64,000 nt of DNA from Bdellovibrio svalbardensis (GTDB taxonomy: Bacteria > Bdellovibrionota > Bdellovibrionia > Bdellovibrionales > Bdellovibrionaceae), in NCBI RefSeq assembly GCF_029531655.1, contig NZ_JANRMI010000001.1, positions 682,001-746,000 of the forward strand, read 5' to 3'. Position 1 is the first letter of the stretch; each line of letters begins with the position of its first letter. The notes below the pieces were generated by a model. That model saw only the letters and a list, made by a program, of their open reading frames with translations. It did not search any database and was not told the DNA's origin. The translations under genes and the position numbers were made by a program. Positions 1 through 64,000 of the stretch are shown here, piece by piece.

Positions 1-905
1 TAGAACAAGTCTTCGCGGAAAGTTCCCGCTTTGATCATGTCTTCTAAAGGTCTGTTCGTCGCTGCAATGATACGAACGTTGGCAGGGAATTCTCTGTTTG
101 AACCTACCGGAGTGAAAAGCTTTTCCTGAAGCACGCGAAGAATTTTAACTTGCATGAGTTGTGGCATATCGCCGACTTCATCCAAGAACAAAGTCCCGCC
201 CTCAGCATATTGGAATTTTCCGATCTTGCGTTGGTCAGCTCCGGTGAAAGAGCCTTTTTCATGACCAAACAATTCAGACTCAAAAAGATTTTCTGGAATC
301 GCAGAACAGTTGATTGCCACGAATTTTTCATCTTTGCGGGCAGAGTTGAAGTGGATTGCTTTGGCAACCAATTCTTTCCCTGTTCCTGAAGAACCGCGGA
401 TCAAAACCGGTGTGTCCACTTTGGCAAGACGGTGAATAATGTTAAACACCTTTTGCATTTGCGAAGTATTGCCGATGATTTTGCGACCGGCTTCCACCAT
501 CACAGGAGCAGAAGCTGCAACATTTGAGATCAAGTTGTGAGCATTCACAGCTTTGTCGATCAACGCCAGCAAGTCTTCGCTGGCCACAGGTTTTGCAAGA
601 TAGTTGTAAGCGCCATCTTTCACAGCTTGAATCGCGTCGTTGAGAGTCGCGTGAGCTGTCATGACAATGACGATGATGCCTGGATTGAATTCTTTGATTT
701 GACGAAGAGCCTCAAGGCCGTTCATGCGAGGCATGTCCACGTCGAGGATCACGACGTCGTAGCTTTTTTCTCCGGCTTTGATTTTTTCCATCGCATTGAC
801 ACCGTCGAAGGCTTCGTCGATATCAAAGCGTTGAGTGACCGCTAAGGCTGATTTTACTGAAAGTCTTAGACCTTGATCGTCATCGACAACTAGAACCTTA
901 AGCAT
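1..905 (-). CDS. Sigma-54-dependent response regulator (NtrC family), 3' part outside window
   Basis: Partial: the frame is open from the ATG at 905 to the window edge, giving about 301 residues. An N-terminal receiver domain carries the acidic pocket VVDDD near residues 6-10 and the phospho-acceptor Asp55 (VVILDVDMP). It is followed by an AAA+ sigma-54 interaction domain with Walker A GSSGTGKE, the loop GSFTGA (Ser in place of the second-position Ala of GAFTGA) and Walker B GGTLFLDEVGDM. The DNA-binding HTH, expected at the C-terminus, is beyond the edge. The start overlaps the last 8 bases of the sensor kinase gene, so the two are translationally coupled and form a two-component pair. When phosphorylated it should activate sigma-54 promoters; targets cannot be read here. 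Confidence 0.95.
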   Translation of the reverse strand, partial: MLKVLVVDDDQGLRLSVKSALAVTQRFDIDEAFDGVNAMEKIKAGEKSYDVVILDVDMPRMNGLEALRQIKEFNPGIIVIVMTAHATLNDAIQAVKDGAYNYLAKPVASEDLLALIDKAVNAHNLISNVAASAPVMVEAGRKIIGNTSQMQKVFNIIHRLAKVDTPVLIRGSSGTGKELVAKAIHFNSARKDEKFVAINCSAIPENLFESELFGHEKGSFTGADQRKIGKFQYAEGGTLFLDEVGDMPQLMQVKILRVLQEKLFTPVGSNREFPANVRIIAATNRPLEDMIKAGTFREDLF

Positions 906-2781
906 GAATACCCCCGTGCTTGATTGGCAGTTCTACCGTAAAAGTGGATCCATTTCCATAGTTTGATTCTACGAAGATGTTTCCCTGGTGTAGCTCTGTA
1001 AAATATTTAGCCAAGTAGAGCCCTAACCCCGAACCCTTGATAGGTGAACTCTTGGCATTTTTACTTCTAAAAAATTTCATAAAGATATTGTTAAGCTCTT
1101 CAGCTGGAATACCTGGTCCTTGATCGGCAACTTGGATGACGACTTTCTCGCCTTTTTCCTCGCTGCTCACCATGATTTTCGTGTCTTCCGGTGAATACTT
1201 GATGGCGTTCTCGACCAGGTTTGAAAGAACCTGCTTCATCAGATCAGAATCCATAGGAATCGGGAACATCGGCTCAAGCTCTGAAACGATTTGAATGCGT
1301 TTTACCTTCGCCAGGAACTCATGCTTGCGGATCACTTCTTTAAGAACGTTGTTGATGTCCTTGCTTTGCAGATGAAGCTGAACGCCTTCGCTTTCAATGC
1401 GACCGTAATTGAGGATGGCACTGATAAACTTTAATAGATCATCGGCAGAGTGCTTGATGGTATCGACTGCTTCGCGCTGCTGGGAGCTGATGGCATTCGT
1501 GTCGGTCAGGATGACGTCTGTCATTCCTTGAATCCGCGCAATCGGTGTTTTCAAATCATGGGACATCATCGAGATAAAGTTTGTTTTAAGCTCTTCAACT
1601 TGGCTCAAGAGCTTATTTTTTTGATAGTATTCCCAGCTACGGCGATTCTCGACAATCAAACGATAGGGGATGAAGAAGTAATAACACAGGAAGATAGCAA
1701 GAACCGGAGCTGCCATGGGGATCCAAACACCCAAAGGCCAGAAGGCCACATAGCAAAGAACTGTGAAACCCAGAAGTGTTTCACCTAAAAGCAGCAAGCC
1801 CGCAGTGGGTTTCATGCTGAGAACAACGTGAATCGTCAAGATAGAGATAAAAAGAATCAAAACTGCATTGAGCCAGGTCGGAGCCATGCGCGGGGCTGAG
1901 TTCAAGATCATCGTATCGAACATATTGGCGTGCATCTCTGCCGAAGGCATCGCCATGATTTCGCGGGAGTAAGGGGTCAGAATATAATCGCGTGAAGTTT
2001 GGGCCGTATCCTGCCCCACGATAACAACTTTATTGCGTAAAGCGCCTGCCGGCATGGTGGCATCTAAGACATCAGAGAAAGAGTGGCGAGGATAAGAACC
2101 CGTCGGTCTGAAATCGATATACACTTGCTGTGATCCCGCGAAATCAAATTGCCCGCGGATGACCTTCAAATCTAAAATGGTGGGATTGTAGGTCGCGGCT
2201 ACTTTTGCATGAAGAAGTGGCTGTTCCTGGTATGAAACCAACATGCGGCGAGTGACATTGTCTTTCGCAAAGATCTTCAAATCAGAAGTTTTCGGAGCAG
2301 AGGCTACAGGAACTTTCTCAAATGGATAAATCAAAGTTAAGGAGTTCTCTTCGCCCTTGAGGACCAAATCGTTACTGACGACAAAGAGTCCCGGAATGTT
2401 GGCAGCGACTTCGGCCAGGGCCTTTTTTTCTTCCAAAGTGCCTTTAAGTTCTTCCATGCGAATATCTAAAACGACAAAGCGCGGTTCTTGTGTCTTTAGC
2501 TTTTCAAGCAAGGACGTCAGAATCGAAGCCTTCATATCGCTTTTTAGTTTTTGAACACTGAGTGAATCCAGAAGGACCAGTTCAACATTTCCTGAAGTGG
2601 GCTGGGCCGCTCGCGTGCGCACACGCAAGTCATATAAGAAGCCTTCGAGATAATCGAGTTTGATCTGGGACAAAAAGAAAGCAATCACCGAGGCGAAGAC
2701 GACTCTCAGTGCAATGAGGGCAAAACGACGGCGTCGGCCCGGGATTTCAGTTTTCTCTTCAAGGGAGGGCGGAAGAGGCAT
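898..2781 (-). CDS. CHASE2-domain sensor histidine kinase
   Basis: 627 residues. One N-terminal membrane segment (about 20-40) precedes a long extracytoplasmic CHASE2-like region (about 41-295). Three closely spaced membrane segments follow (about 303-375), which is the usual CHASE2 layout. The cytoplasmic kinase has the HisKA phospho-acceptor His408 in SHDLKTP, the N box NLVENAIKYS (521-530), G1 DQGPGIP (553-559) and G2 GSGLGLYL (583-590), so it should be catalytically competent. It is the partner of the overlapping NtrC-type regulator. The ligand of the CHASE2 domain is unknown. No strong ribosome-binding site precedes the ATG at 2781, so the exact start is less sure than the gene. Confidence 0.93.
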   Translation of the reverse strand: MPLPPSLEEKTEIPGRRRRFALIALRVVFASVIAFFLSQIKLDYLEGFLYDLRVRTRAAQPTSGNVELVLLDSLSVQKLKSDMKASILTSLLEKLKTQEPRFVVLDIRMEELKGTLEEKKALAEVAANIPGLFVVSNDLVLKGEENSLTLIYPFEKVPVASAPKTSDLKIFAKDNVTRRMLVSYQEQPLLHAKVAATYNPTILDLKVIRGQFDFAGSQQVYIDFRPTGSYPRHSFSDVLDATMPAGALRNKVVIVGQDTAQTSRDYILTPYSREIMAMPSAEMHANMFDTMILNSAPRMAPTWLNAVLILFISILTIHVVLSMKPTAGLLLLGETLLGFTVLCYVAFWPLGVWIPMAAPVLAIFLCYYFFIPYRLIVENRRSWEYYQKNKLLSQVEELKTNFISMMSHDLKTPIARIQGMTDVILTDTNAISSQQREAVDTIKHSADDLLKFISAILNYGRIESEGVQLHLQSKDINNVLKEVIRKHEFLAKVKRIQIVSELEPMFPIPMDSDLMKQVLSNLVENAIKYSPEDTKIMVSSEEKGEKVVIQVADQGPGIPAEELNNIFMKFFRSKNAKSSPIKGSGLGLYLAKYFTELHQGNIFVESNYGNGSTFTVELPIKHGGIHA

Positions 2782-2807
2782 AACTTTCTGATCTCAGCTT
2801 TCTGTTA

Positions 2808-2855
2808 ACTCCGAATTCGTCGGAGTGGCGACTATCGCTCCGATTGTGCCGGAGC
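2808..2855. repeat. Two adjacent hairpins between the peptide gene and the sensor kinase
   Basis: The first hairpin is a perfect 7-bp stem, ACTCCGA/TCGGAGT, at 2808-2814 and 2820-2826. The second is GCTCCG/CGGAGC at 2837-2842 and 2850-2855. Read on the minus strand the first is 18/19 identical to a hairpin between fliR and flhB at 36324-36342, so it may be a dispersed REP-like element. Either hairpin could also end or stabilise the radical-SAM/peptide transcript, but there is no U-tract. Confidence 0.5.
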
Positions 2856-2873
2856 CGCTACGACAATTAAAAT

Positions 2874-2975
2874 TTAAGTTCCTTCAAGAGGTACGCAACC
2901 TTTGGGACCTTCTTTGATGCCAGTAGGTGCCGTTTTCTTGGGAGCTACTTTTTTAATATGTTTTGTGTTCGTCAT
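2874..2975 (-). CDS. Candidate RiPP precursor peptide, 33 residues
   Basis: A 33-codon ORF starts at ATG 2975 behind a good Shine-Dalgarno (AAGGTGAG, 4 bases from the ATG). It begins 14 bp after the stop of the radical SAM/SPASM gene on the same strand. The peptide is lysine-rich at its N-terminal half (a plausible leader) and ends in GPKGCVPLEGT, with a single Cys and several Gly, Pro and Thr residues (a plausible core). Position, ribosome-binding site and composition fit a substrate of the adjacent maturase. No known precursor family is recognised. A chance ORF in the 3' leader cannot be excluded. Confidence 0.6.
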   Translation of the reverse strand: MTNTKHIKKVAPKKTAPTGIKEGPKGCVPLEGT

Positions 2976-2989
2976 TTGTCTCACCTTTT

Positions 2990-4312
2990 CTAGCCTCTGC
3001 TTCTTTCATAATATACCAGGGAGAGGCTTATCAAGTATCTGGTTCTTTCGCAAAAACTCACATGCTTCTTATGTTTGTCGCCTGTGAGGGATTTATGGAC
3101 AAAAAGGCAACCACCACCGCACAGGAATCGAGCCCAGCAGTTTTGGCAGTTGTTTTTCTCGATCAAGGGAGCTTGGAGTTTCTCCAATGCGGCCATATCG
3201 AGATTCTGAGCTTCACCCAGAAGTTCACTCTTCTTACCCACCTCAAGGGGGCAAGAATAAAGTTTATTGTTAGAATCAAAGCTCAACAAGGACTTCCCTG
3301 TGCCACAATGATTTTCAGTTTTGCGCTGTTGATCTAGCGCACGGAAGTAGCCGTCAAAAAGTGTAATTTTGCGAAGTTCAGCTTCGCCGCCTCGAGAGTA
3401 GGCAAGCTCAGCCACGCGAGTCATTTCCGCCATGAATTTGCCGTTGGCTGCAGAGTCCGACTCGGTCACATCGAAAGTAAACTCATAGGCATCGGCATTG
3501 AATTCTGAAAAGAAAATGTAGGCCTTTTCGACTTCCAGGTTTTGCTTGCTGAAAACAGCATGCAAAAGAATGCGACCCAGGTCTTCTTTGCGTGACAGAA
3601 TTTTCTTAAGACCTGCGATAACAGCTTTGGAAGAACCTTCACCGTTTCTTTGAGGACGAGCCAGGTCATGAGTTTCAGCGGGGCCATCGATACTGACAGT
3701 GACAGAGGCCTTGATTGAAGCCAGAAGTTCTAAATTCTTATCGTTCACCAAGGTGGCGTTAGTAATAACGCTAAAGCTGGATTTTAAGTTCTGTTGTTCA
3801 GCAATGATATTCACATAATCCGCAATCAACTTGATCGCTTCAGGATAAAGAAGAGGCTCGCCACCCAAGAAAGTGATGTGGAAAGTTTCACCTTCCTTGA
3901 GTTTGTTCATAAAGAACAAGATTTGCGGCAAAGTTTTTTCTACAGAGATGCGGGCGATTGGATCACCGTAAGTGCCATCACCACCTGCAGCGCAGTAGGT
4001 GCAATGCAAATTGCAGATTTGAGTCACGTTCAGGGTGAGGCTGCGAATGCCAAATTTCAAATTGGCGGTCTTGGCCTCAGGGTTGACCTCTTGATTCCAG
4101 TTTTCCAAAGACTCAAGAGCTTCGACATCGACACCAGGTTCATAGCTTTCCATATTCATGACAAAGCCGTTGTCAAAAGTGGAGGGCGCCATAGACTCCC
4201 AAGCCTGTTCAGAAACTTGAGCCACTTCCAGATTGCGCGCATGGAATGCCACCGGGGAGGTGTTAAGCCCCGTCTTAATGGCAATAATGTCCTTGTGTCT
4301 GCGCAACTGCAT
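2990..4312 (-). CDS. Radical SAM/SPASM peptide-maturase-like protein
   Basis: 440 residues from the preferred start at 4312, which has AAGGG seven bases upstream; an in-frame start at 4339 lacks one. An N-terminal region of about 90 residues precedes the radical SAM core. The core has the cluster motif CNLHCTYC (Cys100, 104, 107) and the GGEP motif (FLGGEPLLYP). The C-terminal SPASM region is Cys-rich (CGTGKS, SCPLE, CQNCWARFLCGGGC, FCERT), as needed for auxiliary 4Fe-4S clusters. Such enzymes modify peptides or proteins, for example sactipeptide-type crosslinks or anaerobic sulfatase maturation. No sulfatase is nearby, but a 33-residue ORF follows at 14 bp, favouring a RiPP role. Substrate and reaction are inferred only. 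Confidence 0.88.
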   Translation of the reverse strand: MQLRRHKDIIAIKTGLNTSPVAFHARNLEVAQVSEQAWESMAPSTFDNGFVMNMESYEPGVDVEALESLENWNQEVNPEAKTANLKFGIRSLTLNVTQICNLHCTYCAAGGDGTYGDPIARISVEKTLPQILFFMNKLKEGETFHITFLGGEPLLYPEAIKLIADYVNIIAEQQNLKSSFSVITNATLVNDKNLELLASIKASVTVSIDGPAETHDLARPQRNGEGSSKAVIAGLKKILSRKEDLGRILLHAVFSKQNLEVEKAYIFFSEFNADAYEFTFDVTESDSAANGKFMAEMTRVAELAYSRGGEAELRKITLFDGYFRALDQQRKTENHCGTGKSLLSFDSNNKLYSCPLEVGKKSELLGEAQNLDMAALEKLQAPLIEKNNCQNCWARFLCGGGCLFVHKSLTGDKHKKHVSFCERTRYLISLSLVYYERSRG

Positions 4313-4388
4313 CTGGTTTCCCTTCGTCACCAGTAGCAAAAGTGTGCAAAGGATGGGCCAGTATTTTTAGGGCTGAAAAGGGGCTAAA

Positions 4389-4415
4389 CCCCAGAAAACT
4401 CTAGATTTTCTGGGG
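4389..4415 (-). terminator. Putative terminator after the periplasmic protein gene
   Basis: A perfect 10-bp stem, CCCCAGAAAA/TTTTCTGGGG, with a 7-base loop lies 33 bases after the stop of the gene at 4449-6404. The following T-tract on the minus strand is short (TTT), so strength is uncertain. Confidence 0.5.
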
Positions 4416-4448
4416 TCAAAATGCACTTTTTACAGGTTTGTTTAAAAG

Positions 4449-6404
4449 TCAGTAGACTTTGAACTCACCGGTTTCATCGGTAAGTAGGCGGAGGTCGAAG
4501 GAGCGGTCGCTAATGACGCGTTGAATGTACATTAGGGACTTGTAGAGTTCTTCCTGTTCGAAGTTCCCGAAACGGTAAGAAATGGTTGGAACATCCTTGG
4601 CAGAGAAGGTCATCTCATAGGCGATCAAAGAATTCAGCTGATTGGCAGGAATCAAAGACATCAGGAAGCCGCCGCCGTACTGCTGCCATAATGGATGATC
4701 TTTCAAATTCTTGAAGGCGTTGTAGCGCTCAGCCGAAGGTTTCGCTGGATCGAAGATCAAAGTCAGCGCCTTCGCTACATTTTCGATGTCGCGCTCATAG
4801 CGGTCCAAGCCAAGCATTCTTTGTTGTGAATCGGCAAAAGGATCTTCATCGCGTGGTGGTGCTTTGGGGCGACCGTGAGTTTTTATGAAATTATAAAAGC
4901 GCACTTTTGCCAATGGATAATCCAATTTAGGAATTGCGCGGATCGCCTGAGGATGGAAGAAGAGTTCATTTCTAAAGTAACCATTCACGCGGTTGCCGTC
5001 AGAGAAGTCCCATTTTTTCCAGTCAATGCGCGCATATTCTGAAGCGGGAATGACTGACTTGACATGCTCTTGGATGTCTTTGTAGTCGCCTTTAGAGACG
5101 TTTTTCATCTTCACTTCTCGACCCAATGTCAGAGCCACGAAATCACGAATAACCCAGTTGTCATCTGCAGAGAAAAGCATGTTGGATGAGATGCGAGTCT
5201 CGTCACCGAACAGACCAAAGATGACGTTAATCTGTTTCTTTGTTTGATAAGAATCCAGGATATACTTTTGTTCAGTGTCGTCACGATCTACATGCACGAC
5301 TTTGTTTTGCGCGTAAGTGGAGCCTGATTCAAAACGTAAAATATTAAGACCGAATTTAAATGAAGAACTCGTGCTCAAGGAGTCATTGGACCCTTTGAAA
5401 ATACGGTCAATACGACGTTTGAAAGGCTCGAGTTCGTGATCTTCCCTGGCAATCTCTTCAACAGTGGAAAGATCTGTCAGGAGGTCGTCTTGAACGGATT
5501 TGCTTTTCTCGAGTGGATTGATGAAAGCAAGGTCTTTAAAGCGCGTTTTCTTCTGAATTAAAGTATCATAGGCTTGTGCTGCTTGAGAATTGTTCAAGTC
5601 AAACACATAGTCGAGCATGAAAAGATGGTTCGAACTTTTACCCAAGCCAAGGCTGAGAGGATCAAGATCAATCCAGCTTTTGATTCGTTTATCGAGATAC
5701 TTAAAGCCTACAATTTTGAAGTTACCCAAGGTCACAGAGCCATCTGCACCCACGCCTTTTCCACGCAGGGCAATCAGCTTCACGCGAAGCTTGTTGTTGG
5801 GCATTCTGAAGGTATGAATGAGGAATTCCCCAGAGACAAAGGCATGGGTTGAGGCACCCGCGCTTCCGATTGCAGAAAAGGGAGAATCTGTACCGAGGGA
5901 GACGACGAAAGAAAGCTTTCCCGTGATGGCAACGAAGTCACCGGGATTTAAATTGCGAATGGCCTGTTCCGCAGAAAGCGGAAGATTTCTGGGGCCATAA
6001 GGAAGGGCCGTTAAAGATTCACTTTGCTTTCTAAACTGGCGCGCGAAAATGATTTCAGACTTATTATCAATGGAAAATCCAAGAGGCAGATCATTGCCGT
6101 CGATAAAGTCACCCGGGTTGGCATTAACGTCCAAAGTGTACTTATCCAGTCGTGTATAGAAACCGTCGACATAGGAAGGCTCTGACTGGATTTTATATTT
6201 GAGCGCAGCGGAAAGCCCGTCGTAAACAGGGGCATCTACGATGTTGATCGTTCCGCCAACCCTTTGCTTGGCGATAAGGTTTTTAACCTTGGTTGCGACT
6301 TTAGAGGGTTCTAAAAAATCCAGGCCCCCTGCGTGTGCGGGAAGAATGGGAGACAATAGAAGACCCGATGAGAGGGTCAAAGACAGGACATGCTGGGCGA
6401 TTTT
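4449..6404 (-). CDS. Secreted protein of unknown function, 651 residues
   Basis: The start at 6404 has GGAGG at good spacing and opens directly into a Sec signal peptide (MKIAQHVLSLTLSSG, cleavage after AHA near residue 25). An upstream in-frame start at 6449 would bury the signal. The mature protein is rich in aromatic and charged residues with no membrane segment, which suggests a periplasmic or outer-surface location. No domain is recognised and no catalytic motif stands out. The gene stands alone, divergent from the ferredoxin gene, with a hairpin after its stop. Likely lineage-specific; function unknown. Confidence 0.85.
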   Translation of the reverse strand, partial: KIAQHVLSLTLSSGLLLSPILPAHAGGLDFLEPSKVATKVKNLIAKQRVGGTINIVDAPVYDGLSAALKYKIQSEPSYVDGFYTRLDKYTLDVNANPGDFIDGNDLPLGFSIDNKSEIIFARQFRKQSESLTALPYGPRNLPLSAEQAIRNLNPGDFVAITGKLSFVVSLGTDSPFSAIGSAGASTHAFVSGEFLIHTFRMPNNKLRVKLIALRGKGVGADGSVTLGNFKIVGFKYLDKRIKSWIDLDPLSLGLGKSSNHLFMLDYVFDLNNSQAAQAYDTLIQKKTRFKDLAFINPLEKSKSVQDDLLTDLSTVEEIAREDHELEPFKRRIDRIFKGSNDSLSTSSSFKFGLNILRFESGSTYAQNKVVHVDRDDTEQKYILDSYQTKKQINVIFGLFGDETRISSNMLFSADDNWVIRDFVALTLGREVKMKNVSKGDYKDIQEHVKSVIPASEYARIDWKKWDFSDGNRVNGYFRNELFFHPQAIRAIPKLDYPLAKVRFYNFIKTHGRPKAPPRDEDPFADSQQRMLGLDRYERDIENVAKALTLIFDPAKPSAERYNAFKNLKDHPLWQQYGGGFLMSLIPANQLNSLIAYEMTFSAKDVPTISYRFGNFEQEELYKSLMYIQRVISDRSFDLRLLTDETGEFKVY

Positions 6405-6631
6405 CATCGCGGAACCTCCGAATAAATTTGCTAAAACATTACAAAGCATTGCAAGTGAGGTGCCTCGCTAACTAGCGGTAAAGTTTAGTTCATAGTTCGA
6501 AGGATCTCTTAAATACTTGGTCTGTCGAGAAGTTCAACAGTGTTTCGAGGCGCGTGGGTTCACCGATGGCGACGCAGTTTAATCAACAGACTCTTCTTCC
6601 AAAACTGATGCGAGAGCTTTACCATCACAGT

Positions 6632-6892
6632 ATGAAAATTCAGTTTATTTTGGGTGGAGTTGAAACAGAGGTTGAAGCGGAATCGGGAAGAAATCTTCTG
6701 GATATCGCTCTGGTGGCGCGACTTCGACCTCCCTATTCTTGTCTTGAAGGACATTGTGGAACTTGCGAGGCCTTCATCGAACATGGTGAAACCAGTGAAG
6801 ACAAAACTGATACGCATATCGTTCGCACTTGTCAGGCTATACCTAAGTCTGACTCGGTCAGAGTTAATTACGATAAAGTCGAGCCTAAATAA
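6632..6892 (+). CDS. 2Fe-2S ferredoxin-like protein
   Basis: 86 residues from MKIQ. The plant-type 2Fe-2S signature is clear: Cys37, 42 and 45 in CLEGHCGTC plus Cys67 in RTCQA, in a beta-grasp-sized protein. It would carry single electrons, or it may act as a stand-alone partner of an oxygenase or reductase not present here. The frame is open upstream to a GTG at 6554 (GAGG just before it), so an N-terminal extension of 26 residues is possible. I chose 6632 because the family fold begins there. The metallo-hydrolase gene follows after 44 bp on the same strand. Confidence 0.82.
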   Translation: MKIQFILGGVETEVEAESGRNLLDIALVARLRPPYSCLEGHCGTCEAFIEHGETSEDKTDTHIVRTCQAIPKSDSVRVNYDKVEPK

Positions 6893-6936
6893 TATGTGTT
6901 TGATTCGTGTTTTTTAACGGGTATTCTGACAGCTCT

Positions 6937-7917
6937 ATGTCTCTCACTATAAAATTTTGGGGCGTGCGGGGATCACTTCCTTCAGCTCCTACACCGACGG
7001 AATGGACATATCATATTGAAGGAGTTCTTCGTAACTTCTTCTCGTTGGGCTATCGTGATCTTTCACAAGTTTCAAAATACATCAAAAGTATCGAAGAACC
7101 TGTGGTTGGAGGTTATGGCACCGCGACTACATCCGTTGAGCTTCGTTGTGGGCGATCGCAAATCATTATCGATGGCGGCAGTGGTATTCGCACTCTGAGT
7201 GAAAGTATCATGACGGGAACTTTGGGCAGAGCCAAAGGTCCTTTTCACATTTTCATGACTCACTTTCATTGGGACCATGTGATTGGTTTGCCATTTTTTA
7301 CTCCGCATTTCATTCCAGGCAGTGAAATTCACTACTATGCGGTTCAAAGTGATCTCGAACAGCTGATTCGGGGAATTTTTAAGAGACCTTATTTTCCAGT
7401 TCCATTTGAAGATCTAAAAGCGAAGATTCATTTCCATGTTTTAGAGCCTCGTAAGCCGGTCAAAGTGGACGATTTCACGGTCACTCCATTCAAGCTTGAT
7501 CATCCAGATCCTTGTTGGGGTTATAAAGTCGAAGCCGCCGGGAAAACATACGCACATTGTGTGGATACAGAAGGAACTCGCGTGACTCCGGAAGAGTTGG
7601 GTGAAGATCTTCCTTTGTATCAGAACGTTGATGTGATGTATTTCGATGCGCAATACACTTTGCCTGAGCTTGCTGAAAAGGCAAACTGGGGTCACAGTGC
7701 CGCACAAGTGGGACTTGAAATCGCTTTGCGTGAAGGAATTCGCAGAGTTCTTTTTGCCCATCATGATCCGGGTGCGCGTTCTGAGCATGTTATGGAGCTG
7801 AAGCGCCAAACCGGCGAGTACTATCAATCTCTGATATCGAAAGCTTCTGAAAACAAAGAGAACATCAACGAGATTATCTGGGACTTCGCTCACGAAGGAC
7901 TGGAAATCGTCCTTTAG
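6937..7917 (+). CDS. Metallo-beta-lactamase-fold hydrolase
   Basis: 326 residues. The N-terminal MSLTIKFWGVRGS and the zinc-binding motif THFHWDH (His109, His111, Asp113, His114) mark the PhnP/RNase Z-like branch of the fold. Further metal-ligand candidates are a His and an Asp in CVDTEG and the FAHHDP motif near residue 280. The start at 6937 matches the family start; a GTG at 6907 would add ten unrelated residues. It probably cleaves a phosphodiester or a cyclic nucleotide-like substrate, but the substrate cannot be decided. It converges with the penicillin-binding protein gene, 6 bp apart. Confidence 0.85.
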   Translation: MSLTIKFWGVRGSLPSAPTPTEWTYHIEGVLRNFFSLGYRDLSQVSKYIKSIEEPVVGGYGTATTSVELRCGRSQIIIDGGSGIRTLSESIMTGTLGRAKGPFHIFMTHFHWDHVIGLPFFTPHFIPGSEIHYYAVQSDLEQLIRGIFKRPYFPVPFEDLKAKIHFHVLEPRKPVKVDDFTVTPFKLDHPDPCWGYKVEAAGKTYAHCVDTEGTRVTPEELGEDLPLYQNVDVMYFDAQYTLPELAEKANWGHSAAQVGLEIALREGIRRVLFAHHDPGARSEHVMELKRQTGEYYQSLISKASENKENINEIIWDFAHEGLEIVL

Positions 7918-7933
7918 GAACCCTTAGGGTTCC
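7917..7933. terminator. Hairpin joining the two convergent stop codons
   Basis: GGAACCC-TTA-GGGTTCC forms a perfect 7-bp stem. The last base of the hydrolase stop (TAG, 7915-7917) starts the stem and the loop is exactly the minus-strand stop (TAA) of the penicillin-binding protein. T-rich sequence (GTTCCTTTTC) follows on the plus strand. Probably a compact convergent terminator. Confidence 0.5.
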
Positions 7934-10236
7934 GTTCCTTTTCTGAATATCAATTCTACTGATGTTGGATCGTTCGGGCCCTTGATGGCTCCGAGAGCTT
8001 TTAATGTAGCCTCATCCAGAGTGACTTTTTCTGTCCCCTCCGGCCATGGGAAATCGTCTGGAGGATAACGCGTTCCGATCTTTTTCATGAAGTTGATCCA
8101 CACGGGAAGTGCGCCGCTGGTGCCGGTCAGCTTGTGCGGAATGTTTTTATCGTAGCCCACCCAGACAACGGTTGTGAGGTACGGGGTGAATCCGCCGAAC
8201 CATGCATCTTTGTTGTCACTGGTGGTTCCCGTTTTTCCTGCTGCGGGATTGAAGAAGCCGTTCAAAGTGACCGAGCGGGCGGTTCCAGACAAAACAGTTT
8301 GTTTCATCATGCTGACAAGGCTTGATACAGTTGCAGGGTCTTCCACTTGCTCCGGCTCTGGATTGTGAACATAGACCTCGCTATTTTCTGAATTCAAAAC
8401 TTTGCGAATGAAGGAAAGTTTTGCTTTTTTACCTAAGGAAGCCAGGGTCATATAGCTCTGCAAAACTTCTTTGGGGTACATTTCGAAAGCACCCAAAGTC
8501 AAAGAGGGGAATGTTTTGAGTTCAGATTCAACACCCATTTTATGAGTGATATCGACAATATTTCCCAATCCCACAGCCAAACCCAATGATGCCGTTGCCG
8601 CATTCAGCGAGTTTTTAAGAGCAAAGAACATTGGCACAGTTCCAAAATATTGATTGCCGTAGTTGTCAGGGGACCAAGACTGACCTTCATATCTTGTCGT
8701 GAACTTTTCATCCTTCAGCAAAGTGATCGGAGTGTAAGGCTTGCCTTCGGGAGTCTCATTCATCAGAGCGGTTAAATAAACAAAAGGTTTCATGATCGAG
8801 CCCACTTGGCGGTGTCCATCAATGGCGCGATTGAACTGGGTCATGCGATAGTTGCGGCCACCGACCACAACGCTGACCAATCCCGTTTTATTATCACCAA
8901 CTAGAACGCTGCCTTCAAGAGTATTTCCTTTTTCTTTAAGTCCCTTGAGGTACTTATTGTTTTTTTCAAGTCCATCCAAGTGATTGCGCAATGATTCTTG
9001 CGCCACTTGTTGGGCTTCCAGATCCAAGGCGGTGAAGATTCTCATGCCTTCTGGGGAAATTTTCATGCTGTCCATTTGCTTGCGAACAGCATCAAGATAA
9101 TAAGGAGCGGTCTCAGTCGCCAAAGAAACTGGTGCGCTCGGTAGTGGTGTGCGATCCGCAATGTTTGCCTGTTCGGCAGTGATAAATCCCTGAGCTTGCA
9201 TTTTCTCAAGAACAAGATGACGACGGCGTTCCGCATTTTCCGGTTTTTTGAAAGGGTTGTAGAGGCCGGGACTGTTGACGATGGCCGCCAACAAAGAACA
9301 TTCGCTGAGATCGAGTTCACTCACATCTTTATTGAAATAATGTCGGGAGGCGGCCCCATAACCGCGCACTTGGAAGGAACCATTTTGTCCCATGTAGATG
9401 ACGTTCAGATAGGTTTCGAGAATCTCGTCTTTGCTGAATCGGGATTCGAGCAAAATCGACATGACAAATTCATTGAATTTTCGTTTAAGAGTGCGTTCGC
9501 TGGTCAGGAAATAGTTTTTCACCAGTTGTTGAGTGATCGTGCTTCCGCCTTGAGCGGTGCGTCCGTGAGTCAAATTTTTTAGGAGGGCGCGCAGGATGCC
9601 TTTGTAGCTGACTCCGCCGTGCTCAAGAAATTGTGCGTCTTCAATGGACATGATCGCGTTCGAGCACATCGGTGGGACTTCGCCCAAAGTGACCGTTTTC
9701 TGCATCAAAGGCTCATTGCCGATGTATTGAGCAAGCAGGGGAGCTTCGCCGAGCAAAGAGGGAACTTCCTGGAAGGGAGCGCCTCTGAAAACCTGGGAAA
9801 TCAAATTGTCCTTTTGCAATACAAGAACTTGAATGGAGCTGTCGATCCGATTTGTCTCGACTTCTTTATTCACCCAGCCAAAACATTGCACTTGTTCTTC
9901 ATTCAACGAGACTTGAAGACGTGCGCTGCATTCTTCACGACTTGCAATGAAGTAGTCGCCGGGGAGGAGGCGTTGGTCATAGTTACGACGGCGATAGGAT
10001 TGTTTTGCAAATTGTGATTCGAGATCCTCAATCTTGAGCAAAGTCCTTGCTGTGAAGGTCGGCGGTGCTGCGTAGTATTCCGTCGGAATTAAGAATTTCT
10101 TTGACTCCAACTTCTGAGTCATCTCTTTTTCCAGAGAGAAGTAGGAATAGACTCCAAAGCCAAGGCCCGTGATGATCACAAGCGTCACAAGGATTGTAAA
10201 ACAAATTAAAATAGTCTTTAATCGTGGTCGCATCAT
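7924..10236 (-). CDS. mrcB: Class A penicillin-binding protein (PBP1B-like), bifunctional
   Basis: 770 residues. A short cytoplasmic start and one membrane anchor (about 8-30) are followed by a UB2H-like region (about 50-150). The glycosyltransferase domain has catalytic Glu199 in SIEDAQFLEHGG and the GGSTITQQLVKN motif. The transpeptidase domain has all three penicillin-binding motifs: SIMK (Ser480/Lys483), SLN and KTGTT. It polymerises and crosslinks peptidoglycan from the inner membrane. The order of domains and the length match PBP1B; the symbol is by family resemblance. The ATG codons at 10236 and 10233 are both possible starts. Upstream it is divergent from the GroES-fusion gene. Confidence 0.93.
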   Translation of the reverse strand: MMRPRLKTILICFTILVTLVIITGLGFGVYSYFSLEKEMTQKLESKKFLIPTEYYAAPPTFTARTLLKIEDLESQFAKQSYRRRNYDQRLLPGDYFIASREECSARLQVSLNEEQVQCFGWVNKEVETNRIDSSIQVLVLQKDNLISQVFRGAPFQEVPSLLGEAPLLAQYIGNEPLMQKTVTLGEVPPMCSNAIMSIEDAQFLEHGGVSYKGILRALLKNLTHGRTAQGGSTITQQLVKNYFLTSERTLKRKFNEFVMSILLESRFSKDEILETYLNVIYMGQNGSFQVRGYGAASRHYFNKDVSELDLSECSLLAAIVNSPGLYNPFKKPENAERRRHLVLEKMQAQGFITAEQANIADRTPLPSAPVSLATETAPYYLDAVRKQMDSMKISPEGMRIFTALDLEAQQVAQESLRNHLDGLEKNNKYLKGLKEKGNTLEGSVLVGDNKTGLVSVVVGGRNYRMTQFNRAIDGHRQVGSIMKPFVYLTALMNETPEGKPYTPITLLKDEKFTTRYEGQSWSPDNYGNQYFGTVPMFFALKNSLNAATASLGLAVGLGNIVDITHKMGVESELKTFPSLTLGAFEMYPKEVLQSYMTLASLGKKAKLSFIRKVLNSENSEVYVHNPEPEQVEDPATVSSLVSMMKQTVLSGTARSVTLNGFFNPAAGKTGTTSDNKDAWFGGFTPYLTTVVWVGYDKNIPHKLTGTSGALPVWINFMKKIGTRYPPDDFPWPEGTEKVTLDEATLKALGAIKGPNDPTSVELIFRKGTEP

Positions 10237-10304
10237 TCATGTAGCGTAGTACGAAATTGAGTCTGAAGCAAAGCTCAGATGCAATTTGATTGAAAGGATC
10301 GTTT

Positions 10305-10979
10305 GTGGCTAAGAAGAAATCTTCTGCTAAGCAAACCAAGCTAGTAAAAAAAACTTCACCTAAGAAGGCTGTAAAAAAGGCCGCTCCGAAAAAGAAACCA
10401 GTCGTAAAAAAAGCAGCACCGAAGGCTGCAGCTAAGAAGAAAGCTACTCCGGCTAAAAAAGCTGCGAAGAAAGTGGCTCCTAAAGCTGCCGCGAAGAAGG
10501 TCGCTGCAAAAAAAACGGTCGCTAAGAAAACTGTTGCGAAGAAAGCAACTGTGAAGCCAGCTGCAAAAAAAGTTGTGAAAGCAGCTAACAAGGCAAACGC
10601 TGCCGCGAAGACTGCTGTAGCAAAACCTGCGAATCAACATTTGTTCAGAACACCAGCTCCAGCGAAAGTGTTGGATCTGAGTAACTTTGTGACTCCTTTG
10701 GATGATCGTTTGATCGTACAGTTGTCGGGCGCAGAGAAAATGACCGCAGGTGGTTTGTATATTCCGGACTCAGTTTCTGATGTTTCTGGTAATTTGCAGG
10801 GGACCGTTGTCGCCGCAGGTCGCGGTCATATCAGCAAAAAAGGCCACCTTCGTCCTATGGACGTCAAGGTCGGAGACAAGATTGTCTTTGCTGAGTACGC
10901 AGGATCTAAAATCAAAATTCAAAATGAAGACCTTGTCATCATTCGCGAAGGCGATGTGATGGGCGTGGTTGCAAAATAA
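10305..10979 (+). CDS. GroES-domain protein with histone H1-like Lys/Ala-rich N-terminal tail
   Basis: 224 residues from a GTG at 10305 with AAAGGA six bases upstream. Residues 1 to about 110 are almost only Lys, Ala, Pro, Val and Thr in AAKK/APKK-type repeats, like bacterial H1/Hc1 nucleoid proteins. Residues about 127-224 are a complete chaperonin-10 domain (FVTPLDDRLIVQ, GGLYIPD, a GTVVAAGRG-type strand, VGDKIVFAEYAG, DLVIIREGDVMGV). No groEL is adjacent. The OMP gene starts 10 bp later and is probably co-transcribed. The tail could bind DNA, RNA or acidic surfaces. Whether the domain still caps a chaperonin is unknown. Confidence 0.88.
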   Translation: MAKKKSSAKQTKLVKKTSPKKAVKKAAPKKKPVVKKAAPKAAAKKKATPAKKAAKKVAPKAAAKKVAAKKTVAKKTVAKKATVKPAAKKVVKAANKANAAAKTAVAKPANQHLFRTPAPAKVLDLSNFVTPLDDRLIVQLSGAEKMTAGGLYIPDSVSDVSGNLQGTVVAAGRGHISKKGHLRPMDVKVGDKIVFAEYAGSKIKIQNEDLVIIREGDVMGVVAK

Positions 10980-10989
10980 GGGAAAACGA

Positions 10990-12411
10990 ATGTTGAACAC
11001 AAAATTGATTAAAGTTTTGGGTCTTTCCATTGCCTTGATGTCTTCCACTGCGGGTGCGATGTCTTTGGACTGGAGTGGTGGTTACCGCGCTGAATGGACT
11101 GAGGTAGACAAACCTACTTTGGGATCACCATCTGGCAGAAAATCTTATGCCACAAACTTCTTGTACTTGAGCCCAAAAATCATCGCGGCTGATGGAATTA
11201 ACATCAACACTCGCTTCGATATTTTAACAAATTCATTCTATCAAAACTCTCAATTGGGTGAAATCTGGGGTCTTAATAATAACAGCCCAGTTGTTACTGC
11301 ACAGAACCAGGGTTCTTCAGCAGTCCGCGTGAGCCAGCTTTATCTGACTGTTAATCAAGAGTACGGCGCTTTGATGGTGGGTCGTGTTCCTTGGGAGTTC
11401 GGTATCGGCATGACTTACAATGCAGGCAAAGGGGCTTTTGATCATTGGTATGACACTCGCGATATGATTGCCTACAAAATCGTAGTAGGTGACTGGTTTG
11501 TGATGCCAATGTTGGGACGCCAGCAATCTCAAGATTTCGGTCAAGGAAACACCATCAGTACTTTGGGTGTTCAACTTCAATACGAAAATGCTGAGAACAA
11601 GTCTTTGATCGGCGTTATGATGGAGACTAAAAAAGGTGCCAATACGGTCCTTGACTACACAACCAGCCAAATGAACGCTTACGGTGCAAATCCAGCGGCT
11701 GCCAAAAACTCTTTGAATGAAACAACAACAAGTTTCGTGTTGGGGCGTGGATTTGACAGTTTTGGCTTCAAAGTTGAAGCGTCATTCCTTCAAGGTGAAA
11801 CAGGTCTTGTTGATATCTACGGAAGCGATGTGCGTTTGAGCGGTTATGGAATCGCTGCTGAGTTGTACTTCCCACAAGCTCAATCTAAATGGGACTGGAA
11901 AGTAAAACTTGGAATGGCAACGGGAGATGATCCATCTTCAACTGGCTTCGGTGGATTTGCTTTCGATAAAAACTATGATGTTGGTATATTGCTATTCAAT
12001 CACCGTCTTGGTGGTGCAGACTTCCTTCAGACAGATACTGTGAAACAGTCAACTGGATCCAATGGTTCAGCTTTGAGTGTTGGAAACTCTGCTGACGATG
12101 AAAGCGTAAGCAATGCAGTTTATCTTGCTCCTTCAGTGAACTACACTTGGACAGACAAATTGGATTTCAGAAATACGATCGTGTGGGCTCAATTGTTGAA
12201 CACACAGAAAAATTCTGTTGATGCCAAAAAAGATTTAGGTCTAGAATGGGATATCGAATTGGTTTACAAGCCGCATGAAAGAATTCAGTGGGTGAATCAG
12301 ATCGGATTGCTCTTCCCTGGTGAAGCTTGGAAAAACGGTACAGGCGCCGGTGGTAATTTGAGCAATGATTTTACGTTTGGATTAGCAAGTAAAGCCGCCA
12401 TCAGCTTTTGA
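10990..12411 (+). CDS. Outer-membrane beta-barrel protein, porin-like
   Basis: 473 residues. The start at 10990 has AAGGG seven bases upstream and opens a Sec signal peptide cleaved near AGA-MSLDW. The mature chain alternates polar and aromatic/hydrophobic residues throughout (for example NFLYLSPKIIA, LYLTVNQEYG), and ends in a barrel-like strand with a terminal Phe (AAISF), a typical outer-membrane insertion signal. This supports a transmembrane barrel of an unrecognised family. It follows the GroES-fusion gene by 10 bp and is followed by a strong terminator, so the two form a likely bicistronic unit. Confidence 0.8.
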   Translation: MLNTKLIKVLGLSIALMSSTAGAMSLDWSGGYRAEWTEVDKPTLGSPSGRKSYATNFLYLSPKIIAADGININTRFDILTNSFYQNSQLGEIWGLNNNSPVVTAQNQGSSAVRVSQLYLTVNQEYGALMVGRVPWEFGIGMTYNAGKGAFDHWYDTRDMIAYKIVVGDWFVMPMLGRQQSQDFGQGNTISTLGVQLQYENAENKSLIGVMMETKKGANTVLDYTTSQMNAYGANPAAAKNSLNETTTSFVLGRGFDSFGFKVEASFLQGETGLVDIYGSDVRLSGYGIAAELYFPQAQSKWDWKVKLGMATGDDPSSTGFGGFAFDKNYDVGILLFNHRLGGADFLQTDTVKQSTGSNGSALSVGNSADDESVSNAVYLAPSVNYTWTDKLDFRNTIVWAQLLNTQKNSVDAKKDLGLEWDIELVYKPHERIQWVNQIGLLFPGEAWKNGTGAGGNLSNDFTFGLASKAAISF

Positions 12412-12482
12412 TAACTACATGATTGCAACTTGTACGACAGCTTGATGACATACTAAAACATCTTGTTTGGTGGTGAGCAGGG

Positions 12483-12517
12483 CCCGGGGGGGCGCAAGTC
12501 CCCTCGGGATTTTTTTT
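12483..12517 (+). terminator. Strong intrinsic terminator after the outer-membrane protein gene
   Basis: A 10-bp GC-rich stem with G-U pairs (CCCGGGGGGG / TCCCCTCGGG, loop CGCAAG) is followed directly by ATTTTTTTT. It ends only 33 bases before the start of the next gene on the same strand. Confidence 0.85.
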
Positions 12518-12550
12518 GCCCAAAATCCAAAAGCTCCCTACAATCTAAGC

Positions 12551-13237
12551 ATGAGATATCTTCTTTTCGTCCTAGTTCTGACTTTCTTCACGGGTTGTAT
12601 CCACAAAAAACCAAAAGGACCTGGGTTGAGAAGCTTTCATATGATTCCAGTCCCTCTGACTCCCTACCATTGGAAAATTGAGTACGATGGGGGAGGCCAG
12701 GTTCTATTTAATCCCGATGGCAGTGGGGATCTGATTTTTCAACCGCAACAAGCAAAGACCTCAGCGCAAACTTTTGCCACCTTGTTATTGTTAAAAGACA
12801 CTCTGGACAGGCCTGTCAAAAATTATGCGGTTCAAATTGAAGTGACTACCGAAAAGCAGCTTCGCTCTTCGACCCCGAATGAGTGGGAGGTCTTTTGGTT
12901 TTTTGGAAATTATCAAGGTCGCTCCGCCACGGATAAAACAGCGAATTATTTCTTGTTGAAACCCTACACGGGAGCCGAGTTGGGACGGGTATTTGAGGAG
13001 GTCGGCCAGCATTTTCTTAAAACAGATGAAACCAAAGAATTCAAAATTGGCGAACGCGCTACCTTTATTATCGTCAAGGATGACGAGCGATTCCAAGTTT
13101 ATAAAAACGGCATTGAAATCATGGATTATCAGAGCAAAGAAATGCCAGAAAGTCTTTATGATCAAAGAGGAGCCCTGGGGCTTTACTCCGAAGACTCCTT
13201 AGTGCGCGTGCACTCTTTTGCCTATCAGGCCTTATAA
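12551..13237 (+). CDS. Lipoprotein with a possible lectin/DUF1080-like fold
   Basis: 228 residues from MRYLLF. The signal peptide ends in a lipobox (FFTGC, Cys near residue 17), so the protein is lipid-anchored. The body is beta-rich, and its end (YKNGIEIMDYQ, GALGLYSEDSLVRVHSFAY) resembles the concanavalin-like DUF1080/sugar-hydrolase-associated fold in which a surface strand binds carbohydrate; this is a resemblance only. An upstream in-frame start at 12467 runs through the terminator hairpin and is rejected. Ribosome-binding site weak. It ends 1 bp from the convergent gene at 13239. Confidence 0.75.
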   Translation: MRYLLFVLVLTFFTGCIHKKPKGPGLRSFHMIPVPLTPYHWKIEYDGGGQVLFNPDGSGDLIFQPQQAKTSAQTFATLLLLKDTLDRPVKNYAVQIEVTTEKQLRSSTPNEWEVFWFFGNYQGRSATDKTANYFLLKPYTGAELGRVFEEVGQHFLKTDETKEFKIGERATFIIVKDDERFQVYKNGIEIMDYQSKEMPESLYDQRGALGLYSEDSLVRVHSFAYQAL

Positions 13238-13238
13238 A

Positions 13239-13922
13239 CTACTGAAGTTGCCAGCCTGGAGATTCACAGACCTGAAGAATCACCGCTCTCCAACGGTTGG
13301 TGGGCGTTTCTGCATTCGCTGCAAGGGCCCGGTCCATATCGATTAAGGATGCGACCACTTCGGGGGAGGCATCGTCACCCCGATAGAACATTTCATAAAC
13401 CTGGGCGACCGCGGCCGCCGTGGGCGCTGTTGAAGGATTCGTTACTTTTTGTAAAACCGCTGCCACCGCTTGATCCATGCCCAAAATATTTTCGCAGGCC
13501 TGAACATTGAAAGATTGGCGGACGGTATTGTCTTCCATTTGATAAGGCAAATTGGCATTCATGATCGAGCCACCGCAGTCATATCCCGAATAAGAGCTGT
13601 AAGGATCGCAACCTTGACCGTATTGGCCGCCTTTGAAGAAGACCCATTGATTGATGATGGCCTCTAAGTTCGGTACTGGAGTGGATGTGGAATAGAAGAC
13701 TTCGCGAAGCAAAGTTGCCACATAGGTTTTATTTACCATTTGCAGTCTTTGGGTTGGCAGCGTCACTGTTTTCTCTGCCGGATGAGACATATCAACTGAA
13801 CCCAACGAGGCTGATGTTGAGGCAGAGTCCAGCGCTTCAAAACCGCCCAGCTGTGAGCAGTTTTGATAAAGTTGAGTAAGTACTAATCCCGCGAGGGCTG
13901 CAGAGAAGAGTCTGTATTTCAT
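13239..13922 (-). CDS. Secreted, probably Cys-anchored protein of unknown function
   Basis: 227 residues, last gene of a three-gene set (2 bp after the DUF1501-like gene). The N-terminus has a hydrophobic signal followed by QLYQNCSQLGGF; the Cys at residue 22 could be lipidated although QNC is not a canonical lipobox. Five more Cys occur, some in a Gly/Tyr-rich stretch (GQGCDPYSSYSGYDCGG) that may form disulfides. The rest looks helical. No family is recognised. The tight linkage implies it works with the CxxCH protein and the Tat substrate upstream. Confidence 0.75.
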   Translation of the reverse strand: MKYRLFSAALAGLVLTQLYQNCSQLGGFEALDSASTSASLGSVDMSHPAEKTVTLPTQRLQMVNKTYVATLLREVFYSTSTPVPNLEAIINQWVFFKGGQYGQGCDPYSSYSGYDCGGSIMNANLPYQMEDNTVRQSFNVQACENILGMDQAVAAVLQKVTNPSTAPTAAAVAQVYEMFYRGDDASPEVVASLIDMDRALAANAETPTNRWRAVILQVCESPGWQLQ

Positions 13923-13924
13923 AT

Positions 13925-15628
13925 CTACCCCACAATCTTTGCTGTGCGAAGGACGCGCAATTGGTCCCCATTGAAATCAACCAATGAGGCCGCTAAGTTT
14001 TCGTACGGATTTTTCGGAACACGTAAAAGGGCGGCAACAGTTGAAGCCGCCATCGTTGGAGTTGGCATTCCCTTTTGATTGTAATCATCAATCGCAGCCC
14101 CGATACCTTGAGTACCGGAGTAACTTGCATTCATACCTGCGCGTTTGATGTTCCCGACAACAAAGGGACCATTTTTGATTGCGCCAGAATAAACGCTGGT
14201 GATCATTTGGAAGAATCCATGGTCACTGCCAGAGCCATTCGTACGCGCACTTCGCCCAAAGTCAGACATCAACTGAACCACAGTTTCCGACCAAATATCT
14301 TTGCCGTTTACTTGGACGGTTTTCAAACGATCAATCAACTCTAGAAGTCCGGCAGCAAATCCACGGAAAAAAGCAGTCGTATAAAATAAACCGGCCATAG
14401 CACCTGATTCGTGCATGTCATGGATCAAGTGGTGAGCGGCTGTGCCAGCTATCCCTTTTTCACCCAGAGTCAGCCCGGAAGTTTCACCCATTTGAATATC
14501 AATAGAGGTGACCAACCCGCGGGTTAAAACATACTCAGTCAGCGCCAAACTTTCCGCCCAAGCTGCCGGTGCGGCGATGGATCCCAGGCTGTTGCGCAAA
14601 TCAAAATCTTTACTCAAGACCAAACCACGATTTCCAGAGGCGACATGCAGCTTCCACATGGCGTCTTCGCTGGAAAGCAAAGCAAGATTGCTGATACCAG
14701 GAAGATTTCCAGTCCCGGTGTCGCGCATGCTTTTAAGAATGACGTTTTGATAGCGGGCCACTGCCCCAGGCCAATAGCTATCGATATCGCTCACGCCTTT
14801 TTTCATCAAAGCGCTGGCGTTTGCAAGATTCTTTTTGACGATAGAGGCGCCACTGCGATCCGACTTGGCGTAAGCTCCCAGTCGGGCTTGGGCCAATTCA
14901 TAAGCTGCGCGGTTTCGAGACTTCACATCACGTCCCGCAACTCGGCCTCCTTGAGGAGCGCCGAAGCCTTGCATGAGATTGACCAAAGGAGAACCGCTGA
15001 GCTTATTCAGTGCTTTGCCTTGCAGTGAAACATAGTTTCCGAAATCTCCGCGATCAGGCCATTGAATGGCCTCGAAAGTTTTTGATGAATTATCTGCGGC
15101 AAGTCCTCCAATTGAAGCAACACCGCCGACTGGAGTTTGTTGAGCACTGGCATTGAATGGGTGTCCATCCAAGCCAGTTCCATAGCCTCGTATGACCATC
15201 ATGTTGCTCAGAAGATCTTTCAAGGGACGATTGGGATTCGCACTTGTCGTGACATTATGGGAAAACATATGCGGAACCAAAACTTTGTTATCTGCTTCAA
15301 TCGTTGCATATTGAACCCCGACAGCCCGGCCACCGGATTCAACATACTTGGTTGAAACCATAGGATTGAATTCAGGAACTGCTTCGTTGCTATTGGTGCG
15401 AATCCAATGGTCAAAGGCATAGCGATAAGGCGCGCCGACCATCATCACATTGACGTAATTTCGAACTCCCAAGGCACCCACGGTTTCAGCATGGGCTTTC
15501 TTAATAAATCCCTCAGTCATCAAATTCAAAAGTCTTTCGACCGGAGTCGGTGTTAAAAACGATCCACCGGCGATCAAGCCACCTTGCAAGAACTGTCGGC
15601 GATCAAATTTATTATCGTTTTCAGACAT
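13925..15628 (-). CDS. Tat-exported DUF1501-like protein
   Basis: 567 residues. The N-terminus has a twin-arginine signal (DRRQFLQGG followed by a hydrophobic stretch and an AHA site near residue 46), so it is likely folded before export. The body resembles DUF1501/DUF1552 sulfatase-fold-like secreted proteins, with HxxHDMH-like and SDFGR motifs near residues 400 and 470 (HHLIHDMHESG, LMSDFGRSARTNGSGSDHG). In other bacteria such proteins are commonly encoded next to secreted c-type-cytochrome-like DUF1588/1592 proteins, as here. Function is unknown in the family. 22 bp separate it from the CxxCH gene upstream and 2 bp from the gene downstream. Confidence 0.78.
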   Translation of the reverse strand: MSENDNKFDRRQFLQGGLIAGGSFLTPTPVERLLNLMTEGFIKKAHAETVGALGVRNYVNVMMVGAPYRYAFDHWIRTNSNEAVPEFNPMVSTKYVESGGRAVGVQYATIEADNKVLVPHMFSHNVTTSANPNRPLKDLLSNMMVIRGYGTGLDGHPFNASAQQTPVGGVASIGGLAADNSSKTFEAIQWPDRGDFGNYVSLQGKALNKLSGSPLVNLMQGFGAPQGGRVAGRDVKSRNRAAYELAQARLGAYAKSDRSGASIVKKNLANASALMKKGVSDIDSYWPGAVARYQNVILKSMRDTGTGNLPGISNLALLSSEDAMWKLHVASGNRGLVLSKDFDLRNSLGSIAAPAAWAESLALTEYVLTRGLVTSIDIQMGETSGLTLGEKGIAGTAAHHLIHDMHESGAMAGLFYTTAFFRGFAAGLLELIDRLKTVQVNGKDIWSETVVQLMSDFGRSARTNGSGSDHGFFQMITSVYSGAIKNGPFVVGNIKRAGMNASYSGTQGIGAAIDDYNQKGMPTPTMAASTVAALLRVPKNPYENLAASLVDFNGDQLRVLRTAKIVG

Positions 15629-15650
15629 AAAAGCCTCTATTTCCTGATAA

Positions 15651-17180
15651 TTAAGGACGGTAGTTCGCCGCGTGATAGTACTCAGAGTTCATAATCTTTT
15701 TTATAATTCCCCGGACCGACTGAGTCTGACGAAGTTCAGCTCCGAGCTCCTCGATATATCTTCGATCCGCCACTGATTTTTCAGAAAGCTGTTTGTTCAA
15801 GTTTGCATTTTTAGGATCGGTGCGATCATAAAGAGAAACCTGAATTCCAGTGAAATACTCAAAGTACCTCTTGGCGGCACATTGATAGTAGTCATCTTGT
15901 TCCGCGATCGCAGCCCCTAAACCACTGATGCGAAGCACGTCACGATTGACCAATTGGCCTGAAGCAAATGAACGGAAATAAAGTTTTCCCGTCGGTGTCT
16001 GGCGATGAAAGTTTGCGACCGGTTCTGAAGGCCAGCCCGCAACTGAAGCTTGGTTTTCTCCAAAGGTGGTCAGCAGGCTGGATGTGCGAGAGGGCAGAGC
16101 AAGAGTTGTAAAGTTTGTATTGACCACGACTGCATTGCGAGCGGTGTAGGCCATTGGATCCAAACTGGCGTGGCACATCACACAGCTTGTTCCATTTCTG
16201 AAGGGAGCGGAAGAATTTCCCACAACGAACTGGGCAACATCAGATTCGCGCAGAGCTGGCAGTGTTGCGCACATAAAGGTGGTCATATTTGTTTGTGCCC
16301 AACGACGTGGAACTTTTAAAGAGCCATTGGAGATGGTTCCTTTGCCATGACCAAAATTCATCATTAAATAAATCGGACTGCCAAGGACACCACCACCCAA
16401 GCTGCTGTGGGGATTAAACGAATAGTTCAAACCCGCTTGGTTGTTCCCGCGTGTATCTGAAAAAGCTTGCATGGCCACATTGGGAACCAAGGTGCCATCA
16501 CTGACGGTTTGGCGGATTCCATACAGTTCGCCCACCATAGGCTTCATAAAGTTGGCGACAAAGACATTGTTCACATCAGCAAGAGGCCCTGCTGTCGGCA
16601 TAAAGTTAAATTGATTGTTATTAAAAGCCGGATTGTTTCCATGCACGCGGCGACCCGAATAATTGGCGCTCCAATCGAAGCCAATCTTGCTGGCCATGGA
16701 CTGTTCTTGTCTTAGTGCTTGAACGCCTGTTCCTAAAGTCATCACATCGGAGTAGCGGCCATTGCGAACGAACATGGCGCGCGTGAGTGCCAGTGCTGGT
16801 TCGGTGGAGTCGTAAATATCCATCGTACCGTTAGAGATCTCATTGTTGTTGTCTTGGATTTGTTCGACAGTGTTTGCAGTGAACCAACTGCGATGAAAGC
16901 TGGCGAAGTTGTTTAAGACAGCGCGACTTTCCGAATTGTCGACGTAAAGTCCGCCAGAGTTGGGTTCAAGTTCCGCTTTGTCGAGAAGTTCATTGCAGGC
17001 TGTGATCGCTTTCTTGGTGCCGGCTTTAACCTGGGCCATGATCGGACTTCCAAGAGGGACAGGTTTGCCAGTCAAGTGAGAATAGCATCGAGCGTAGAAG
17101 GCTCTTTCAGAAATATTTTGCGCGTTCACCAAAGAAGAAAACGATAGTAAGAGTGCGAATGCACCAAACTTTTGAACCAT
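15651..17180 (-). CDS. Secreted CxxCH protein (DUF1588-like, possible c-type haem)
   Basis: 509 residues, first gene of the three-gene minus-strand set. A Sec signal peptide (MVQKFGAFALLLSF, cleavage after VNA near residue 20) leads into a long periplasmic chain. Near residue 335 it has GTSCVMCHASLDP, a CxxCH haem-attachment motif in the context typical of DUF1588-type proteins (CxxCHxxxDP). Only one CxxCH is seen. Together with the DUF1501-like neighbour this repeats a pairing known from other bacterial groups. Redox or binding role in the periplasm is inferred; the substrate is unknown. Confidence 0.78.
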   Translation of the reverse strand: MVQKFGAFALLLSFSSLVNAQNISERAFYARCYSHLTGKPVPLGSPIMAQVKAGTKKAITACNELLDKAELEPNSGGLYVDNSESRAVLNNFASFHRSWFTANTVEQIQDNNNEISNGTMDIYDSTEPALALTRAMFVRNGRYSDVMTLGTGVQALRQEQSMASKIGFDWSANYSGRRVHGNNPAFNNNQFNFMPTAGPLADVNNVFVANFMKPMVGELYGIRQTVSDGTLVPNVAMQAFSDTRGNNQAGLNYSFNPHSSLGGGVLGSPIYLMMNFGHGKGTISNGSLKVPRRWAQTNMTTFMCATLPALRESDVAQFVVGNSSAPFRNGTSCVMCHASLDPMAYTARNAVVVNTNFTTLALPSRTSSLLTTFGENQASVAGWPSEPVANFHRQTPTGKLYFRSFASGQLVNRDVLRISGLGAAIAEQDDYYQCAAKRYFEYFTGIQVSLYDRTDPKNANLNKQLSEKSVADRRYIEELGAELRQTQSVRGIIKKIMNSEYYHAANYRP

Positions 17181-17313
17181 GGTTTTTCCCCCTTAAAGTA
17201 CCTGATTTCTTATCGGAACAAAGTGGGGGTTTTTGAGCCCGTTTCTCAGAATGAAACATCATATTTGTTTCTTTAGATGGGGCCTCAGATGGAACGTCTC
17301 AAAAACGAAAAAA

Positions 17314-17334
17314 ACGGGCCCATCTTGGGCCCGT
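17314..17334 (-). terminator. Intrinsic terminator of the gene at 17368-18684
   Basis: Perfect 8-bp stem ACGGGCCC/GGGCCCGT with a 5-base loop; on the minus strand it is followed by a run of eight T. It lies 33 bases after the stop of the gene it ends. Confidence 0.85.
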
Positions 17335-17367
17335 GGAGGATCGAACATTAAGGAATTGTCTCGAAAA

Positions 17368-18684
17368 CTATTGTGCTCTGATGGCGCCAACTCTTTCAGA
17401 AAGAGAAGCTGGAACCGCGATGTATTGAACGCCTGGTGAAGTTGTTGCGGGAACCGAAGAGCTTGGAACCAAAGTTGGTACTACAACTTGATTTCCGTTG
17501 ATAACTCCTACGCCGCGGCCTGGAGCCAAGCGAGGTGCCAGCAAGCTGCCATCTGGCTGTTGAATGATCACTGTGCCAGGGTTTGAGATTGTGCCAGGGA
17601 TGCCAGGGTTAGCTGGATTCACCGGAGCACTTGTCAGCAATTGACCATTTACGAAGTTATAGTTTTGTGGAGAGCTGACCAGTTGATTGAAGATTTGGTC
17701 TGCTGGATTGGAGTAAGACCAAACAATGTTGTTCAAGTCAGCGTATGAGATTGATTGCTCTCTGAGCGAGTTGTTCGCCCAAGTCGTTTGAATGTTTGCG
17801 AAATTATTCTTCGCGGCAAACACGTTATTTTGGCCTTGTTGGTACATATTCATCCAGTAGCTGGAGGCATTCAAATCATTCGTGTTGATCGCAGTTTGAT
17901 AGTTTGTATAGAAAGTTTTAACTGTGTTACCAGCGTAGCCGATAGAGGCTGCCAAAGTTAAACCCATTCTTTGACGAAGCTCTTTCCAACCTTTTTCTGT
18001 GATCAAGTTGTCTTGAAGAGCTGTCAATTGATCCAAGGCTGTTTGATTTTCGTTTTGGTCATCGCTTGCAATGGCTTTTGCAAGTGATTGTTGAACATAC
18101 TTACCATAGAAAGTTGCCACTTCTTTTTGATCGACTTTTTCATCAGCCAACACAGAAGAGATTTCAGTCAAACGGCAATCCACGGCTTCGGCATCATCTT
18201 TGTCGGCGCCACATTTTTTAAGAACTTTTTCTGTGAATGTTAGCTTAGCTTTTACTTTTTTAACTTCGGCTTCAGGTGCAACCTCTTCTTTTTCTTTAGC
18301 GGGAGCTGCAACTACCTTTTCGGCTTTGTCTTCTTCGATTTTAGCCATTAAAGCCACATTCAAAGAATCAATGTCTTTGGTGTTCTTATCGAAGGCGACA
18401 TTCAATGTATATTGCGTGAAGCCGCAATCTTCGCAGTAACCTTTTCCTTCAGTGACTTTTGGAACGAGTGCAAGGACTTCCTTATCACCTGTTTTAATGT
18501 ACTTCACGTTCGCAACACCTTTAGATGTTGTGATTTTGCTTGGAATGACATCGCCAGCTTCGGATGCGAGATCCATGGCTGCGATTCCACCTGTGTGAGT
18601 GTTGAAAGAAACATTAAAACCAAGTACCAGCAAAAGTGCTGATGCCATTGCCCATTTTTTTTGGGTGTAAGTGAAAGTTTTCAT
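17368..18684 (-). CDS. Secreted protein of unknown function with Glu/Lys-rich linker
   Basis: 438 residues. An N-terminal hydrophobic segment (about 12-28) acts as signal or anchor. An N-terminal domain with a CEDCGF motif (about residues 84-89) is followed by an acidic and Lys-rich linker (about 125-145), a helical middle with two Cys, and a Pro/Gly/Asn-rich C-terminal third. ATG 18684 has AGGAGGAC upstream. No family is recognised. Monocistronic, with its own terminator. The layout suggests an envelope or surface protein, which is an inference. Confidence 0.78.
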   Translation of the reverse strand: MKTFTYTQKKWAMASALLLVLGFNVSFNTHTGGIAAMDLASEAGDVIPSKITTSKGVANVKYIKTGDKEVLALVPKVTEGKGYCEDCGFTQYTLNVAFDKNTKDIDSLNVALMAKIEEDKAEKVVAAPAKEKEEVAPEAEVKKVKAKLTFTEKVLKKCGADKDDAEAVDCRLTEISSVLADEKVDQKEVATFYGKYVQQSLAKAIASDDQNENQTALDQLTALQDNLITEKGWKELRQRMGLTLAASIGYAGNTVKTFYTNYQTAINTNDLNASSYWMNMYQQGQNNVFAAKNNFANIQTTWANNSLREQSISYADLNNIVWSYSNPADQIFNQLVSSPQNYNFVNGQLLTSAPVNPANPGIPGTISNPGTVIIQQPDGSLLAPRLAPGRGVGVINGNQVVVPTLVPSSSVPATTSPGVQYIAVPASLSERVGAIRAQ

Positions 18685-18998
18685 AAAGTCCTCCTGTTAA
18701 TAGGTCATCCAGACCCTTTTTTCTAACTTGATGTAAAGCGAAGGCCGGGCCAAAACCCGAGGTCTGTGCCAAGGCGGGTAAGCCACTGAAATATTTAAGA
18801 GTTCTCACGTTGAGAAAAGTTTTTGGCGGGGAGGGCTTTGTCGAACTTGTAGTGTCCCCTTCTGAGAATGAATAAAGTACATATAATTTCAAGTAGTTAG
18901 GTCTATTCAGAGCGGAGGTTGGCAAGGGCGAGGAAAGAGACTCTTTTGGGCACCTTTGGCTTGCCTGAAAGCGGTGTCTTGAGGGATAACTCCCTTCG
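18685..18998. other. Intergenic region between divergent genes
   Basis: 314 bp with no convincing gene. It holds the upstream signals of the secreted-protein gene (minus) and of kamA (plus), including a TATAAT box at 18882-18887 that leaves a leader of roughly 105 bases before kamA. The leader contains GGCAAG and CTTGCC segments that could pair. Confidence 0.5.
18860..18887 (+). promoter_or_regulatory. Candidate sigma-70-type promoter for kamA
   Basis: A perfect -10 hexamer TATAAT lies at 18882-18887; the best -35 at 18860-18865 (TTCTGA) is weak with 16-bp spacing. No other good -10 is seen before the kamA start. Confidence 0.35.
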
Positions 18999-20189
18999 AT
19001 GAAGTTTCATTTCCCGAAGAGTCCCAAACCAGAACACATTGCCGCCTCCGATTGGAATAATTGGACGTGGCAGCTTCGCCATTCCTTGAAGACTCTGGGT
19101 GATTTTGAAAAGCATTTTGAGCTCAGCGCTGATGAGCGCGCCGCCTTCACGGAGGGCAAAGAACTCTTCAATATCCGCACGACTCCTTATTATGCCAGTT
19201 TGTCTGGTGGCCCGGGCGAATCCATTCGCCAGATTTTGATGCCTCAGCGTTTTGAGATCGAAGAAGGTTCCCAGCAAATGCTTGATCCTTTGGGGGAGCG
19301 AAAGAACAATCCGGCCCCACGCGTGATTCATCGTTATTCTGATCGCGTGCTTTTTCTGATCACGGATATTTGCAGCGTTTACTGCCGTTTCTGCACGCGC
19401 AAGCATTTTACCGGTCAAGAGCAGGCCTTCATTCGCAACGAAGAGTACGAACAAGCTTTGGCCTATATCAAAGCTCACACGGGCATTCGCGAAGTGATTC
19501 TGTCGGGCGGGGATCCTTTGACAGTCGGGGATGCTCAACTTGATCGAGTGCTGAGTGATCTGCGCAAGATTGATCATATCGAAATCATTCGGATCGGATC
19601 GCGCATGCCCGTAGTCTGTCCGATGCGTATCACTGAGGATCTTGTAAAGATTTTGAAAAAGCATAAGCCTGTCTTTTTGATGTCACACTTTAATCATCCG
19701 AATGAGTTGACCGAAGAGGCCGCGGCCGCTTTGGAATTGCTGGTGGATAATGGTGTGCCAGTGATGAATCAGATGGTGCTATTGAATGGTATCAATAATC
19801 ACGCAGCCTTGGTGCAGGCCTTAAACCGACGCTTGCTGTATTTGCGAGTGAAGCCCTATTACATGTTCCAATGTGACCCTTCGATTGGAACAGATCATTT
19901 GCGCACCTCTGTTGAAGACTCTTTAGAAATTCAAAAAGAGCTGTGGGGGCACCTGTCGGGTTTGGCGATGCCGAATTTATCTTTGGATATTCCAAATGGC
20001 GGCGGGAAGGCTTATCTTGTCCCGAACTTCCAAACCGCTCACGAAGGACAGACTCGTCACTTCACCGGCTGGGACGGAGTCGATGCTCAATACGTCAGTC
20101 CTTCTGCCGATAAAATAAAAAAACCACTCTTAGGTTCTTACATGGAAGAGTGGTCTCATCTAAAATGTGGAAAATCGCAAAACGATTAA
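18999..20189 (+). CDS. kamA: Lysine 2,3-aminomutase family enzyme
   Basis: 396 residues. The radical SAM motif CSVYCRFC places cluster ligands at Cys125, 129 and 132. Asp293 (FQCDPS), Asp330 and Lys337 (LDIPNGGGK) fall at the positions of the substrate-binding aspartates and the PLP-binding lysine of clostridial lysine 2,3-aminomutase, and VILSGGDPL is also present. It should convert L-lysine to L-beta-lysine using SAM, PLP and 4Fe-4S. The shorter EpmB branch, which modifies elongation factor P, is the main alternative; length and residue register favour KamA. No epmA or efp gene is adjacent. The stop lies in a 26-bp tandem duplication. Confidence 0.88.
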   Translation: MKFHFPKSPKPEHIAASDWNNWTWQLRHSLKTLGDFEKHFELSADERAAFTEGKELFNIRTTPYYASLSGGPGESIRQILMPQRFEIEEGSQQMLDPLGERKNNPAPRVIHRYSDRVLFLITDICSVYCRFCTRKHFTGQEQAFIRNEEYEQALAYIKAHTGIREVILSGGDPLTVGDAQLDRVLSDLRKIDHIEIIRIGSRMPVVCPMRITEDLVKILKKHKPVFLMSHFNHPNELTEEAAAALELLVDNGVPVMNQMVLLNGINNHAALVQALNRRLLYLRVKPYYMFQCDPSIGTDHLRTSVEDSLEIQKELWGHLSGLAMPNLSLDIPNGGGKAYLVPNFQTAHEGQTRHFTGWDGVDAQYVSPSADKIKKPLLGSYMEEWSHLKCGKSQND

Positions 20190-20212
20190 AATGTAGAAAA
20201 TCGCAAAGCGAT
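20161..20212 (+). repeat. 26-bp tandem duplication spanning the kamA stop, each copy a small hairpin
   Basis: Two direct copies (20161-20186, 20187-20212) differ at 2 of 26 positions. The first holds the final codons, the second begins with the TAA stop. Each contains an AATCG/CGATT-type stem (AAATCGC/GCGATTT in the second copy), so the pair may serve as a weak double terminator. Confidence 0.75.
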
Positions 20213-20238
20213 TTATAAAACGGCAAAGCTTAAGGCCA

Positions 20239-20706
20239 CTATCGGCCTGGCTTGTATTCAAGAGTCAGGTAGGCATAGTCATTTTCAACACCTTGGGAAA
20301 ACGACAGAACTTCTGGATCTGTGAGGCTGTTGAATTGAAGCCAAGTTGATGTTGAAGAGAATGCTTTAGTCGCAGGTTGGTTGCGATCAATCACCCAATA
20401 CAAAATTTCGAATCCTGTTTTTTCTGCGGCTTTGGCTTTGTATTGTCGAACCAGGAAGTGGACTCGGAACATTTTCAGCATGTTCGTTCCTTTGCCACAC
20501 CAAACATCCCAGTCCCAAGCTCCCGGTTTGTCGTAAACATGGGCGCACTTTAAATCAAAGGTTCCATCGTTGGACATATAACGGAAGGTGACGTCGTCTT
20601 CTTGAATTTCTTTGCTGCGGATTTCGCTGAAACCTTTGGGAACTGCCAGGGAGGTTGAAGAAATTGTCAAAATAGAGGCGATTAGAAGAGCTTTGAATGT
20701 TTTCAT
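20239..20706 (-). CDS. Small secreted protein of unknown function
   Basis: 155 residues. A Sec signal peptide (MKTFKALLIASILTI, cleavage near SLA-VP) precedes a compact, probably beta-rich domain with two Cys (CAHVY, VWCGKG) about 23 residues apart that may form a disulfide. Several Trp/Tyr occur in the middle (AWDWDVW). No family is recognised. It converges with kamA and sits apart from the next minus-strand gene by about 120 bp that include a terminator. Confidence 0.75.
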   Translation of the reverse strand: MKTFKALLIASILTISSTSLAVPKGFSEIRSKEIQEDDVTFRYMSNDGTFDLKCAHVYDKPGAWDWDVWCGKGTNMLKMFRVHFLVRQYKAKAAEKTGFEILYWVIDRNQPATKAFSSTSTWLQFNSLTDPEVLSFSQGVENDYAYLTLEYKPGR

Positions 20707-20772
20707 ATGGAAATCCTACCAAGGCGTCAGTCTGCGAAGTAGGAAAATATTCAAATGAAAGCTTTTTGAAAT

Positions 20773-20800
20773 AAAAAAAAGGGCCCCGAGTGGGACCCTT
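20773..20800 (-). terminator. Intrinsic terminator of the gene at 20825-21448
   Basis: On the minus strand AAGGGTCCC/GGGGCCCTT forms a stem followed by a run of eight T. It lies 24 bases after the stop codon. Confidence 0.8.
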
Positions 20801-20824
20801 CATTAACTTTTATGTCGCTAGAAA

Positions 20825-21448
20825 CTACCAGATAACAGAGAAGTTCAAGAACGCGATTTGGAAGCCAAGGTCGATGTCGCCTTTTTTAACGAAGCGAGCT
20901 TCTGGAGTGTAGCTAACGTTGTTCCAAAGAGCGAAACGTTTACCACCGCCAAAGAATAGACCCAATTTGTTTTCATAGTCGCTTTCGGTGTCATTCAAGA
21001 CAGAGTAGATACCTAGGCCGGCTTTCAAGAAAAACGCATTCTTCAAGTCAGATTGGAAGTTGTAAGCAGCCACACCAAGAAGATCGATAAGCGTTTTGCT
21101 GTTTCCAGTAGGAGAGTACTCTTTTGAAAGAATTTGCAAGCGACCTTCACCACCGACTTGAACACCAGCATTGAGTGAATAGAGGTATGAAGCGCCAACG
21201 TCAAATGCAGTTCCTGCAGAAGCATTCTTAGAACGTTTTTCTGAAACAAACACAGCGTGAGTCAAAAGAGTTGTGAACTCATGAGTGTTGCCGCTGCCCA
21301 TGAAGAAAGAATCATTACTATAAGAAGAATAACTTCTTTCTGAAGGAGCTGCTTTAGCTACCACTGTGTTTGAAGATTTTGTTTTTGCACCAGCAACTGA
21401 CGTGAAAGCCATGACTACAGCGGCTAGGGAAAGGATCAATTTATTCAT
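20825..21448 (-). CDS. Small outer-membrane beta-barrel-like protein
   Basis: 207 residues. A Sec signal (MNKLILSLAAVVMAFTSVAGA) is followed by a Ser/Lys-rich segment and then repeated amphipathic strands (EFTTLLTHAVFV, AFDVGASYLYSLNAGVQVGGEGRLQI, GLFFGGGKRFALWN) with a final strand ending FSVIW, an aromatic terminus typical of outer-membrane barrels of OmpA/OmpW size. The exact family is not recognised. It has its own terminator and GAGTCTCT-type weak ribosome-binding site. Confidence 0.75.
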   Translation of the reverse strand: MNKLILSLAAVVMAFTSVAGAKTKSSNTVVAKAAPSERSYSSYSNDSFFMGSGNTHEFTTLLTHAVFVSEKRSKNASAGTAFDVGASYLYSLNAGVQVGGEGRLQILSKEYSPTGNSKTLIDLLGVAAYNFQSDLKNAFFLKAGLGIYSVLNDTESDYENKLGLFFGGGKRFALWNNVSYTPEARFVKKGDIDLGFQIAFLNFSVIW

Positions 21449-21480
21449 TAGAGACTCCTGATTGTTTCAACTTGTTATTT

Positions 21481-21503
21481 CAACCCCAAAATAATTGAGG
21501 TTT
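21481..21503 (-). terminator. Weak putative terminator after pcrA
   Basis: AACCCCAA/TTGAGGTT stem with an AT loop, about 24 bases after the helicase stop; no good T-tract follows on the minus strand. Confidence 0.3.
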
Positions 21504-21526
21504 CCCAAAAAGGAGTCAATCTCTAA

Positions 21527-23809
21527 TTAAACACGTTCTAGGCGAGCGTATTTGACGACAAATTTCTTAACTGTATTGTCCGTGAACATGACGCTGACCT
21601 TCAAATTGTCTCCAGCCCCTTCAGTGGCATAGACAGTGCCGACGCCAAAGGTAGGATGACGCACGCGCATGCCTTTGGAGTAGTTCATGCCGCCGCCATC
21701 GCCATCGTAATCAGGGAAATCCTGGGTGTCGAAGTCGTCGCCGCCAGTATTGCGGGCCTTATTGCGATCTGAATTTGTGCTGCCCCATTTGGATTCGTAA
21801 AGATCCCCAGAACTATCCCCATAGCGGTTTACGAAGCGAGGAGCTTCCGCCGCAGATTTAAAGGAAATAAAGCTTGGTGGAATTTCTTTAATGAATCTTG
21901 ATGGAGGATTGAATTGTTCTTGCCCCCAAACACGGCGCATTTTTGTATAAGTCAGCCACAGCTTTTGACGGGCACGTGTCATGCCGACATAGGCAAGACG
22001 ACGTTCTTCTTCCACATCTTCAGGGTTTTCGCTTTCAGTCGCTCGGCCGCTCGGGAAAAGATTTTCTTCAACACCGACGACAAAGACATAGGGATATTCC
22101 AAACCTTTTGAAATATGCAAAGTCATCAAGGTTACAGAGTTCTGTTCTTGATCCAAAGAATCAACGTCGCTGACCAAAGCCATCTCTTCAAGGAAAGAAA
22201 TGAGTGAGGCTTCTTCGCCGCGCTCTTTGGCAAACTGCGCGATAGCGTTGTCGAGTTCCTCTAAGTTCTCAATACGAGCTTGAGCTTCCGGAGACTCATC
22301 TTTTTTCAGAGCCGCCAGGTATTCAGTGCGATCCAAAACAATATGATAGAAGTCAGTCAGTTTGAAACTGGTGGCGCTCGATTGCAATTCATCCATCAGA
22401 TCAAGGAAACGACGGATTTTGCCAGTGGTGCCGGCGTTGAAGATTTTCTGCTCGACAGCGTTTCGCGCGCCTTCGTACATGGTCATATTCTTTTGAGCCG
22501 AAAATTCTTCGATCTTATCAATCGTCGTTTTGCCGATACCACGTGCCGGAACATTAATAATACGCTTTAAAGCAATATCGTCTGCCGGATTGATCGCGAG
22601 CTTCATGAAGCTCAAGATGTCTTTGATCTCCATGCGTTCATAGAAGCGCACGCCGCCAACGAGACGATAAGGAATCGCCAACGTGCGAAGTTGTTCTTCA
22701 AGGACTCGCGATTGCGCATTGGTGCGATAGAAAACCGCATAGTCATTATAAGAGCCTTCGCCCTCATTCATCATGGTCTGAATAGTCTTCGCGACAAACT
22801 TCGCTTCATCGTATTCATTGCGTTCTTCACGCACGTTGATCAAGTCGCCTTCAGGATTTGACGTGAAAAGAGTTTTATCTTTTCGTTGCGAGTTGTTTTT
22901 GATTACGGCAGTTGCGGCATTCACGATGTTTGCAGAAGAGCGATAGTTTTCTTCCAGCTTCACAACTTTGGCTTCTGGAAAGTCTTTTTCGAAATCCAGA
23001 ATGTTTTTGATGTCCGCACCACGCCAGCTATAGATCGACTGATCCTCGTCACCGACGACGCACAAGTTGCGGTGCGCTTTCGCCAAAAGTTGCACGATCA
23101 GATATTGAATGTGATTGGTATCTTGATACTCATCCACCATGATGTACTGGAATTTTTCCTGATACATTTTTAAAACGTCAGGATACATGCGGAAGAGATC
23201 ATAAGTTTTCATTAGCAGGTCATCGAAATCCAAGCTGTTCGCTCGTTTCATTTCGACTTCATAGGCTCTGTAAACTTCAACGGTTTTTTGATCCATCAAA
23301 CGTTTCGAACTTCTCTCCAAGCCTTCTGGAGTCAGGCCTAACATTTTGGCGTTGCTGATACGCGCTTGGAAGTTCTTTGCCGGATACATTTTGTCGTTAA
23401 TGCCCAAAGCGGTCATAACTTTTTTGATCTGACTGAGTTGATCGGAAGAATCGTAAATCGTGAAGAATTGCTTATAATCCAAAAGAGTGATGTGGCTGCG
23501 AAGCACACGCACACAGAAGCTGTGGAAGGTGTTCACCCAAAGCTGCTCGCGGACCATGATGCCCATGTCGCCCAGAATTTTGTAAATTCGGTGCTCCATC
23601 TCTTTGGCGGCTTTATTGGTAAAGGTCACGCAAAGGATGCCATCGGGGGCGGCGGCACCTTGGCCGATGATATTGGCCATACGATGGGTCAAAACCCGGG
23701 TTTTGCCAGAACCAGCGCCGGCCAAAATCAAAAGAGGTCCGTTCAGGGTCTCAATGGCATCTTTCTGGGGTGGGTTCATGTTTTTTGTAACAAAATCAAG
23801 TATATCCAT
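21527..23809 (-). CDS. pcrA: UvrD/PcrA-type superfamily 1 DNA helicase
   Basis: 760 residues, the usual size. The N-terminal Q-motif region (NPPQKDAIE) is followed by Walker A AGAGSGKTR (about 31-39), motif Ia VTFTNKAAKEM, Walker B VDEYQDTN, motif III GDEDQSIYSWRGAD, motif IV LEENYRSS, motif V TLHISKGLEYPYVFV and motif VI RRLAYVGMTRAR. The C-terminal Tudor-like region (GMRVRHPTFGVGTV) is the PcrA hallmark that contacts RNA polymerase. A 3'-5' helicase for nucleotide excision repair, mismatch repair and clearing of RecA or transcription complexes. The choice between the names uvrD and pcrA rests on the C-terminal tail. Confidence 0.94.
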   Translation of the reverse strand: MDILDFVTKNMNPPQKDAIETLNGPLLILAGAGSGKTRVLTHRMANIIGQGAAAPDGILCVTFTNKAAKEMEHRIYKILGDMGIMVREQLWVNTFHSFCVRVLRSHITLLDYKQFFTIYDSSDQLSQIKKVMTALGINDKMYPAKNFQARISNAKMLGLTPEGLERSSKRLMDQKTVEVYRAYEVEMKRANSLDFDDLLMKTYDLFRMYPDVLKMYQEKFQYIMVDEYQDTNHIQYLIVQLLAKAHRNLCVVGDEDQSIYSWRGADIKNILDFEKDFPEAKVVKLEENYRSSANIVNAATAVIKNNSQRKDKTLFTSNPEGDLINVREERNEYDEAKFVAKTIQTMMNEGEGSYNDYAVFYRTNAQSRVLEEQLRTLAIPYRLVGGVRFYERMEIKDILSFMKLAINPADDIALKRIINVPARGIGKTTIDKIEEFSAQKNMTMYEGARNAVEQKIFNAGTTGKIRRFLDLMDELQSSATSFKLTDFYHIVLDRTEYLAALKKDESPEAQARIENLEELDNAIAQFAKERGEEASLISFLEEMALVSDVDSLDQEQNSVTLMTLHISKGLEYPYVFVVGVEENLFPSGRATESENPEDVEEERRLAYVGMTRARQKLWLTYTKMRRVWGQEQFNPPSRFIKEIPPSFISFKSAAEAPRFVNRYGDSSGDLYESKWGSTNSDRNKARNTGGDDFDTQDFPDYDGDGGGMNYSKGMRVRHPTFGVGTVYATEGAGDNLKVSVMFTDNTVKKFVVKYARLERV

Positions 23810-24026
23810 TGGCCTTCTTCCCTAGAAAGTTCAGCTTTTTAAGCCCGAACTGCCGTATTACTCTCGAGTCCATTGTCTCAAGCACTGTCTAAAAAATGGT
23901 GAACCTGACAAAGTTTGTCTATCCCTAAGTTTTCATTGAGAATTTCCCCGAACTCGACTACAACTGTAACGCGTTTAGTCATAAGCCTGGCGGACTCTAC
24001 CGTTTATAGTGCTTAGAGAGGATTTT

Positions 24027-25361
24027 GTGAAGCGCGTTTTTAGTCGAATCACAGCAGCAATTTTCATCGCGTCAGGGTTTCTTGCCATGACGGTTCTCGG
24101 AGGTTGCTCATCCAATCCTGACTCTGCGGATGTCTCCGGGGACGTGAAAGTCCTTGCTCCCATGAATGATGCCAGTTCCTCGACCAGCTATTCTCTGAAA
24201 CTTATCGAATTGAGTGGACTGAGCAACTTGCAGGAAGTGTCGGGTCGCTTCGTGCGGTTTTTCTTTAGCCCGCGCATTATCAATAGCCACTTGAATGGCG
24301 TTGCTCCCAAAGGAAAATTCATTCGCAGCACCGACGGTCACTATGTTCCGGCGAACGATATGTCCCAACAGATGGTCGTGATCTATGCTCACATGCAGCA
24401 GCTGGCGCAGCTTGATAAAGACTTGGGTGCTGGAGACGTCAACAAATGGCCTCGAGATGTGGGTATCGGAGTTCGCGTGCGAGGCGGGATGAGCAATAAT
24501 GCCTTTTACGACGGTAAAACGGACTCCATGCTGTTGGTGCCTTACACTCAGGAAAATCTTCCGATCGCAATCAATGGCGGCATTCTGGCGCACGAACATT
24601 TTCATTCATTGTTTTACAAAATTGTCCTGAATGGTTTCTCTAAAGACGCGTCTGCGCATGATCGCAAGTTGTTTTTGAAAGAGTCGGGCATTGAAGACAA
24701 TGAACAACGCATTCCTGTGGGCCGCCTTGAAAGTCGCTTTGACACTTCGACAAATAACGAAGAAGCCAATGCGACGGTTCATAAATATTATCACAGCGCA
24801 CTTCTGCGTGGGATCAATGAGGGGCTTGCTGACTTCTGGGGCTGGATGTACACGGGCAATCCGGATTTTATCGCAGCCTCTTTACCCTCTGAAAAGGTTG
24901 CGCGCTCTTTAAAGGCTCTCGATGCAAGAGCGGTGAATGCTTTGCCATCAGAACTTGCGGTGAAGAGATCTGTCGGTATCTATCTTTCTTATGACGAGGA
25001 AAACGTAGATCAATATCTGACGGGCTATGCCTATACGTTGGGGACGCAATTCTCAAGAATGCTTAAAAGATTTTCTGATATTTCGGCGGAATCTCGCGGT
25101 TTGAATGATAAAGACTCCCGTAAGGCCGTGGCTAAGTTGATTGTTCAAGTTCTGCCTTTGATGCGTGCGGATCTTGATAAAACCAGTGATGGGAGCTACT
25201 ACAATTCCGCTAAATTTCTTGAGACAATGGTTTCCGTGATGCCGGAGATGAATGAGCAAGAATGTCAGTACCTTGCTGAAGTATTAAAGAACTCTACCGC
25301 GGCGACAGATCCGAAGAAGACCTGTAAACAAGATGGCTCTTGGAAATTGGTCGCGGAGTAG
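24027..25361 (+). CDS. Lipoprotein with a HExxH zinc-metallopeptidase motif
   Basis: 444 residues from a GTG at 24027 with GAGAGGA just upstream; the longer start at 24009 would include that ribosome-binding site. The lipobox is VLGGC (Cys27). HEHFH at residues 189-193, preceded by hydrophobic GGILA, and a downstream NEGLADF (Glu265) look like the HExxH...E ligand set of gluzincins such as thermolysin-type peptidases. No propeptide or known family signature is otherwise seen. It is probably a membrane-anchored protease in the envelope. The beta-barrel gene begins 3 bp after its stop, so the two are co-translated. Confidence 0.8.
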   Translation: MKRVFSRITAAIFIASGFLAMTVLGGCSSNPDSADVSGDVKVLAPMNDASSSTSYSLKLIELSGLSNLQEVSGRFVRFFFSPRIINSHLNGVAPKGKFIRSTDGHYVPANDMSQQMVVIYAHMQQLAQLDKDLGAGDVNKWPRDVGIGVRVRGGMSNNAFYDGKTDSMLLVPYTQENLPIAINGGILAHEHFHSLFYKIVLNGFSKDASAHDRKLFLKESGIEDNEQRIPVGRLESRFDTSTNNEEANATVHKYYHSALLRGINEGLADFWGWMYTGNPDFIAASLPSEKVARSLKALDARAVNALPSELAVKRSVGIYLSYDEENVDQYLTGYAYTLGTQFSRMLKRFSDISAESRGLNDKDSRKAVAKLIVQVLPLMRADLDKTSDGSYYNSAKFLETMVSVMPEMNEQECQYLAEVLKNSTAATDPKKTCKQDGSWKLVAE

Positions 25362-25364
25362 TTC

Positions 25365-25973
25365 ATGAAGTTCATTTTGGTGTGTCTCAGCTTACTTTTG
25401 TCTACCGCCGCAATGGCGCAGGTTTCCCGATTGAAGACTCCACAGCCGGTGGCGGAATCCACTTTGCAGTTATTTCCTTTGGGAATGGAAATGCGTTATG
25501 AACGCAACAACGATCAAGAACTGGCGACGCATGGTTTTTTAAACTTTGCTTTTGCCTATCAAAGAAACAATCTTTCGGCCTTATTTGAATATTCTAAATA
25601 CAGCGAAGACAGTGGCAATGCGACGACCAGCATAGATCACTCTCATCAAGAGATGATTCTGTGGGGACGCTGGCATTTCTTAAGATCGAAAAAAGAGTTC
25701 ATGCCTTTGCAGTTTTCAATCTACGGTGGTTTGGGTGTGGGTACTTATCAGGATGAAGTGAAGACCACCTTGTTGGGAACCTCGCAAACTGACAAGTCTG
25801 GAAATAAAGTGTTATCGGGCTTGGCCGTCGGGGGCGATATCGCGTATGGATTTACGAAGGACTTTGGCGTGATGGCAGCTTTGGAGGGACGAACACTTTT
25901 CGCCGGTGATTATGATCCGAATCCAGTGTTCAGTGGCCTGGCTCGTCTTGGTATCTTTTTTTCTCTCAATTAG
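25365..25973 (+). CDS. Beta-barrel outer-membrane protein linked to the metallopeptidase
   Basis: 202 residues. A Sec signal (MKFILVCLSLLLSTAAMAQ) is followed by short amphipathic strands (FLNFAFAYQRNNLSALFEYSKY, FSIYGGLGVGTYQD, LSGLAVGGDIAYGFT) and ends GLARLGIFFSLN, consistent with an eight-stranded OmpW-like barrel. The start is 3 bp after the metallopeptidase stop and lies in a strong operon pair with it. A bidirectional terminator follows. It may be the substrate, anchor or chaperoned partner of the lipoprotein, which is conjecture. Confidence 0.75.
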   Translation: MKFILVCLSLLLSTAAMAQVSRLKTPQPVAESTLQLFPLGMEMRYERNNDQELATHGFLNFAFAYQRNNLSALFEYSKYSEDSGNATTSIDHSHQEMILWGRWHFLRSKKEFMPLQFSIYGGLGVGTYQDEVKTTLLGTSQTDKSGNKVLSGLAVGGDIAYGFTKDFGVMAALEGRTLFAGDYDPNPVFSGLARLGIFFSLN

Positions 25974-25998
25974 TCTTTTATCTTTGAGATTTTGGAAT

Positions 25999-26032
25999 AA
26001 AAAAAGCCTGCATTGAAGTGCAGGCTTTTTTC
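25999..26032. terminator. Bidirectional intrinsic terminator
   Basis: AAAAAGCCTGCA / TGCAGGCTTTTT stem with a 6-base loop, T-runs on both strands. It separates the beta-barrel gene from the convergent SPOR gene. Confidence 0.88.
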
Positions 26033-26063
26033 TTATGAGCGATATGCAGGAAGTGGAGGCGGG

Positions 26064-26867
26064 TTACTCAGTGATTTTTTGTACGATCGCTGAGTTTACT
26101 TTTGCTTTACCCAAAAGTTCGGCTCTGTATGAAGCCGCCTCTTTAGGAGTGGCAAACTGTCCTACACTTACGCGGAACCAAGTTTTTCCTTTGATGTTCG
26201 CTGGTACGTAGAAAGCGCTGTAGCCTTTGTCTTTCAAGTCAGAAGCAAATTTTTGAGCTTCAGCTTCATCAGCATAAGAAGCCACTTGAACTGTGAACTT
26301 TCCAACAGTGTACGCTGCTACGTCCTTAGGAAGTGAAGAGGGAACGCGTGCTTCTTTAGTCGTAGCTGCAGTCGTGTGTTCAGTTGCAGTTGGAACTTTA
26401 CCAGCTGCGATTTCTTTCGCTGCCGGAGAAGGCTCAGCATGTTTTGTCACTGGAGTTGCTTTGTCTTTACCATGCGGAGTTGCCGGTGCCGGCTTGTGAG
26501 CGTCTGCTTTTTCTTCTTTGTGTTCAGCAACTGCCGCTTCATTGTGGGAAGCTTCAACTTTATGTCCGCCTTCTTCAGTTTTAGCCGTTTCAGTAGAAGG
26601 AGTCGTTTCGTCAGCCACGAATTCTTCAGCAAGTTTCGCGATCTCTGCATCTGTCATAGTGCCAGAAGATTTCTTTTCGCCTTCAGTGCCTTCTTCTACA
26701 GAAGCCACTTCGCGGTCCGCTTTTTCAGCTTTTTGAGGCTCGAGCTGAGACAATTGATGTTGGTTGTCACTGTATTTCTTGCCCACGAAAGTTCCGATAG
26801 AGAACGAGAGCAATGAAATAAAGAAAACTAGTACTAGTTTTACGACAACATCTGTCTTTGCAGCCAT
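26064..26867 (-). CDS. SPOR-domain membrane protein
   Basis: 267 residues from ATG 26867 (GAGGA upstream); the track start five codons earlier has none. An N-terminal membrane helix (about 6-28) faces a long Ala/Glu/Lys/Pro/Thr-rich, probably disordered periplasmic linker (about 30-185). The C-terminal SPOR domain (FTVQVASYADEAEAQKFASDLKDKG, then WFRVSVGQFATPKEAASY) binds denuded glycan strands at the septum. It is likely a cell-division-associated protein like FtsN or DedD, but the linker shows no FtsN activation segment that I can recognise. Divergent from the inositol-monophosphatase gene. Confidence 0.88.
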   Translation of the reverse strand: MAAKTDVVVKLVLVFFISLLSFSIGTFVGKKYSDNQHQLSQLEPQKAEKADREVASVEEGTEGEKKSSGTMTDAEIAKLAEEFVADETTPSTETAKTEEGGHKVEASHNEAAVAEHKEEKADAHKPAPATPHGKDKATPVTKHAEPSPAAKEIAAGKVPTATEHTTAATTKEARVPSSLPKDVAAYTVGKFTVQVASYADEAEAQKFASDLKDKGYSAFYVPANIKGKTWFRVSVGQFATPKEAASYRAELLGKAKVNSAIVQKITE

Positions 26868-26999
26868 TTTTTGAATCCTCATAAGTTTAAACTCGCTTGA
26901 ATGCTTAAGTTTCGGGCCCTTCCTTTGGCCGTATATCCATGTTAGCGTTAAGTCGCGTAACAGGTCAATAACCTGACGCCCTTGCCGGAAGGGGAAACT

Positions 27000-27839
27000 A
27001 TGAAAAATACCGTAGAATCAATGAATTGGGACCAGGTCTTAGGTACGGCTATCAAGGCTGTCAGCCTGGGGCGCGAAGTGCTTCTCAATTATTTCGGCAA
27101 CTTAGAACATATCGAAGAAAAGTTCCAGGCGGGTTTGGTGAGTGAAGCCGACAAAGAATCGGAACGAGTCATCGCAGAGCATCTCAGGAAAAATTTTCCG
27201 TCCATAGAGTTCTTGGGTGAAGAGTCTTATGCAGCTGGGGCTAAGGTCCAGTGGCAATCAGCGGGTGCGAAGGGCCGCTGGATCTTGGATCCCTTGGATG
27301 GCACCACCAATTACATTCATCGCTTTCCAATTTTTTGCATTAGCTTAGGCTTGGAGATCGACGGAGAAATTCAGTTGGCCGTGATTGATGTGCCGATGTT
27401 GAAGGAGACGTACACGGCGATCCGTGGCAAAGGTGCCTTCGTCAATGGACGTCCGTTGAGTGTGAGCAAAACAACAGATTTCAAAAACGCCTTCTTGGCA
27501 ACTGGCTTTGTCGCAGAACACGAACACATCATTACCGAGCAGCTCAAAATATTTGAACACATCGTCCGTAAGTGCCGAGGTGTGCGCCGACCTGGCGCCG
27601 CTGCCTATGATCTGTGTCAGGTGGCCCGTGGTGTTTTTGATGGCTACTGGGAACGCAATATTCAGCCCTGGGATGCAGCGGCTGGAATACTGTTGGTGGA
27701 AGAGGCGGGCGGAAAAGTGACCACTTATCGTGGCGACAAATACAACCCGTACAAAAACTCAATCATCGCGGGAACTCCCGCTGTGGTGGAGCAGCTGCAA
27801 AAGGAGCTTGCTCCATTTATTAAGGACGAAACTCACTAG
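27000..27839 (+). CDS. suhB: Inositol-monophosphatase family phosphatase (SuhB-like)
   Basis: 279 residues from ATG 27000 with AAGGGGAA before it. The metal-binding set is complete: GEES (Glu near 75), DPLDGTTN (about 97-104) and WDAAAGILLVEEAGG (near 220). It should hydrolyse inositol-1-phosphate or a related monophosphate using magnesium. SuhB proteins also assist rRNA antitermination in other bacteria, which cannot be judged here. Its TAG stop shares the CTAG tetranucleotide with the stop of the convergent SMR-like gene. Confidence 0.9.
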   Translation: MKNTVESMNWDQVLGTAIKAVSLGREVLLNYFGNLEHIEEKFQAGLVSEADKESERVIAEHLRKNFPSIEFLGEESYAAGAKVQWQSAGAKGRWILDPLDGTTNYIHRFPIFCISLGLEIDGEIQLAVIDVPMLKETYTAIRGKGAFVNGRPLSVSKTTDFKNAFLATGFVAEHEHIITEQLKIFEHIVRKCRGVRRPGAAAYDLCQVARGVFDGYWERNIQPWDAAAGILLVEEAGGKVTTYRGDKYNPYKNSIIAGTPAVVEQLQKELAPFIKDETH

Positions 27840-28192
27840 GCAGCTTGCTTTGAAAAGATAGCGATGATGGAAATGCCGATGATTACCAAAGCTGTGCCCA
27901 GCCATTGCGGCAGAGTCAGGTTTTGTTTGTCGATGACCATTTCCAACAGCGTGCCCCAAAGAAAAGTCGTTGCGTAGATAGGGAACACAACTGAGATCTT
28001 GCCACCCAAACGATAAGCAATAACAAAAAGAACCATCACCACGCAGAAACTGAGAATGCCCATGAAGATGTGCCAGTTCTGGTAGAGCGGGACCAACTTC
28101 ATTTTTGAAGCGCCCACTTTGTAGAAGTACTGTCCACCGGCGCCAAAGATCGCCGCAATCAGATTTAAGATAATCGGAATAGTTTGGTTCAT
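27836..28192 (-). CDS. Small four-helix membrane protein, SMR/EamA-like
   Basis: 118 residues with four predicted membrane helices, the size and layout of small multidrug-resistance proteins. A Gly near the first helix (NLIAAIFGAGGQYFYKVG) and the conserved-looking VFPIYATTFLWG before the last helix fit the EamA/SMR superfamily. The catalytic Glu14 of EmrE is not clearly present in helix one, so substrate may differ; it could be an undecaprenyl-phosphate-linked flippase subunit (ArnE/ArnF-like). It follows the CDP-lipid genes on the same strand after a gap of 46 bp. Confidence 0.8.
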   Translation of the reverse strand: MNQTIPIILNLIAAIFGAGGQYFYKVGASKMKLVPLYQNWHIFMGILSFCVVMVLFVIAYRLGGKISVVFPIYATTFLWGTLLEMVIDKQNLTLPQWLGTALVIIGISIIAIFSKQAA

Positions 28193-28211
28193 AATCGGTG
28201 TCCTCTCAAAT

Positions 28212-28239
28212 CAGACGTCAGATGCCAGATGCTAGATGT
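28212..28239 (+). repeat. Four imperfect heptamer repeats
   Basis: CAGACGT, CAGATGC, CAGATGC, TAGATGT run head to tail in the gap between the CdsA-like and SMR-like genes, ending on the CdsA-like stop. Confidence 0.6.
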
Positions 28240-29162
28240 TAAATCAGATATTTAAATGCATAAAAGAAAACAATCGAAGTCAGAGCAAGTGAATCAACGC
28301 GATCCAAAAGGCCTCCGTGGCCTGGAATTGAATTACCCAGATCCTTGATGTTCAAGTCACGCTTAATAGCTGAGAAAGTGATATCGCCAAAGAAACCCGT
28401 GGTGGCAATCAAGGCGCCCAAAATCATGGCTTGGGTGCCGGTTGTGCCGATGAAGCCTGCCAAAGTGTAAGAAAGGGCTGTCGTGGATAAAACACCACCG
28501 ACAAGTCCTTCGAGAGTTTTCTTTGGAGAGATCTCTGGGCAGACTTTGGTTTTTCCCAAGAGCTTTCCCCAGGTGAATTGGAAAACGTCATTGATCTCTG
28601 TCGCCAAGATAAGGAACAAAACCAAATGATACTTCTGGTTTTGATCTGCGAGGGGCAGATTGTGAGAGTAAAGAAGTGCAATATGAGAAAAGCTGAACAC
28701 GGTCATCATCAACGACCAATGCAGAACGCCCATGGTACGGCTGATGTTTTCAGTCGTTCCTGAAACCACGCTGCGAAGGCTGAGCGCCAAGAACATCATC
28801 ACGGGAATAAAAGTCAGGAATAAAGATGTCTCATTGTAATAGGCGAGCAAGTACTGAATCGGAATTGCACAGTAGCAGATTCTTAGAACCTTTTTATGGT
28901 CTTCTGCCAGATTGTAGTTGCCGATGATTTCACGGAAAGCAAAAATCGACAAGGTCATCAAGCTTAGGGTCGCCACAAGATCATTCAAAAATAAACAGAT
29001 AGCGGCCACAGTGATCATTGCCCACCAAGAGAGAGTTCGTTCAATCAATTCAGTGATCAGTTTGCCGGGGCCTTTCACCCAGCGAACAATAGCGAAGACT
29101 GAAGTTAAAACAGTCAAAAGAGAATAAATGGAAATCAACGCACCAGAGATGGACAAGTTCAT
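28239..29162 (-). CDS. Phosphatidate cytidylyltransferase (CdsA/YnbB-like)
   Basis: 307 residues with about eight membrane helices. The C-terminal family signature is clear: SAIKRDLNIKDLGNSIPGHGGLLDRVDS, following the S...KR...KD.G...PGHGG..DR.D pattern. It should make CDP-diacylglycerol from phosphatidate and CTP in the inner membrane. Its ATG overlaps the stop of the CDP-alcohol phosphatidyltransferase gene by 4 bp (ATGA), the YnbA-YnbB-like arrangement known in other bacteria. Since the two are coupled, it may serve that partner rather than being the main CdsA. Confidence 0.87.
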   Translation of the reverse strand: MNLSISGALISIYSLLTVLTSVFAIVRWVKGPGKLITELIERTLSWWAMITVAAICLFLNDLVATLSLMTLSIFAFREIIGNYNLAEDHKKVLRICYCAIPIQYLLAYYNETSLFLTFIPVMMFLALSLRSVVSGTTENISRTMGVLHWSLMMTVFSFSHIALLYSHNLPLADQNQKYHLVLFLILATEINDVFQFTWGKLLGKTKVCPEISPKKTLEGLVGGVLSTTALSYTLAGFIGTTGTQAMILGALIATTGFFGDITFSAIKRDLNIKDLGNSIPGHGGLLDRVDSLALTSIVFFYAFKYLI

Positions 29163-29815
29163 TTTTCCTCCGAAACCTGCTTAAGTCTTTGTGAGAGATT
29201 TGCCAGGCGGCGCACAACAGTCACAATCAAACCCACCAGCATAATCCACAGAGCCACATAGATGGCTTCGATATTAAAGACGAGCTCGATGACAGCCGCG
29301 GCCGTTAGTAAAGCCATGCGATGTTGTTTTGCCATAGGGCCGAGATATTTATGACCATTCCCCAATGAGGCACCCAAAGCTCGAATGTAAGCGGTCATCG
29401 TCGCAAGGAAGATATTGACCCAAGTTAAAGTCATAGCGAGGTCATGACTTTGGCAATACAGTCCTGCGCCCAAAATAAGAAATGCGTCGGCAATTCGATC
29501 AGGAACTTCATTATACAGATCACCGACGGGGGACTTCTTTTTGAACTCAATCGCAACCATTCCGTCCATTAAGTTGCAAAGAAGGCGGGTTTGAATGCCC
29601 AGGACGGCAAGAACCAGAAAAAGATGATGACCCGTTGTATGGGCGGCGGCAAAGGCGGCGAGGCCACCGAGAGCACAGAAGATGCTCAGTGCTGAAATTT
29701 GATTGGGAGAAATATTGGAGGAGGCAAGCAGTTGCGCCAACTTGTGGGCCCAAGCCTTGTTACGAGTTTTTAACTCGCGTCTTCCCTCTAAAACCTTGGC
29801 GCTAGATGATTCCAT
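29159..29815 (-). CDS. CDP-alcohol phosphatidyltransferase family protein
   Basis: 218 residues from ATG 29815 with AGAGG five bases upstream; the longer frame to 29923 has no such site. Several membrane helices. The family motif is present but altered: DGMVAIEF...GDLYNEVPDR, where the usual DG..AR..G...D...D has Ile for Arg and Asn for the third Asp. A DGMVA...G.L.NE.PDR form is, to my recollection, typical of the YnbA-like branch. It would join a CDP-lipid head group to an alcohol or sugar acceptor. Coupled to the CdsA-like gene downstream and overlapping a 57-codon ORF upstream by 14 bp. Confidence 0.8.
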   Translation of the reverse strand: MESSSAKVLEGRRELKTRNKAWAHKLAQLLASSNISPNQISALSIFCALGGLAAFAAAHTTGHHLFLVLAVLGIQTRLLCNLMDGMVAIEFKKKSPVGDLYNEVPDRIADAFLILGAGLYCQSHDLAMTLTWVNIFLATMTAYIRALGASLGNGHKYLGPMAKQHRMALLTAAAVIELVFNIEAIYVALWIMLVGLIVTVVRRLANLSQRLKQVSEEK

Positions 29816-29975
29816 CGAGGGCCTCTGTCGGGTCGAAGCAGCCGGAGTCGGAGATGTTGCCGATGCATTTTTGCGTAGAGTGAACTTTGTGCTGGAGGGT
29901 ATTGCGAATAGCAATAGCGACAACCCATAAGATAATGATTGGAAGCAATGCCATTATAACGACTTTTGAAGCCAT
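29802..29975 (-). CDS. Small membrane protein, 57 residues, not in gene tracks
   Basis: ATG at 29975 with AAAGGGTG six bases upstream, stop TAG at 29802-29804. One strong membrane helix (VVIMALLPIIILWVVAIAI, about 5-23) is followed by a short tail with two Cys (TQKCIGN, SGCFDP). It overlaps the start of the CDP-alcohol phosphatidyltransferase gene by 14 bp and uses an obvious ribosome-binding site, so it is likely translated and coupled to the lipid-synthesis pair. Function unknown; possibly a regulatory or accessory membrane peptide. Confidence 0.6.
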   Translation of the reverse strand: MASKVVIMALLPIIILWVVAIAIRNTLQHKVHSTQKCIGNISDSGCFDPTEALDGII

Positions 29976-30050
29976 AGAAAAACACCCTTTGTTGGTTCAG
30001 CTGGGTATAGAGCAAAAGTTCAGCCATGGAAGTAAATGTTAAGGTTTCAT

Positions 30051-30218
30051 TTAATTGTTGTTGGCGGTTGTTTGCGGTGGTGTCTGCTGTCTAAGAGTTG
30101 GACAGGGGACCAAGGACGGCGCGCTCTCGCAAAAATCTTCACAACGGCATCCTAAACTGCATAGTGTGGATTCGAGTTTCTCTTGGCCTTTGCAAATCGG
30201 GCTGATATCGTTTTCCAT
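30051..30218 (-). CDS. Possible small Cys-rich protein, 55 residues
   Basis: ORF from ATG 30218 to the stop at 30051. Six Cys (ICKGQ, TLCSLGCRCEDFC, VPCP) and a Pro/Asn/Gln-rich tail. No ribosome-binding site and the start is adjacent to the start of the divergent SDR gene, so both cannot be standard. It may be a real secreted or metal-binding peptide or a chance ORF. Confidence 0.3.
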   Translation of the reverse strand: MENDISPICKGQEKLESTLCSLGCRCEDFCESAPSLVPCPTLRQQTPPQTTANNN

Positions 30219-31076
30219 ATGAAGCACATTATAATTACAGGCGCATCTTCGGGTATTGGTCACGAGCTTACAGCTAATTTCTTAAAGCGTGGATACTTTG
30301 TTTGGGGTGGGGTTAGAAATCCAGAAACTTTGGCAAATCTGAAGCAACAATATCCCCAGACTCTGGAGGTTTTGAAGTTGGATGTGACTTCGAATGCGGA
30401 TATTGAAAGTGCCTTCCAAAAAATTTCACAAGTTGGAGTTGCCAGTCTCTCATTGGTCAACAATGCGGGACTTGCGCTGGGCGGCCCCATTGAGGCCATC
30501 GATTTGGATGAGTGGAGAAAACTTTTTGATGTGAATGTTTTTGGTCTGCTGCGCATGACTCAAGTGTTCCTGCCATTGTTAAGGAAAACAAAAGGTCGGG
30601 TGATAAATATCGGATCTATCAGCGGCCGCATGTCGAGTCCTTTCTTAGCACCCTACACCAGCTCAAAATATGCGGTGCGTGCGATCACAGATTCTTTGCG
30701 TCGCGAATTGCGCACCTTAGGCGTCAAAGTTGTACTGATCGAACCAGGCCCTATCAAAACAGACATTTGGGATAAGTCCATTCAAAGTAGTAGAAAGTTG
30801 GAAGCGAAGATTTCCCCGGAACTTCATCGTGTTTATGGAGAGGCTCTGGAGAATCTGGTCTTGGCCGTGGAAGACGTTGCAAAAAATGCGGTGCCGATAT
30901 CTTTTGTGACCGAGAAAGTTGTTCGGGCTGTCGAGTTGGAAAATCCTTATCCCTACTATCTGGTGGGGAAGGGAATACATCTGCAGGCTCTGGTGTTGAG
31001 ACTGATGCCTGTGCGTTGGTTGGATGCAATCTTTGCGCGCGGTTTTAGATTTCAGAAAACGGAAAAGAGGGCTTAA
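30219..31076 (+). CDS. Short-chain dehydrogenase/reductase
   Basis: 285 residues from MKHIIITGASSGIGHE at 30219; an in-frame start at 30183 is upstream of the usual family start. Rossmann motif TGASSGIG (about 7-14), NNAG (about 90-93), the catalytic Ser, and YTSSKYA (Tyr/Lys) are all present, with a longer C-terminal tail that has Arg/Phe-rich and hydrophobic stretches (ALVLRLMPVRWLDAIFARG), suggesting membrane contact. NAD(P)-dependent oxidoreductase; substrate unknown, possibly a lipid or retinol-like molecule by resemblance to the SDR-type 9C group. No Shine-Dalgarno precedes the start. Confidence 0.88.
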   Translation: MKHIIITGASSGIGHELTANFLKRGYFVWGGVRNPETLANLKQQYPQTLEVLKLDVTSNADIESAFQKISQVGVASLSLVNNAGLALGGPIEAIDLDEWRKLFDVNVFGLLRMTQVFLPLLRKTKGRVINIGSISGRMSSPFLAPYTSSKYAVRAITDSLRRELRTLGVKVVLIEPGPIKTDIWDKSIQSSRKLEAKISPELHRVYGEALENLVLAVEDVAKNAVPISFVTEKVVRAVELENPYPYYLVGKGIHLQALVLRLMPVRWLDAIFARGFRFQKTEKRA

Positions 31077-31097
31077 GCCCCCTTTTCATCAGCGATT

Positions 31098-31397
31098 TTA
31101 ATGGTGCGTGAATTTATTTTTTATTTCATCGTACTTGTGCTCGACGGTCTCAGAGAGTTTTGCCATCCAGCCTTTGGCGGTTTCATCACTGATGTTCAGA
31201 GAGCTCATCATCGTATGCACTCTTTTGCTGGCTTCCTCATGTGAAATCCCGGTTCTTTCGCAAATCAAATTGATGAGATCATCTGGGCTCGACATGGCTT
31301 TTTTGATTTCATCATCAGAAAGATTTAAGTTGGCGAATTGGCTTTTCAAGGCATTGGAAATCTCTCCGATTTTTCCCTGAAACATTTGCGTGTCCAT
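31098..31397 (-). CDS. Small helical protein of unknown function
   Basis: 99 residues from ATG 31397, which has a perfect AAGGAGGA upstream; the longer frame to 31439 lacks it. Highly charged, helix-rich and without signal peptide, hence cytoplasmic. No family recognised. Two parts can be seen: a GKIGEISNALKSQF start and a Glu/Lys-rich end (VEHKYDEIKNKFTHH). It converges with the SDR gene 21 bp apart. The strong ribosome-binding site suggests high expression. Confidence 0.72.
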   Translation of the reverse strand: MDTQMFQGKIGEISNALKSQFANLNLSDDEIKKAMSSPDDLINLICERTGISHEEASKRVHTMMSSLNISDETAKGWMAKLSETVEHKYDEIKNKFTHH

Positions 31398-31766
31398 GGG
31401 GTCCTCCTTCTCGACTTTCATCGAGGTTCGTTGAATCACGGTTTCCTTTTAAGGGCACTCCTCTTGCAGTATTTCGTCAATATTGATGGTCAGTTTGTTT
31501 CAAAGATCATGGCGTTTTGTCGTCGAAAGCGTGCAGGATAAAAACGCATTTAGCGGATTTCTGACGCCAAAACTTTGACTGGCGTCAGAGAATTTTTGGA
31601 TGGAAACATTTTCCTCACAGGCAAAAATTGCCTCTAATCAAATATGTTGGAACGCAATGTCGGCTGCTGGACCAGAGTCCTGTTGGCATTCGTGTTGCTT
31701 AAGATTTCGGTGAGGTTGGTCTGCGCAAAGGATTTGAGTAGACGCACAGTTCATGGAGGATGAAGA
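31398..31766. other. Intergenic region upstream of the flagellar cluster
   Basis: 369 bp with no supported gene. It should hold the promoter of the fliL operon. Two dyads are seen: CTGACGCCA/TGGCGTCAG (31561-31569, 31580-31588) and AGGCAA/TTGCCT (31619-31624, 31628-31633). No consensus sigma-28 or sigma-54 promoter could be identified. Confidence 0.5.
31561..31588. promoter_or_regulatory. Perfect 9-bp inverted repeat upstream of fliL
   Basis: CTGACGCCA and TGGCGTCAG are separated by 10 bases (AAACTTTGAC); arm centres are 19 bp apart, about two helical turns, as expected for an operator bound by a dimer. It lies 178 bp before fliL. Alternatively a hairpin in a long leader. Confidence 0.45.
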
Positions 31767-32300
31767 GTGGCTGAAGAAAAAGCGGCAGCAGAAGCGGCAC
31801 CGGCAGCAAGCGGTGGATCTGGACAAAAGCCTATACTTCTTATTGCATTGGCAGTGATTAATATGCTCATCGTCGCTGGCGTAGGCTTCATGCTTTACAA
31901 AGGTAAGCAAAAAGAAGCCGCAGAACCAAAGATTGAACACGTCATTAAAGGTGAAGCGGAAGCTCAACACAAAGAAGCTACTGAAGAGAAGGAAGTGGTG
32001 GGCAAGGTTGTACCACTCGAAACCTTCATCGTGAATCTGGCGGGCGCCAAAGGCCGTAAGGTTGCGAAAGTAAACATGGAACTCGAACTTAAAGGGGACC
32101 ATGCTGCGGAAGAGATCGACAAGCGCAAAGCGCAGATCCGCGACATCATTATCATTATCCTTTCGAGCAAGACGTATGAAGAAGTGTCTTCTCGCGAAGG
32201 AAAAGACAATCTAAGAAACGAAATTAAAGACACAATCAATTCTTTCCTGGTTCAGGGAAAGATTTCGAACGTGTTCTTCACAGAGTTTATCTATAACTAA
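31767..32300 (+). CDS. fliL: Flagellar basal body-associated protein FliL
   Basis: 177 residues from a GTG at 31767 with GGAGGA six bases upstream. An Ala/Glu-rich cytoplasmic start, one membrane helix (ILLIALAVINMLIVAGVGFMLY, about 25-46), and a periplasmic domain with the FliL core: VPLETFIVNLAG, YLKVNMELELKG-like strand, RDIIIIILSSKTYEEV and DTINSFLVQGKISNVFFTEFIYN. FliL binds stator units (MotA/B) around the basal body and tunes torque. First gene of the cluster; fliM begins 9 bp later. Confidence 0.93.
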   Translation: MAEEKAAAEAAPAASGGSGQKPILLIALAVINMLIVAGVGFMLYKGKQKEAAEPKIEHVIKGEAEAQHKEATEEKEVVGKVVPLETFIVNLAGAKGRKVAKVNMELELKGDHAAEEIDKRKAQIRDIIIIILSSKTYEEVSSREGKDNLRNEIKDTINSFLVQGKISNVFFTEFIYN

Positions 32301-32309
32301 GGCAGGACT

Positions 32310-33320
32310 ATGAATCAGGTTCTTTCGCAAAGTGAAGTGGATGCTCTGTTAGCCGCCGTCTCCGATGGGGATGTGGCGTCTTCAGAAGCTCCCAAAGCTG
32401 AAGGTCAGTCCTCAAGCGGTTCCACCAAAATGGACGATCGCAAGATTGTTTCTTATGACCTGACCAGCCAAGACCGTATTATTCGCGGTCGTCTTCCGCA
32501 GTTGGAAGTTATTTACGAGAAATTCATGCGCGCATTCCGTGTCTCTTTGTCATCGGCTCTTCGCAAAATTGCGTCGATCACATTGACGGGGACGGAATTT
32601 TTGAAGTTTGGTGAGTTCATTAATACTTTGCCGATGCCAACTTGTATGAGCGTTTTGCGTTTCGGTAACCTGCGTGGTTCTGCGCTTTTCGTTATCGAGA
32701 GTAAATTGGCTTATGCATTGGTCGACAGCTTCTTCGGTGGAGCGGATCGTCCTTATACGAAAATTGATGGCAAAGACTTTACTCCGATTGAATTGCAGAT
32801 CGTACAAAAAGTAGTGGGCTTGGCGATCAATGATATGGAAGCAGCCTGGGCATCCATTGAGAAAATCGGTTGTTCATTTGTTCGTACTGAAGTGAATCCC
32901 CAGTTCGTAGGTATCGTACCTCCAACAGACGTGGTCATTGCTTCGACTTTTGACGTTGAACTTGAGAATGCATCGGGCACGATTTCCATCGTGATTCCTT
33001 ATGCGACGATCGAGCCTATCAAGCAAAAGCTTTCTACAGGCTTCCAGGTGGAGTCAGATCAAACAGACAAAAGACTTTGGACTTCAATCATTCAAGAACA
33101 ACTTCTTGAGACTGACATGAACATCAAAGTGAATCTCGGCGAAACGGAAATCAAATTACGTGATTTGATGACCTTGAAAGTCGGGGACGTGATTCCACTC
33201 GATCAGGATGCATCAGGTGAGTTCGACGTTGAAGTTGAAAATGTTAAGAAGTTCAAAGGTTACTACGGAATACATCACGGTACTGTGGCGGTGCAAGTAA
33301 CTCGCCCGGTAACTAAATAG
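32310..33320 (+). CDS. fliM: Flagellar motor switch protein FliM
   Basis: 336 residues. The N-terminal LSQSEVDALLAAV (residues 5-17) is the CheY-P-binding motif, followed by a linker, the CheC-like middle domain (GxxR motif region, FLKFGEFINTLPMPTCMSVL, DSFFGG) and a C-terminal SPOA domain (VKVNLGETEIKLRDLMTLKVGDVIPLDQD). It links CheY signalling to C-ring direction switching together with FliN, whose gene follows after 33 bp. Confidence 0.96.
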   Translation: MNQVLSQSEVDALLAAVSDGDVASSEAPKAEGQSSSGSTKMDDRKIVSYDLTSQDRIIRGRLPQLEVIYEKFMRAFRVSLSSALRKIASITLTGTEFLKFGEFINTLPMPTCMSVLRFGNLRGSALFVIESKLAYALVDSFFGGADRPYTKIDGKDFTPIELQIVQKVVGLAINDMEAAWASIEKIGCSFVRTEVNPQFVGIVPPTDVVIASTFDVELENASGTISIVIPYATIEPIKQKLSTGFQVESDQTDKRLWTSIIQEQLLETDMNIKVNLGETEIKLRDLMTLKVGDVIPLDQDASGEFDVEVENVKKFKGYYGIHHGTVAVQVTRPVTK

Positions 33321-33353
33321 AGACTAAATATAGAGAATGGGCAGGGGGATGAG

Positions 33354-33725
33354 ATGACAGAAGATAAACTAGATGATTTGGCGGATCAGTTATTGGCGGA
33401 AGCGTCGGGCATGGCAGCAAGCCCTGCGGCTGGCAAGAAATCTGATGAATTGAGCGGCCAAAAAGACAGAAATTTGAATTTAATTCTCGATATTCCCCTC
33501 AAAGTGACGGTGGAGTTGGGTCGTACAAAAATGCCGGTCAGCGAATTACTCAATTTGACTCAAGGAAGTGTCATAGAGTTGAGCAAGCTTGCGGGCGAGC
33601 CTATGGAAGTTTACGTGAACGACAAGTTGATCGCGCGCGGTGAAGCCGTGGTTATCAATGAAAAGTTCGGTGTGCGTTTGACAGATGTTATCTCACCGGC
33701 TGAGCGCGTAGAACAACTCAGATAA
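33354..33725 (+). CDS. fliN: Flagellar motor switch protein FliN
   Basis: 123 residues. The conserved SPOA domain is nearly the whole C-terminal half: LILDIPLKVTVELGRTKMPVSELLNLTQGSVIELSKLAGEPMEVYVNDKLIARGEAVVINEKFGVRLTDV. The N-terminal 40 residues are a short acidic linker. With FliM it forms the C-ring wall and export-docking site. The fliO gene follows 14 bp later. Confidence 0.96.
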   Translation: MTEDKLDDLADQLLAEASGMAASPAAGKKSDELSGQKDRNLNLILDIPLKVTVELGRTKMPVSELLNLTQGSVIELSKLAGEPMEVYVNDKLIARGEAVVINEKFGVRLTDVISPAERVEQLR

Positions 33726-33739
33726 TAAAAGGATTTAAG

Positions 33740-34462
33740 ATGCGTTGGTTGTTGCCTTTACTATTGGTAGTCTCTGTTTCCGCTTCCGCTAAAGCTCGAA
33801 CGGAAAAATCCGCTCATGCTGAAGAGGTAGCCCCTGTCTCTGAGGCGGTGGAGTCGGTTGCGAACGAGGCGGTTGTTGCGAATGCAGACGCTTCAGAGGC
33901 GACACCTATTGCCGTTGAAAAACCAAAAGTAGACACTCGCAAGGAGTCAGAGATTCCTTTGAATCTTGAAGGAAATAAAAAGGCTTCAGCAGAAGGCGGA
34001 GGATTCCGCATTCTTTTGACACTTTCTTTGTTGGGTGTTGTTGGTACGGGCGCATTTATCTTCTTGAGAAAGTACTCTGTCCCTAAAGACAGAAAGCACC
34101 AGACACAAATCAAAGTATTGCAACAGCACTACTTGGGTCCTAAGAAAAGCCTGGCGATCGTTCGTGTTGCTGGTGAATCAATTCTGATCGGCGTGACAGA
34201 CCATAATATTTCAATGATCAAATCATTGTCTTTGTTGGACGATGAAGTTCCAGAAGAAGCTCCAAAAAGCTTCGGAAATGTTCTGGGTGGCTTCGGTAAA
34301 AATAATTCTGCCTCTTTCGATGAAAACGATGAAGTGGCCGACGAAGCTCCGCGCTCGACAAAACGTACTGCCAAAGAACTTGATGGCGATGAAGAATTTG
34401 CTATCAGTGGTATTAAAGATATCGTTTCTAAACGTCTTAAAGGAATGAGGTCTTTCCAGTGA
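33740..34462 (+). CDS. fliO: Flagellar biosynthesis protein FliO
   Basis: 240 residues. A cleavable signal peptide (MRWLLPLLLVVSVSASA) is followed by a long Glu/Ala/Val-rich periplasmic segment (about 20-85), a membrane helix (FRILLTLSLLGVVGTGAFIFL, about 90-110), and a conserved FliO cytoplasmic part (HQTQIKVLQQHYLGPKKSLAIVRVAGESILIGVTDHNISMIKSL). The long N-terminal extension is larger than in many FliO proteins. FliO helps assemble the FliPQR gate. The last 4 bases overlap the GTG start of fliP. Confidence 0.9.
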   Translation: MRWLLPLLLVVSVSASAKARTEKSAHAEEVAPVSEAVESVANEAVVANADASEATPIAVEKPKVDTRKESEIPLNLEGNKKASAEGGGFRILLTLSLLGVVGTGAFIFLRKYSVPKDRKHQTQIKVLQQHYLGPKKSLAIVRVAGESILIGVTDHNISMIKSLSLLDDEVPEEAPKSFGNVLGGFGKNNSASFDENDEVADEAPRSTKRTAKELDGDEEFAISGIKDIVSKRLKGMRSFQ

Positions 34463-35220
34463 GAAAGCACAACTGGCTTGCACTCCTGAGTTTCCTTCTT
34501 CTGCCGCTTGTTTTGTTGGCAAGTTCCAGCGCTTTTGCGCAAGTGACTTTGCCGACAGTAAACTTGGGTTTTAAGACGACAGACAATCCTAATGAAGTGG
34601 TGAATGCCGTTAAATTGATCTTGATCATGACGGTGCTGACACTGGCTCCGGCAATCTTGATCATGATGACCGGCTTTACCCGCATCATCATCGTGTTGTC
34701 TTTCTTAAGACAAGCGATGGGTGTTCAGCAAATGCCACCAAATCAATTGCTGGTGGGTTTGTCCTTGTTCCTGACATTCTTTATTATGCAGCCTGCGTTC
34801 AATGAGATGAATACCAACGGGATTCAGCCTTATATCGCAGGCAAGATTTCTCAAGACGCGGCCATTGAAAAAACTTTGGCGCCTCTTAGAAAGTTCATGT
34901 TCACCCAAACTCGTGACGCGGACTTGGCTTTGTTTGTGAAGCTTTCCAAAATTGATAAACCAAAGACACGGGCGGAAGTTCCGACGATGGTTTTGGTTCC
35001 GGCCTTTGTGGTTTCTGAGCTGAAAACGGCTTTCCAAATTGGCTTTATCATCTTCCTGCCATTCCTTGTGATCGACATCGTCGCAGCGAGTGTGTTGATG
35101 GCGATGGGTATGATGATGCTTCCTCCAGTTGTGATTTCGTTGCCCTTTAAAATCATGCTTTTTGTCCTGGTTGACGGATGGGGTTTGCTCATCGGTTCCA
35201 TGGTCAAGAGTTTCGGGTGA
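34459..35220 (+). CDS. fliP: Flagellar export gate protein FliP
   Basis: 253 residues from a GTG that overlaps the fliO stop by 4 bp (GTGA). A signal peptide (residues 1-24) precedes four membrane segments. Family motifs are present: FTRIIIVLSFLRQAMGVQQMPPNQLLVGLSLFLTFF, QTRDADLALF, RAEVPTMVLVPAFVVSELKTAFQIGFIIFLPFLVIDIVAASVLMAMGMMMLPPVVISLPFKIMLFVLVDGW. Five copies build the core of the export gate with FliQ and FliR. Confidence 0.96.
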   Translation: MRKHNWLALLSFLLLPLVLLASSSAFAQVTLPTVNLGFKTTDNPNEVVNAVKLILIMTVLTLAPAILIMMTGFTRIIIVLSFLRQAMGVQQMPPNQLLVGLSLFLTFFIMQPAFNEMNTNGIQPYIAGKISQDAAIEKTLAPLRKFMFTQTRDADLALFVKLSKIDKPKTRAEVPTMVLVPAFVVSELKTAFQIGFIIFLPFLVIDIVAASVLMAMGMMMLPPVVISLPFKIMLFVLVDGWGLLIGSMVKSFG

Positions 35221-35228
35221 GGTGAAAG

Positions 35229-35501
35229 ATGACAGAAGAATTAGTAATCAAATTGGGTCAAGACGCTTTGAGAACGACGGCATTGTTGGCAGCTCCATTG
35301 TTGATTTCAACTTTGGTGGTTGGTTTGGCTGTGAGTATTTTCCAAGCACTAACTCAAATCAATGAAGCGACTTTGACCTTTATTCCGAAAATGATTGTAG
35401 TGGCGTTGGTCTTTGTCCTGGCCGGGCCGTGGATGATGGACGTAATGAGCGCTTACACAGTGAATCTGTTTGATAATATTGCAGTGATGGTCAGGGAATA
35501 G
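35229..35501 (+). CDS. fliQ: Flagellar export gate protein FliQ
   Basis: 90 residues, two membrane helices. The motif GQDALRTTALLAAPLLISTLVVGLAVSIFQALTQINEATLTFIPKM is characteristic. Lies 8 bp after fliP and is followed immediately by fliR (no gap). Confidence 0.95.
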   Translation: MTEELVIKLGQDALRTTALLAAPLLISTLVVGLAVSIFQALTQINEATLTFIPKMIVVALVFVLAGPWMMDVMSAYTVNLFDNIAVMVRE

Positions 35502-36281
35502 ATGTTTAACTATACGGCATTGACTGAAGCACAGATTTTGCTTTTTGCGCTGATCCTTCTGCGCATGTTGGCATTTATCATGTCTTCGGCATTCTTTGGC
35601 GCGACAGCGATCAATGCCCCTGTGAAAATTCTTCTTTCCGTGGTTCTAAGCATGCTGATCTTCCCGGTGGTGCGCATTGGGAATGTGAACTACCTGGCAA
35701 TCTCAAGTGATATTATAGGTTTAGCTATCCGGGAACTTATTGTTGGATTAGCCCTGGGATTCTTAACCCGCCTGTTCTTCTTCGTTGTCACAATGGTAGG
35801 GGATTTGGTTTCCATGAGCGTCGGTTTGAGTGCATCGCAAATGTACAATCCCATGATGGGAACAAGCGGAAACGTTCTGGATACTTTCTATTCTACTTTG
35901 GGCACGTTGATATTTCTTTCGATCAATGGTCATCACATGCTGATCAATGCGATCGTGAAAAGTTATGAGTTGGTGCCAGTCAGTTCTTTACAATTAAATA
36001 TCGGACCCTTCGCAGAGATGGCGTTGTTTGGTCAAATGGCTTTGGTTTTAACCATCAAGATGTGTGCACCGGTGATTGTGACCATCCTGTTGGTGAATTT
36101 AGCATTCGGGATCTTGGGAAGAGCCGTGCCCCAGATCAATGTCCTGGTAACAAGTATGCCAGTGACGATCATGCTAGGAATGACAGTGGTTTTTATTTGT
36201 CTCCCACTTTTGACAATGGAGATGACTGGTTTGATTGAGATCACGTCTAGCAAACTGTTCGACGTGATGAAACACTTGTAG
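35502..36281 (+). CDS. fliR: Flagellar export gate protein FliR
   Basis: 259 residues, about six membrane helices, starting right after the fliQ stop. Family features include the LLFALILLRMLAFIMSSAFFG start, VSMSVGLSASQMYNP (mid) and FGILGRAVPQINVLVTSMPVTIMLGM near the end. One copy per gate closes the FliP5 ring and contacts FlhB. A 92-bp gap with two hairpins follows before flhB. Confidence 0.95.
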   Translation: MFNYTALTEAQILLFALILLRMLAFIMSSAFFGATAINAPVKILLSVVLSMLIFPVVRIGNVNYLAISSDIIGLAIRELIVGLALGFLTRLFFFVVTMVGDLVSMSVGLSASQMYNPMMGTSGNVLDTFYSTLGTLIFLSINGHHMLINAIVKSYELVPVSSLQLNIGPFAEMALFGQMALVLTIKMCAPVIVTILLVNLAFGILGRAVPQINVLVTSMPVTIMLGMTVVFICLPLLTMEMTGLIEITSSKLFDVMKHL

Positions 36282-36290
36282 TGTAAGTAA

Positions 36291-36342
36291 CTCAAACTAT
36301 GAAGGTTTGAGTAGACTTGCGTACTCCGACGAAGTCGGAGTG
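36291..36342 (+). promoter_or_regulatory. Two perfect hairpins between fliR and flhB
   Basis: ACTCAAAC/GTTTGAGT (36291-36298, 36306-36313) and ACTCCGAC/GTCGGAGT (36324-36331, 36335-36342), both 8-bp perfect stems. No T-tract follows, so they are more likely RNA-stability or REP-like structures than a terminator; this is the only gap over 50 bp within fliM-flhG. Confidence 0.6.
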
Positions 36343-36373
36343 TAGACAAGCTAGGTTCTAGGAAGGAACTGAA

Positions 36374-37435
36374 GTGTCAGACGATAACGGCGAAAAGACC
36401 GAAGAAGCAACGGATGCCAGACGGGAAGAGTTCCGTAAGCAAGGCAACGTTGCACATTCAAAGGAACTTGCGTCAGCGGTATTACTACTCGCTGCGGCTG
36501 GTAGCGTTTACTTTTTGGGTCGCTTCTTCTTTAAAAATTTCTACGACCTTTTCCAATATTCTTTCGGCCCCAATATGGTTGAACTTGTCCGTAAGGGCAA
36601 TTTCACAGAGGCCTTTATGATGAACGGTAAAACCGCTTTCATCCTGATCATGCCAGTTGTCGGCATTGCCGGTATCTTGGGCGTTGCTTGTTCAGTGGCT
36701 CAAACTGGTTTCATGCAAGTCGAAGATGCACTCACTCCGAAGTTTGAAAAAGTAAATCCCGTAGATGGATTCAAGCGTGTCTTCAGCATGCGTTCCGTTA
36801 TTGAAGCGGTAAAATCGCTGTTGAAGATGGGCGCCATCGGTCTCATTTTGTATTATCTTTTGCGCGGCGAAGTCCGTCAAATTCCTTACATGATGAGCTT
36901 TTCTGTCGAGCAGATCATTTCTTATTTGGGTGCCGTCGTCGTTAAACTTTTAGGCGGTGTCGGAGCCGTGATGCTGGTTTTGGCAGCAGCTGATTACTTC
37001 TATCAGCGCTGGGACCTTGAAAAGAAGATGATGATGACGAAGCAGGAAATCAAAGAAGAGCACAAACAGCGCGAGGGTGATCCTATGATCAAATCGCGCA
37101 TTCGTCGTATTCAAAGGGAAATGGCCAGCAAGCGTATGATGTCAGAAGTTCCCAAGGCTGACGTGATCATCACCAATCCCACCCATATCGCAGTTTGCTT
37201 AAAGTATTCCGACAATTTGCCAGCGCCGCAATTGATTGCCATGGGCGCGGATTCAGTGGCCGAGAATATTAAACAGATTGCCAGAGAGAACAATATTCCC
37301 ATCGTGGAGAATAAGCCTCTGGCTCGAACTATTTTTAAAACAATGAAGATTGGTCAAGTTATACCACGTGAGCTTTTTGTCGCTGTGGCAGAAGTTCTTT
37401 CGTATGTTTATCGTTTGCGTAGGAAGAAAAGATAA
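36374..37435 (+). CDS. flhB: Flagellar export switch protein FlhB
   Basis: 353 residues from a GTG with AAGGA seven bases upstream. N-terminal KTEEATDARREEFRKQG, four membrane helices (about 30-210), a positively charged linker and the autocleavage site NPTH (268-271) in IITNPTHIAVCLKY. Cleavage between Asn and Pro switches export from rod/hook to filament substrates. Complete, with the C-terminal subdomain ending in a basic RRKKR tail. Overlaps flhA by one base (TAATG). Confidence 0.96.
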   Translation: MSDDNGEKTEEATDARREEFRKQGNVAHSKELASAVLLLAAAGSVYFLGRFFFKNFYDLFQYSFGPNMVELVRKGNFTEAFMMNGKTAFILIMPVVGIAGILGVACSVAQTGFMQVEDALTPKFEKVNPVDGFKRVFSMRSVIEAVKSLLKMGAIGLILYYLLRGEVRQIPYMMSFSVEQIISYLGAVVVKLLGGVGAVMLVLAAADYFYQRWDLEKKMMMTKQEIKEEHKQREGDPMIKSRIRRIQREMASKRMMSEVPKADVIITNPTHIAVCLKYSDNLPAPQLIAMGADSVAENIKQIARENNIPIVENKPLARTIFKTMKIGQVIPRELFVAVAEVLSYVYRLRRKKR

Positions 37436-39534
37436 TGGAAGACGTTTTTCAATTTTTAAAGAGATTCGAAAAGTACACTAAGAATACAGATCTTCTTATT
37501 GCTTTTGGCGTCTTGGCTATCTTGGCGGTGATGATCATCCCATTGCCTCCGATGCTATTGGACATCTCTCTGACGTTCTCTCTTGCCATCAGTATTCTCA
37601 TTCTTTTGGTGAGCTTATATACGCAAAAAGCTTTGGATTTCACATCCTTCCCGTCACTTCTTTTGATGACGACTTTGTTCCGTTTGTCTTTGAACGTGGC
37701 AACAACGCGTTTGATTCTGACTCATGGACATGAAGGGGAGGCCGCTGCGGGACACGTGATCGCCTCTTTTGCGAATTTCGTGGTCGGCGGAAACTATGTT
37801 ATCGGTTTCGTGATGTTCGTGATCCTGATCGTGATCAACTTCATGGTAATCACCAAGGGTTCTGGGCGCGTGGCCGAAGTCGCTGCACGTTTCACATTGG
37901 ATGCGATGCCTGGTAAGCAGATGTCCATCGATGCGGAGTTGAACTCGGGGCATATCACTGAGGCGGAAGCCCGCAAACGTCGTAGAGCCATCGAGCAAGA
38001 AGCCGATTTCTACGGGGCAATGGATGGTGCCTCCAAGTTCGTACGCGGAGACGCTATCGCCGGTATTATCATCACGATGATCAATATCATCGGTGGTTTG
38101 GGTATCGGGGTCATTCAAAAAGGCCTTGATGTCGGTAATGCCGCGAAAGTCTATACGATGTTGACGATCGGGGATGGTTTGCTTGCGCAGATCCCAGCTT
38201 TGATCATCTCTACTGCTGCCGGTATCATTGTTACTCGTACTTCAAATTCAGATAAAGACATGGGTACTGAGGTCACAAGTCAGCTCTTGCTGAATCCTCG
38301 TGCCGTGATGATTTCTGGTGGTGTTTTGATCCTTATGGGTCTGGTGCCGGGCTTGCCGACACTTCCGTTCTTGATGATGGGCGGATTGATGTGCGGTATG
38401 TCTTGGGTCATTACCAAATACAAAGCAGAGACTGTTGCCGCAGAAAAGAAACAGATCGAAGCAGCGGCCAACGTGCCGAAAAAAGAAAACATCGAAACGA
38501 TGCTTCCTGTCGATATGCTCGAGCTGGAAGTGGGTTATGGACTTATCAATATTGTTGAGTCAGACCAAAGCGGTGACTTGTTAGAACGTATTGTCAGCAT
38601 CCGTAAGCAATTTGCCTTGGATTTGGGGATCGTGGTGCCAAGTATTCATATCCGTGACAACTTGCAGTTGGCTCCCGGAGAGTACCGCATGTTGATCAAA
38701 GGCAACAAAGTCGGTGGCGGTCTTCTTCGTCCTGATTCTATGCTGGCAATGGATCCAGGCAATGTCTCCGATACTATTGACGGTATTCCTACCAAAGAAC
38801 CGGCATTCGGTTTGGATGCCATGTGGATTTCACCGGCTCGTAAAGAAGATGCTGAATTCGCAGGATACACAGTTGTGGATCTTCCAACTGTTATGGCCAC
38901 TCATATCACTGAGCTTATCCGCGGACATGCTCACGAATTGTTGGGTCGTCAGGAAGCTTCAAGTCTTATTGAGAACTTCAAGAAGACACATCCCAAAGTG
39001 GTGGATGAACTTATTCCAGATCTTCTTCCATTGGGATCTGTGGTGCGTGTTATGCAAAGCTTGTTGAAAGAACAAGTTTCGATTCGTAACCTGCTTACGA
39101 TTTTTGAGTCTTTGGCGGACGATGCTCCCCGCACTAAAGATATCGAAGTGTTGACGGAAGGTGTGCGTAAGTCATTGGCTCGTGGAATCACGGCGAAGTA
39201 CACAACAGATCAAGGCAATATCCCTGTGATGACACTTCATCCAGTGATTGAAGAGTTGATTGCGAACTCATTGCTACAAACAGAACAAGGCGTGCAACTG
39301 GTCATGGATCCAAGCACGGCTCATCGTTTGATTAATGAAATTGCGCGTGCGGTTGAAAGTCATCCTGAAATTGCCAGTCAGCCGATTCTGCTGACCAGCC
39401 CGACCTCACGCCGCCATTTGTATAAATTAACTTCAAGATTTATTCCGCAACTCGTAGTCCTTTCTCATAACGAACTGACGGCAGATGCGGACGTCCAATC
39501 AGTTGCTCTTGTGGAGATGAACCATGCAGGTTAA
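37435..39534 (+). CDS. flhA: Flagellar export protein FlhA
   Basis: 699 residues, full length. About eight membrane helices occupy the first 330 residues, with the conserved FHIPEP-family core (PPMLLDISLTFSLAISILILLVSLY, SFPSLLLMTTLFRLSLNVATTRLIL, GSGRVAEVAARFTLDAMPGKQMSIDAELN). The cytoplasmic domain of about 350 residues forms the nonameric ring that receives chaperone-substrate complexes. Overlaps flhF by 11 bp. Confidence 0.97.
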   Translation: MEDVFQFLKRFEKYTKNTDLLIAFGVLAILAVMIIPLPPMLLDISLTFSLAISILILLVSLYTQKALDFTSFPSLLLMTTLFRLSLNVATTRLILTHGHEGEAAAGHVIASFANFVVGGNYVIGFVMFVILIVINFMVITKGSGRVAEVAARFTLDAMPGKQMSIDAELNSGHITEAEARKRRRAIEQEADFYGAMDGASKFVRGDAIAGIIITMINIIGGLGIGVIQKGLDVGNAAKVYTMLTIGDGLLAQIPALIISTAAGIIVTRTSNSDKDMGTEVTSQLLLNPRAVMISGGVLILMGLVPGLPTLPFLMMGGLMCGMSWVITKYKAETVAAEKKQIEAAANVPKKENIETMLPVDMLELEVGYGLINIVESDQSGDLLERIVSIRKQFALDLGIVVPSIHIRDNLQLAPGEYRMLIKGNKVGGGLLRPDSMLAMDPGNVSDTIDGIPTKEPAFGLDAMWISPARKEDAEFAGYTVVDLPTVMATHITELIRGHAHELLGRQEASSLIENFKKTHPKVVDELIPDLLPLGSVVRVMQSLLKEQVSIRNLLTIFESLADDAPRTKDIEVLTEGVRKSLARGITAKYTTDQGNIPVMTLHPVIEELIANSLLQTEQGVQLVMDPSTAHRLINEIARAVESHPEIASQPILLTSPTSRRHLYKLTSRFIPQLVVLSHNELTADADVQSVALVEMNHAG

Positions 39535-40987
39535 GAAATTCGAAGCACGTACGATGAAAGAAGCACTCGAGATGGTGAAGACCCAGTTGGGTCCCGATGC
39601 CATCATTCTTTCAGCACGAGACAACAATAAGAGCTTTGGTTTGGTCGGCGAAGGCAGCGTGGAAATCACGGCTGCAGTTTCAGAAGAAACCCTGCAAAGA
39701 AAGAAGTTTGCAGAGTCGCGTCTTCGTGAACAAGATCAGCAAAGATTTCATCAAAGCTCCGCCCGTCAACAAAAAGAGTTGATCACTAAGATGGTCGACA
39801 AGCATACGCAAAAAAATAAGCCACCTGCGCAGATTACGCAGCGTCGCTATATCGATATCGAAGAAGACGAAAATCAATACGCTCGTCAACAACAGATGTC
39901 AGAGCAACGAGTTCGTGCATCGGCACAAAGAGCTTTGAATGCTTTCCAAGAGCAAGAGGAGACTTTTACAGGAACCCGCCGACAACAGGCGGCTCCAGCA
40001 CCAGTTACGCAACCAGTGGCGAAGCCAGTTGCTAGACCGGTCGCTGCAGCTCCAGACCAGGAGTCTGAAGCAATTCGTGCATTGAAAAATGAAATTGCCA
40101 GCTTGAAGCAGGTTATTACTCAGTTCCAACAGATGCCCCAAAGCTTTGTGGGTTCTCATCCCGGTGCTGATTACGGCATCAACTATGACTTGAGCGCGAT
40201 CTTCCAAAAATTGACTTCTGCGGGTGTGGCCCCGGAAATCACGGCGGACATTTTGACTCAGGCGCAAGAGACCTTGCCAGCCTTGAAACTCAAAAATAAA
40301 GCCCTGGTAGAAGCTTGGGTGGCTCGTCATGTATTGGATGCAACAAAAATTGTAAGCAATCCAACAGCGGGAAAAATTCATTGTTTCGTCGGCCCAGCCG
40401 GTGCGGGTAAAACTTCTACGATGATCAAGATGGCCAGCAATATGGTCGTTCGCGAAGGCAAGAAGGTTGCCTTGTTCACGACAGACACTTTCAAAGTGGG
40501 TGCTGCTGATCAAATGAAGATCTATGCGCAAATTTTGAATGTACCATTCTCTGTGATCCGTACACAAAACGACTGGCACAACTTGATGAGATACCTTGCC
40601 AATGTTGATTGTGTTTTGGTGGATTTCACTGGTTTGAGTCTTAAAAATAACGATGAGATTCAAATGATGCGCAGTCTTTTGCCGCCGCAGGCATTGAATC
40701 CCAATATCCATTTGGTTCTCTCCGCGAACTCGAAAGACGGCGATGTGACTGAGTTGGGTCGTCGTTACTCAATGTTAAACTATAAAGACGTGATTTTCTC
40801 TGGTTTAGATGAGTCTGCTCAGCATGGGACTATCTTTAACTTCCAGAAACGTTTTGATATCCCACTTCACTCATTTGGTATCGGTGCGAGAGTTCCAGAG
40901 GACTATGAATTCGCAACCAAAGAACGTTTGTTGGATCTTATTTTCAAAATCACTCAACTGAAACAACAGGATTCTGAAGCTGTATGA
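39524..40987 (+). CDS. flhF: Flagellar placement GTPase FlhF
   Basis: 487 residues. The N-terminal region (FEARTMKEALEMVKTQLGPDAIILSARDN) and a Gln/Pro-rich disordered linker (about 90-180) precede an SRP-type NG domain. P-loop GPAGAGKTSTM (about 292-302), the TTDTFKVGAADQMKIYAQIL motif and the insertion-box region are clear. The usual G3 DTAG/DTVG is DFTGLS here. It sets the pole for flagellum assembly. Starts 11 bp inside flhA and overlaps flhG by 4 bp (ATGA). Confidence 0.94.
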   Translation: MQVKKFEARTMKEALEMVKTQLGPDAIILSARDNNKSFGLVGEGSVEITAAVSEETLQRKKFAESRLREQDQQRFHQSSARQQKELITKMVDKHTQKNKPPAQITQRRYIDIEEDENQYARQQQMSEQRVRASAQRALNAFQEQEETFTGTRRQQAAPAPVTQPVAKPVARPVAAAPDQESEAIRALKNEIASLKQVITQFQQMPQSFVGSHPGADYGINYDLSAIFQKLTSAGVAPEITADILTQAQETLPALKLKNKALVEAWVARHVLDATKIVSNPTAGKIHCFVGPAGAGKTSTMIKMASNMVVREGKKVALFTTDTFKVGAADQMKIYAQILNVPFSVIRTQNDWHNLMRYLANVDCVLVDFTGLSLKNNDEIQMMRSLLPPQALNPNIHLVLSANSKDGDVTELGRRYSMLNYKDVIFSGLDESAQHGTIFNFQKRFDIPLHSFGIGARVPEDYEFATKERLLDLIFKITQLKQQDSEAV

Positions 40988-41814
40988 AAAGAATAAATGC
41001 TTTTGATATGTATCGCACACGCACGATCAGTGTGACTTCAGGCAAGGGCGGCGTTGGTAAGACGACGTTGGTTGCCAACCTTGCATTGACCTTGGCGCAA
41101 AAGGGCAAAAAAGTTTTGATCCTTGATGGCGATTTGGGCATGGCCAACGTTGATATCCTGTTCGGCATGAGAACCAACGGAAATATGCATGACATCATTT
41201 CGGGTCGCAAAGAGATGAAGGACATTCTTACGGAAGTATCGAAGGATGTATTCTTGATTCCAGGCGGCAGTGGCGTGGTCGAGTTCAATCATATGAATCA
41301 CTTCGAAAGAAGAGCGATGGTGGAAGCGGTGAGCTCTTTGCCATTGGGCTTTGATTATCTGTTGATTGATACAGCACCGGGCATTGCTGAAAATGTCTTG
41401 TTCCTGAACTCTGCGGCTCAAACAGTTTCAGTCGTCATCACGCCTGATCCTGCGAGCTTTGCAGATGCCTACGCTTTAATCAAAGTTTTGAATAAGCAGT
41501 ACAAGGTCAATCACTTCTCTATTATGTGCAATCAAGTGCGCGATGAAGAAGAGGGTTTGGGCTTGTATAAGCGCTTCAATGACGTGGTAAACAAGTTTCT
41601 ATACATAGGTCTTGATTACTGGGGTTCAGTTCCGAATGACGTCGTTTTGAAAAAAGCAATCCAAATGCAGCGTCTCATCGTGAGACAGGATGTCGGTGCA
41701 GAATCATCAAAAGCAATTCGCCAAATTTCTATGCAGATCGAGAAATCCTCGAAGCAGGTTGAGGCTGGCGGTGGAATGCAGATGTTTTGGGACCAAGTCG
41801 TTGGGTCTGCATAA
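40984..41814 (+). CDS. flhG: Flagellar number regulator FlhG (MinD-like ATPase)
   Basis: 276 residues. A deviant Walker A SGKGGVGKTTL lies near residue 21, followed by ILDGDLGMANVDILFG, DYLLIDTAPGIAENVLF and a conserved MinD-fold C-terminal part. The N-terminus before the P-loop is short and no activation helix is obvious. It stimulates FlhF GTPase and limits flagellum number. Coupled to flhF (ATGA overlap); fliA follows after 81 bp. Confidence 0.94.
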   Translation: MKRINAFDMYRTRTISVTSGKGGVGKTTLVANLALTLAQKGKKVLILDGDLGMANVDILFGMRTNGNMHDIISGRKEMKDILTEVSKDVFLIPGGSGVVEFNHMNHFERRAMVEAVSSLPLGFDYLLIDTAPGIAENVLFLNSAAQTVSVVITPDPASFADAYALIKVLNKQYKVNHFSIMCNQVRDEEEGLGLYKRFNDVVNKFLYIGLDYWGSVPNDVVLKKAIQMQRLIVRQDVGAESSKAIRQISMQIEKSSKQVEAGGGMQMFWDQVVGSA

Positions 41815-41895
41815 GTGAGTTGAGAATAGATTTCCTGAGAATTGGACTTTCAGCACGAACACCTGTTTGTTAACATGGTTTTAAGAGGGAAAAAT

Positions 41896-42681
41896 ATGGC
41901 GAAAAATGCGGCATTGTTGAAGAAGTACAAGGATGAGCCACGTCAGCTCGCGCCGACTAAAAAAGACGACCTTATCAGAGAATATGCGCCTCTTATCAAG
42001 TTTATCGCACAGAAGATTGCTGTGCGCCTTCCCTCTAATATCGAACTTGATGACTTGATTTCTGCCGGTGTAATCGGTTTGATGGATGCCATCGAAAAAT
42101 ACGATTCCACTCGTGATAATAAATTTAAAACTTATGCTGAATTCCGTATCCGCGGAGCAATTCTGGATGAATTGAGAGCTCAAGACTGGGTTCCGCGTTC
42201 TATCCGTGATAAAGCAAAACTTCTTGATAAAACCATGATTCAATTGGAAGCGGACTTGGGACGCGCACCAACAGATGAAGAAGTTGCCAAGCAGTTGAAT
42301 TGCTCGATCGATGAATTCCATGATCTGGTTAATCAAGTTCGTCCGGTAAGTCTGTTGCCGATCGATCAGGCAACAACATTCAGTAACACCGACAAGAAGT
42401 CCATCATGGATATCTTGGAAGGTTCCAGAACGAACAGTCCCTTCAATCAATTGAATGTTAAAAATATCAAAGAAGTTGTTGCACAGGCCATCGAAGAATT
42501 GCCTGAAAGACAACGCTTGGTACTTTCTCTTTACTATTATGAAGATTTAAATTTAAAAGAGATCGGGCAAGTATTGCGCGTGACGGAGTCTCGCGTATCT
42601 CAACTTCATGCTCAAGCCGTGGCAAGATTGCGTGCTAAACTTGCGGCGACAATTGGTGCGGGTGAGTTGGAAATCGCTTAG
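41896..42681 (+). CDS. fliA: RNA polymerase sigma factor FliA (sigma-28)
   Basis: 261 residues from ATG 41896 with AGAGGG six bases upstream; the frame opens at 41842 but without a site. Regions 2, 3 and 4 are all present: LIREYAPLIKFIAQKIAVRLPSNIELDDLISAGVIGLMDAIEKYD, FKTYAEFRIRGAILDELRAQDWVPRSIRDKA and LPERQRLVLSLYYYEDLNLKEIGQVLRVTESRVSQLHAQAVARLR. It transcribes late flagellar and motility genes. It is not seen with an anti-sigma (FlgM) gene here. A strong bidirectional terminator follows. Confidence 0.96.
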   Translation: MAKNAALLKKYKDEPRQLAPTKKDDLIREYAPLIKFIAQKIAVRLPSNIELDDLISAGVIGLMDAIEKYDSTRDNKFKTYAEFRIRGAILDELRAQDWVPRSIRDKAKLLDKTMIQLEADLGRAPTDEEVAKQLNCSIDEFHDLVNQVRPVSLLPIDQATTFSNTDKKSIMDILEGSRTNSPFNQLNVKNIKEVVAQAIEELPERQRLVLSLYYYEDLNLKEIGQVLRVTESRVSQLHAQAVARLRAKLAATIGAGELEIA

Positions 42682-42718
42682 TCATATTTTTTTGAATTAG
42701 GTTTGAATAATCGAAAAT

Positions 42719-42748
42719 AAAAATGGGAGCTTTTGGCTCCCATTTTTT
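42719..42748. terminator. Bidirectional terminator at the end of the flagellar cluster
   Basis: AAAAATGGGAGC / GCTCCCATTTTT stem (12 bp) with a 5-base loop; serves fliA on the plus and the acyltransferase on the minus strand. Confidence 0.9.
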
Positions 42749-42764
42749 ATGCTTTTACACGAAG

Positions 42765-43568
42765 TTAAGAGACCTTTGTCAGTTCGCTAGGATCTATGCG
42801 ACGCGCGGGAACTCCACCCCAGGTTTCACCCGCAGGGACATGGGTCTTTGGTAGCACCACAGAGTTTGGCAGAATCTTGGCACCTTCTCCAATTGTCACA
42901 CCACCCATAAGAATAGCGCGCAATCCGATGGTGGCTTTGTCGTGGATCTTAACCGGAGCTAAAACTAAATATCCACCTTGGCCATAATGAGCAACAATCG
43001 TCACTGATCCACCGAGTGTTACTTTGCGTCCCATTTCCACCAATGAGGGATCAGAGAGATGTGACGTGTTGATGATTGTGCCTTCGCCGATTTTCATTCC
43101 CATCATGCGGAAAAAGAAAAGATTAAAAGGTGTTGGCGTGATGAACTCTAGAAATGTATAGCGAACTATGTAAGTTAGACCGTTATGGACATACCAGCGG
43201 ATGGCAGGCAGTGAGTAATAGGGACCACGCCATTCGGAAAGTTTCGTTCGAAATAGAAAATTCAAAGTGGGTACAATCATGATCATGGAAAAACCATACA
43301 TGAAATATCCCAGACCTAAACTGCTTCCTAGGAGCCAAAATCTCAGACCTTGAGAAACGCCCTCACTCCATGAACTCATCCAACTAAAAAGATAGAATCC
43401 AGGTAAGAGTGCCAGCCCTATGCAGGCGCCGCCAATCATATAGAGTGGAGCCAGCATCACGAGATGAACAATGATCTTAAACTCGCGCAGCAGGTTCTCA
43501 AGGCGCCCAGCGAGGCCTTTGCGTTCACTTTTTAGGGAATAGATATCTAGTTTTTGTGGTGCACCCAT
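42765..43568 (-). CDS. Membrane-linked hexapeptide-repeat acyltransferase-like protein
   Basis: 267 residues. The N-terminal half has two or three membrane segments (about 32-110), the C-terminal half is a left-handed beta-helix of hexapeptide repeats (MKIGEGTIINTSHLSDPSLVEMGRKVTLGGSV, IHDKATIGLRAILMGGVTIGEGAKILPNSVVLPKTHVPAGETWGGVPARRI). The layout resembles the C-terminal portion of Pls/PosA-type proteins. It probably transfers an acyl group to a cell-surface or lipid substrate. Convergent with fliA; its upstream region is 400 bp of intergenic sequence. Confidence 0.82.
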   Translation of the reverse strand: MGAPQKLDIYSLKSERKGLAGRLENLLREFKIIVHLVMLAPLYMIGGACIGLALLPGFYLFSWMSSWSEGVSQGLRFWLLGSSLGLGYFMYGFSMIMIVPTLNFLFRTKLSEWRGPYYSLPAIRWYVHNGLTYIVRYTFLEFITPTPFNLFFFRMMGMKIGEGTIINTSHLSDPSLVEMGRKVTLGGSVTIVAHYGQGGYLVLAPVKIHDKATIGLRAILMGGVTIGEGAKILPNSVVLPKTHVPAGETWGGVPARRIDPSELTKVS

Positions 43569-43707
43569 ACTGAACGTATCGGTATAAAACAGGTCCCAGT
43601 TAAAGAGATTGTAACAATTTTTAAAATTGAACTTGTTGAAGAACTCCGCAGTTCGAATGGTTGGCCAATTTTATTGGAAATAGAATTGTTCTAAAAGGAG
43701 TCGGGCA

Positions 43708-43812
43708 ATGACGTTTTTTTATTTTGTAAGAATTTGCTCCGTCAACAAACTTAGGTCGAGCTTGCCATTAGTACGTACTGAACAAGCCCTTAGTCGAGAT
43801 GTATTACATTGA
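43708..43812 (+). CDS. Possible 34-residue ORF in the leader of the giant operon
   Basis: ATG 43708 with AAAAGGAG seven bases upstream, stop TGA at 43810-43812. Basic and hydrophobic, no recognisable motif. The ribosome-binding site is good but the peptide is short, so it may be a leader peptide or nothing. Confidence 0.25.
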   Translation: MTFFYFVRICSVNKLRSSLPLVRTEQALSRDVLH

Positions 43813-43833
43813 TTCATTTCAGTGAAAAACCAT

Positions 43834-43852
43834 CCGCCTTAGGTCAAGGCGG
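43834..43852. promoter_or_regulatory. Hairpin upstream of the giant lipoprotein operon
   Basis: CCGCCTT/AAGGCGG with a 5-base loop, about 120 bases before the ATG of the first giant gene. Not followed by T on the plus strand, so probably not a terminator for it; could be part of a long leader. Confidence 0.4.
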
Positions 43853-43971
43853 TTACCAAAAAAACGTAGGAAAAATCATATTCAACACGCTAAAATGTGA
43901 GAAGCAACAGTGTTTTGTAGATGAAAATTTGTGTTTTTTTGTTTGTCGATTCGGGACGTCTTGGAGCATCG

Positions 43972-46900
43972 ATGAAGTTTGTGAAGAAGTTGAAGAAAAT
44001 ATCGCTATTCATTGCCACAACCATGGTGCTGGCGGCATGTGAAAAAACAGACCTAAAAGGGTTTGTTGGTGGTGATACGCAAGCTGGAAGCGGCGGTGGC
44101 TCGACAACTCCTATCTCAAATTTGTTGGTAATGACGTCCACTCTTCCTGAAGTTTCTTTTGTCGAAGGTGCAACCAATAAAGTAGTCGTGCAGTTCAACA
44201 AGCCGTTGCCTCGTAATACAACGGTGAACTGGAGTATCGAAAATGGCGCGAGTGATTTTCTAGCGACCAGTGGAACCCTGTCATTAGCGTCGGGTGCGGA
44301 TTCCTTAGAATTAAATTTAACTGCCAAGACGGACGCTCTTTATGAGGGAGAAGAAAAGTTCTATCTGCGCTTGAGCGGCGATGCTTTGCTTTTTTTGGGA
44401 ACTTTGTCAGTTCCCCTGAAAATTCAAGAGCTGGCGGCGCAACCTGCGGTGAGCTTTCAGATTCCATCGCAAACTGTTTTGAAAAGTGCCGGGAAAACCA
44501 ATGTTAAAGTTCTTTTGTCCCAGGCGACAGCCATTCCCATTAAAGTTGATTTTACAATCTCTGGCACAGCCGCTGATGGTGTGGACTATACAATATCGGA
44601 CAAGAACTTTGTCATCATTGAAGCCGGAACAACTGCAAAAGATATCGTAGTTTATCCACGGGCAGACGTAGCTCCCGGAGCTATGAAAGAAGTTAAAATT
44701 ACGGCAACGGCCGTGACTTCATTGGTCAGCTTGGACAGCGGTAATGCCACTCACTCCGTCTATATTCAGGATAACGGAGCTTCTGCTTTAACATCTATCG
44801 CTGGTGTTACTGGGGGAACGGATACAAAGCAAGATGGCTATCTGACCAACGGAAATCATGCGACGATTTCTTGGACGGCGGCACCGGGTGCGACGGGATA
44901 TCGTTTGGCGATTTACAATAATGCCAGTGCTTTATTGTGTGGGCCGGTGACAGTGGGCGCCTCAATCACCAGCTATGATTATGCAGGTTGCAACTTGGCT
45001 GAGGGCACTACGTACAAGATATCCCTTGAAGTGGATAAGAGTGGTACGTACTCGAATGCCAATAATAATATGTTCCCGTTCACGGTGGACACATTGCCGC
45101 CAGCGGCTCCACAGATTTTGGGAGCCTTTGGTGGAACTGACTTGAATCCGGATTCTTTTTTGGCCGGTACCGTAAACCCATCAGTCTCTTGGATTGATAC
45201 GACTGGTGAAAATAGTTATGCCGTGAGTGTCGTGAGTGAGACCGGAAATCTTCCGGTCTGTCCTGAAGTTATTGTTGGTGCAAACGTCACGGCCTATTCA
45301 TTTTCTGATTGTTCTTTAACTCGTGGGCTTAACTACAAGATCAAGCTTGTCGCGAGGGATGCGGCTGGAAATCAGAGATCGGCTTCAAATGACTTGTTCA
45401 GTTTCCTGGTGACAGAAGTTCCTGCGGGTTATGTGGTCACGGGAGTCATGGGTGGCACTGGCGACACTCTGGCAGATGATAAAATGAATGATGGGGTTGA
45501 TCCGATTATTCAATGGGAAATCGCTGCGGGTGCACAACGTTATGAAGTGATTCTTTTAAATATGGACAACTCGGTAAAGTGTCCATTGGTCAGCGTTCCG
45601 GGCACTGACCGCCAGGTGACCTTCACGAATTGTCGCTTGGATCTGCATGAACAATATAAAGTCAAAGTGTCGGCTTATGATGCCAGTGATCTGGTTTATC
45701 CCGCAGCGAACTCACCTTTTATTTTTAGACATCAAGTGGGTCTTTATATTTCGGGTGAACCGGTAGGGCCTGGGCGAGTGGGTTCTTACTATCGTGGAAT
45801 TCCGATCACAAGTTGTGGTGGACCTGATGGTGACTTGTGTGATTCGACGACTCCATATGTTGTTAGCGAAGAGCTTAGTGAAACGCAGATTCGAGTTGAT
45901 CAGAATGGCGTGTTGGCAGGAACGGCTTATTCGACAGGGGTTCCAGCTATTGGCAATGGAATTCTGAAAGTCACAGCGGACTATTTATTACTTAGTAAGG
46001 GCGGCAAGATTTCGATGACAGGTCGGGGCTTTGCTGCCAGCAACGGTCCGGGTAAAGGTGCGGATGGGAATCCAGCAGCGGGTGCAGCTCATGGTGGATT
46101 TGGTTCGTTGGTGGGCGCTTTAGCACAAGCTCAACCTTATGGTTTGGTAAAAGCTCCGGATACGCTGGGTAGCGGTGGTGGAACAAACGGTGCAAATCTT
46201 GGTGGTGCTGGCGGTGGAATTGCGCAGATCACAGTAAATCAAAAATTAAGTTTTGCGAGCGGCTCGGTTGAATCAGGAGGACGTAACGGTGCCACTGGTG
46301 CTGGCGGCGGTTCGGGTGGAAGTGTTGTGGTCAATGCCAAGAACGTCGCAGGTTCTGGTGGAACTATTTCAGCTGAAGGGGGCCTCGGCGGCACCGGCAG
46401 CAAAGGTGGTTCTGGCGGTCACGTCGCATTATTATATGAAAATATGCAACATGCCGGAGGCCTTACGGGCATGGGCCTTTGGGTTCGTGGTGGCGGAGTT
46501 GGAACGGCTACGGGAACTGTGTATTATTCAACTTTCACGGATCCCTTGGGATATTTGGTCGTGGACAGTGGTGCGAATACGCAAACTCAAGGAGTTGAAA
46601 CTCCGTTGCCGTTGTCAGAGACCTTTAATGAAATTGTCACACGGAACTATGGAACGTTGATTTTATCTGCGGGCGATTCTTATCAATTGCAACGTCCTGA
46701 GCTGACTTATCGACTGGTTGTTGCTGGGACGCTGACAACTCATCCAACCGTCCCCACTCATCTGCAAATTGGTTTGAATGGATATCTCGAATGGCGACGA
46801 AACGATGCCATCAACAGTTGGACAGATATTTCTGTCAAAGTGGGTGGAACGCTGACTCACAGCTACAATGCATCGAGCTTGGTTTATGCTTTGAATCTTG

Positions 46901-49900
46901 TGACTACAAATTTAAATCTGGCCGGAATGATTGATGTTCAAGGCCGAGGATATAGCGCTGGAAACGGAAGTGGTACTGGAACTGGTGGTATGGGTGCCAG
47001 CTACGGAGGCCAAGGTGGAATTGCCTCAACAGGTGCCAGGGGAAATGCTTATGGTTCCACCAAAAATCCAACTGATTTGGGAAGTGGATCTTTAGCGGCT
47101 TCAGGTGGCGGTTATGTCAATATTCAGGTGACTAATCTTGATCTGAAAGGGCAGATCATTGCTTCAGGTTCACCAGGCTGCGGCGGTGGTTCCGGCGGCA
47201 GTATTAATATCACTGCGACGAACGTGAGTGGAACAGGGGCGCTGCTTGCGTCCACAGGTGGTGATGGTAGCGGTGGATGCGCCGGTGGTGGTGGTGGAAG
47301 AATCGCCATCAACTACACGAATACCACATATGTCGGAGGGGTCCCTGGGATCAAGTACGATATCTTTGGCGGAGCAGGTACCAAAGATGGTGCGGCAGGA
47401 ACGGTTTATCATAATCGTGTCGGTGTCGATACCTATGGAAATCTTCTTGTCTATAACGGGACCCGCACTTACGACGAATATATTTTGACTCCTCTTTCTG
47501 CAGCGGATCGATTTGATAGTATAACCACTGATTTCACCGGAACAGTTTGGATTCAGCCCTCACAGGTTTTCACTTTGCCAACGCCGACGATCAACTACCG
47601 CTTGGTGACTGAGGGTGATTTAGCTTTGCCTTCAGGAAACACTCTCACGGTTGGAAGTGGTGGTTATTTGGAGTGGCGAAAAAACACTCCATTGACCGTG
47701 ACCAATTTCAATTTGGATCAGGGTGGAATTCTCACTCACACATATAACAACACAGCACAGAACTATATTGTCAGCTTGGATGTTACGAATGCTGTCATCA
47801 ATGGCATAATTGATACTTCCAAAAGAGGTTATGCAGCGGCGAATGGCCCGGGCAAATCGACAGCTAACGGAACTGGTGCGGGTTATGGTGGTTACGGCGG
47901 TCAGAACGGAACGATCGACGCAGCTGCGGGTGGGACGGCTTACGATTATACATCTGCAAAGATTAAAGCTCCGGATCAGATAGGCAGTGGCGCAGTTATC
48001 AACAGTGGCGTGATTGGTGGATCCGGCGGTGGATATGTCCGTTTGAATGCAACGAGCACTTTGACTTTGAATGGCGTGATCAATGCGGATGGCAAAGACG
48101 CTGCTATTAGCACCAATGTAAATGGTGGTGGTTCCGGGGGCGCGATTTATATCACTGCTCATGAAGTGAAAGGTGCTAATGGCACCATTTCCGCGACAGG
48201 GGGCAGTGGTTGCATCTATGTTCCATCCGCTACAGCGTATGTATCAGGGAGCGGCGGTGGTGGACGTATTTCTGTTGTCTATGATGTCGATAGTTATACT
48301 GCCGGCTTTCAGTCATTGGTGGATTTTGAAAAAATTCGAACTTTCGGTGGCTACGGCTACAATTATTTTACAGGTGGCGCGGGCACAATTTACTTGAACT
48401 ATACCGGTGCCCCGTCGGTGAATGAAAAAATCATATTTAACAATGGTTCTAATCCTTACAATCAAGGCGCAGAGACTCCAGCTTTGATTGGGGTCACGGT
48501 GGATAAATTTGAAACTCGAAGAACGGCAACTTTGCGGGTGAACAGTGCAGATACCTACAACATGCCATCTTCTACTTTAGATTATCGCATTGTTGTTGCT
48601 GGTAACCTGGTTTCTCCGGATAACACACTGACGATGGAGAAAGATTCATATCTCGAGTTTAGAAGAGGAACATTGTATTCCTTGACGAGCCTGAAGATGA
48701 AAGAGGGCTCTTTTATTTCTCACTCTTATAATGGTGTTAATGCAGCCACTTTGCCATATCTGGTGAATTTGGATCTAGGCACCCTAGAGATGCAGGGTGG
48801 ATCGAAAATTGATGTTTCCAGAAAAGGATTTAAGCCGGGCACAGGTACTGGGTTCGGTAGCAACTCTGCAGCTTATGGCGGTAGAACGCAGGATGCTCAG
48901 CCTTATGGAGACTTCCAAGATCCTGTTGATCTGGGAAGTGGTGACTCGGGAACATCTGGCGGCGGTCGCATTCAGATAAATGTCACGGGTACATCAACAC
49001 TCAATGGAATCCTTGCTGCCGACGGTGGAGGCAGTGGCGGAACAATCAATCTTCGTACGCTAACTCTTGCGGGAACGACAGCGAAAGTTTCTGCAAATGG
49101 TGGCGGTAACGATTCCGGAGGACGCATTGCCATTCGCTATAAGAATGATAATTATGGCGTCTTCAATATGAACCTGACGGCCTATGGTGGCGATTCTTTC
49201 TCTGCGGCGGGAACTATTTTTGTTCAGGACACGGATGAAGCTCTTGGAACTTTGATCATTCGCAATTACGGCCGTGGTTATGGACAAGAGGGTATTGAAA
49301 CCAATCTACCGAACAACATACCTGTTAAAACGGTCATCGTAGACAAGGATGCTGTAGTTCGCGTTCCTCCAAGTGCTACCTTTGTAATGCCGGATTCTAC
49401 GATTAATTATAAGATTGTGGTTGAAGGTACTTTACAGCCGACGACTTCCACACTGACTGTTGCCTACGGAGGTCAGGTTGATCTAAGAACCAACACAGCC
49501 TTTGGAAAACCGATCTTTAATAATTTAGTGGTGAATCAGGGCGCATCTATATTTCACTCTTATAACGCTAGCTGTGCTGTTCAAAATTACGCGGTAAATC
49601 TGGATTTGGATAACTTCACATTAGATGGAGATATGCCTTTGAATGCTCGGGGATTTGCCCAGGCCTGCGGTCCCGGCGGAGGCCCCGGTGGAAATCTCAC
49701 CAGTCCGGCAGGAGCCAGCTACGGTGGTTTTGGACATGCCGGTGGAACTGCGCAGACGCAACCCTATGGATCTATTTCAAATCCGGTCGATATGGGTAGC
49801 GGTGGAGGAACAACTTGGGGCGGCCGAGGTGGAGGACTTGCTCTTATCAAGGTCGCAAATCGATTTACTTTTAACGGAACTATTAAAAGTAATGCCGGTG

Positions 49901-51219
49901 GTGCTTCAACTTTCGGAGCCTTCTATTCGGGCTCGGGCGGCAGTGGCGGCGGTATCAATATAAATACTAATATTATCGATGGGGCCGGTGGAAGAGTCGA
50001 AGCTTCAGGCAGTCCAGGTCAGGTTGCGGCCGGAGGGCATGTTCCTGGTTCAGGCAGCGGTGGTCGTATTGCGATAATCTACAAGGACGATCAGTATACT
50101 GGTGGTCTATCTTCAGTTTCGATTAAAAACTTCGGTGGAGCACGCGGTGGTAACATCAATGGTGCCGCAGGAACTACTTACATTGAGAAGCGAGACGGCT
50201 CTAATAATCCTTTGAATAAGCATTTGATCATGGACAACGGGATTATTGCTTATGCCGAAGGAAGTGAGACGGCAATTCTTCAAACAGAAACTTTTGATGT
50301 CATCGACGTCGGTTCAACCACCGGCGTCTATATCGGGCCTCTGGCGAGTTTTGCATTTTCAAGTTCAGATCTGACTTACCCGTTGAGATTGGCCGGAGCC
50401 GTCACCTTCCCAGGAAATAATTTGGTGATCCAACCGACGGGACGTTTGATTTTCTCAAAAACGGGAAGCTTTGTACTGAACAATCTAACGGTAGAGCCGG
50501 GGGGAATGATCACACATTCTCCGAATACGAAACCTTCGGATCTGAAAAATTATCTTGTGAATATTGAGGCAAATAATTTCTGGTTGAAGCCTGACGCGAG
50601 CATCGATGTTTCATACAAAGGCTATCAGTGCGGTCAGGGTCTGGGGGCTGGTACTATTAACACGTTTGGTTACTCCGGTTCCGGTGGTGGACATGGCGGC
50701 GTGGGTGGCACGGTTCCTAGTTGGACCGGTGTTTCGTCGATGCCGGGTGGTGTGTCTTATGGGGATCCAAATCTGCAAGATCCAGTGAATCCCGCGAAAG
50801 ACATTGGAAGCGGTGGTGCTGCTGGCAATCCAATTAATGGATTGTGCCGCGGCGGTGTTGGTGGCGGTGCCATTTATTTGAAAGTGAACAACACCTTGAC
50901 CTTGGAAGGTCGCATCTTTGCGAATGGTGCCGTAGGTATTCAAGACGGAGCGGATAAGAGCGGTGGCGGCGGATCCGGTGGTTCTGTTTATATCAATACC
51001 ACGGATCTGGATGGGGCATTCGCAGAAATCCACGCGGACGGTGGTGCTGTTCCAACTGGTATTCATATGGGTGGTTCTGGCGGCGGCGGTCGCATTTCTC
51101 TGAATGTATCTGGAAGCAGAGCCAGCTATGTCGGCAGCATCACATCGAGTGCGAATGCCGGTGCGGGTAGTTCGGATCGTTTGGGTGACGCTGGAACTAT
51201 TGGGGGCTTGTCATGGTAA
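43972..51219 (+). CDS. Giant glycine-rich repeat lipoprotein A, 2,415 residues
   Basis: ATG 43972 has GGAG six bases upstream and opens a lipoprotein signal (lipobox LAAC, Cys23); an in-frame ATG at 43921 precedes it without support. In order: two Calx-beta-like domains (about 45-265), three Ig/FN3-like domains each with a Cys pair about 17 residues apart (about 270-590), then six glycine-rich modules starting near bases 46021, 46942, 47821, 48820, 49645 and 50613, a period of about 920 bases. Each module begins with a G/K-x-G-[FY] step, has GASYGG, LGSGG and GGGGRI motifs, and is joined by spacers with LEWRR- and THSYN-like motifs. A beta-helix stack is likely. No autotransporter or sorting domain is seen. 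First of three coupled genes. Surface role inferred. Confidence 0.9.
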   Translation: MKFVKKLKKISLFIATTMVLAACEKTDLKGFVGGDTQAGSGGGSTTPISNLLVMTSTLPEVSFVEGATNKVVVQFNKPLPRNTTVNWSIENGASDFLATSGTLSLASGADSLELNLTAKTDALYEGEEKFYLRLSGDALLFLGTLSVPLKIQELAAQPAVSFQIPSQTVLKSAGKTNVKVLLSQATAIPIKVDFTISGTAADGVDYTISDKNFVIIEAGTTAKDIVVYPRADVAPGAMKEVKITATAVTSLVSLDSGNATHSVYIQDNGASALTSIAGVTGGTDTKQDGYLTNGNHATISWTAAPGATGYRLAIYNNASALLCGPVTVGASITSYDYAGCNLAEGTTYKISLEVDKSGTYSNANNNMFPFTVDTLPPAAPQILGAFGGTDLNPDSFLAGTVNPSVSWIDTTGENSYAVSVVSETGNLPVCPEVIVGANVTAYSFSDCSLTRGLNYKIKLVARDAAGNQRSASNDLFSFLVTEVPAGYVVTGVMGGTGDTLADDKMNDGVDPIIQWEIAAGAQRYEVILLNMDNSVKCPLVSVPGTDRQVTFTNCRLDLHEQYKVKVSAYDASDLVYPAANSPFIFRHQVGLYISGEPVGPGRVGSYYRGIPITSCGGPDGDLCDSTTPYVVSEELSETQIRVDQNGVLAGTAYSTGVPAIGNGILKVTADYLLLSKGGKISMTGRGFAASNGPGKGADGNPAAGAAHGGFGSLVGALAQAQPYGLVKAPDTLGSGGGTNGANLGGAGGGIAQITVNQKLSFASGSVESGGRNGATGAGGGSGGSVVVNAKNVAGSGGTISAEGGLGGTGSKGGSGGHVALLYENMQHAGGLTGMGLWVRGGGVGTATGTVYYSTFTDPLGYLVVDSGANTQTQGVETPLPLSETFNEIVTRNYGTLILSAGDSYQLQRPELTYRLVVAGTLTTHPTVPTHLQIGLNGYLEWRRNDAINSWTDISVKVGGTLTHSYNASSLVYALNLVTTNLNLAGMIDVQGRGYSAGNGSGTGTGGMGASYGGQGGIASTGARGNAYGSTKNPTDLGSGSLAASGGGYVNIQVTNLDLKGQIIASGSPGCGGGSGGSINITATNVSGTGALLASTGGDGSGGCAGGGGGRIAINYTNTTYVGGVPGIKYDIFGGAGTKDGAAGTVYHNRVGVDTYGNLLVYNGTRTYDEYILTPLSAADRFDSITTDFTGTVWIQPSQVFTLPTPTINYRLVTEGDLALPSGNTLTVGSGGYLEWRKNTPLTVTNFNLDQGGILTHTYNNTAQNYIVSLDVTNAVINGIIDTSKRGYAAANGPGKSTANGTGAGYGGYGGQNGTIDAAAGGTAYDYTSAKIKAPDQIGSGAVINSGVIGGSGGGYVRLNATSTLTLNGVINADGKDAAISTNVNGGGSGGAIYITAHEVKGANGTISATGGSGCIYVPSATAYVSGSGGGGRISVVYDVDSYTAGFQSLVDFEKIRTFGGYGYNYFTGGAGTIYLNYTGAPSVNEKIIFNNGSNPYNQGAETPALIGVTVDKFETRRTATLRVNSADTYNMPSSTLDYRIVVAGNLVSPDNTLTMEKDSYLEFRRGTLYSLTSLKMKEGSFISHSYNGVNAATLPYLVNLDLGTLEMQGGSKIDVSRKGFKPGTGTGFGSNSAAYGGRTQDAQPYGDFQDPVDLGSGDSGTSGGGRIQINVTGTSTLNGILAADGGGSGGTINLRTLTLAGTTAKVSANGGGNDSGGRIAIRYKNDNYGVFNMNLTAYGGDSFSAAGTIFVQDTDEALGTLIIRNYGRGYGQEGIETNLPNNIPVKTVIVDKDAVVRVPPSATFVMPDSTINYKIVVEGTLQPTTSTLTVAYGGQVDLRTNTAFGKPIFNNLVVNQGASIFHSYNASCAVQNYAVNLDLDNFTLDGDMPLNARGFAQACGPGGGPGGNLTSPAGASYGGFGHAGGTAQTQPYGSISNPVDMGSGGGTTWGGRGGGLALIKVANRFTFNGTIKSNAGGASTFGAFYSGSGGSGGGININTNIIDGAGGRVEASGSPGQVAAGGHVPGSGSGGRIAIIYKDDQYTGGLSSVSIKNFGGARGGNINGAAGTTYIEKRDGSNNPLNKHLIMDNGIIAYAEGSETAILQTETFDVIDVGSTTGVYIGPLASFAFSSSDLTYPLRLAGAVTFPGNNLVIQPTGRLIFSKTGSFVLNNLTVEPGGMITHSPNTKPSDLKNYLVNIEANNFWLKPDASIDVSYKGYQCGQGLGAGTINTFGYSGSGGGHGGVGGTVPSWTGVSSMPGGVSYGDPNLQDPVNPAKDIGSGGAAGNPINGLCRGGVGGGAIYLKVNNTLTLEGRIFANGAVGIQDGADKSGGGGSGGSVYINTTDLDGAFAEIHADGGAVPTGIHMGGSGGGGRISLNVSGSRASYVGSITSSANAGAGSSDRLGDAGTIGGLSW

Positions 51220-54200
51220 GAGCATTGTTATCACTGGCATTCATTTCAAGCTTGCTTTTGGGTTGCACAGTCTCGTCACCTACAGAGCCATTGCCCACTT
51301 TCGGTCAGGAACTTGTCGCAGCAAAGGTGATGACTTCCAATATTGAAATTATTGAGGGCAACATCGCCCTGGTGAATGTGAAATTCGAGCGGCCCATTAA
51401 AGTCCAAGCTTATGTGTCTTGGGAAGTGCGTGCTGGCATTGGGCGATTTATTCACCCGAATGGAATGGAGATCGTAAAGCCTGATCAGACAGAGTTTACC
51501 TTTGCATTGGAAAGCTATAAGAACGACACCATTGATGGCACACAGGAGTTGGAACTCGTCATGGACTCAACAGTGTTCCCCGCGCCATTGACGACGCTGG
51601 TGAAATTGATTGATCCCTCTGTTCCGACACAATTGAGTTTTGTAAGTGGAGATCTTTTTGCTTTTCCATCCAGTTCGGTCAATCAGACTGTCACGATGTC
51701 AGTCGTCATGCAGAATTCCGGGGCCGTTGCTGCGGGTGCAATTGCCACGTCGGACTTAACAGCCCCTTTCCGTTTTGTCGGAGGCTCATATCCTGGAACC
51801 GGTGGAACCTGCACCCTTTTGTTGAAAGCGAATGAAACCTGTACATTGAATCTTGAAGCAAAGATGACGGCACCAGGAATCATTGATCAAGTGGTGACTT
51901 TCACTTACTTCAATGGACAAGCTTCGGTTACTAAAGATATCACTTTGCGCGCGGCCTCAGACGATGTGATTACGACCCTTTCGGGTGTCCCTGATCTTTA
52001 TTCGAATGTTACAAATTTAAATGTCACGGTCGCTGGTCCGGGGATAACGAGTTACAAATATAAAGTTGGTTTGGCATCTTCGACGACTTGTTCGGACAGC
52101 AGTGGCTATAGCGCTGGAATCGGCATTGCCACTAAAATTACAAATTCAATTTCGGGTTTGAGTGATGGCGCAATTAAATTATGTGTTGTGGGATTTGATG
52201 GCGTTAAATGGCAAGCCTATGCAGCGGCGACTTTCTATTCTTGGACGAAGTCCACAATGCCGCCACAAAATCCGTCAATTAAAATTGAAGGTGATAAGAC
52301 TTATGTGAACTATCTGGCGGTGGGCTTGCAGCTTTCCGCTGAAGGTGCGCAATTTATGTATGTCACAAGTGCCGCCGGATGCAACGCCGGGGGAACTTGG
52401 GAAATTTATGATCTTAATAAAAATTGGACTTTGAGTTTTACAAATAGTCCGAACAATGTTTATGCAAAATTCCGGGACCGGTTGGGAAATGAAACGGCTT
52501 GTATCAGTGACTCGATCATTCATGACAATTTAAAACCCACGGTCACTGTAAATCAATCCGGGTCGCAGGCCGATCCGACAATGGTGCTGCCCGTTTCTTT
52601 TGACGTGCAGTTTTCAGAAAATATTGATGCTGCTTCCTTTACGGTTGATTCGATTCAGCAGAAGGGTTCTGCTTCGGGAGTGCGTTGGAATATTGTCCAT
52701 GTTTCCGGGGGACAGTACCGTATTGAAGCCACGTCGGTAGATGTCGGTGGCACGATTGTGCCCTCAATTGATGCTGACTCTGTCAAGGACTTGGCGGGAA
52801 ACTTCAATCGGGCATCGACCTCAATTGATGCGAGTGTTTCTTTCAATGTCGTAGAGTTCTTTATGAAGGATGTTATTGCCGGAAGCAAAAACACCTGTGC
52901 ATTAAGCACTGACAATTCAACCTATTGCTGGGGTGATAACAGCAAAGGGCAGTTAGGTATCGGTGTCAACGGGGGAGTCAGAACTCAACCGGCGAAATTG
53001 GATCTTTCAGGCCCCATCAAATACTTTACGAAGGTTTCGGTAGGAAATGAGTTTTCTTGCGGACTTAGTATTAACGGGCAGATTTACTGTTGGGGTGAAA
53101 ATTCTCAGCATAATCTTTCCGACGGGACAGTGACAAATCGTAATGCTCCGGTGCAAGCCGTGCCGTGCGGAGATACTTACGCGAATTGTGATTCGCCTTA
53201 TCTGGGAGCTTTTAATAACCCCATTCCGACCTATGGTCGATTTACTGACTTGGCGGTGGGGCCTTATCATGCGTGTGGCCTATGGCAAAATGGCAAAGTG
53301 GTTTGCTGGGGACGAGCGCTTGAAGGTCAGTTGGGAAATGGCCATCTTCATGAATTTAAAGGCTTTGCTTTTGCTACTGATGAATCCTCTTATGGAATGG
53401 ATATCACAGCGTTGGAAGCTGGCACGAACTTCACCTGCGGTCTGGTCGCTAATGGCCGAATTGTCTGTTGGGGTCAGGGTGATTCCGGTCAGATCGGCAA
53501 CGGGCAATGGATTAATCAAAGCCTTCCAAAATTGGTCGCGACTGCAGGTATCACAGGATTTCAAGGTTTCTTAAATCTATCTGCCGGTGCGGAACATGTC
53601 TGCGCGGTTCACGCGGATTCGAAAGTTTACTGTTGGGGGCAAAACTCACATGGACAGCTGGGAAATAATTCGGCCGTCAGCTCGAATATGCCTGTCGCAG
53701 TCGATGTGTCTGCGATAACACCGACACCGCAATTTATTGAAGTGCAAGCGGGTGCACAGCACACCTGTGCGCGCACTGTGGATTCTCGTGTCTTTTGCTG
53801 GGGGGCCTCAGGCAGCGGACGCTTGGGCGCGGTGGCAAGCGGTGATCAATTGACTCCTCTCGAAGTGAAGAACGGTCCAGGTGCGTTGAAAAATGTTTTC
53901 AAACTGAGTGTTGGTGAAAACCACAACTGTGCACTGACTGCGGACGGCAAGATCAGTTGCTGGGGTGAACAAGGTGCTGATGGACGTTTAGGTAATAATG
54001 CTTTTGTGTTCTCTCAGGATCCAGTCGCGGTGGATGTAAGTGGACTTCTTGGTAAACGTGGATTTGCCCAGTTGTCAGCGGGTTATAACCATACTTGCGG
54101 TGTCAACACCGCTGGCAAGGTTTATTGCTGGGGTAATGGAGCAAAAGGGCAATTGGGTAGTGGCAATAGCACACGCAATTCGCCTTATGAAATCACTATG

Positions 54201-55193
54201 ACTTCGGTGACGGGCGGGGCTGCGTTTAAGCAGGTCGAAGTGGGCTATGAATTCTCATGTGCGCTGGCGACCGATGGAAAAATTTATTGCTGGGGTGATA
54301 ATCCTGAGGGGCAATTAGGCAATGGCAATTCGATCTCATATGGAGTTCCGGTGCCTGTGGATACAAGCAGTATAACTTCGTTCTTAGGCTTTAAATCACT
54401 TTCAGTCGGCAAGAGCCATGCGTGTGGATTGCATGCTGACGGAACTCTCTATTGTTGGGGTTACGGATACTTTGGACAGCTAGGGCGAAATACTCCGTTA
54501 AGCTCGAATAAGCCAGTGGCAGTTGTTACGTCTTCAACTCCAGGTTTAGGCTTAATTAAACAAGTCGATCTGGGTGATCTTCACTCTTGTGTGAACACCG
54601 CAAACGGAAAAGCTTATTGCTGGGGTTACGGAGCTCAAGGGCGTTTGGGTAATAATTCGACATCAGACAGATCTCTGCCTGTTGCAGTTGTGAGTACTTC
54701 ATTCCCAGCAAGATCAGTCGTCACTCAGATTGCAGGTGGTGGGGATCACTCCTGTGTGTTGTTGTCGGGAGACTCGGGTGTCTATTGCTGGGGCTATGGC
54801 TTGGATGGACGACTTGGGGATTCCAATACGTTGACACGATTGGCACCGGTTAAAACTCAATTGCCAATGGGAACTTTTGCAAAATCGTTGTCGTTGGGTC
54901 GAGAACATTCGTGTGCGATCGTAGCGAATAATTCCAATGTTTATTGCTGGGGGCAAGGAACGCTCGGACGGGTTGGGGATGGAGCCTTGCTATTCCGTAT
55001 TGCTCCAACCGCGTCGGTGTTTACTGCCATCAGTGACTATGCAGGTTCTTCTGCCATTACGACTGGTGGAACTCATACCTGTGCAATTGGTATGACTGGA
55101 GAGTCTTATTGTTGGGGTGAAGGCGTGGACTTCAAACTTGGAACAACAAGAACGGATACTGAAAACACACCAACAAAAGTTCTATATCCATAA
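51213..55193 (+). CDS. RCC1-repeat lipoprotein, 1,326 residues
   Basis: The ATG overlaps the stop of giant gene A (ATGGTAA, 7 bp), so translation is coupled. Lipobox LLGC (Cys18). A Calx-beta-like domain (about 40-135), a Hydin/choice-of-anchor-like domain (about 140-250) and two Ig-like domains precede the C-terminal half: 14 RCC1-type repeats, each HxC...(9-11)...CWG followed by G-x-LG, two Cys per repeat. Fourteen blades fit two seven-bladed propellers. RCC1-like propellers bind proteins or sugars in many systems. The partner here is unknown, most likely giant A or B. Confidence 0.92.
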   Translation: MVRALLSLAFISSLLLGCTVSSPTEPLPTFGQELVAAKVMTSNIEIIEGNIALVNVKFERPIKVQAYVSWEVRAGIGRFIHPNGMEIVKPDQTEFTFALESYKNDTIDGTQELELVMDSTVFPAPLTTLVKLIDPSVPTQLSFVSGDLFAFPSSSVNQTVTMSVVMQNSGAVAAGAIATSDLTAPFRFVGGSYPGTGGTCTLLLKANETCTLNLEAKMTAPGIIDQVVTFTYFNGQASVTKDITLRAASDDVITTLSGVPDLYSNVTNLNVTVAGPGITSYKYKVGLASSTTCSDSSGYSAGIGIATKITNSISGLSDGAIKLCVVGFDGVKWQAYAAATFYSWTKSTMPPQNPSIKIEGDKTYVNYLAVGLQLSAEGAQFMYVTSAAGCNAGGTWEIYDLNKNWTLSFTNSPNNVYAKFRDRLGNETACISDSIIHDNLKPTVTVNQSGSQADPTMVLPVSFDVQFSENIDAASFTVDSIQQKGSASGVRWNIVHVSGGQYRIEATSVDVGGTIVPSIDADSVKDLAGNFNRASTSIDASVSFNVVEFFMKDVIAGSKNTCALSTDNSTYCWGDNSKGQLGIGVNGGVRTQPAKLDLSGPIKYFTKVSVGNEFSCGLSINGQIYCWGENSQHNLSDGTVTNRNAPVQAVPCGDTYANCDSPYLGAFNNPIPTYGRFTDLAVGPYHACGLWQNGKVVCWGRALEGQLGNGHLHEFKGFAFATDESSYGMDITALEAGTNFTCGLVANGRIVCWGQGDSGQIGNGQWINQSLPKLVATAGITGFQGFLNLSAGAEHVCAVHADSKVYCWGQNSHGQLGNNSAVSSNMPVAVDVSAITPTPQFIEVQAGAQHTCARTVDSRVFCWGASGSGRLGAVASGDQLTPLEVKNGPGALKNVFKLSVGENHNCALTADGKISCWGEQGADGRLGNNAFVFSQDPVAVDVSGLLGKRGFAQLSAGYNHTCGVNTAGKVYCWGNGAKGQLGSGNSTRNSPYEITMTSVTGGAAFKQVEVGYEFSCALATDGKIYCWGDNPEGQLGNGNSISYGVPVPVDTSSITSFLGFKSLSVGKSHACGLHADGTLYCWGYGYFGQLGRNTPLSSNKPVAVVTSSTPGLGLIKQVDLGDLHSCVNTANGKAYCWGYGAQGRLGNNSTSDRSLPVAVVSTSFPARSVVTQIAGGGDHSCVLLSGDSGVYCWGYGLDGRLGDSNTLTRLAPVKTQLPMGTFAKSLSLGREHSCAIVANNSNVYCWGQGTLGRVGDGALLFRIAPTASVFTAISDYAGSSAITTGGTHTCAIGMTGESYCWGEGVDFKLGTTRTDTENTPTKVLYP

Positions 55194-55216
55194 CTGGTAT
55201 TGGATCTGAGGGGATT

Positions 55217-58200
55217 ATGAATAGAACGATTTTTATATCACTGCTGTTGCTGCTGAGTCTGACTTTGTCGGCCTGCAACCTCTTTGATAAAAAGGTTGAA
55301 GGTTATGTTGGCACCGAGACCGGAGGAGCCAGCGTCCCTGGCAGTCCTAGTAGTTCTAAGGTGGGTATGGCCGCGACAGCTTCTGTAGTGGTATTCACGG
55401 AGGGCGGAACAACCGACGCGATCATTCAATTGAATCGACCTCTTCAGTCTGCGGCAACTTTAAATTGGACAGTTGAAAATGGAACCGCAGACTTTGTAAC
55501 CTCATCTGGAACTGTCAATCTAAGTGCCAATGACACCAGTTTCCGAATTCCTTTGGCGGCGGTTGCGGATGGACTTTATGAAGGGGATGAAACCTTCAAC
55601 TTGCGTATCGAAGGTGACAGCAGTGTTTTTTCGACAGTACTTGTTGTTCCATTGAAGATTCAGGAAACTCAAGCTCGTCCCAGTGTCAGTTTTGAAAACG
55701 CTGGTCAGTCAAAAACCAGATCTGATGTTATGGCGACCGCAAAGGTTCGTTTGTCGCAAGCCTCTGCCTTTGTCACGAAAGTACTTTTGAAAACTTCAGG
55801 TTCGGCAACAGGTGGCGGTGTCGATTATGATCTTTTGCCAAGTGATGCCGTAATTTTTGGGCCTGGAGAGACGGAAAAAATTCTGACGGTTTTAATTAAA
55901 TCCGGCGGTGGGCCCAAACCTCTTCAGGATATTGTTATTAGTTTAGATCGCATTGAATATGGGGCGGCGGCGGTGGACTCTGCCAACAACGCTCATACTA
56001 TTTTGCTTTCAGACCCGGCGGGCACGGGGCTTTTTCCTATCACTGGGATCACTGGTGGTACGGATGGCACAGCCGATGGCTATTTGACCAACGGGGCGGT
56101 TCCTACAGTTCGTTGGACAAATGCCGCGAATCAGAACGGATACCAAGTTACTATATTTGAAAATGACGGAACCACGATCAAATGTGCCCCGGTCACAACA
56201 TTGCCTGATGTTATTTTTAAAACGATGACGGGTTGTAATCTTACAGAGGGAAAAACCTATAAAGCTTCCGTCGTCGCATTGTTTGCTTCCGGACCTTCAC
56301 CTGCAAGCAATGACCTTTTTCCATTTCAAGTTCACACAGTGCCGCCGACAAATTTTGGAATCATTGGTCTTATGGGTGGTACGGATATTTCACCCGATGG
56401 ATTTTTGGCAGGTTCATTGGTGCCGACCATTGTGTGGGGAGATTCTACAGGGGAAAACTCCTATGAAATCAGAGTTAAGAATACAGGTGGCACGACAATC
56501 TGTGGACCGATAACGGTCTTTGCCAATGTCACTTCAGTTTCAATGGAAGGATGCACACTCACTGCTGGCACTTCTTATAAAGCTTCAGTCATAGCTCTGG
56601 ATGCTGCGGGCTTCAGCGTTGCTGCAACCAACAATGATTTCAATTTTACGGTGACCAATTCAACTTCGGGATATTTGATCTTGGGAGTCACCGGTGGTTT
56701 GGGTGATACGACGGCGGATGACAATATGGATGATGGACTTAATCCTATCATCAATTGGCAGACCGCACTGAATGCATCGAATTATGATGTGTCGATTTTG
56801 AATTTAGATAATTCAGTGAATTGTGGTCCCGTGAATGTCTCGGCTGCAACGAAGTCTTATATGCTGGCGGGATGTCAGTTACGTCTGCATGATCAGTACA
56901 AAGTTGTTGTGGTCGCAAAAGATGCGCTTAATAACAGTTATCCTGCTGCGAATGGTCCTTACGTGTTCCGACATCGTGTAGGATTGTACATTAACGGCGG
57001 CGGCGGATCTTACTTCCATGGGCAGACTGTGACTTCTTGTGGGACCGTGGGAAATCGTGATGCTTGTAATGCTGCGACTCCATATGAAGCGACCGCTGAA
57101 ATCGTTGAGTCACAAATACGAGTTTCTAATAATGGTGTGATTTCTGCGAAGGCCTGGGCCGGTGATGCGGCAACGGTTGGCAATGGAATTTTAAAAATTA
57201 CAGCGGACTATCTTCGCTTGGATACCAATGGAAGTTTGGTGGCTTCAGGTGCGGGATATAAATCGACATTAGGACCTGGAGCTGGTCAGTCGGGAACCTG
57301 GGCGATGGGGGCTTCTTACGGTGGGCTCAGTGGTCTTTTGGTTGGGAAAGTACAGTCACCGGCATACGGTAATGCAAAAATTCCCGGTGTTATGGGTAGC
57401 GGTGGCGGTGCCGGCAGTGGAGTTGCAGGCGGCGCTGGCGGAGGGATCATTGATCTCACGGTCAATACCAGCTTGGATTTTGCAACGGGCAGTATTGTTT
57501 CCAACGGTGGTGTAGGTGGATATCAGACGGGACCAAGTTGTTGGACTTCAGGCGGTGGTGGTTCCGGCGGTTCTATTTACATCAAAGCGGCGAACATCGG
57601 TGGATCTGGTGCGAACATTTCTTCTATTGGTGCCGGGATTCCAACTGTCGGCTGTGCAAACTCAGGTGGTAGTGGTGGACGGGTTTCTTTGAACTACGAC
57701 ACCATCACTTATACCGGAGGCGTGACGACCTTGACTGCGAACACCCACGTCAGAGGTGGAGGAGCAGGGGCCGCAAAGGGCGCTTCAGGAACGATCTACT
57801 ATCTTAATTGTAAGGATCCTTTAAATTGCAGTGTGTCCCCGAAGAATGGATATTTGATCGCCGATAATGAAGGGGCTGTTCCACATTATCAGGGCGTGGA
57901 GACACCTATTCCAATAGATGTGTTTGACGGTATCAGCACACGCAATGATGGAACCTTTATTGTACTTCCAGCAGATGAGTACTTGCATCGTTTTCCAAAG
58001 GTTGATTTTAGAATTGTTATCGCAGGCTTGATATCAATGCCAGCACCATTGGATCCAAAAACTTTGGATATTGGACCGAATGGATATTTTGAATGGCGCC
58101 GTCTGGGGCAAGTCAGAGATTGGGATAATATTATTGTAGAGTCTGGTGGAGTCTTAACTCACACCAGTAATTCCAACACCGAGACCTATAAGCTGGATAT

Positions 58201-61200
58201 CAGTACCGTCAATCTGACCGTGTTGGGTAAAATTGATACTGATGGACGCGGGTATACGGATCGCAGTGGGCCCGGTGGCGCGACCATTGGCGGAGCGGCC
58301 TATGGAGGCATGGGTAGTAGCGGTAGCAACTCTTTGGTTTATGGTGATATCAGAAATCCTCAAGGATTGGGAAGTGCTGCTGCGGGAGCGGGATCTTCGG
58401 GTGGAGGCTGGATTAAAATTGCAGCCGACTCATTGGATATTTCTGGCGGGACCTTGTCTGCCAAAGGAGTGTCGGGTGGTTCTGGTGGAACTATTTTTGT
58501 TAATGGCAATATTCTAAAAGGAACCGGCGGCACGCTGGATGTCGAAGGCGGTGCGAACGGCCCCAGCAATCTTAGCGGTGGCGGTGGTCGAATTGCTGTG
58601 TACTACAATGATGCGAGCTTGCTTCCTGCTGCATCCGTGACTTCTCTGACTTTCAAAACTAAAGGTGGGTCAGCTGGGAACACCGGAGCTTCGGGGACAG
58701 TTTTCCACAAACAAAATTTAGAAACGTACGGCAATCTGATCGTGCGCAACGAGACGAACACTTATAACGAGGCCGTGCTCACACCTTTACGAGATGCTGG
58801 GACTTTTGATTCGATCACAACGGATACGAACGGAACAGTTATCGTCCCGGCGGGTCTAACGGTGCAATTGCCTTCTACAAATATTAACTATCGTTTGGTG
58901 ATGGAAGGTGGATTTACACTTCCAGGTGGCGCTTCGAATATGACTATCAAATCGGGTGGCTATCTTGAATGGCGTCAGACATTGCCACTTCAGTTGAGCA
59001 ATCTCACGATTGAGTCTGCGGGACTGTTGACGTCCTCAACAAACAGTTCTGCAAAACAGTACTTCGTCAATTTGGATATTTCCAACACTTTGCTGATTCA
59101 AGGAGATATTGATGTCAGCAGACGAGGCTATGCTTCGATGAGAGGCCCGGGGGCTCCTCGGAATGGGGGCTTAGGTGCCGCGTACGCTGGCTATGGTGGA
59201 AGTAATAATGCTCTGACTGTTTTAGACAGCACTCCTTATGGTCTGGCTGATGTAAAGAATCCGACCGAGATGGGCAGTGGAGGAAACGGCTCTGCTGGTG
59301 GTGGATTGGTTTTGATCAAGGCACTGGGCGGAACTGGAAGCGTGAATTTGCAAGGGCGAATTTTAGCAGATGGTCAAGGCAGTGGTTCTACCGGAGGCTC
59401 GGGTGGAAGCGTTTATATTCAAGCGGATAGTATTACGGGAACTGTCGCGGGGCAGATCTCTGCGAATGGCGGATCCAGCGGTAACAGTGGTTCTGGAGGA
59501 AGAATTGCGGTTGTTGTCGGGACAGATTCATTCCCGGGAAAATTAGCCAGTCAAATTCCTGCAGGAAATCTTCGTGCCTACGGTGGCACAGTTAATTATG
59601 GCGACAATCGTGGTGGAGCCGCTGGTTCCATTTATCTGAAGGAAAGCACCGACACTCAAGGCCGTGTTTACTATGACAATAACAACTTTGCCTATGCTTC
59701 TTATGTCGAAACTCCTTATTCCGAGGGTGTGCTATTCGACTCAATATCAACGACTCGCAATGCGACCCTGATTGTGACAAGTGGACAAACAGTGACTTTG
59801 CAGTCGGACACTTTGCCTTTCCGACTTGCGATCGAAGGTATGTTGTCGACACCTGGAAATAATTTGATTCTTGATACCAACTCCTTGTTAGAGTGGCGAA
59901 AAATCACACCAATGAGTTTCGGGGATATCACAATAAAAACAGGTGCCACTTTAAGACACACAGCTAATGGCACACAGAAAAGTTATGCTCTGAATATCAA
60001 TGCTGCCAATTTTGATTTGCAAAATGGCGGTCTTATTGACTTGGATGGAGCTGGCTATTCTGCAGGTAACGGGCCTGGTGCAAGTTCAGGGGCGGGTGCT
60101 CATGGTGGCAATTCTAATTCCGGCAAGGCCTATGATTCTGTGATTTGGCCTGAAGATCTTGGTAGTGGTGGCGCGGGTGCCAACGGCGGCGGAGCCTTGA
60201 TTGGCACAATCTCGGGGACTTTGACATTAAATGGAAATATCAGAGCTCGCGGTACGAACGGGACCCATGGTGGTGCGGGTGGAAGTATCGCATTTGATAC
60301 GAATGTTCTTGCGGGATCTGCGGGAGTGTTGAATGTGAATGGTGGCAATGGTGCTGGTGGTGAAGGCGGTGCTGGCGGTCGCATTGCAGTTCTTTACAGC
60401 TCAAGCAGTTACACACCAAATGTCGATGGATTGATTAATACGGCAACTGCCATAGGTGGAACTGGTGCAGGCAGCCTCGATGGTGGTGCTGGTACAATTT
60501 ATTATAGAAATAAGACGCTCGAAGCTGCGGGGCAAGGGCATTTGGTCATTCGCAACACAGGCAGAACATACAATGAAGCGGTGACAACGCCTCTTCCAGA
60601 GCAGCCAAATATGGGGACTATCGTGGTGGATACTGCGGGAGCCGTGGAGATTCCGATGGGGTCGAGTGCAAACTTGCCCACCTCTGATCTGACCTATCGG
60701 TTGATTTTAGCTGGAGACGTCACGGTTCCGACAAGAACTTTGAATGTTAAATCCGGTGGTGTTTTAGAAATCAGACGTGGTGCCCCAGTGACCAGTATTG
60801 ATTATTTGACGGTCGATGCAGGTGGCTTGATCACTCATACAAAAAATCTGGATGTAAAAAGATATTCCGTCTATTTGAAAACCGTGGATTTTAATCTCAG
60901 CGGGAAAGTGGATGTTTCGGCAAGAGGTTACGTCAGTGGCTATGGATCAGGACGTGGTAATTCTGTGGCATCAGGGGGCGCTCCGGGCGGTTCTCATGCA
61001 GGTTTGTGCCATCCAGCAACGGGCAGCTGCTATTCAGCTTATGACTCTTTAAAGTCACCAGCAGATTTAGGAAGTGCTGGAGGTTACTCCGGAGCTTATG
61101 CCGGTGGATCCGGTGGAGGAATGTTTACACTGGAGACAACGTCGGCAACTTTACAAGCGGGTTCTGAAGTTCGAGCTGATGGGCAAAGTGCTGCTTCCAC

Positions 61201-62452
61201 TGGAGGATTTTATCCAGGTGGTGGTGCCGGGGGCTCAATTAATATTTCTGCAACTGCAACTTTGACGGCGAATGGCTCCACTTTATCGGCCAATGGCGGT
61301 AATGGTGCGGGTAACGTCGGTGGAAATGGCGGTGGCGGTCGAATTTCTTTGGTTTATCAGACGGGGCCTAACGAAGCGACACTGCTCAGTAGCAATTCAA
61401 TTTCAAGCATGGGTGGTAACATTCCAACTATCGGCCTGAAAATGGCGGGAGCTGGAACCGTTTACTATCACTACAAAGACAGCGCTGAAACATACGGTCG
61501 TCTTCGTATTGATAATAAAGGCAATCCATACTTCGAAGGCTCAGAGACAGAAATTATTCAAAATGACTTCCTTCAGGCTCTGACAGTTGCGGACTCCACA
61601 ACGGGGTTGGCGATTCGTTCCGGAGTGAGTTTCGATATGTTGACTTCAAATTTGGATTTCCCTCTGCGCATGGCGGGAACGGCGAATTTCAATGGCGGCA
61701 TTTTGAATGTGAAGCCAACGGGTTTGTTGAACATCGATCGTAGTACCAAATACAGTCTGAATTCATTGACTGTTGAGAGCGGTGGTAAAATCAGTCATTC
61801 CGCGAATGGAGCGGTCCAACGAAGTGCCGTCTATATCGAGACGGTCGGGGATCTTGATTTACAATCCGGCTCATTAATTGATGTGTCAGCGAAAGGATAT
61901 AGTGCAGGGTTGGGATCTGGTCGTGCGCAATCTTCTGGAGGAGCTAAAGCCGGCGGTGGAGCTGGTCACGGTGGTGTCGGCGGCGGCGACGGTTCAACTT
62001 CCACACCAGGTCTGACTTATGGATCCTATGACTTCCCGACTTCTATCGGAAGTGGTGGCGCAGATGGAAAACCTGGTTGTGTCGGTGGAATAGGTGGCGG
62101 TGCTGTGCGCTTGAAGGTCAACGGACAGTTGTCTTTGAATGGGCAAATTTTGGCGAACGGGCAGAGTGCATCCTCATCAGGATGTGACAGTGGCGGCGGA
62201 GGATCTGGCGGCAGTGTCTTTATTGAAACCAATGTCCTTGCAGGCAATGGAACCACGGGACAGGTGCATAGCGATGGTGGTGGTGCACCGGCTGGCACCA
62301 GCAATCACGGTGGCGGCGGAGGCGGCGGTCGTATCGCTATTACAGTAACAACTGCAGGCGGAGTTGTTCCACCGGTAGTGATGGCGAGTGGTGGAACTGC
62401 TTATGCAGGTAAGCTTGGTTCTAACGGAACTGTCAAACAAGTGATTCCATAG
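55217..62452 (+). CDS. Giant glycine-rich repeat lipoprotein B, 2,411 residues (paralogue of A)
   Basis: Starts 23 bp after the RCC1 gene with GAGGGG upstream. Lipobox LSAC (Cys20). The same order as A: two Calx-beta-like domains, three Ig/FN3-like domains with Cys pairs, and six glycine-rich modules (starts near 57247, 58243, 59117, 60046, 60920, 61889; period about 930 bases), joined by spacers with the same EWR- and HT-x-N-type motifs. The proteins are clearly paralogous but diverged throughout, so the duplication is old and maintained. No C-terminal sorting signal. It ends in a hairpin with the convergent FKBP gene. Likely exposed on the outer surface, inferred from lipid anchor and repeats. 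Confidence 0.9.
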   Translation: MNRTIFISLLLLLSLTLSACNLFDKKVEGYVGTETGGASVPGSPSSSKVGMAATASVVVFTEGGTTDAIIQLNRPLQSAATLNWTVENGTADFVTSSGTVNLSANDTSFRIPLAAVADGLYEGDETFNLRIEGDSSVFSTVLVVPLKIQETQARPSVSFENAGQSKTRSDVMATAKVRLSQASAFVTKVLLKTSGSATGGGVDYDLLPSDAVIFGPGETEKILTVLIKSGGGPKPLQDIVISLDRIEYGAAAVDSANNAHTILLSDPAGTGLFPITGITGGTDGTADGYLTNGAVPTVRWTNAANQNGYQVTIFENDGTTIKCAPVTTLPDVIFKTMTGCNLTEGKTYKASVVALFASGPSPASNDLFPFQVHTVPPTNFGIIGLMGGTDISPDGFLAGSLVPTIVWGDSTGENSYEIRVKNTGGTTICGPITVFANVTSVSMEGCTLTAGTSYKASVIALDAAGFSVAATNNDFNFTVTNSTSGYLILGVTGGLGDTTADDNMDDGLNPIINWQTALNASNYDVSILNLDNSVNCGPVNVSAATKSYMLAGCQLRLHDQYKVVVVAKDALNNSYPAANGPYVFRHRVGLYINGGGGSYFHGQTVTSCGTVGNRDACNAATPYEATAEIVESQIRVSNNGVISAKAWAGDAATVGNGILKITADYLRLDTNGSLVASGAGYKSTLGPGAGQSGTWAMGASYGGLSGLLVGKVQSPAYGNAKIPGVMGSGGGAGSGVAGGAGGGIIDLTVNTSLDFATGSIVSNGGVGGYQTGPSCWTSGGGGSGGSIYIKAANIGGSGANISSIGAGIPTVGCANSGGSGGRVSLNYDTITYTGGVTTLTANTHVRGGGAGAAKGASGTIYYLNCKDPLNCSVSPKNGYLIADNEGAVPHYQGVETPIPIDVFDGISTRNDGTFIVLPADEYLHRFPKVDFRIVIAGLISMPAPLDPKTLDIGPNGYFEWRRLGQVRDWDNIIVESGGVLTHTSNSNTETYKLDISTVNLTVLGKIDTDGRGYTDRSGPGGATIGGAAYGGMGSSGSNSLVYGDIRNPQGLGSAAAGAGSSGGGWIKIAADSLDISGGTLSAKGVSGGSGGTIFVNGNILKGTGGTLDVEGGANGPSNLSGGGGRIAVYYNDASLLPAASVTSLTFKTKGGSAGNTGASGTVFHKQNLETYGNLIVRNETNTYNEAVLTPLRDAGTFDSITTDTNGTVIVPAGLTVQLPSTNINYRLVMEGGFTLPGGASNMTIKSGGYLEWRQTLPLQLSNLTIESAGLLTSSTNSSAKQYFVNLDISNTLLIQGDIDVSRRGYASMRGPGAPRNGGLGAAYAGYGGSNNALTVLDSTPYGLADVKNPTEMGSGGNGSAGGGLVLIKALGGTGSVNLQGRILADGQGSGSTGGSGGSVYIQADSITGTVAGQISANGGSSGNSGSGGRIAVVVGTDSFPGKLASQIPAGNLRAYGGTVNYGDNRGGAAGSIYLKESTDTQGRVYYDNNNFAYASYVETPYSEGVLFDSISTTRNATLIVTSGQTVTLQSDTLPFRLAIEGMLSTPGNNLILDTNSLLEWRKITPMSFGDITIKTGATLRHTANGTQKSYALNINAANFDLQNGGLIDLDGAGYSAGNGPGASSGAGAHGGNSNSGKAYDSVIWPEDLGSGGAGANGGGALIGTISGTLTLNGNIRARGTNGTHGGAGGSIAFDTNVLAGSAGVLNVNGGNGAGGEGGAGGRIAVLYSSSSYTPNVDGLINTATAIGGTGAGSLDGGAGTIYYRNKTLEAAGQGHLVIRNTGRTYNEAVTTPLPEQPNMGTIVVDTAGAVEIPMGSSANLPTSDLTYRLILAGDVTVPTRTLNVKSGGVLEIRRGAPVTSIDYLTVDAGGLITHTKNLDVKRYSVYLKTVDFNLSGKVDVSARGYVSGYGSGRGNSVASGGAPGGSHAGLCHPATGSCYSAYDSLKSPADLGSAGGYSGAYAGGSGGGMFTLETTSATLQAGSEVRADGQSAASTGGFYPGGGAGGSINISATATLTANGSTLSANGGNGAGNVGGNGGGGRISLVYQTGPNEATLLSSNSISSMGGNIPTIGLKMAGAGTVYYHYKDSAETYGRLRIDNKGNPYFEGSETEIIQNDFLQALTVADSTTGLAIRSGVSFDMLTSNLDFPLRMAGTANFNGGILNVKPTGLLNIDRSTKYSLNSLTVESGGKISHSANGAVQRSAVYIETVGDLDLQSGSLIDVSAKGYSAGLGSGRAQSSGGAKAGGGAGHGGVGGGDGSTSTPGLTYGSYDFPTSIGSGGADGKPGCVGGIGGGAVRLKVNGQLSLNGQILANGQSASSSGCDSGGGGSGGSVFIETNVLAGNGTTGQVHSDGGGAPAGTSNHGGGGGGGRIAITVTTAGGVVPPVVMASGGTAYAGKLGSNGTVKQVIP

Positions 62453-62487
62453 AGCTGAATCCAGAGCTGAATTGAAGCTCAGTTCTA
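62450..62487. terminator. Hairpin between convergent giant B and FKBP genes
   Basis: TAGAGCTGA (62450-62458) pairs with TCAGTTCTA (62479-62487) with one G-U pair; the arms contain the stop codons of both genes. A second AGCTGAAT copy lies in the loop. No T-tract. Confidence 0.45.
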
Positions 62488-63162
62488 TGGTTTAACTTTT
62501 ACAAGTTCTAAATCGTAAATCACCAAAGATTGTGGCGGCACGCCAGTCGTGCCGCGAATTCCGAAGGCATGCTGGGGACCCGAGAAGATAATCACTTTTT
62601 GTCCTTCATTCATGAGGGGCAAAACTTTTCTCCAGGCACTGATCATGTCTACGACTTTAAATTCTTTGGGGCTCTCTTTGTCTGAGCTATCAACAAACAC
62701 ACTTTCATCAAGCAGGCGACCTTGGTATTTCAGAACGACAGTATCTGAAAGCTTCGGCTGACGTCCGTGCCCTTTGGAAACTATCTTGTACTGTAAGCCA
62801 TCGTCCAAAAGCTTAATATCCGGTGCGGACTGGTTCTTGCGCAAATAATCTTCCGCTTCAAGTCCACGTTTCACAAGTTCTGCGTTGTTTTTAGAATTCT
62901 GATTTTGCTGATAGTTCATCAAGGTCTGATGAACTTCTTTTATTGAGGGCGAGTCAGAGTTGGGATTGAGTCCTTCCTTGAGTCCTTTAAAAAAGGCTTT
63001 TTCATTCAAGGAAATTTTTTGCTCCCGAATGCCGTAACCCATTTGCAGACCAAGATTGTAACTGTATTCTTCAAGATCATTTTTTTTTGAAAAACAGCCG
63101 GTCAAGCCGATTGATAAAATGAAGCAAATAGAAAGATTTGGTTTGATACGAAATATGTTCAT
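62485..63162 (-). CDS. FKBP-type peptidyl-prolyl isomerase lipoprotein
   Basis: 225 residues. Lipobox LTGC (Cys23) followed by an N-terminal helical dimerisation region like FkpA/Mip (SYNLGLQMGYGIREQKISLNEKAFFKGLKEGL, about 33-66) and an FKBP domain (LQYKIVSKGHGRQPKLSDTVVLKYQGRLLDESVFVDSS, AWRKVLPLMNEGQKVIIF, YDLELVKVKP). It is a periplasmic, lipid-anchored folding helper. No upstream partner gene is obvious, and it converges with giant B. The start at 63162 has a weak ribosome-binding site. Confidence 0.88.
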   Translation of the reverse strand: MNIFRIKPNLSICFILSIGLTGCFSKKNDLEEYSYNLGLQMGYGIREQKISLNEKAFFKGLKEGLNPNSDSPSIKEVHQTLMNYQQNQNSKNNAELVKRGLEAEDYLRKNQSAPDIKLLDDGLQYKIVSKGHGRQPKLSDTVVLKYQGRLLDESVFVDSSDKESPKEFKVVDMISAWRKVLPLMNEGQKVIIFSGPQHAFGIRGTTGVPPQSLVIYDLELVKVKP

Positions 63163-63205
63163 CAGAACTAGGATCGCAGAATTATTATTGCTGTCAATAG
63201 CTCAG

Positions 63206-64000
63206 CTACTGAACACTGACCTGTGTGGGCCTGCTCCATGCTCCCATGTCGCCCTCTTTCCAGCAGCGGGCTCTTAAGTAAAAGCGTCCTCTTTTAATTT
63301 GTTTTTGTAAATTGGGAGCGGGACTGGTGAGGACAATAGGATTTGAAAATTTATTTGAGCTATCAATCTCAACCTCATAGTTTTCACAGTGCTCATTGCT
63401 CAGTCTAATATCAAGAATGATCGCACCACGTTGAGCGATAAAGTTGCTTGCGGGCAACGGCGACAATACCTTGGGCTTCGGAATGTTTTTGTTAAAACCG
63501 TCTTCCGTCTCTTCAGACTCAGGAGCCGCTGGCGTTGGCGAAGGTTCGATCTTCATCGCCAGAGGTGAAGGCTGCGGAATTTCTTTCGCAGCAATGGGCT
63601 CGACCGGTTTGCTGGCTGGAATCTTCACAATAGCGGGTGGCGCCTTCTCTGTGATTTTCAGAAGAGCAGGGGGACTCCATTCGCCAGGAAGATTGTCTTT
63701 GTTGATCGTACGAACCCGATACGTCGAATTGACTGTGCTTTTGATGGCGCTCGGCCACAGTGCGGTGTTCGTTTTCAAAGTTGTTCCCTGCCATTCGACT
63801 TCATAGGAAGAAGCCTCTGGCACTTGAGGCCACCCCACTTTTAGACCCTCTTTCTTTTCCTGAGGTGATAGTTCTTTGGACACGCGGGATATTTTCGGTG
63901 GAGGAAGCAGAGGGCTCAGTTGTTTCGCAATTTCGAATTCAATCCAAGGTGTTTCGCCGACAGAGTGAAGAAGATGCCAGCGAAAATGTCCAGAAGGTAA
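63206..64000 (-). CDS. Protein with FN3-like repeats, 5' end outside window
   Basis: The frame is open to the window edge, so a start at 63883 (GTG) is not the real one; at least 264 residues are visible. Two FN3-like domains are seen (LKVGWPQVPEASSYEVEWQG...YRVRTINKDNLPGEWS, and AIILDIRLSNEHCENYEVEID...FYLRARCWKEGDMGAWSRP), joined by a Pro/Ala/Ile-rich linker, and part of a third upstream (SGHFRWHLLH). The SGxFxWR-type motif is common in FecR/FN3-like outer-membrane or periplasmic proteins of these bacteria. Function unknown. Confidence 0.75.
   Translation of the reverse strand, partial: LPSGHFRWHLLHSVGETPWIEFEIAKQLSPLLPPPKISRVSKELSPQEKKEGLKVGWPQVPEASSYEVEWQGTTLKTNTALWPSAIKSTVNSTYRVRTINKDNLPGEWSPPALLKITEKAPPAIVKIPASKPVEPIAAKEIPQPSPLAMKIEPSPTPAAPESEETEDGFNKNIPKPKVLSPLPASNFIAQRGAIILDIRLSNEHCENYEVEIDSSNKFSNPIVLTSPAPNLQKQIKRGRFYLRARCWKEGDMGAWSRPTQVSVQ

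Follow-up and report, generated by a model that had tools for sequence, protein, structure and literature searches.

The genes at positions 43972-62452 of the window, i.e., of the whole stretch of 64,000 nucleotides of Bdellovibrio DNA that was analysed, encode two giant paralogous lipoproteins, A and B, and an RCC1-repeat lipoprotein between them. They are part of an accessory insertion, which we read with moderate confidence as an outer-membrane display island of giant beta-solenoid adhesins with partner-switch-like regulation. The genes of the region are the following:

41842..42681, plus strand: fliA, for the flagellar sigma factor; it borders the insertion site on the left and is outside the system
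42765..43568, minus strand: hexapeptide-repeat (acyltransferase-like) protein, encoded by the first of the inserted genes that follow fliA; its membership in the system is doubtful
43972..51219, plus strand: gene A, a lipoprotein of 2,415 aa with two Calx-beta domains, Fn3-like domains and six glycine-rich modules (predicted beta-solenoids)
51213..55193, plus strand: RCC1 gene, a lipoprotein of 1,326 aa with weak choice-of-anchor-D and Ig-like matches, followed by 14 RCC1 repeats
55217..62452, plus strand: gene B, a lipoprotein of 2,411 aa, co-linear paralogue of A
62485..63162, minus strand: FKBP-type prolyl isomerase lipoprotein, which may help folding in the periplasm; its gene is convergent with B
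63206..64000 and past the end of the window, minus strand: FecR-like protein of 627 aa with a predicted N-terminal membrane segment

The three open reading frames of the locus were found where the preliminary description had placed them, all on the plus strand. The frame of gene A, which ends at 51219, has an alternative start at 43921, and 43972 is preferred because a GGAG lies just upstream of it, while 43921 has no comparable site. The RCC1 start overlaps the stop of A by 7 bp, and 23 bp separate the RCC1 gene from B, both as described before. All three proteins indeed match the PROSITE lipobox pattern; the residue at position +2 is E in A, T in the RCC1 protein and N in B, and in none of them Asp. 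Also in agreement with the earlier description, no sorting domain of Pfam or NCBIfam was matched in A, B or the RCC1 protein. Three open reading frames of 4-7 kb with curated domain matches and paralogy are far beyond what chance would produce. The Pfam search revealed 14 RCC1_2 stretches in the middle protein (PF25390, E 5e-129), which verified the proposed number of repeats, and these would form two seven-bladed propellers. A sigma-28 promoter for A was considered and rejected, as the best partial match had only 8 of 12 positions, and a scan for sigma-70 promoters gave a result no better than shuffled sequences.

The paralogy of A and B, for which about 2,410 residues, the same order of domains and six modules each had been proposed, was borne out by BLASTP (39% identity over 1,990 aa). 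In both proteins Calx-beta domains are followed by Fn3-like domains and then by the modules, which are located as follows:

45946..51216, plus strand: modules 1-6 of A, with starts at 45946, 46867, 47746, 48745, 49570 and 50539
57173..62449, plus strand: modules 1-6 of B, with starts at 57173, 58169, 59045, 59972, 60845 and 61814

The modules are 275-333 aa long (about 300 aa), and the sixth is shortened to 212-226 aa. The co-linear pairing of the modules of A and B ranks second of the 720 possible pairings by the sum of identities, with 45% for A1-B1, 44% for A2-B2 and 43% for A6-B6. Because the identity matrix favours the co-linear pairing, a six-module gene was duplicated as a whole. The invariant columns of the modules are almost all Gly and are located in turns, and there is no conserved acidic cluster.

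The suggested structure prediction of one glycine-rich module was performed with AlphaFold2, using the 12 modules as alignment, and yielded a beta-solenoid for module A2 (pLDDT 88.3, pTM 0.89). Modules A2 and A3 modelled together had a pTM of 0.76. A second-look alignment of this two-module model, run on Foldseek's own candidate list, placed the secretion domains of HMW1 first (Z 12.0, rmsd 6.7, 232 aligned residues) and of HxuA second (Z 11.1, rmsd 4.3, 178 aligned residues). The best Z for the single module was 5.3, and Foldseek itself found no significant match to the modules in the PDB; the lack of a match for the single module is no argument for a new fold. Sequence searches of the PDB gave weak Fn3/Calx-beta matches only for A, and none for B or the barrel-like family described below. 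The modules are thus predicted to be right-handed beta-solenoids: HMW1 and HxuA on top of the list agree with this fold, yet the Foldseek result and the low Z of the single module mean that no specific family is supported by the models.

The site of the locus is variable within the genus. Upstream lies the flagellar export operon, which ends in FlhF-FlhG-FliA, and the next landmark after fliA is a sigma-factor gene on the opposite strand. The median distance between the two was 958 bp in the 22 genus genomes that have both on one contig, in comparison to 30,526 bp here (window position 42681 to beyond 64000; G000:C1:724678-755205), 10.4 kb in G018 and 7.6 kb in G020, and the cargo of the latter two genomes is unrelated to that found here. 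Bdellovibrio genomes have an insertion hotspot in this interval, with the locus as its accessory cargo here. Past B the order continues, to beyond the end of the window, with the genes for the FKBP lipoprotein, the FecR-like protein, a HAMP-SpoIIE phosphatase, a HATPase-like protein, a STAS-like protein and two barrel-like proteins of 449 and 349 aa. The SpoIIE gene, with its HAMP domain, is well matched (PF07228, E 8e-40), whereas the STAS-like (E 0.041) and HATPase_c-like (E 0.0018) matches are below the curated Pfam cut-offs.

The A-RCC1-B order was found in none of the 23 other genomes of the genus, and what the preliminary description had named as a refutation, genes not linked in relatives, largely applies to the trio. 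The module family is present in 7 of the 24 genus genomes, mostly in other, shorter secreted proteins. Two of them (G011, G022) encode secreted proteins of about 710-730 aa with three glycine-rich modules and the end FFRGY, a separate family that uses the same module. A first search of the genome contigs with the whole protein A gave no match, and a second search with an N-terminal alignment retrieved Bdellovibrio sp. MAG_58 (G008) and weak Calx-beta matches; a plasmid search gave no match. MAG_58 is the only other genome of the genus with an A-type giant; no RCC1 repeats were detectable in it, although the contig breaks off at the A-type locus. An A-type lipoprotein from a different genus of the family (G077, C23; L116:10313-12010) stops after the Fn3-like domains, and no modules follow downstream; it is a degraded or truncated copy. 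In a tree A and B group together against the copies of MAG_58 and G077 (bootstrap 77).

Many RCC1 lipoproteins of the genus occur without A or B. One of 1,430 aa, encoded elsewhere in the same genome (L130:8667-14066; G000:C1, about 834.7-840.1 kb), adjoins a gene similar to signal peptidase II (lspA). Also common in the genus is a fused lipoprotein of 1,949-2,611 aa with Calx-beta, Ig-like, Fn3-like and RCC1 parts, which match the N-terminus of the RCC1 protein, the Calx-beta/Fn3 region of the A-type proteins and the RCC1 repeats (G018, G023, G001, G002, G006, G007, G013 and G019; shorter in G005). In about nine relatives the RCC1 N-terminus has its homologue in this separate fused protein, which is encoded at other loci.

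Most of what recurs is encoded downstream of 43972-62452, in part outside the window. Homologues of the FecR-like protein (29% identity) and of the HAMP-SpoIIE phosphatase (47%) are encoded immediately before the A-type giant of MAG_58. FecR-like matches are present in every genus genome, but among the 24 genomes an E of 0 was reached only in the own genome and in MAG_58, both of which were also search seeds. The matches in the other 22 genomes covered part of the length, with E values between about 1e-29 and 1e-18, and a relative of the full-length type was found only in MAG_58. The locus of MAG_58 is split by an assembly gap, and another contig carries the same convergent barrel-like pair beside an FKBP lipoprotein at the contig end, with 49% and 27% identity to the pair of the island. 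The linkage conserved between the two genomes is that of the A-type giant, the FecR-like protein, HAMP-SpoIIE and the barrel-like pair, and not that of the trio. The idea that the FKBP protein is a specific orthologue shared with MAG_58 was rejected as unproved, because the genus-core FKBP is at least as close. The MAG_58 contig C193 ends in an open frame of 30 aa, possibly the 3' end of a giant, which is suggestive only. A more distant set of FecR, HAMP-SpoIIE and STAS-like genes was seen in G023 and on contig C2 of the own genome, where genes for a PAS/Hpt/HATPase kinase and a response regulator are its neighbours. A giant lipoprotein of 3,139 aa is encoded next to a HAMP-type SpoIIE phosphatase in G105 (L119:5007-16001), a genome from a different family of the same order.

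The 449-aa barrel-like family has one copy each in 6 of the 24 genus genomes. Beyond the own genome, in which the gene lies six genes from B and not adjacent to it, and MAG_58, it directly adjoins a gene for a giant protein in all four genomes. In G015 and G017 the two genes share a strand and abut or overlap, in G023 they are divergent, and in G010 giants lie on both sides. As a control, twenty regions of 20 kb were used: of their 385 genes, 5 (about 1.3%) adjoin an open reading frame of 1,100 aa or more. Four adjacencies in four would then have a chance probability of about 3e-8; taking the upper confidence limit, it is 8e-7. The giants of G015/G017 and of G023/G010 are homologous pairs, and the four adjacencies thus count as about two independent cases, for which the chance is about 2e-4 to 9e-4. 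Since the test followed the observation of the pairing, the latter should be taken as a hypothesis for new genomes. No match in Pfam, NCBIfam or the PDB marks these proteins as barrels, and the C-terminal aromatic residue is missing in two of the six.

Within the genus the full-strength A-type lipoprotein N-terminus is restricted to the own genome (G000), MAG_58, G015 and G017, all of which have the barrel-like gene. The short pattern C-x(2-9)-[LVI]-x-G-[YFW]-V after the lipid-anchored cysteine is shared by A and B, their copies in MAG_58 and G077, and the giants of G015 and G017; none of the 80 other lipobox candidates in the DNA examined has it. Because the N-termini that carry it are homologous, the pattern is a mark of the family; that it is a display signal is one possibility. 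A wider reading, which we regard as tentative and rather unlikely, is that giant lipoproteins have in the barrel-like family a partner dedicated to their display at the outer membrane, i.e., a new modular route of surface display, here with partner-switch-like control. One barrel family would then serve giants with beta-solenoids, Calx-beta repeats and OmpL47 repeats.

For the island as a whole we propose the following. A and B would be exported, lipid-anchored and destined for the outer membrane. The Calx-beta/Fn3 domains near the lipid would form a stalk, and the six beta-solenoid modules a stiff shaft of about 25-30 nm, as estimated from about 10-12 coils per module, and A and B may be rods that adhere or bind a matrix. 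The RCC1 lipoprotein would be cotranslated from its place between the two and may be an accessory double propeller, perhaps a ligand-binding partner. The FKBP lipoprotein would help in folding the rods, and the 449-aa and 349-aa barrel-like proteins would place or hold the giant lipoproteins at the outer membrane. The FecR-like, HAMP-SpoIIE, HATPase-like and STAS-like proteins could control deployment by partner switching upon an envelope signal. The gene structures, the paralogy, the predicted fold, the linkage and co-occurrence and the insertion at a variable site come directly from the analysis, whereas surface exposure, adhesion, the role of the barrels and the regulation are inferred; for contact with prey the data give evidence neither for nor against.

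The preliminary description had proposed a dedicated surface apparatus. A surface or outer-membrane destination is plausible, based on the lipoboxes without Asp at +2, the adhesin-type domains, the beta-solenoid modules and the giant-linked barrel-like genes; a conserved A-RCC1-B trio is not supported. That the three proteins alone form one complex, e.g., for prey contact, would fit their tight spacing, which makes one transcript likely, and their common lipoprotein nature, but it is improbable in view of an order seen in no other genome searched, of RCC1 lipoproteins without A/B and of the fused homologue at other loci. It is similarly doubtful that this is a recent, functionally loose cluster, i.e., hotspot cargo in which a giant gene was duplicated around an unrelated RCC1 gene. 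The 30.5-kb insertion at a site that carries unrelated cargo in other genomes and the grouping of A with B in the tree agree with it; however, both giants have stayed intact despite divergence to 39% identity, and MAG_58 has the A-linked signalling and barrel-like genes too, at another site.

Two further alternatives concern the giants themselves. A protein with a lipobox need not be exposed on the surface, searches of Pfam and NCBIfam matched neither a sorting domain nor a known display signal, and the barrel role is putative; A and B could face the periplasm, as structural or peptidoglycan-associated lipoproteins. We consider this unlikely, since a shaft of about 30 nm, if extended, is too long for a normal periplasm, the domains are typical of extracellular adhesins, and barrel-like genes are linked. 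Still less probable is that the solenoids bind or degrade polysaccharides of a matrix or capsule, like tailspikes or lyases. Phage tailspikes and polysaccharide lyases were among the second-look structural alignments, but their Z of about 6-7 is within the described background of the tool, no enzyme family was matched in Pfam or NCBIfam, and the glycine-dominated invariant columns include no acidic cluster.

An island displaying giant adhesins resembles several known systems in part. Two-partner-secretion exoproteins and autotransporter passengers (HMW1, HxuA, filamentous haemagglutinin, Ag43) are long right-handed beta-solenoid surface adhesins, and the modules of A and B are likewise predicted to be beta-solenoids. 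In contrast to them, A and B have a lipid-anchored N-terminus and glycine-rich modules with large loops. An N-terminal TPS/haemagglutinin-activity domain was found neither in Pfam nor in NCBIfam searches, the N-terminus being lipobox and Calx-beta, and a C-terminal autotransporter barrel domain is lacking, as both proteins end in the sixth solenoid module. Within the same genus, the MAT fibre proteins and the MIDAS adhesin Bd0875 are predator surface adhesins; the MAT fibres are trimeric, with exchangeable tips, S74 chaperones and beta-helix domains (PMC10769870, PMC11003981). The beta-helix domains parallel the predicted solenoids, but A and B are predicted to be single-chain solenoids with lipoboxes; no such tips were detected, and no S74 domain was matched in Pfam. 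Module 6 of A (residues 2243-2405) is locally similar to residues 242-405 of AgmC, a myxobacterial gliding protein (NCBIfam NF047640, E 3e-7). Only A matches, in the glycine-rich stretch alone, and its score of 29.7 bits lies below the cut-off of 275 for this family.

The SypE/SypA partner switch of Vibrio, with SpoIIE and STAS proteins, controls biofilm formation (PMC4517449). Similarly, phosphatase, STAS-like and HATPase-like genes lie here near the locus of a putative surface adhesin; different from SypE/SypA, the HAMP-SpoIIE protein occurs with a FecR-like protein, and the STAS and HATPase matches are weak. RCC1-repeat proteins of predators are known from Myxococcus, in which MXAN_0889 is vesicle-specific (PMC4158809), and from Bdellovibrio, in which they have been misannotated as RTX toxins (PMC5941755). 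They are likewise exported, with no known link to beta-solenoid giants.

The finding is of interest for the biology of predation. The recurrent pairing of barrel-like proteins with giants provides a short, testable list of candidates for a display route. Adhesin redundancy in predatory bacteria makes invasion mutants rare, and, to our knowledge, how and when these bacteria display giant surface proteins is largely unknown. The link to FecR-like and SpoIIE proteins suggests how kits for the display of giant proteins could be switched on.
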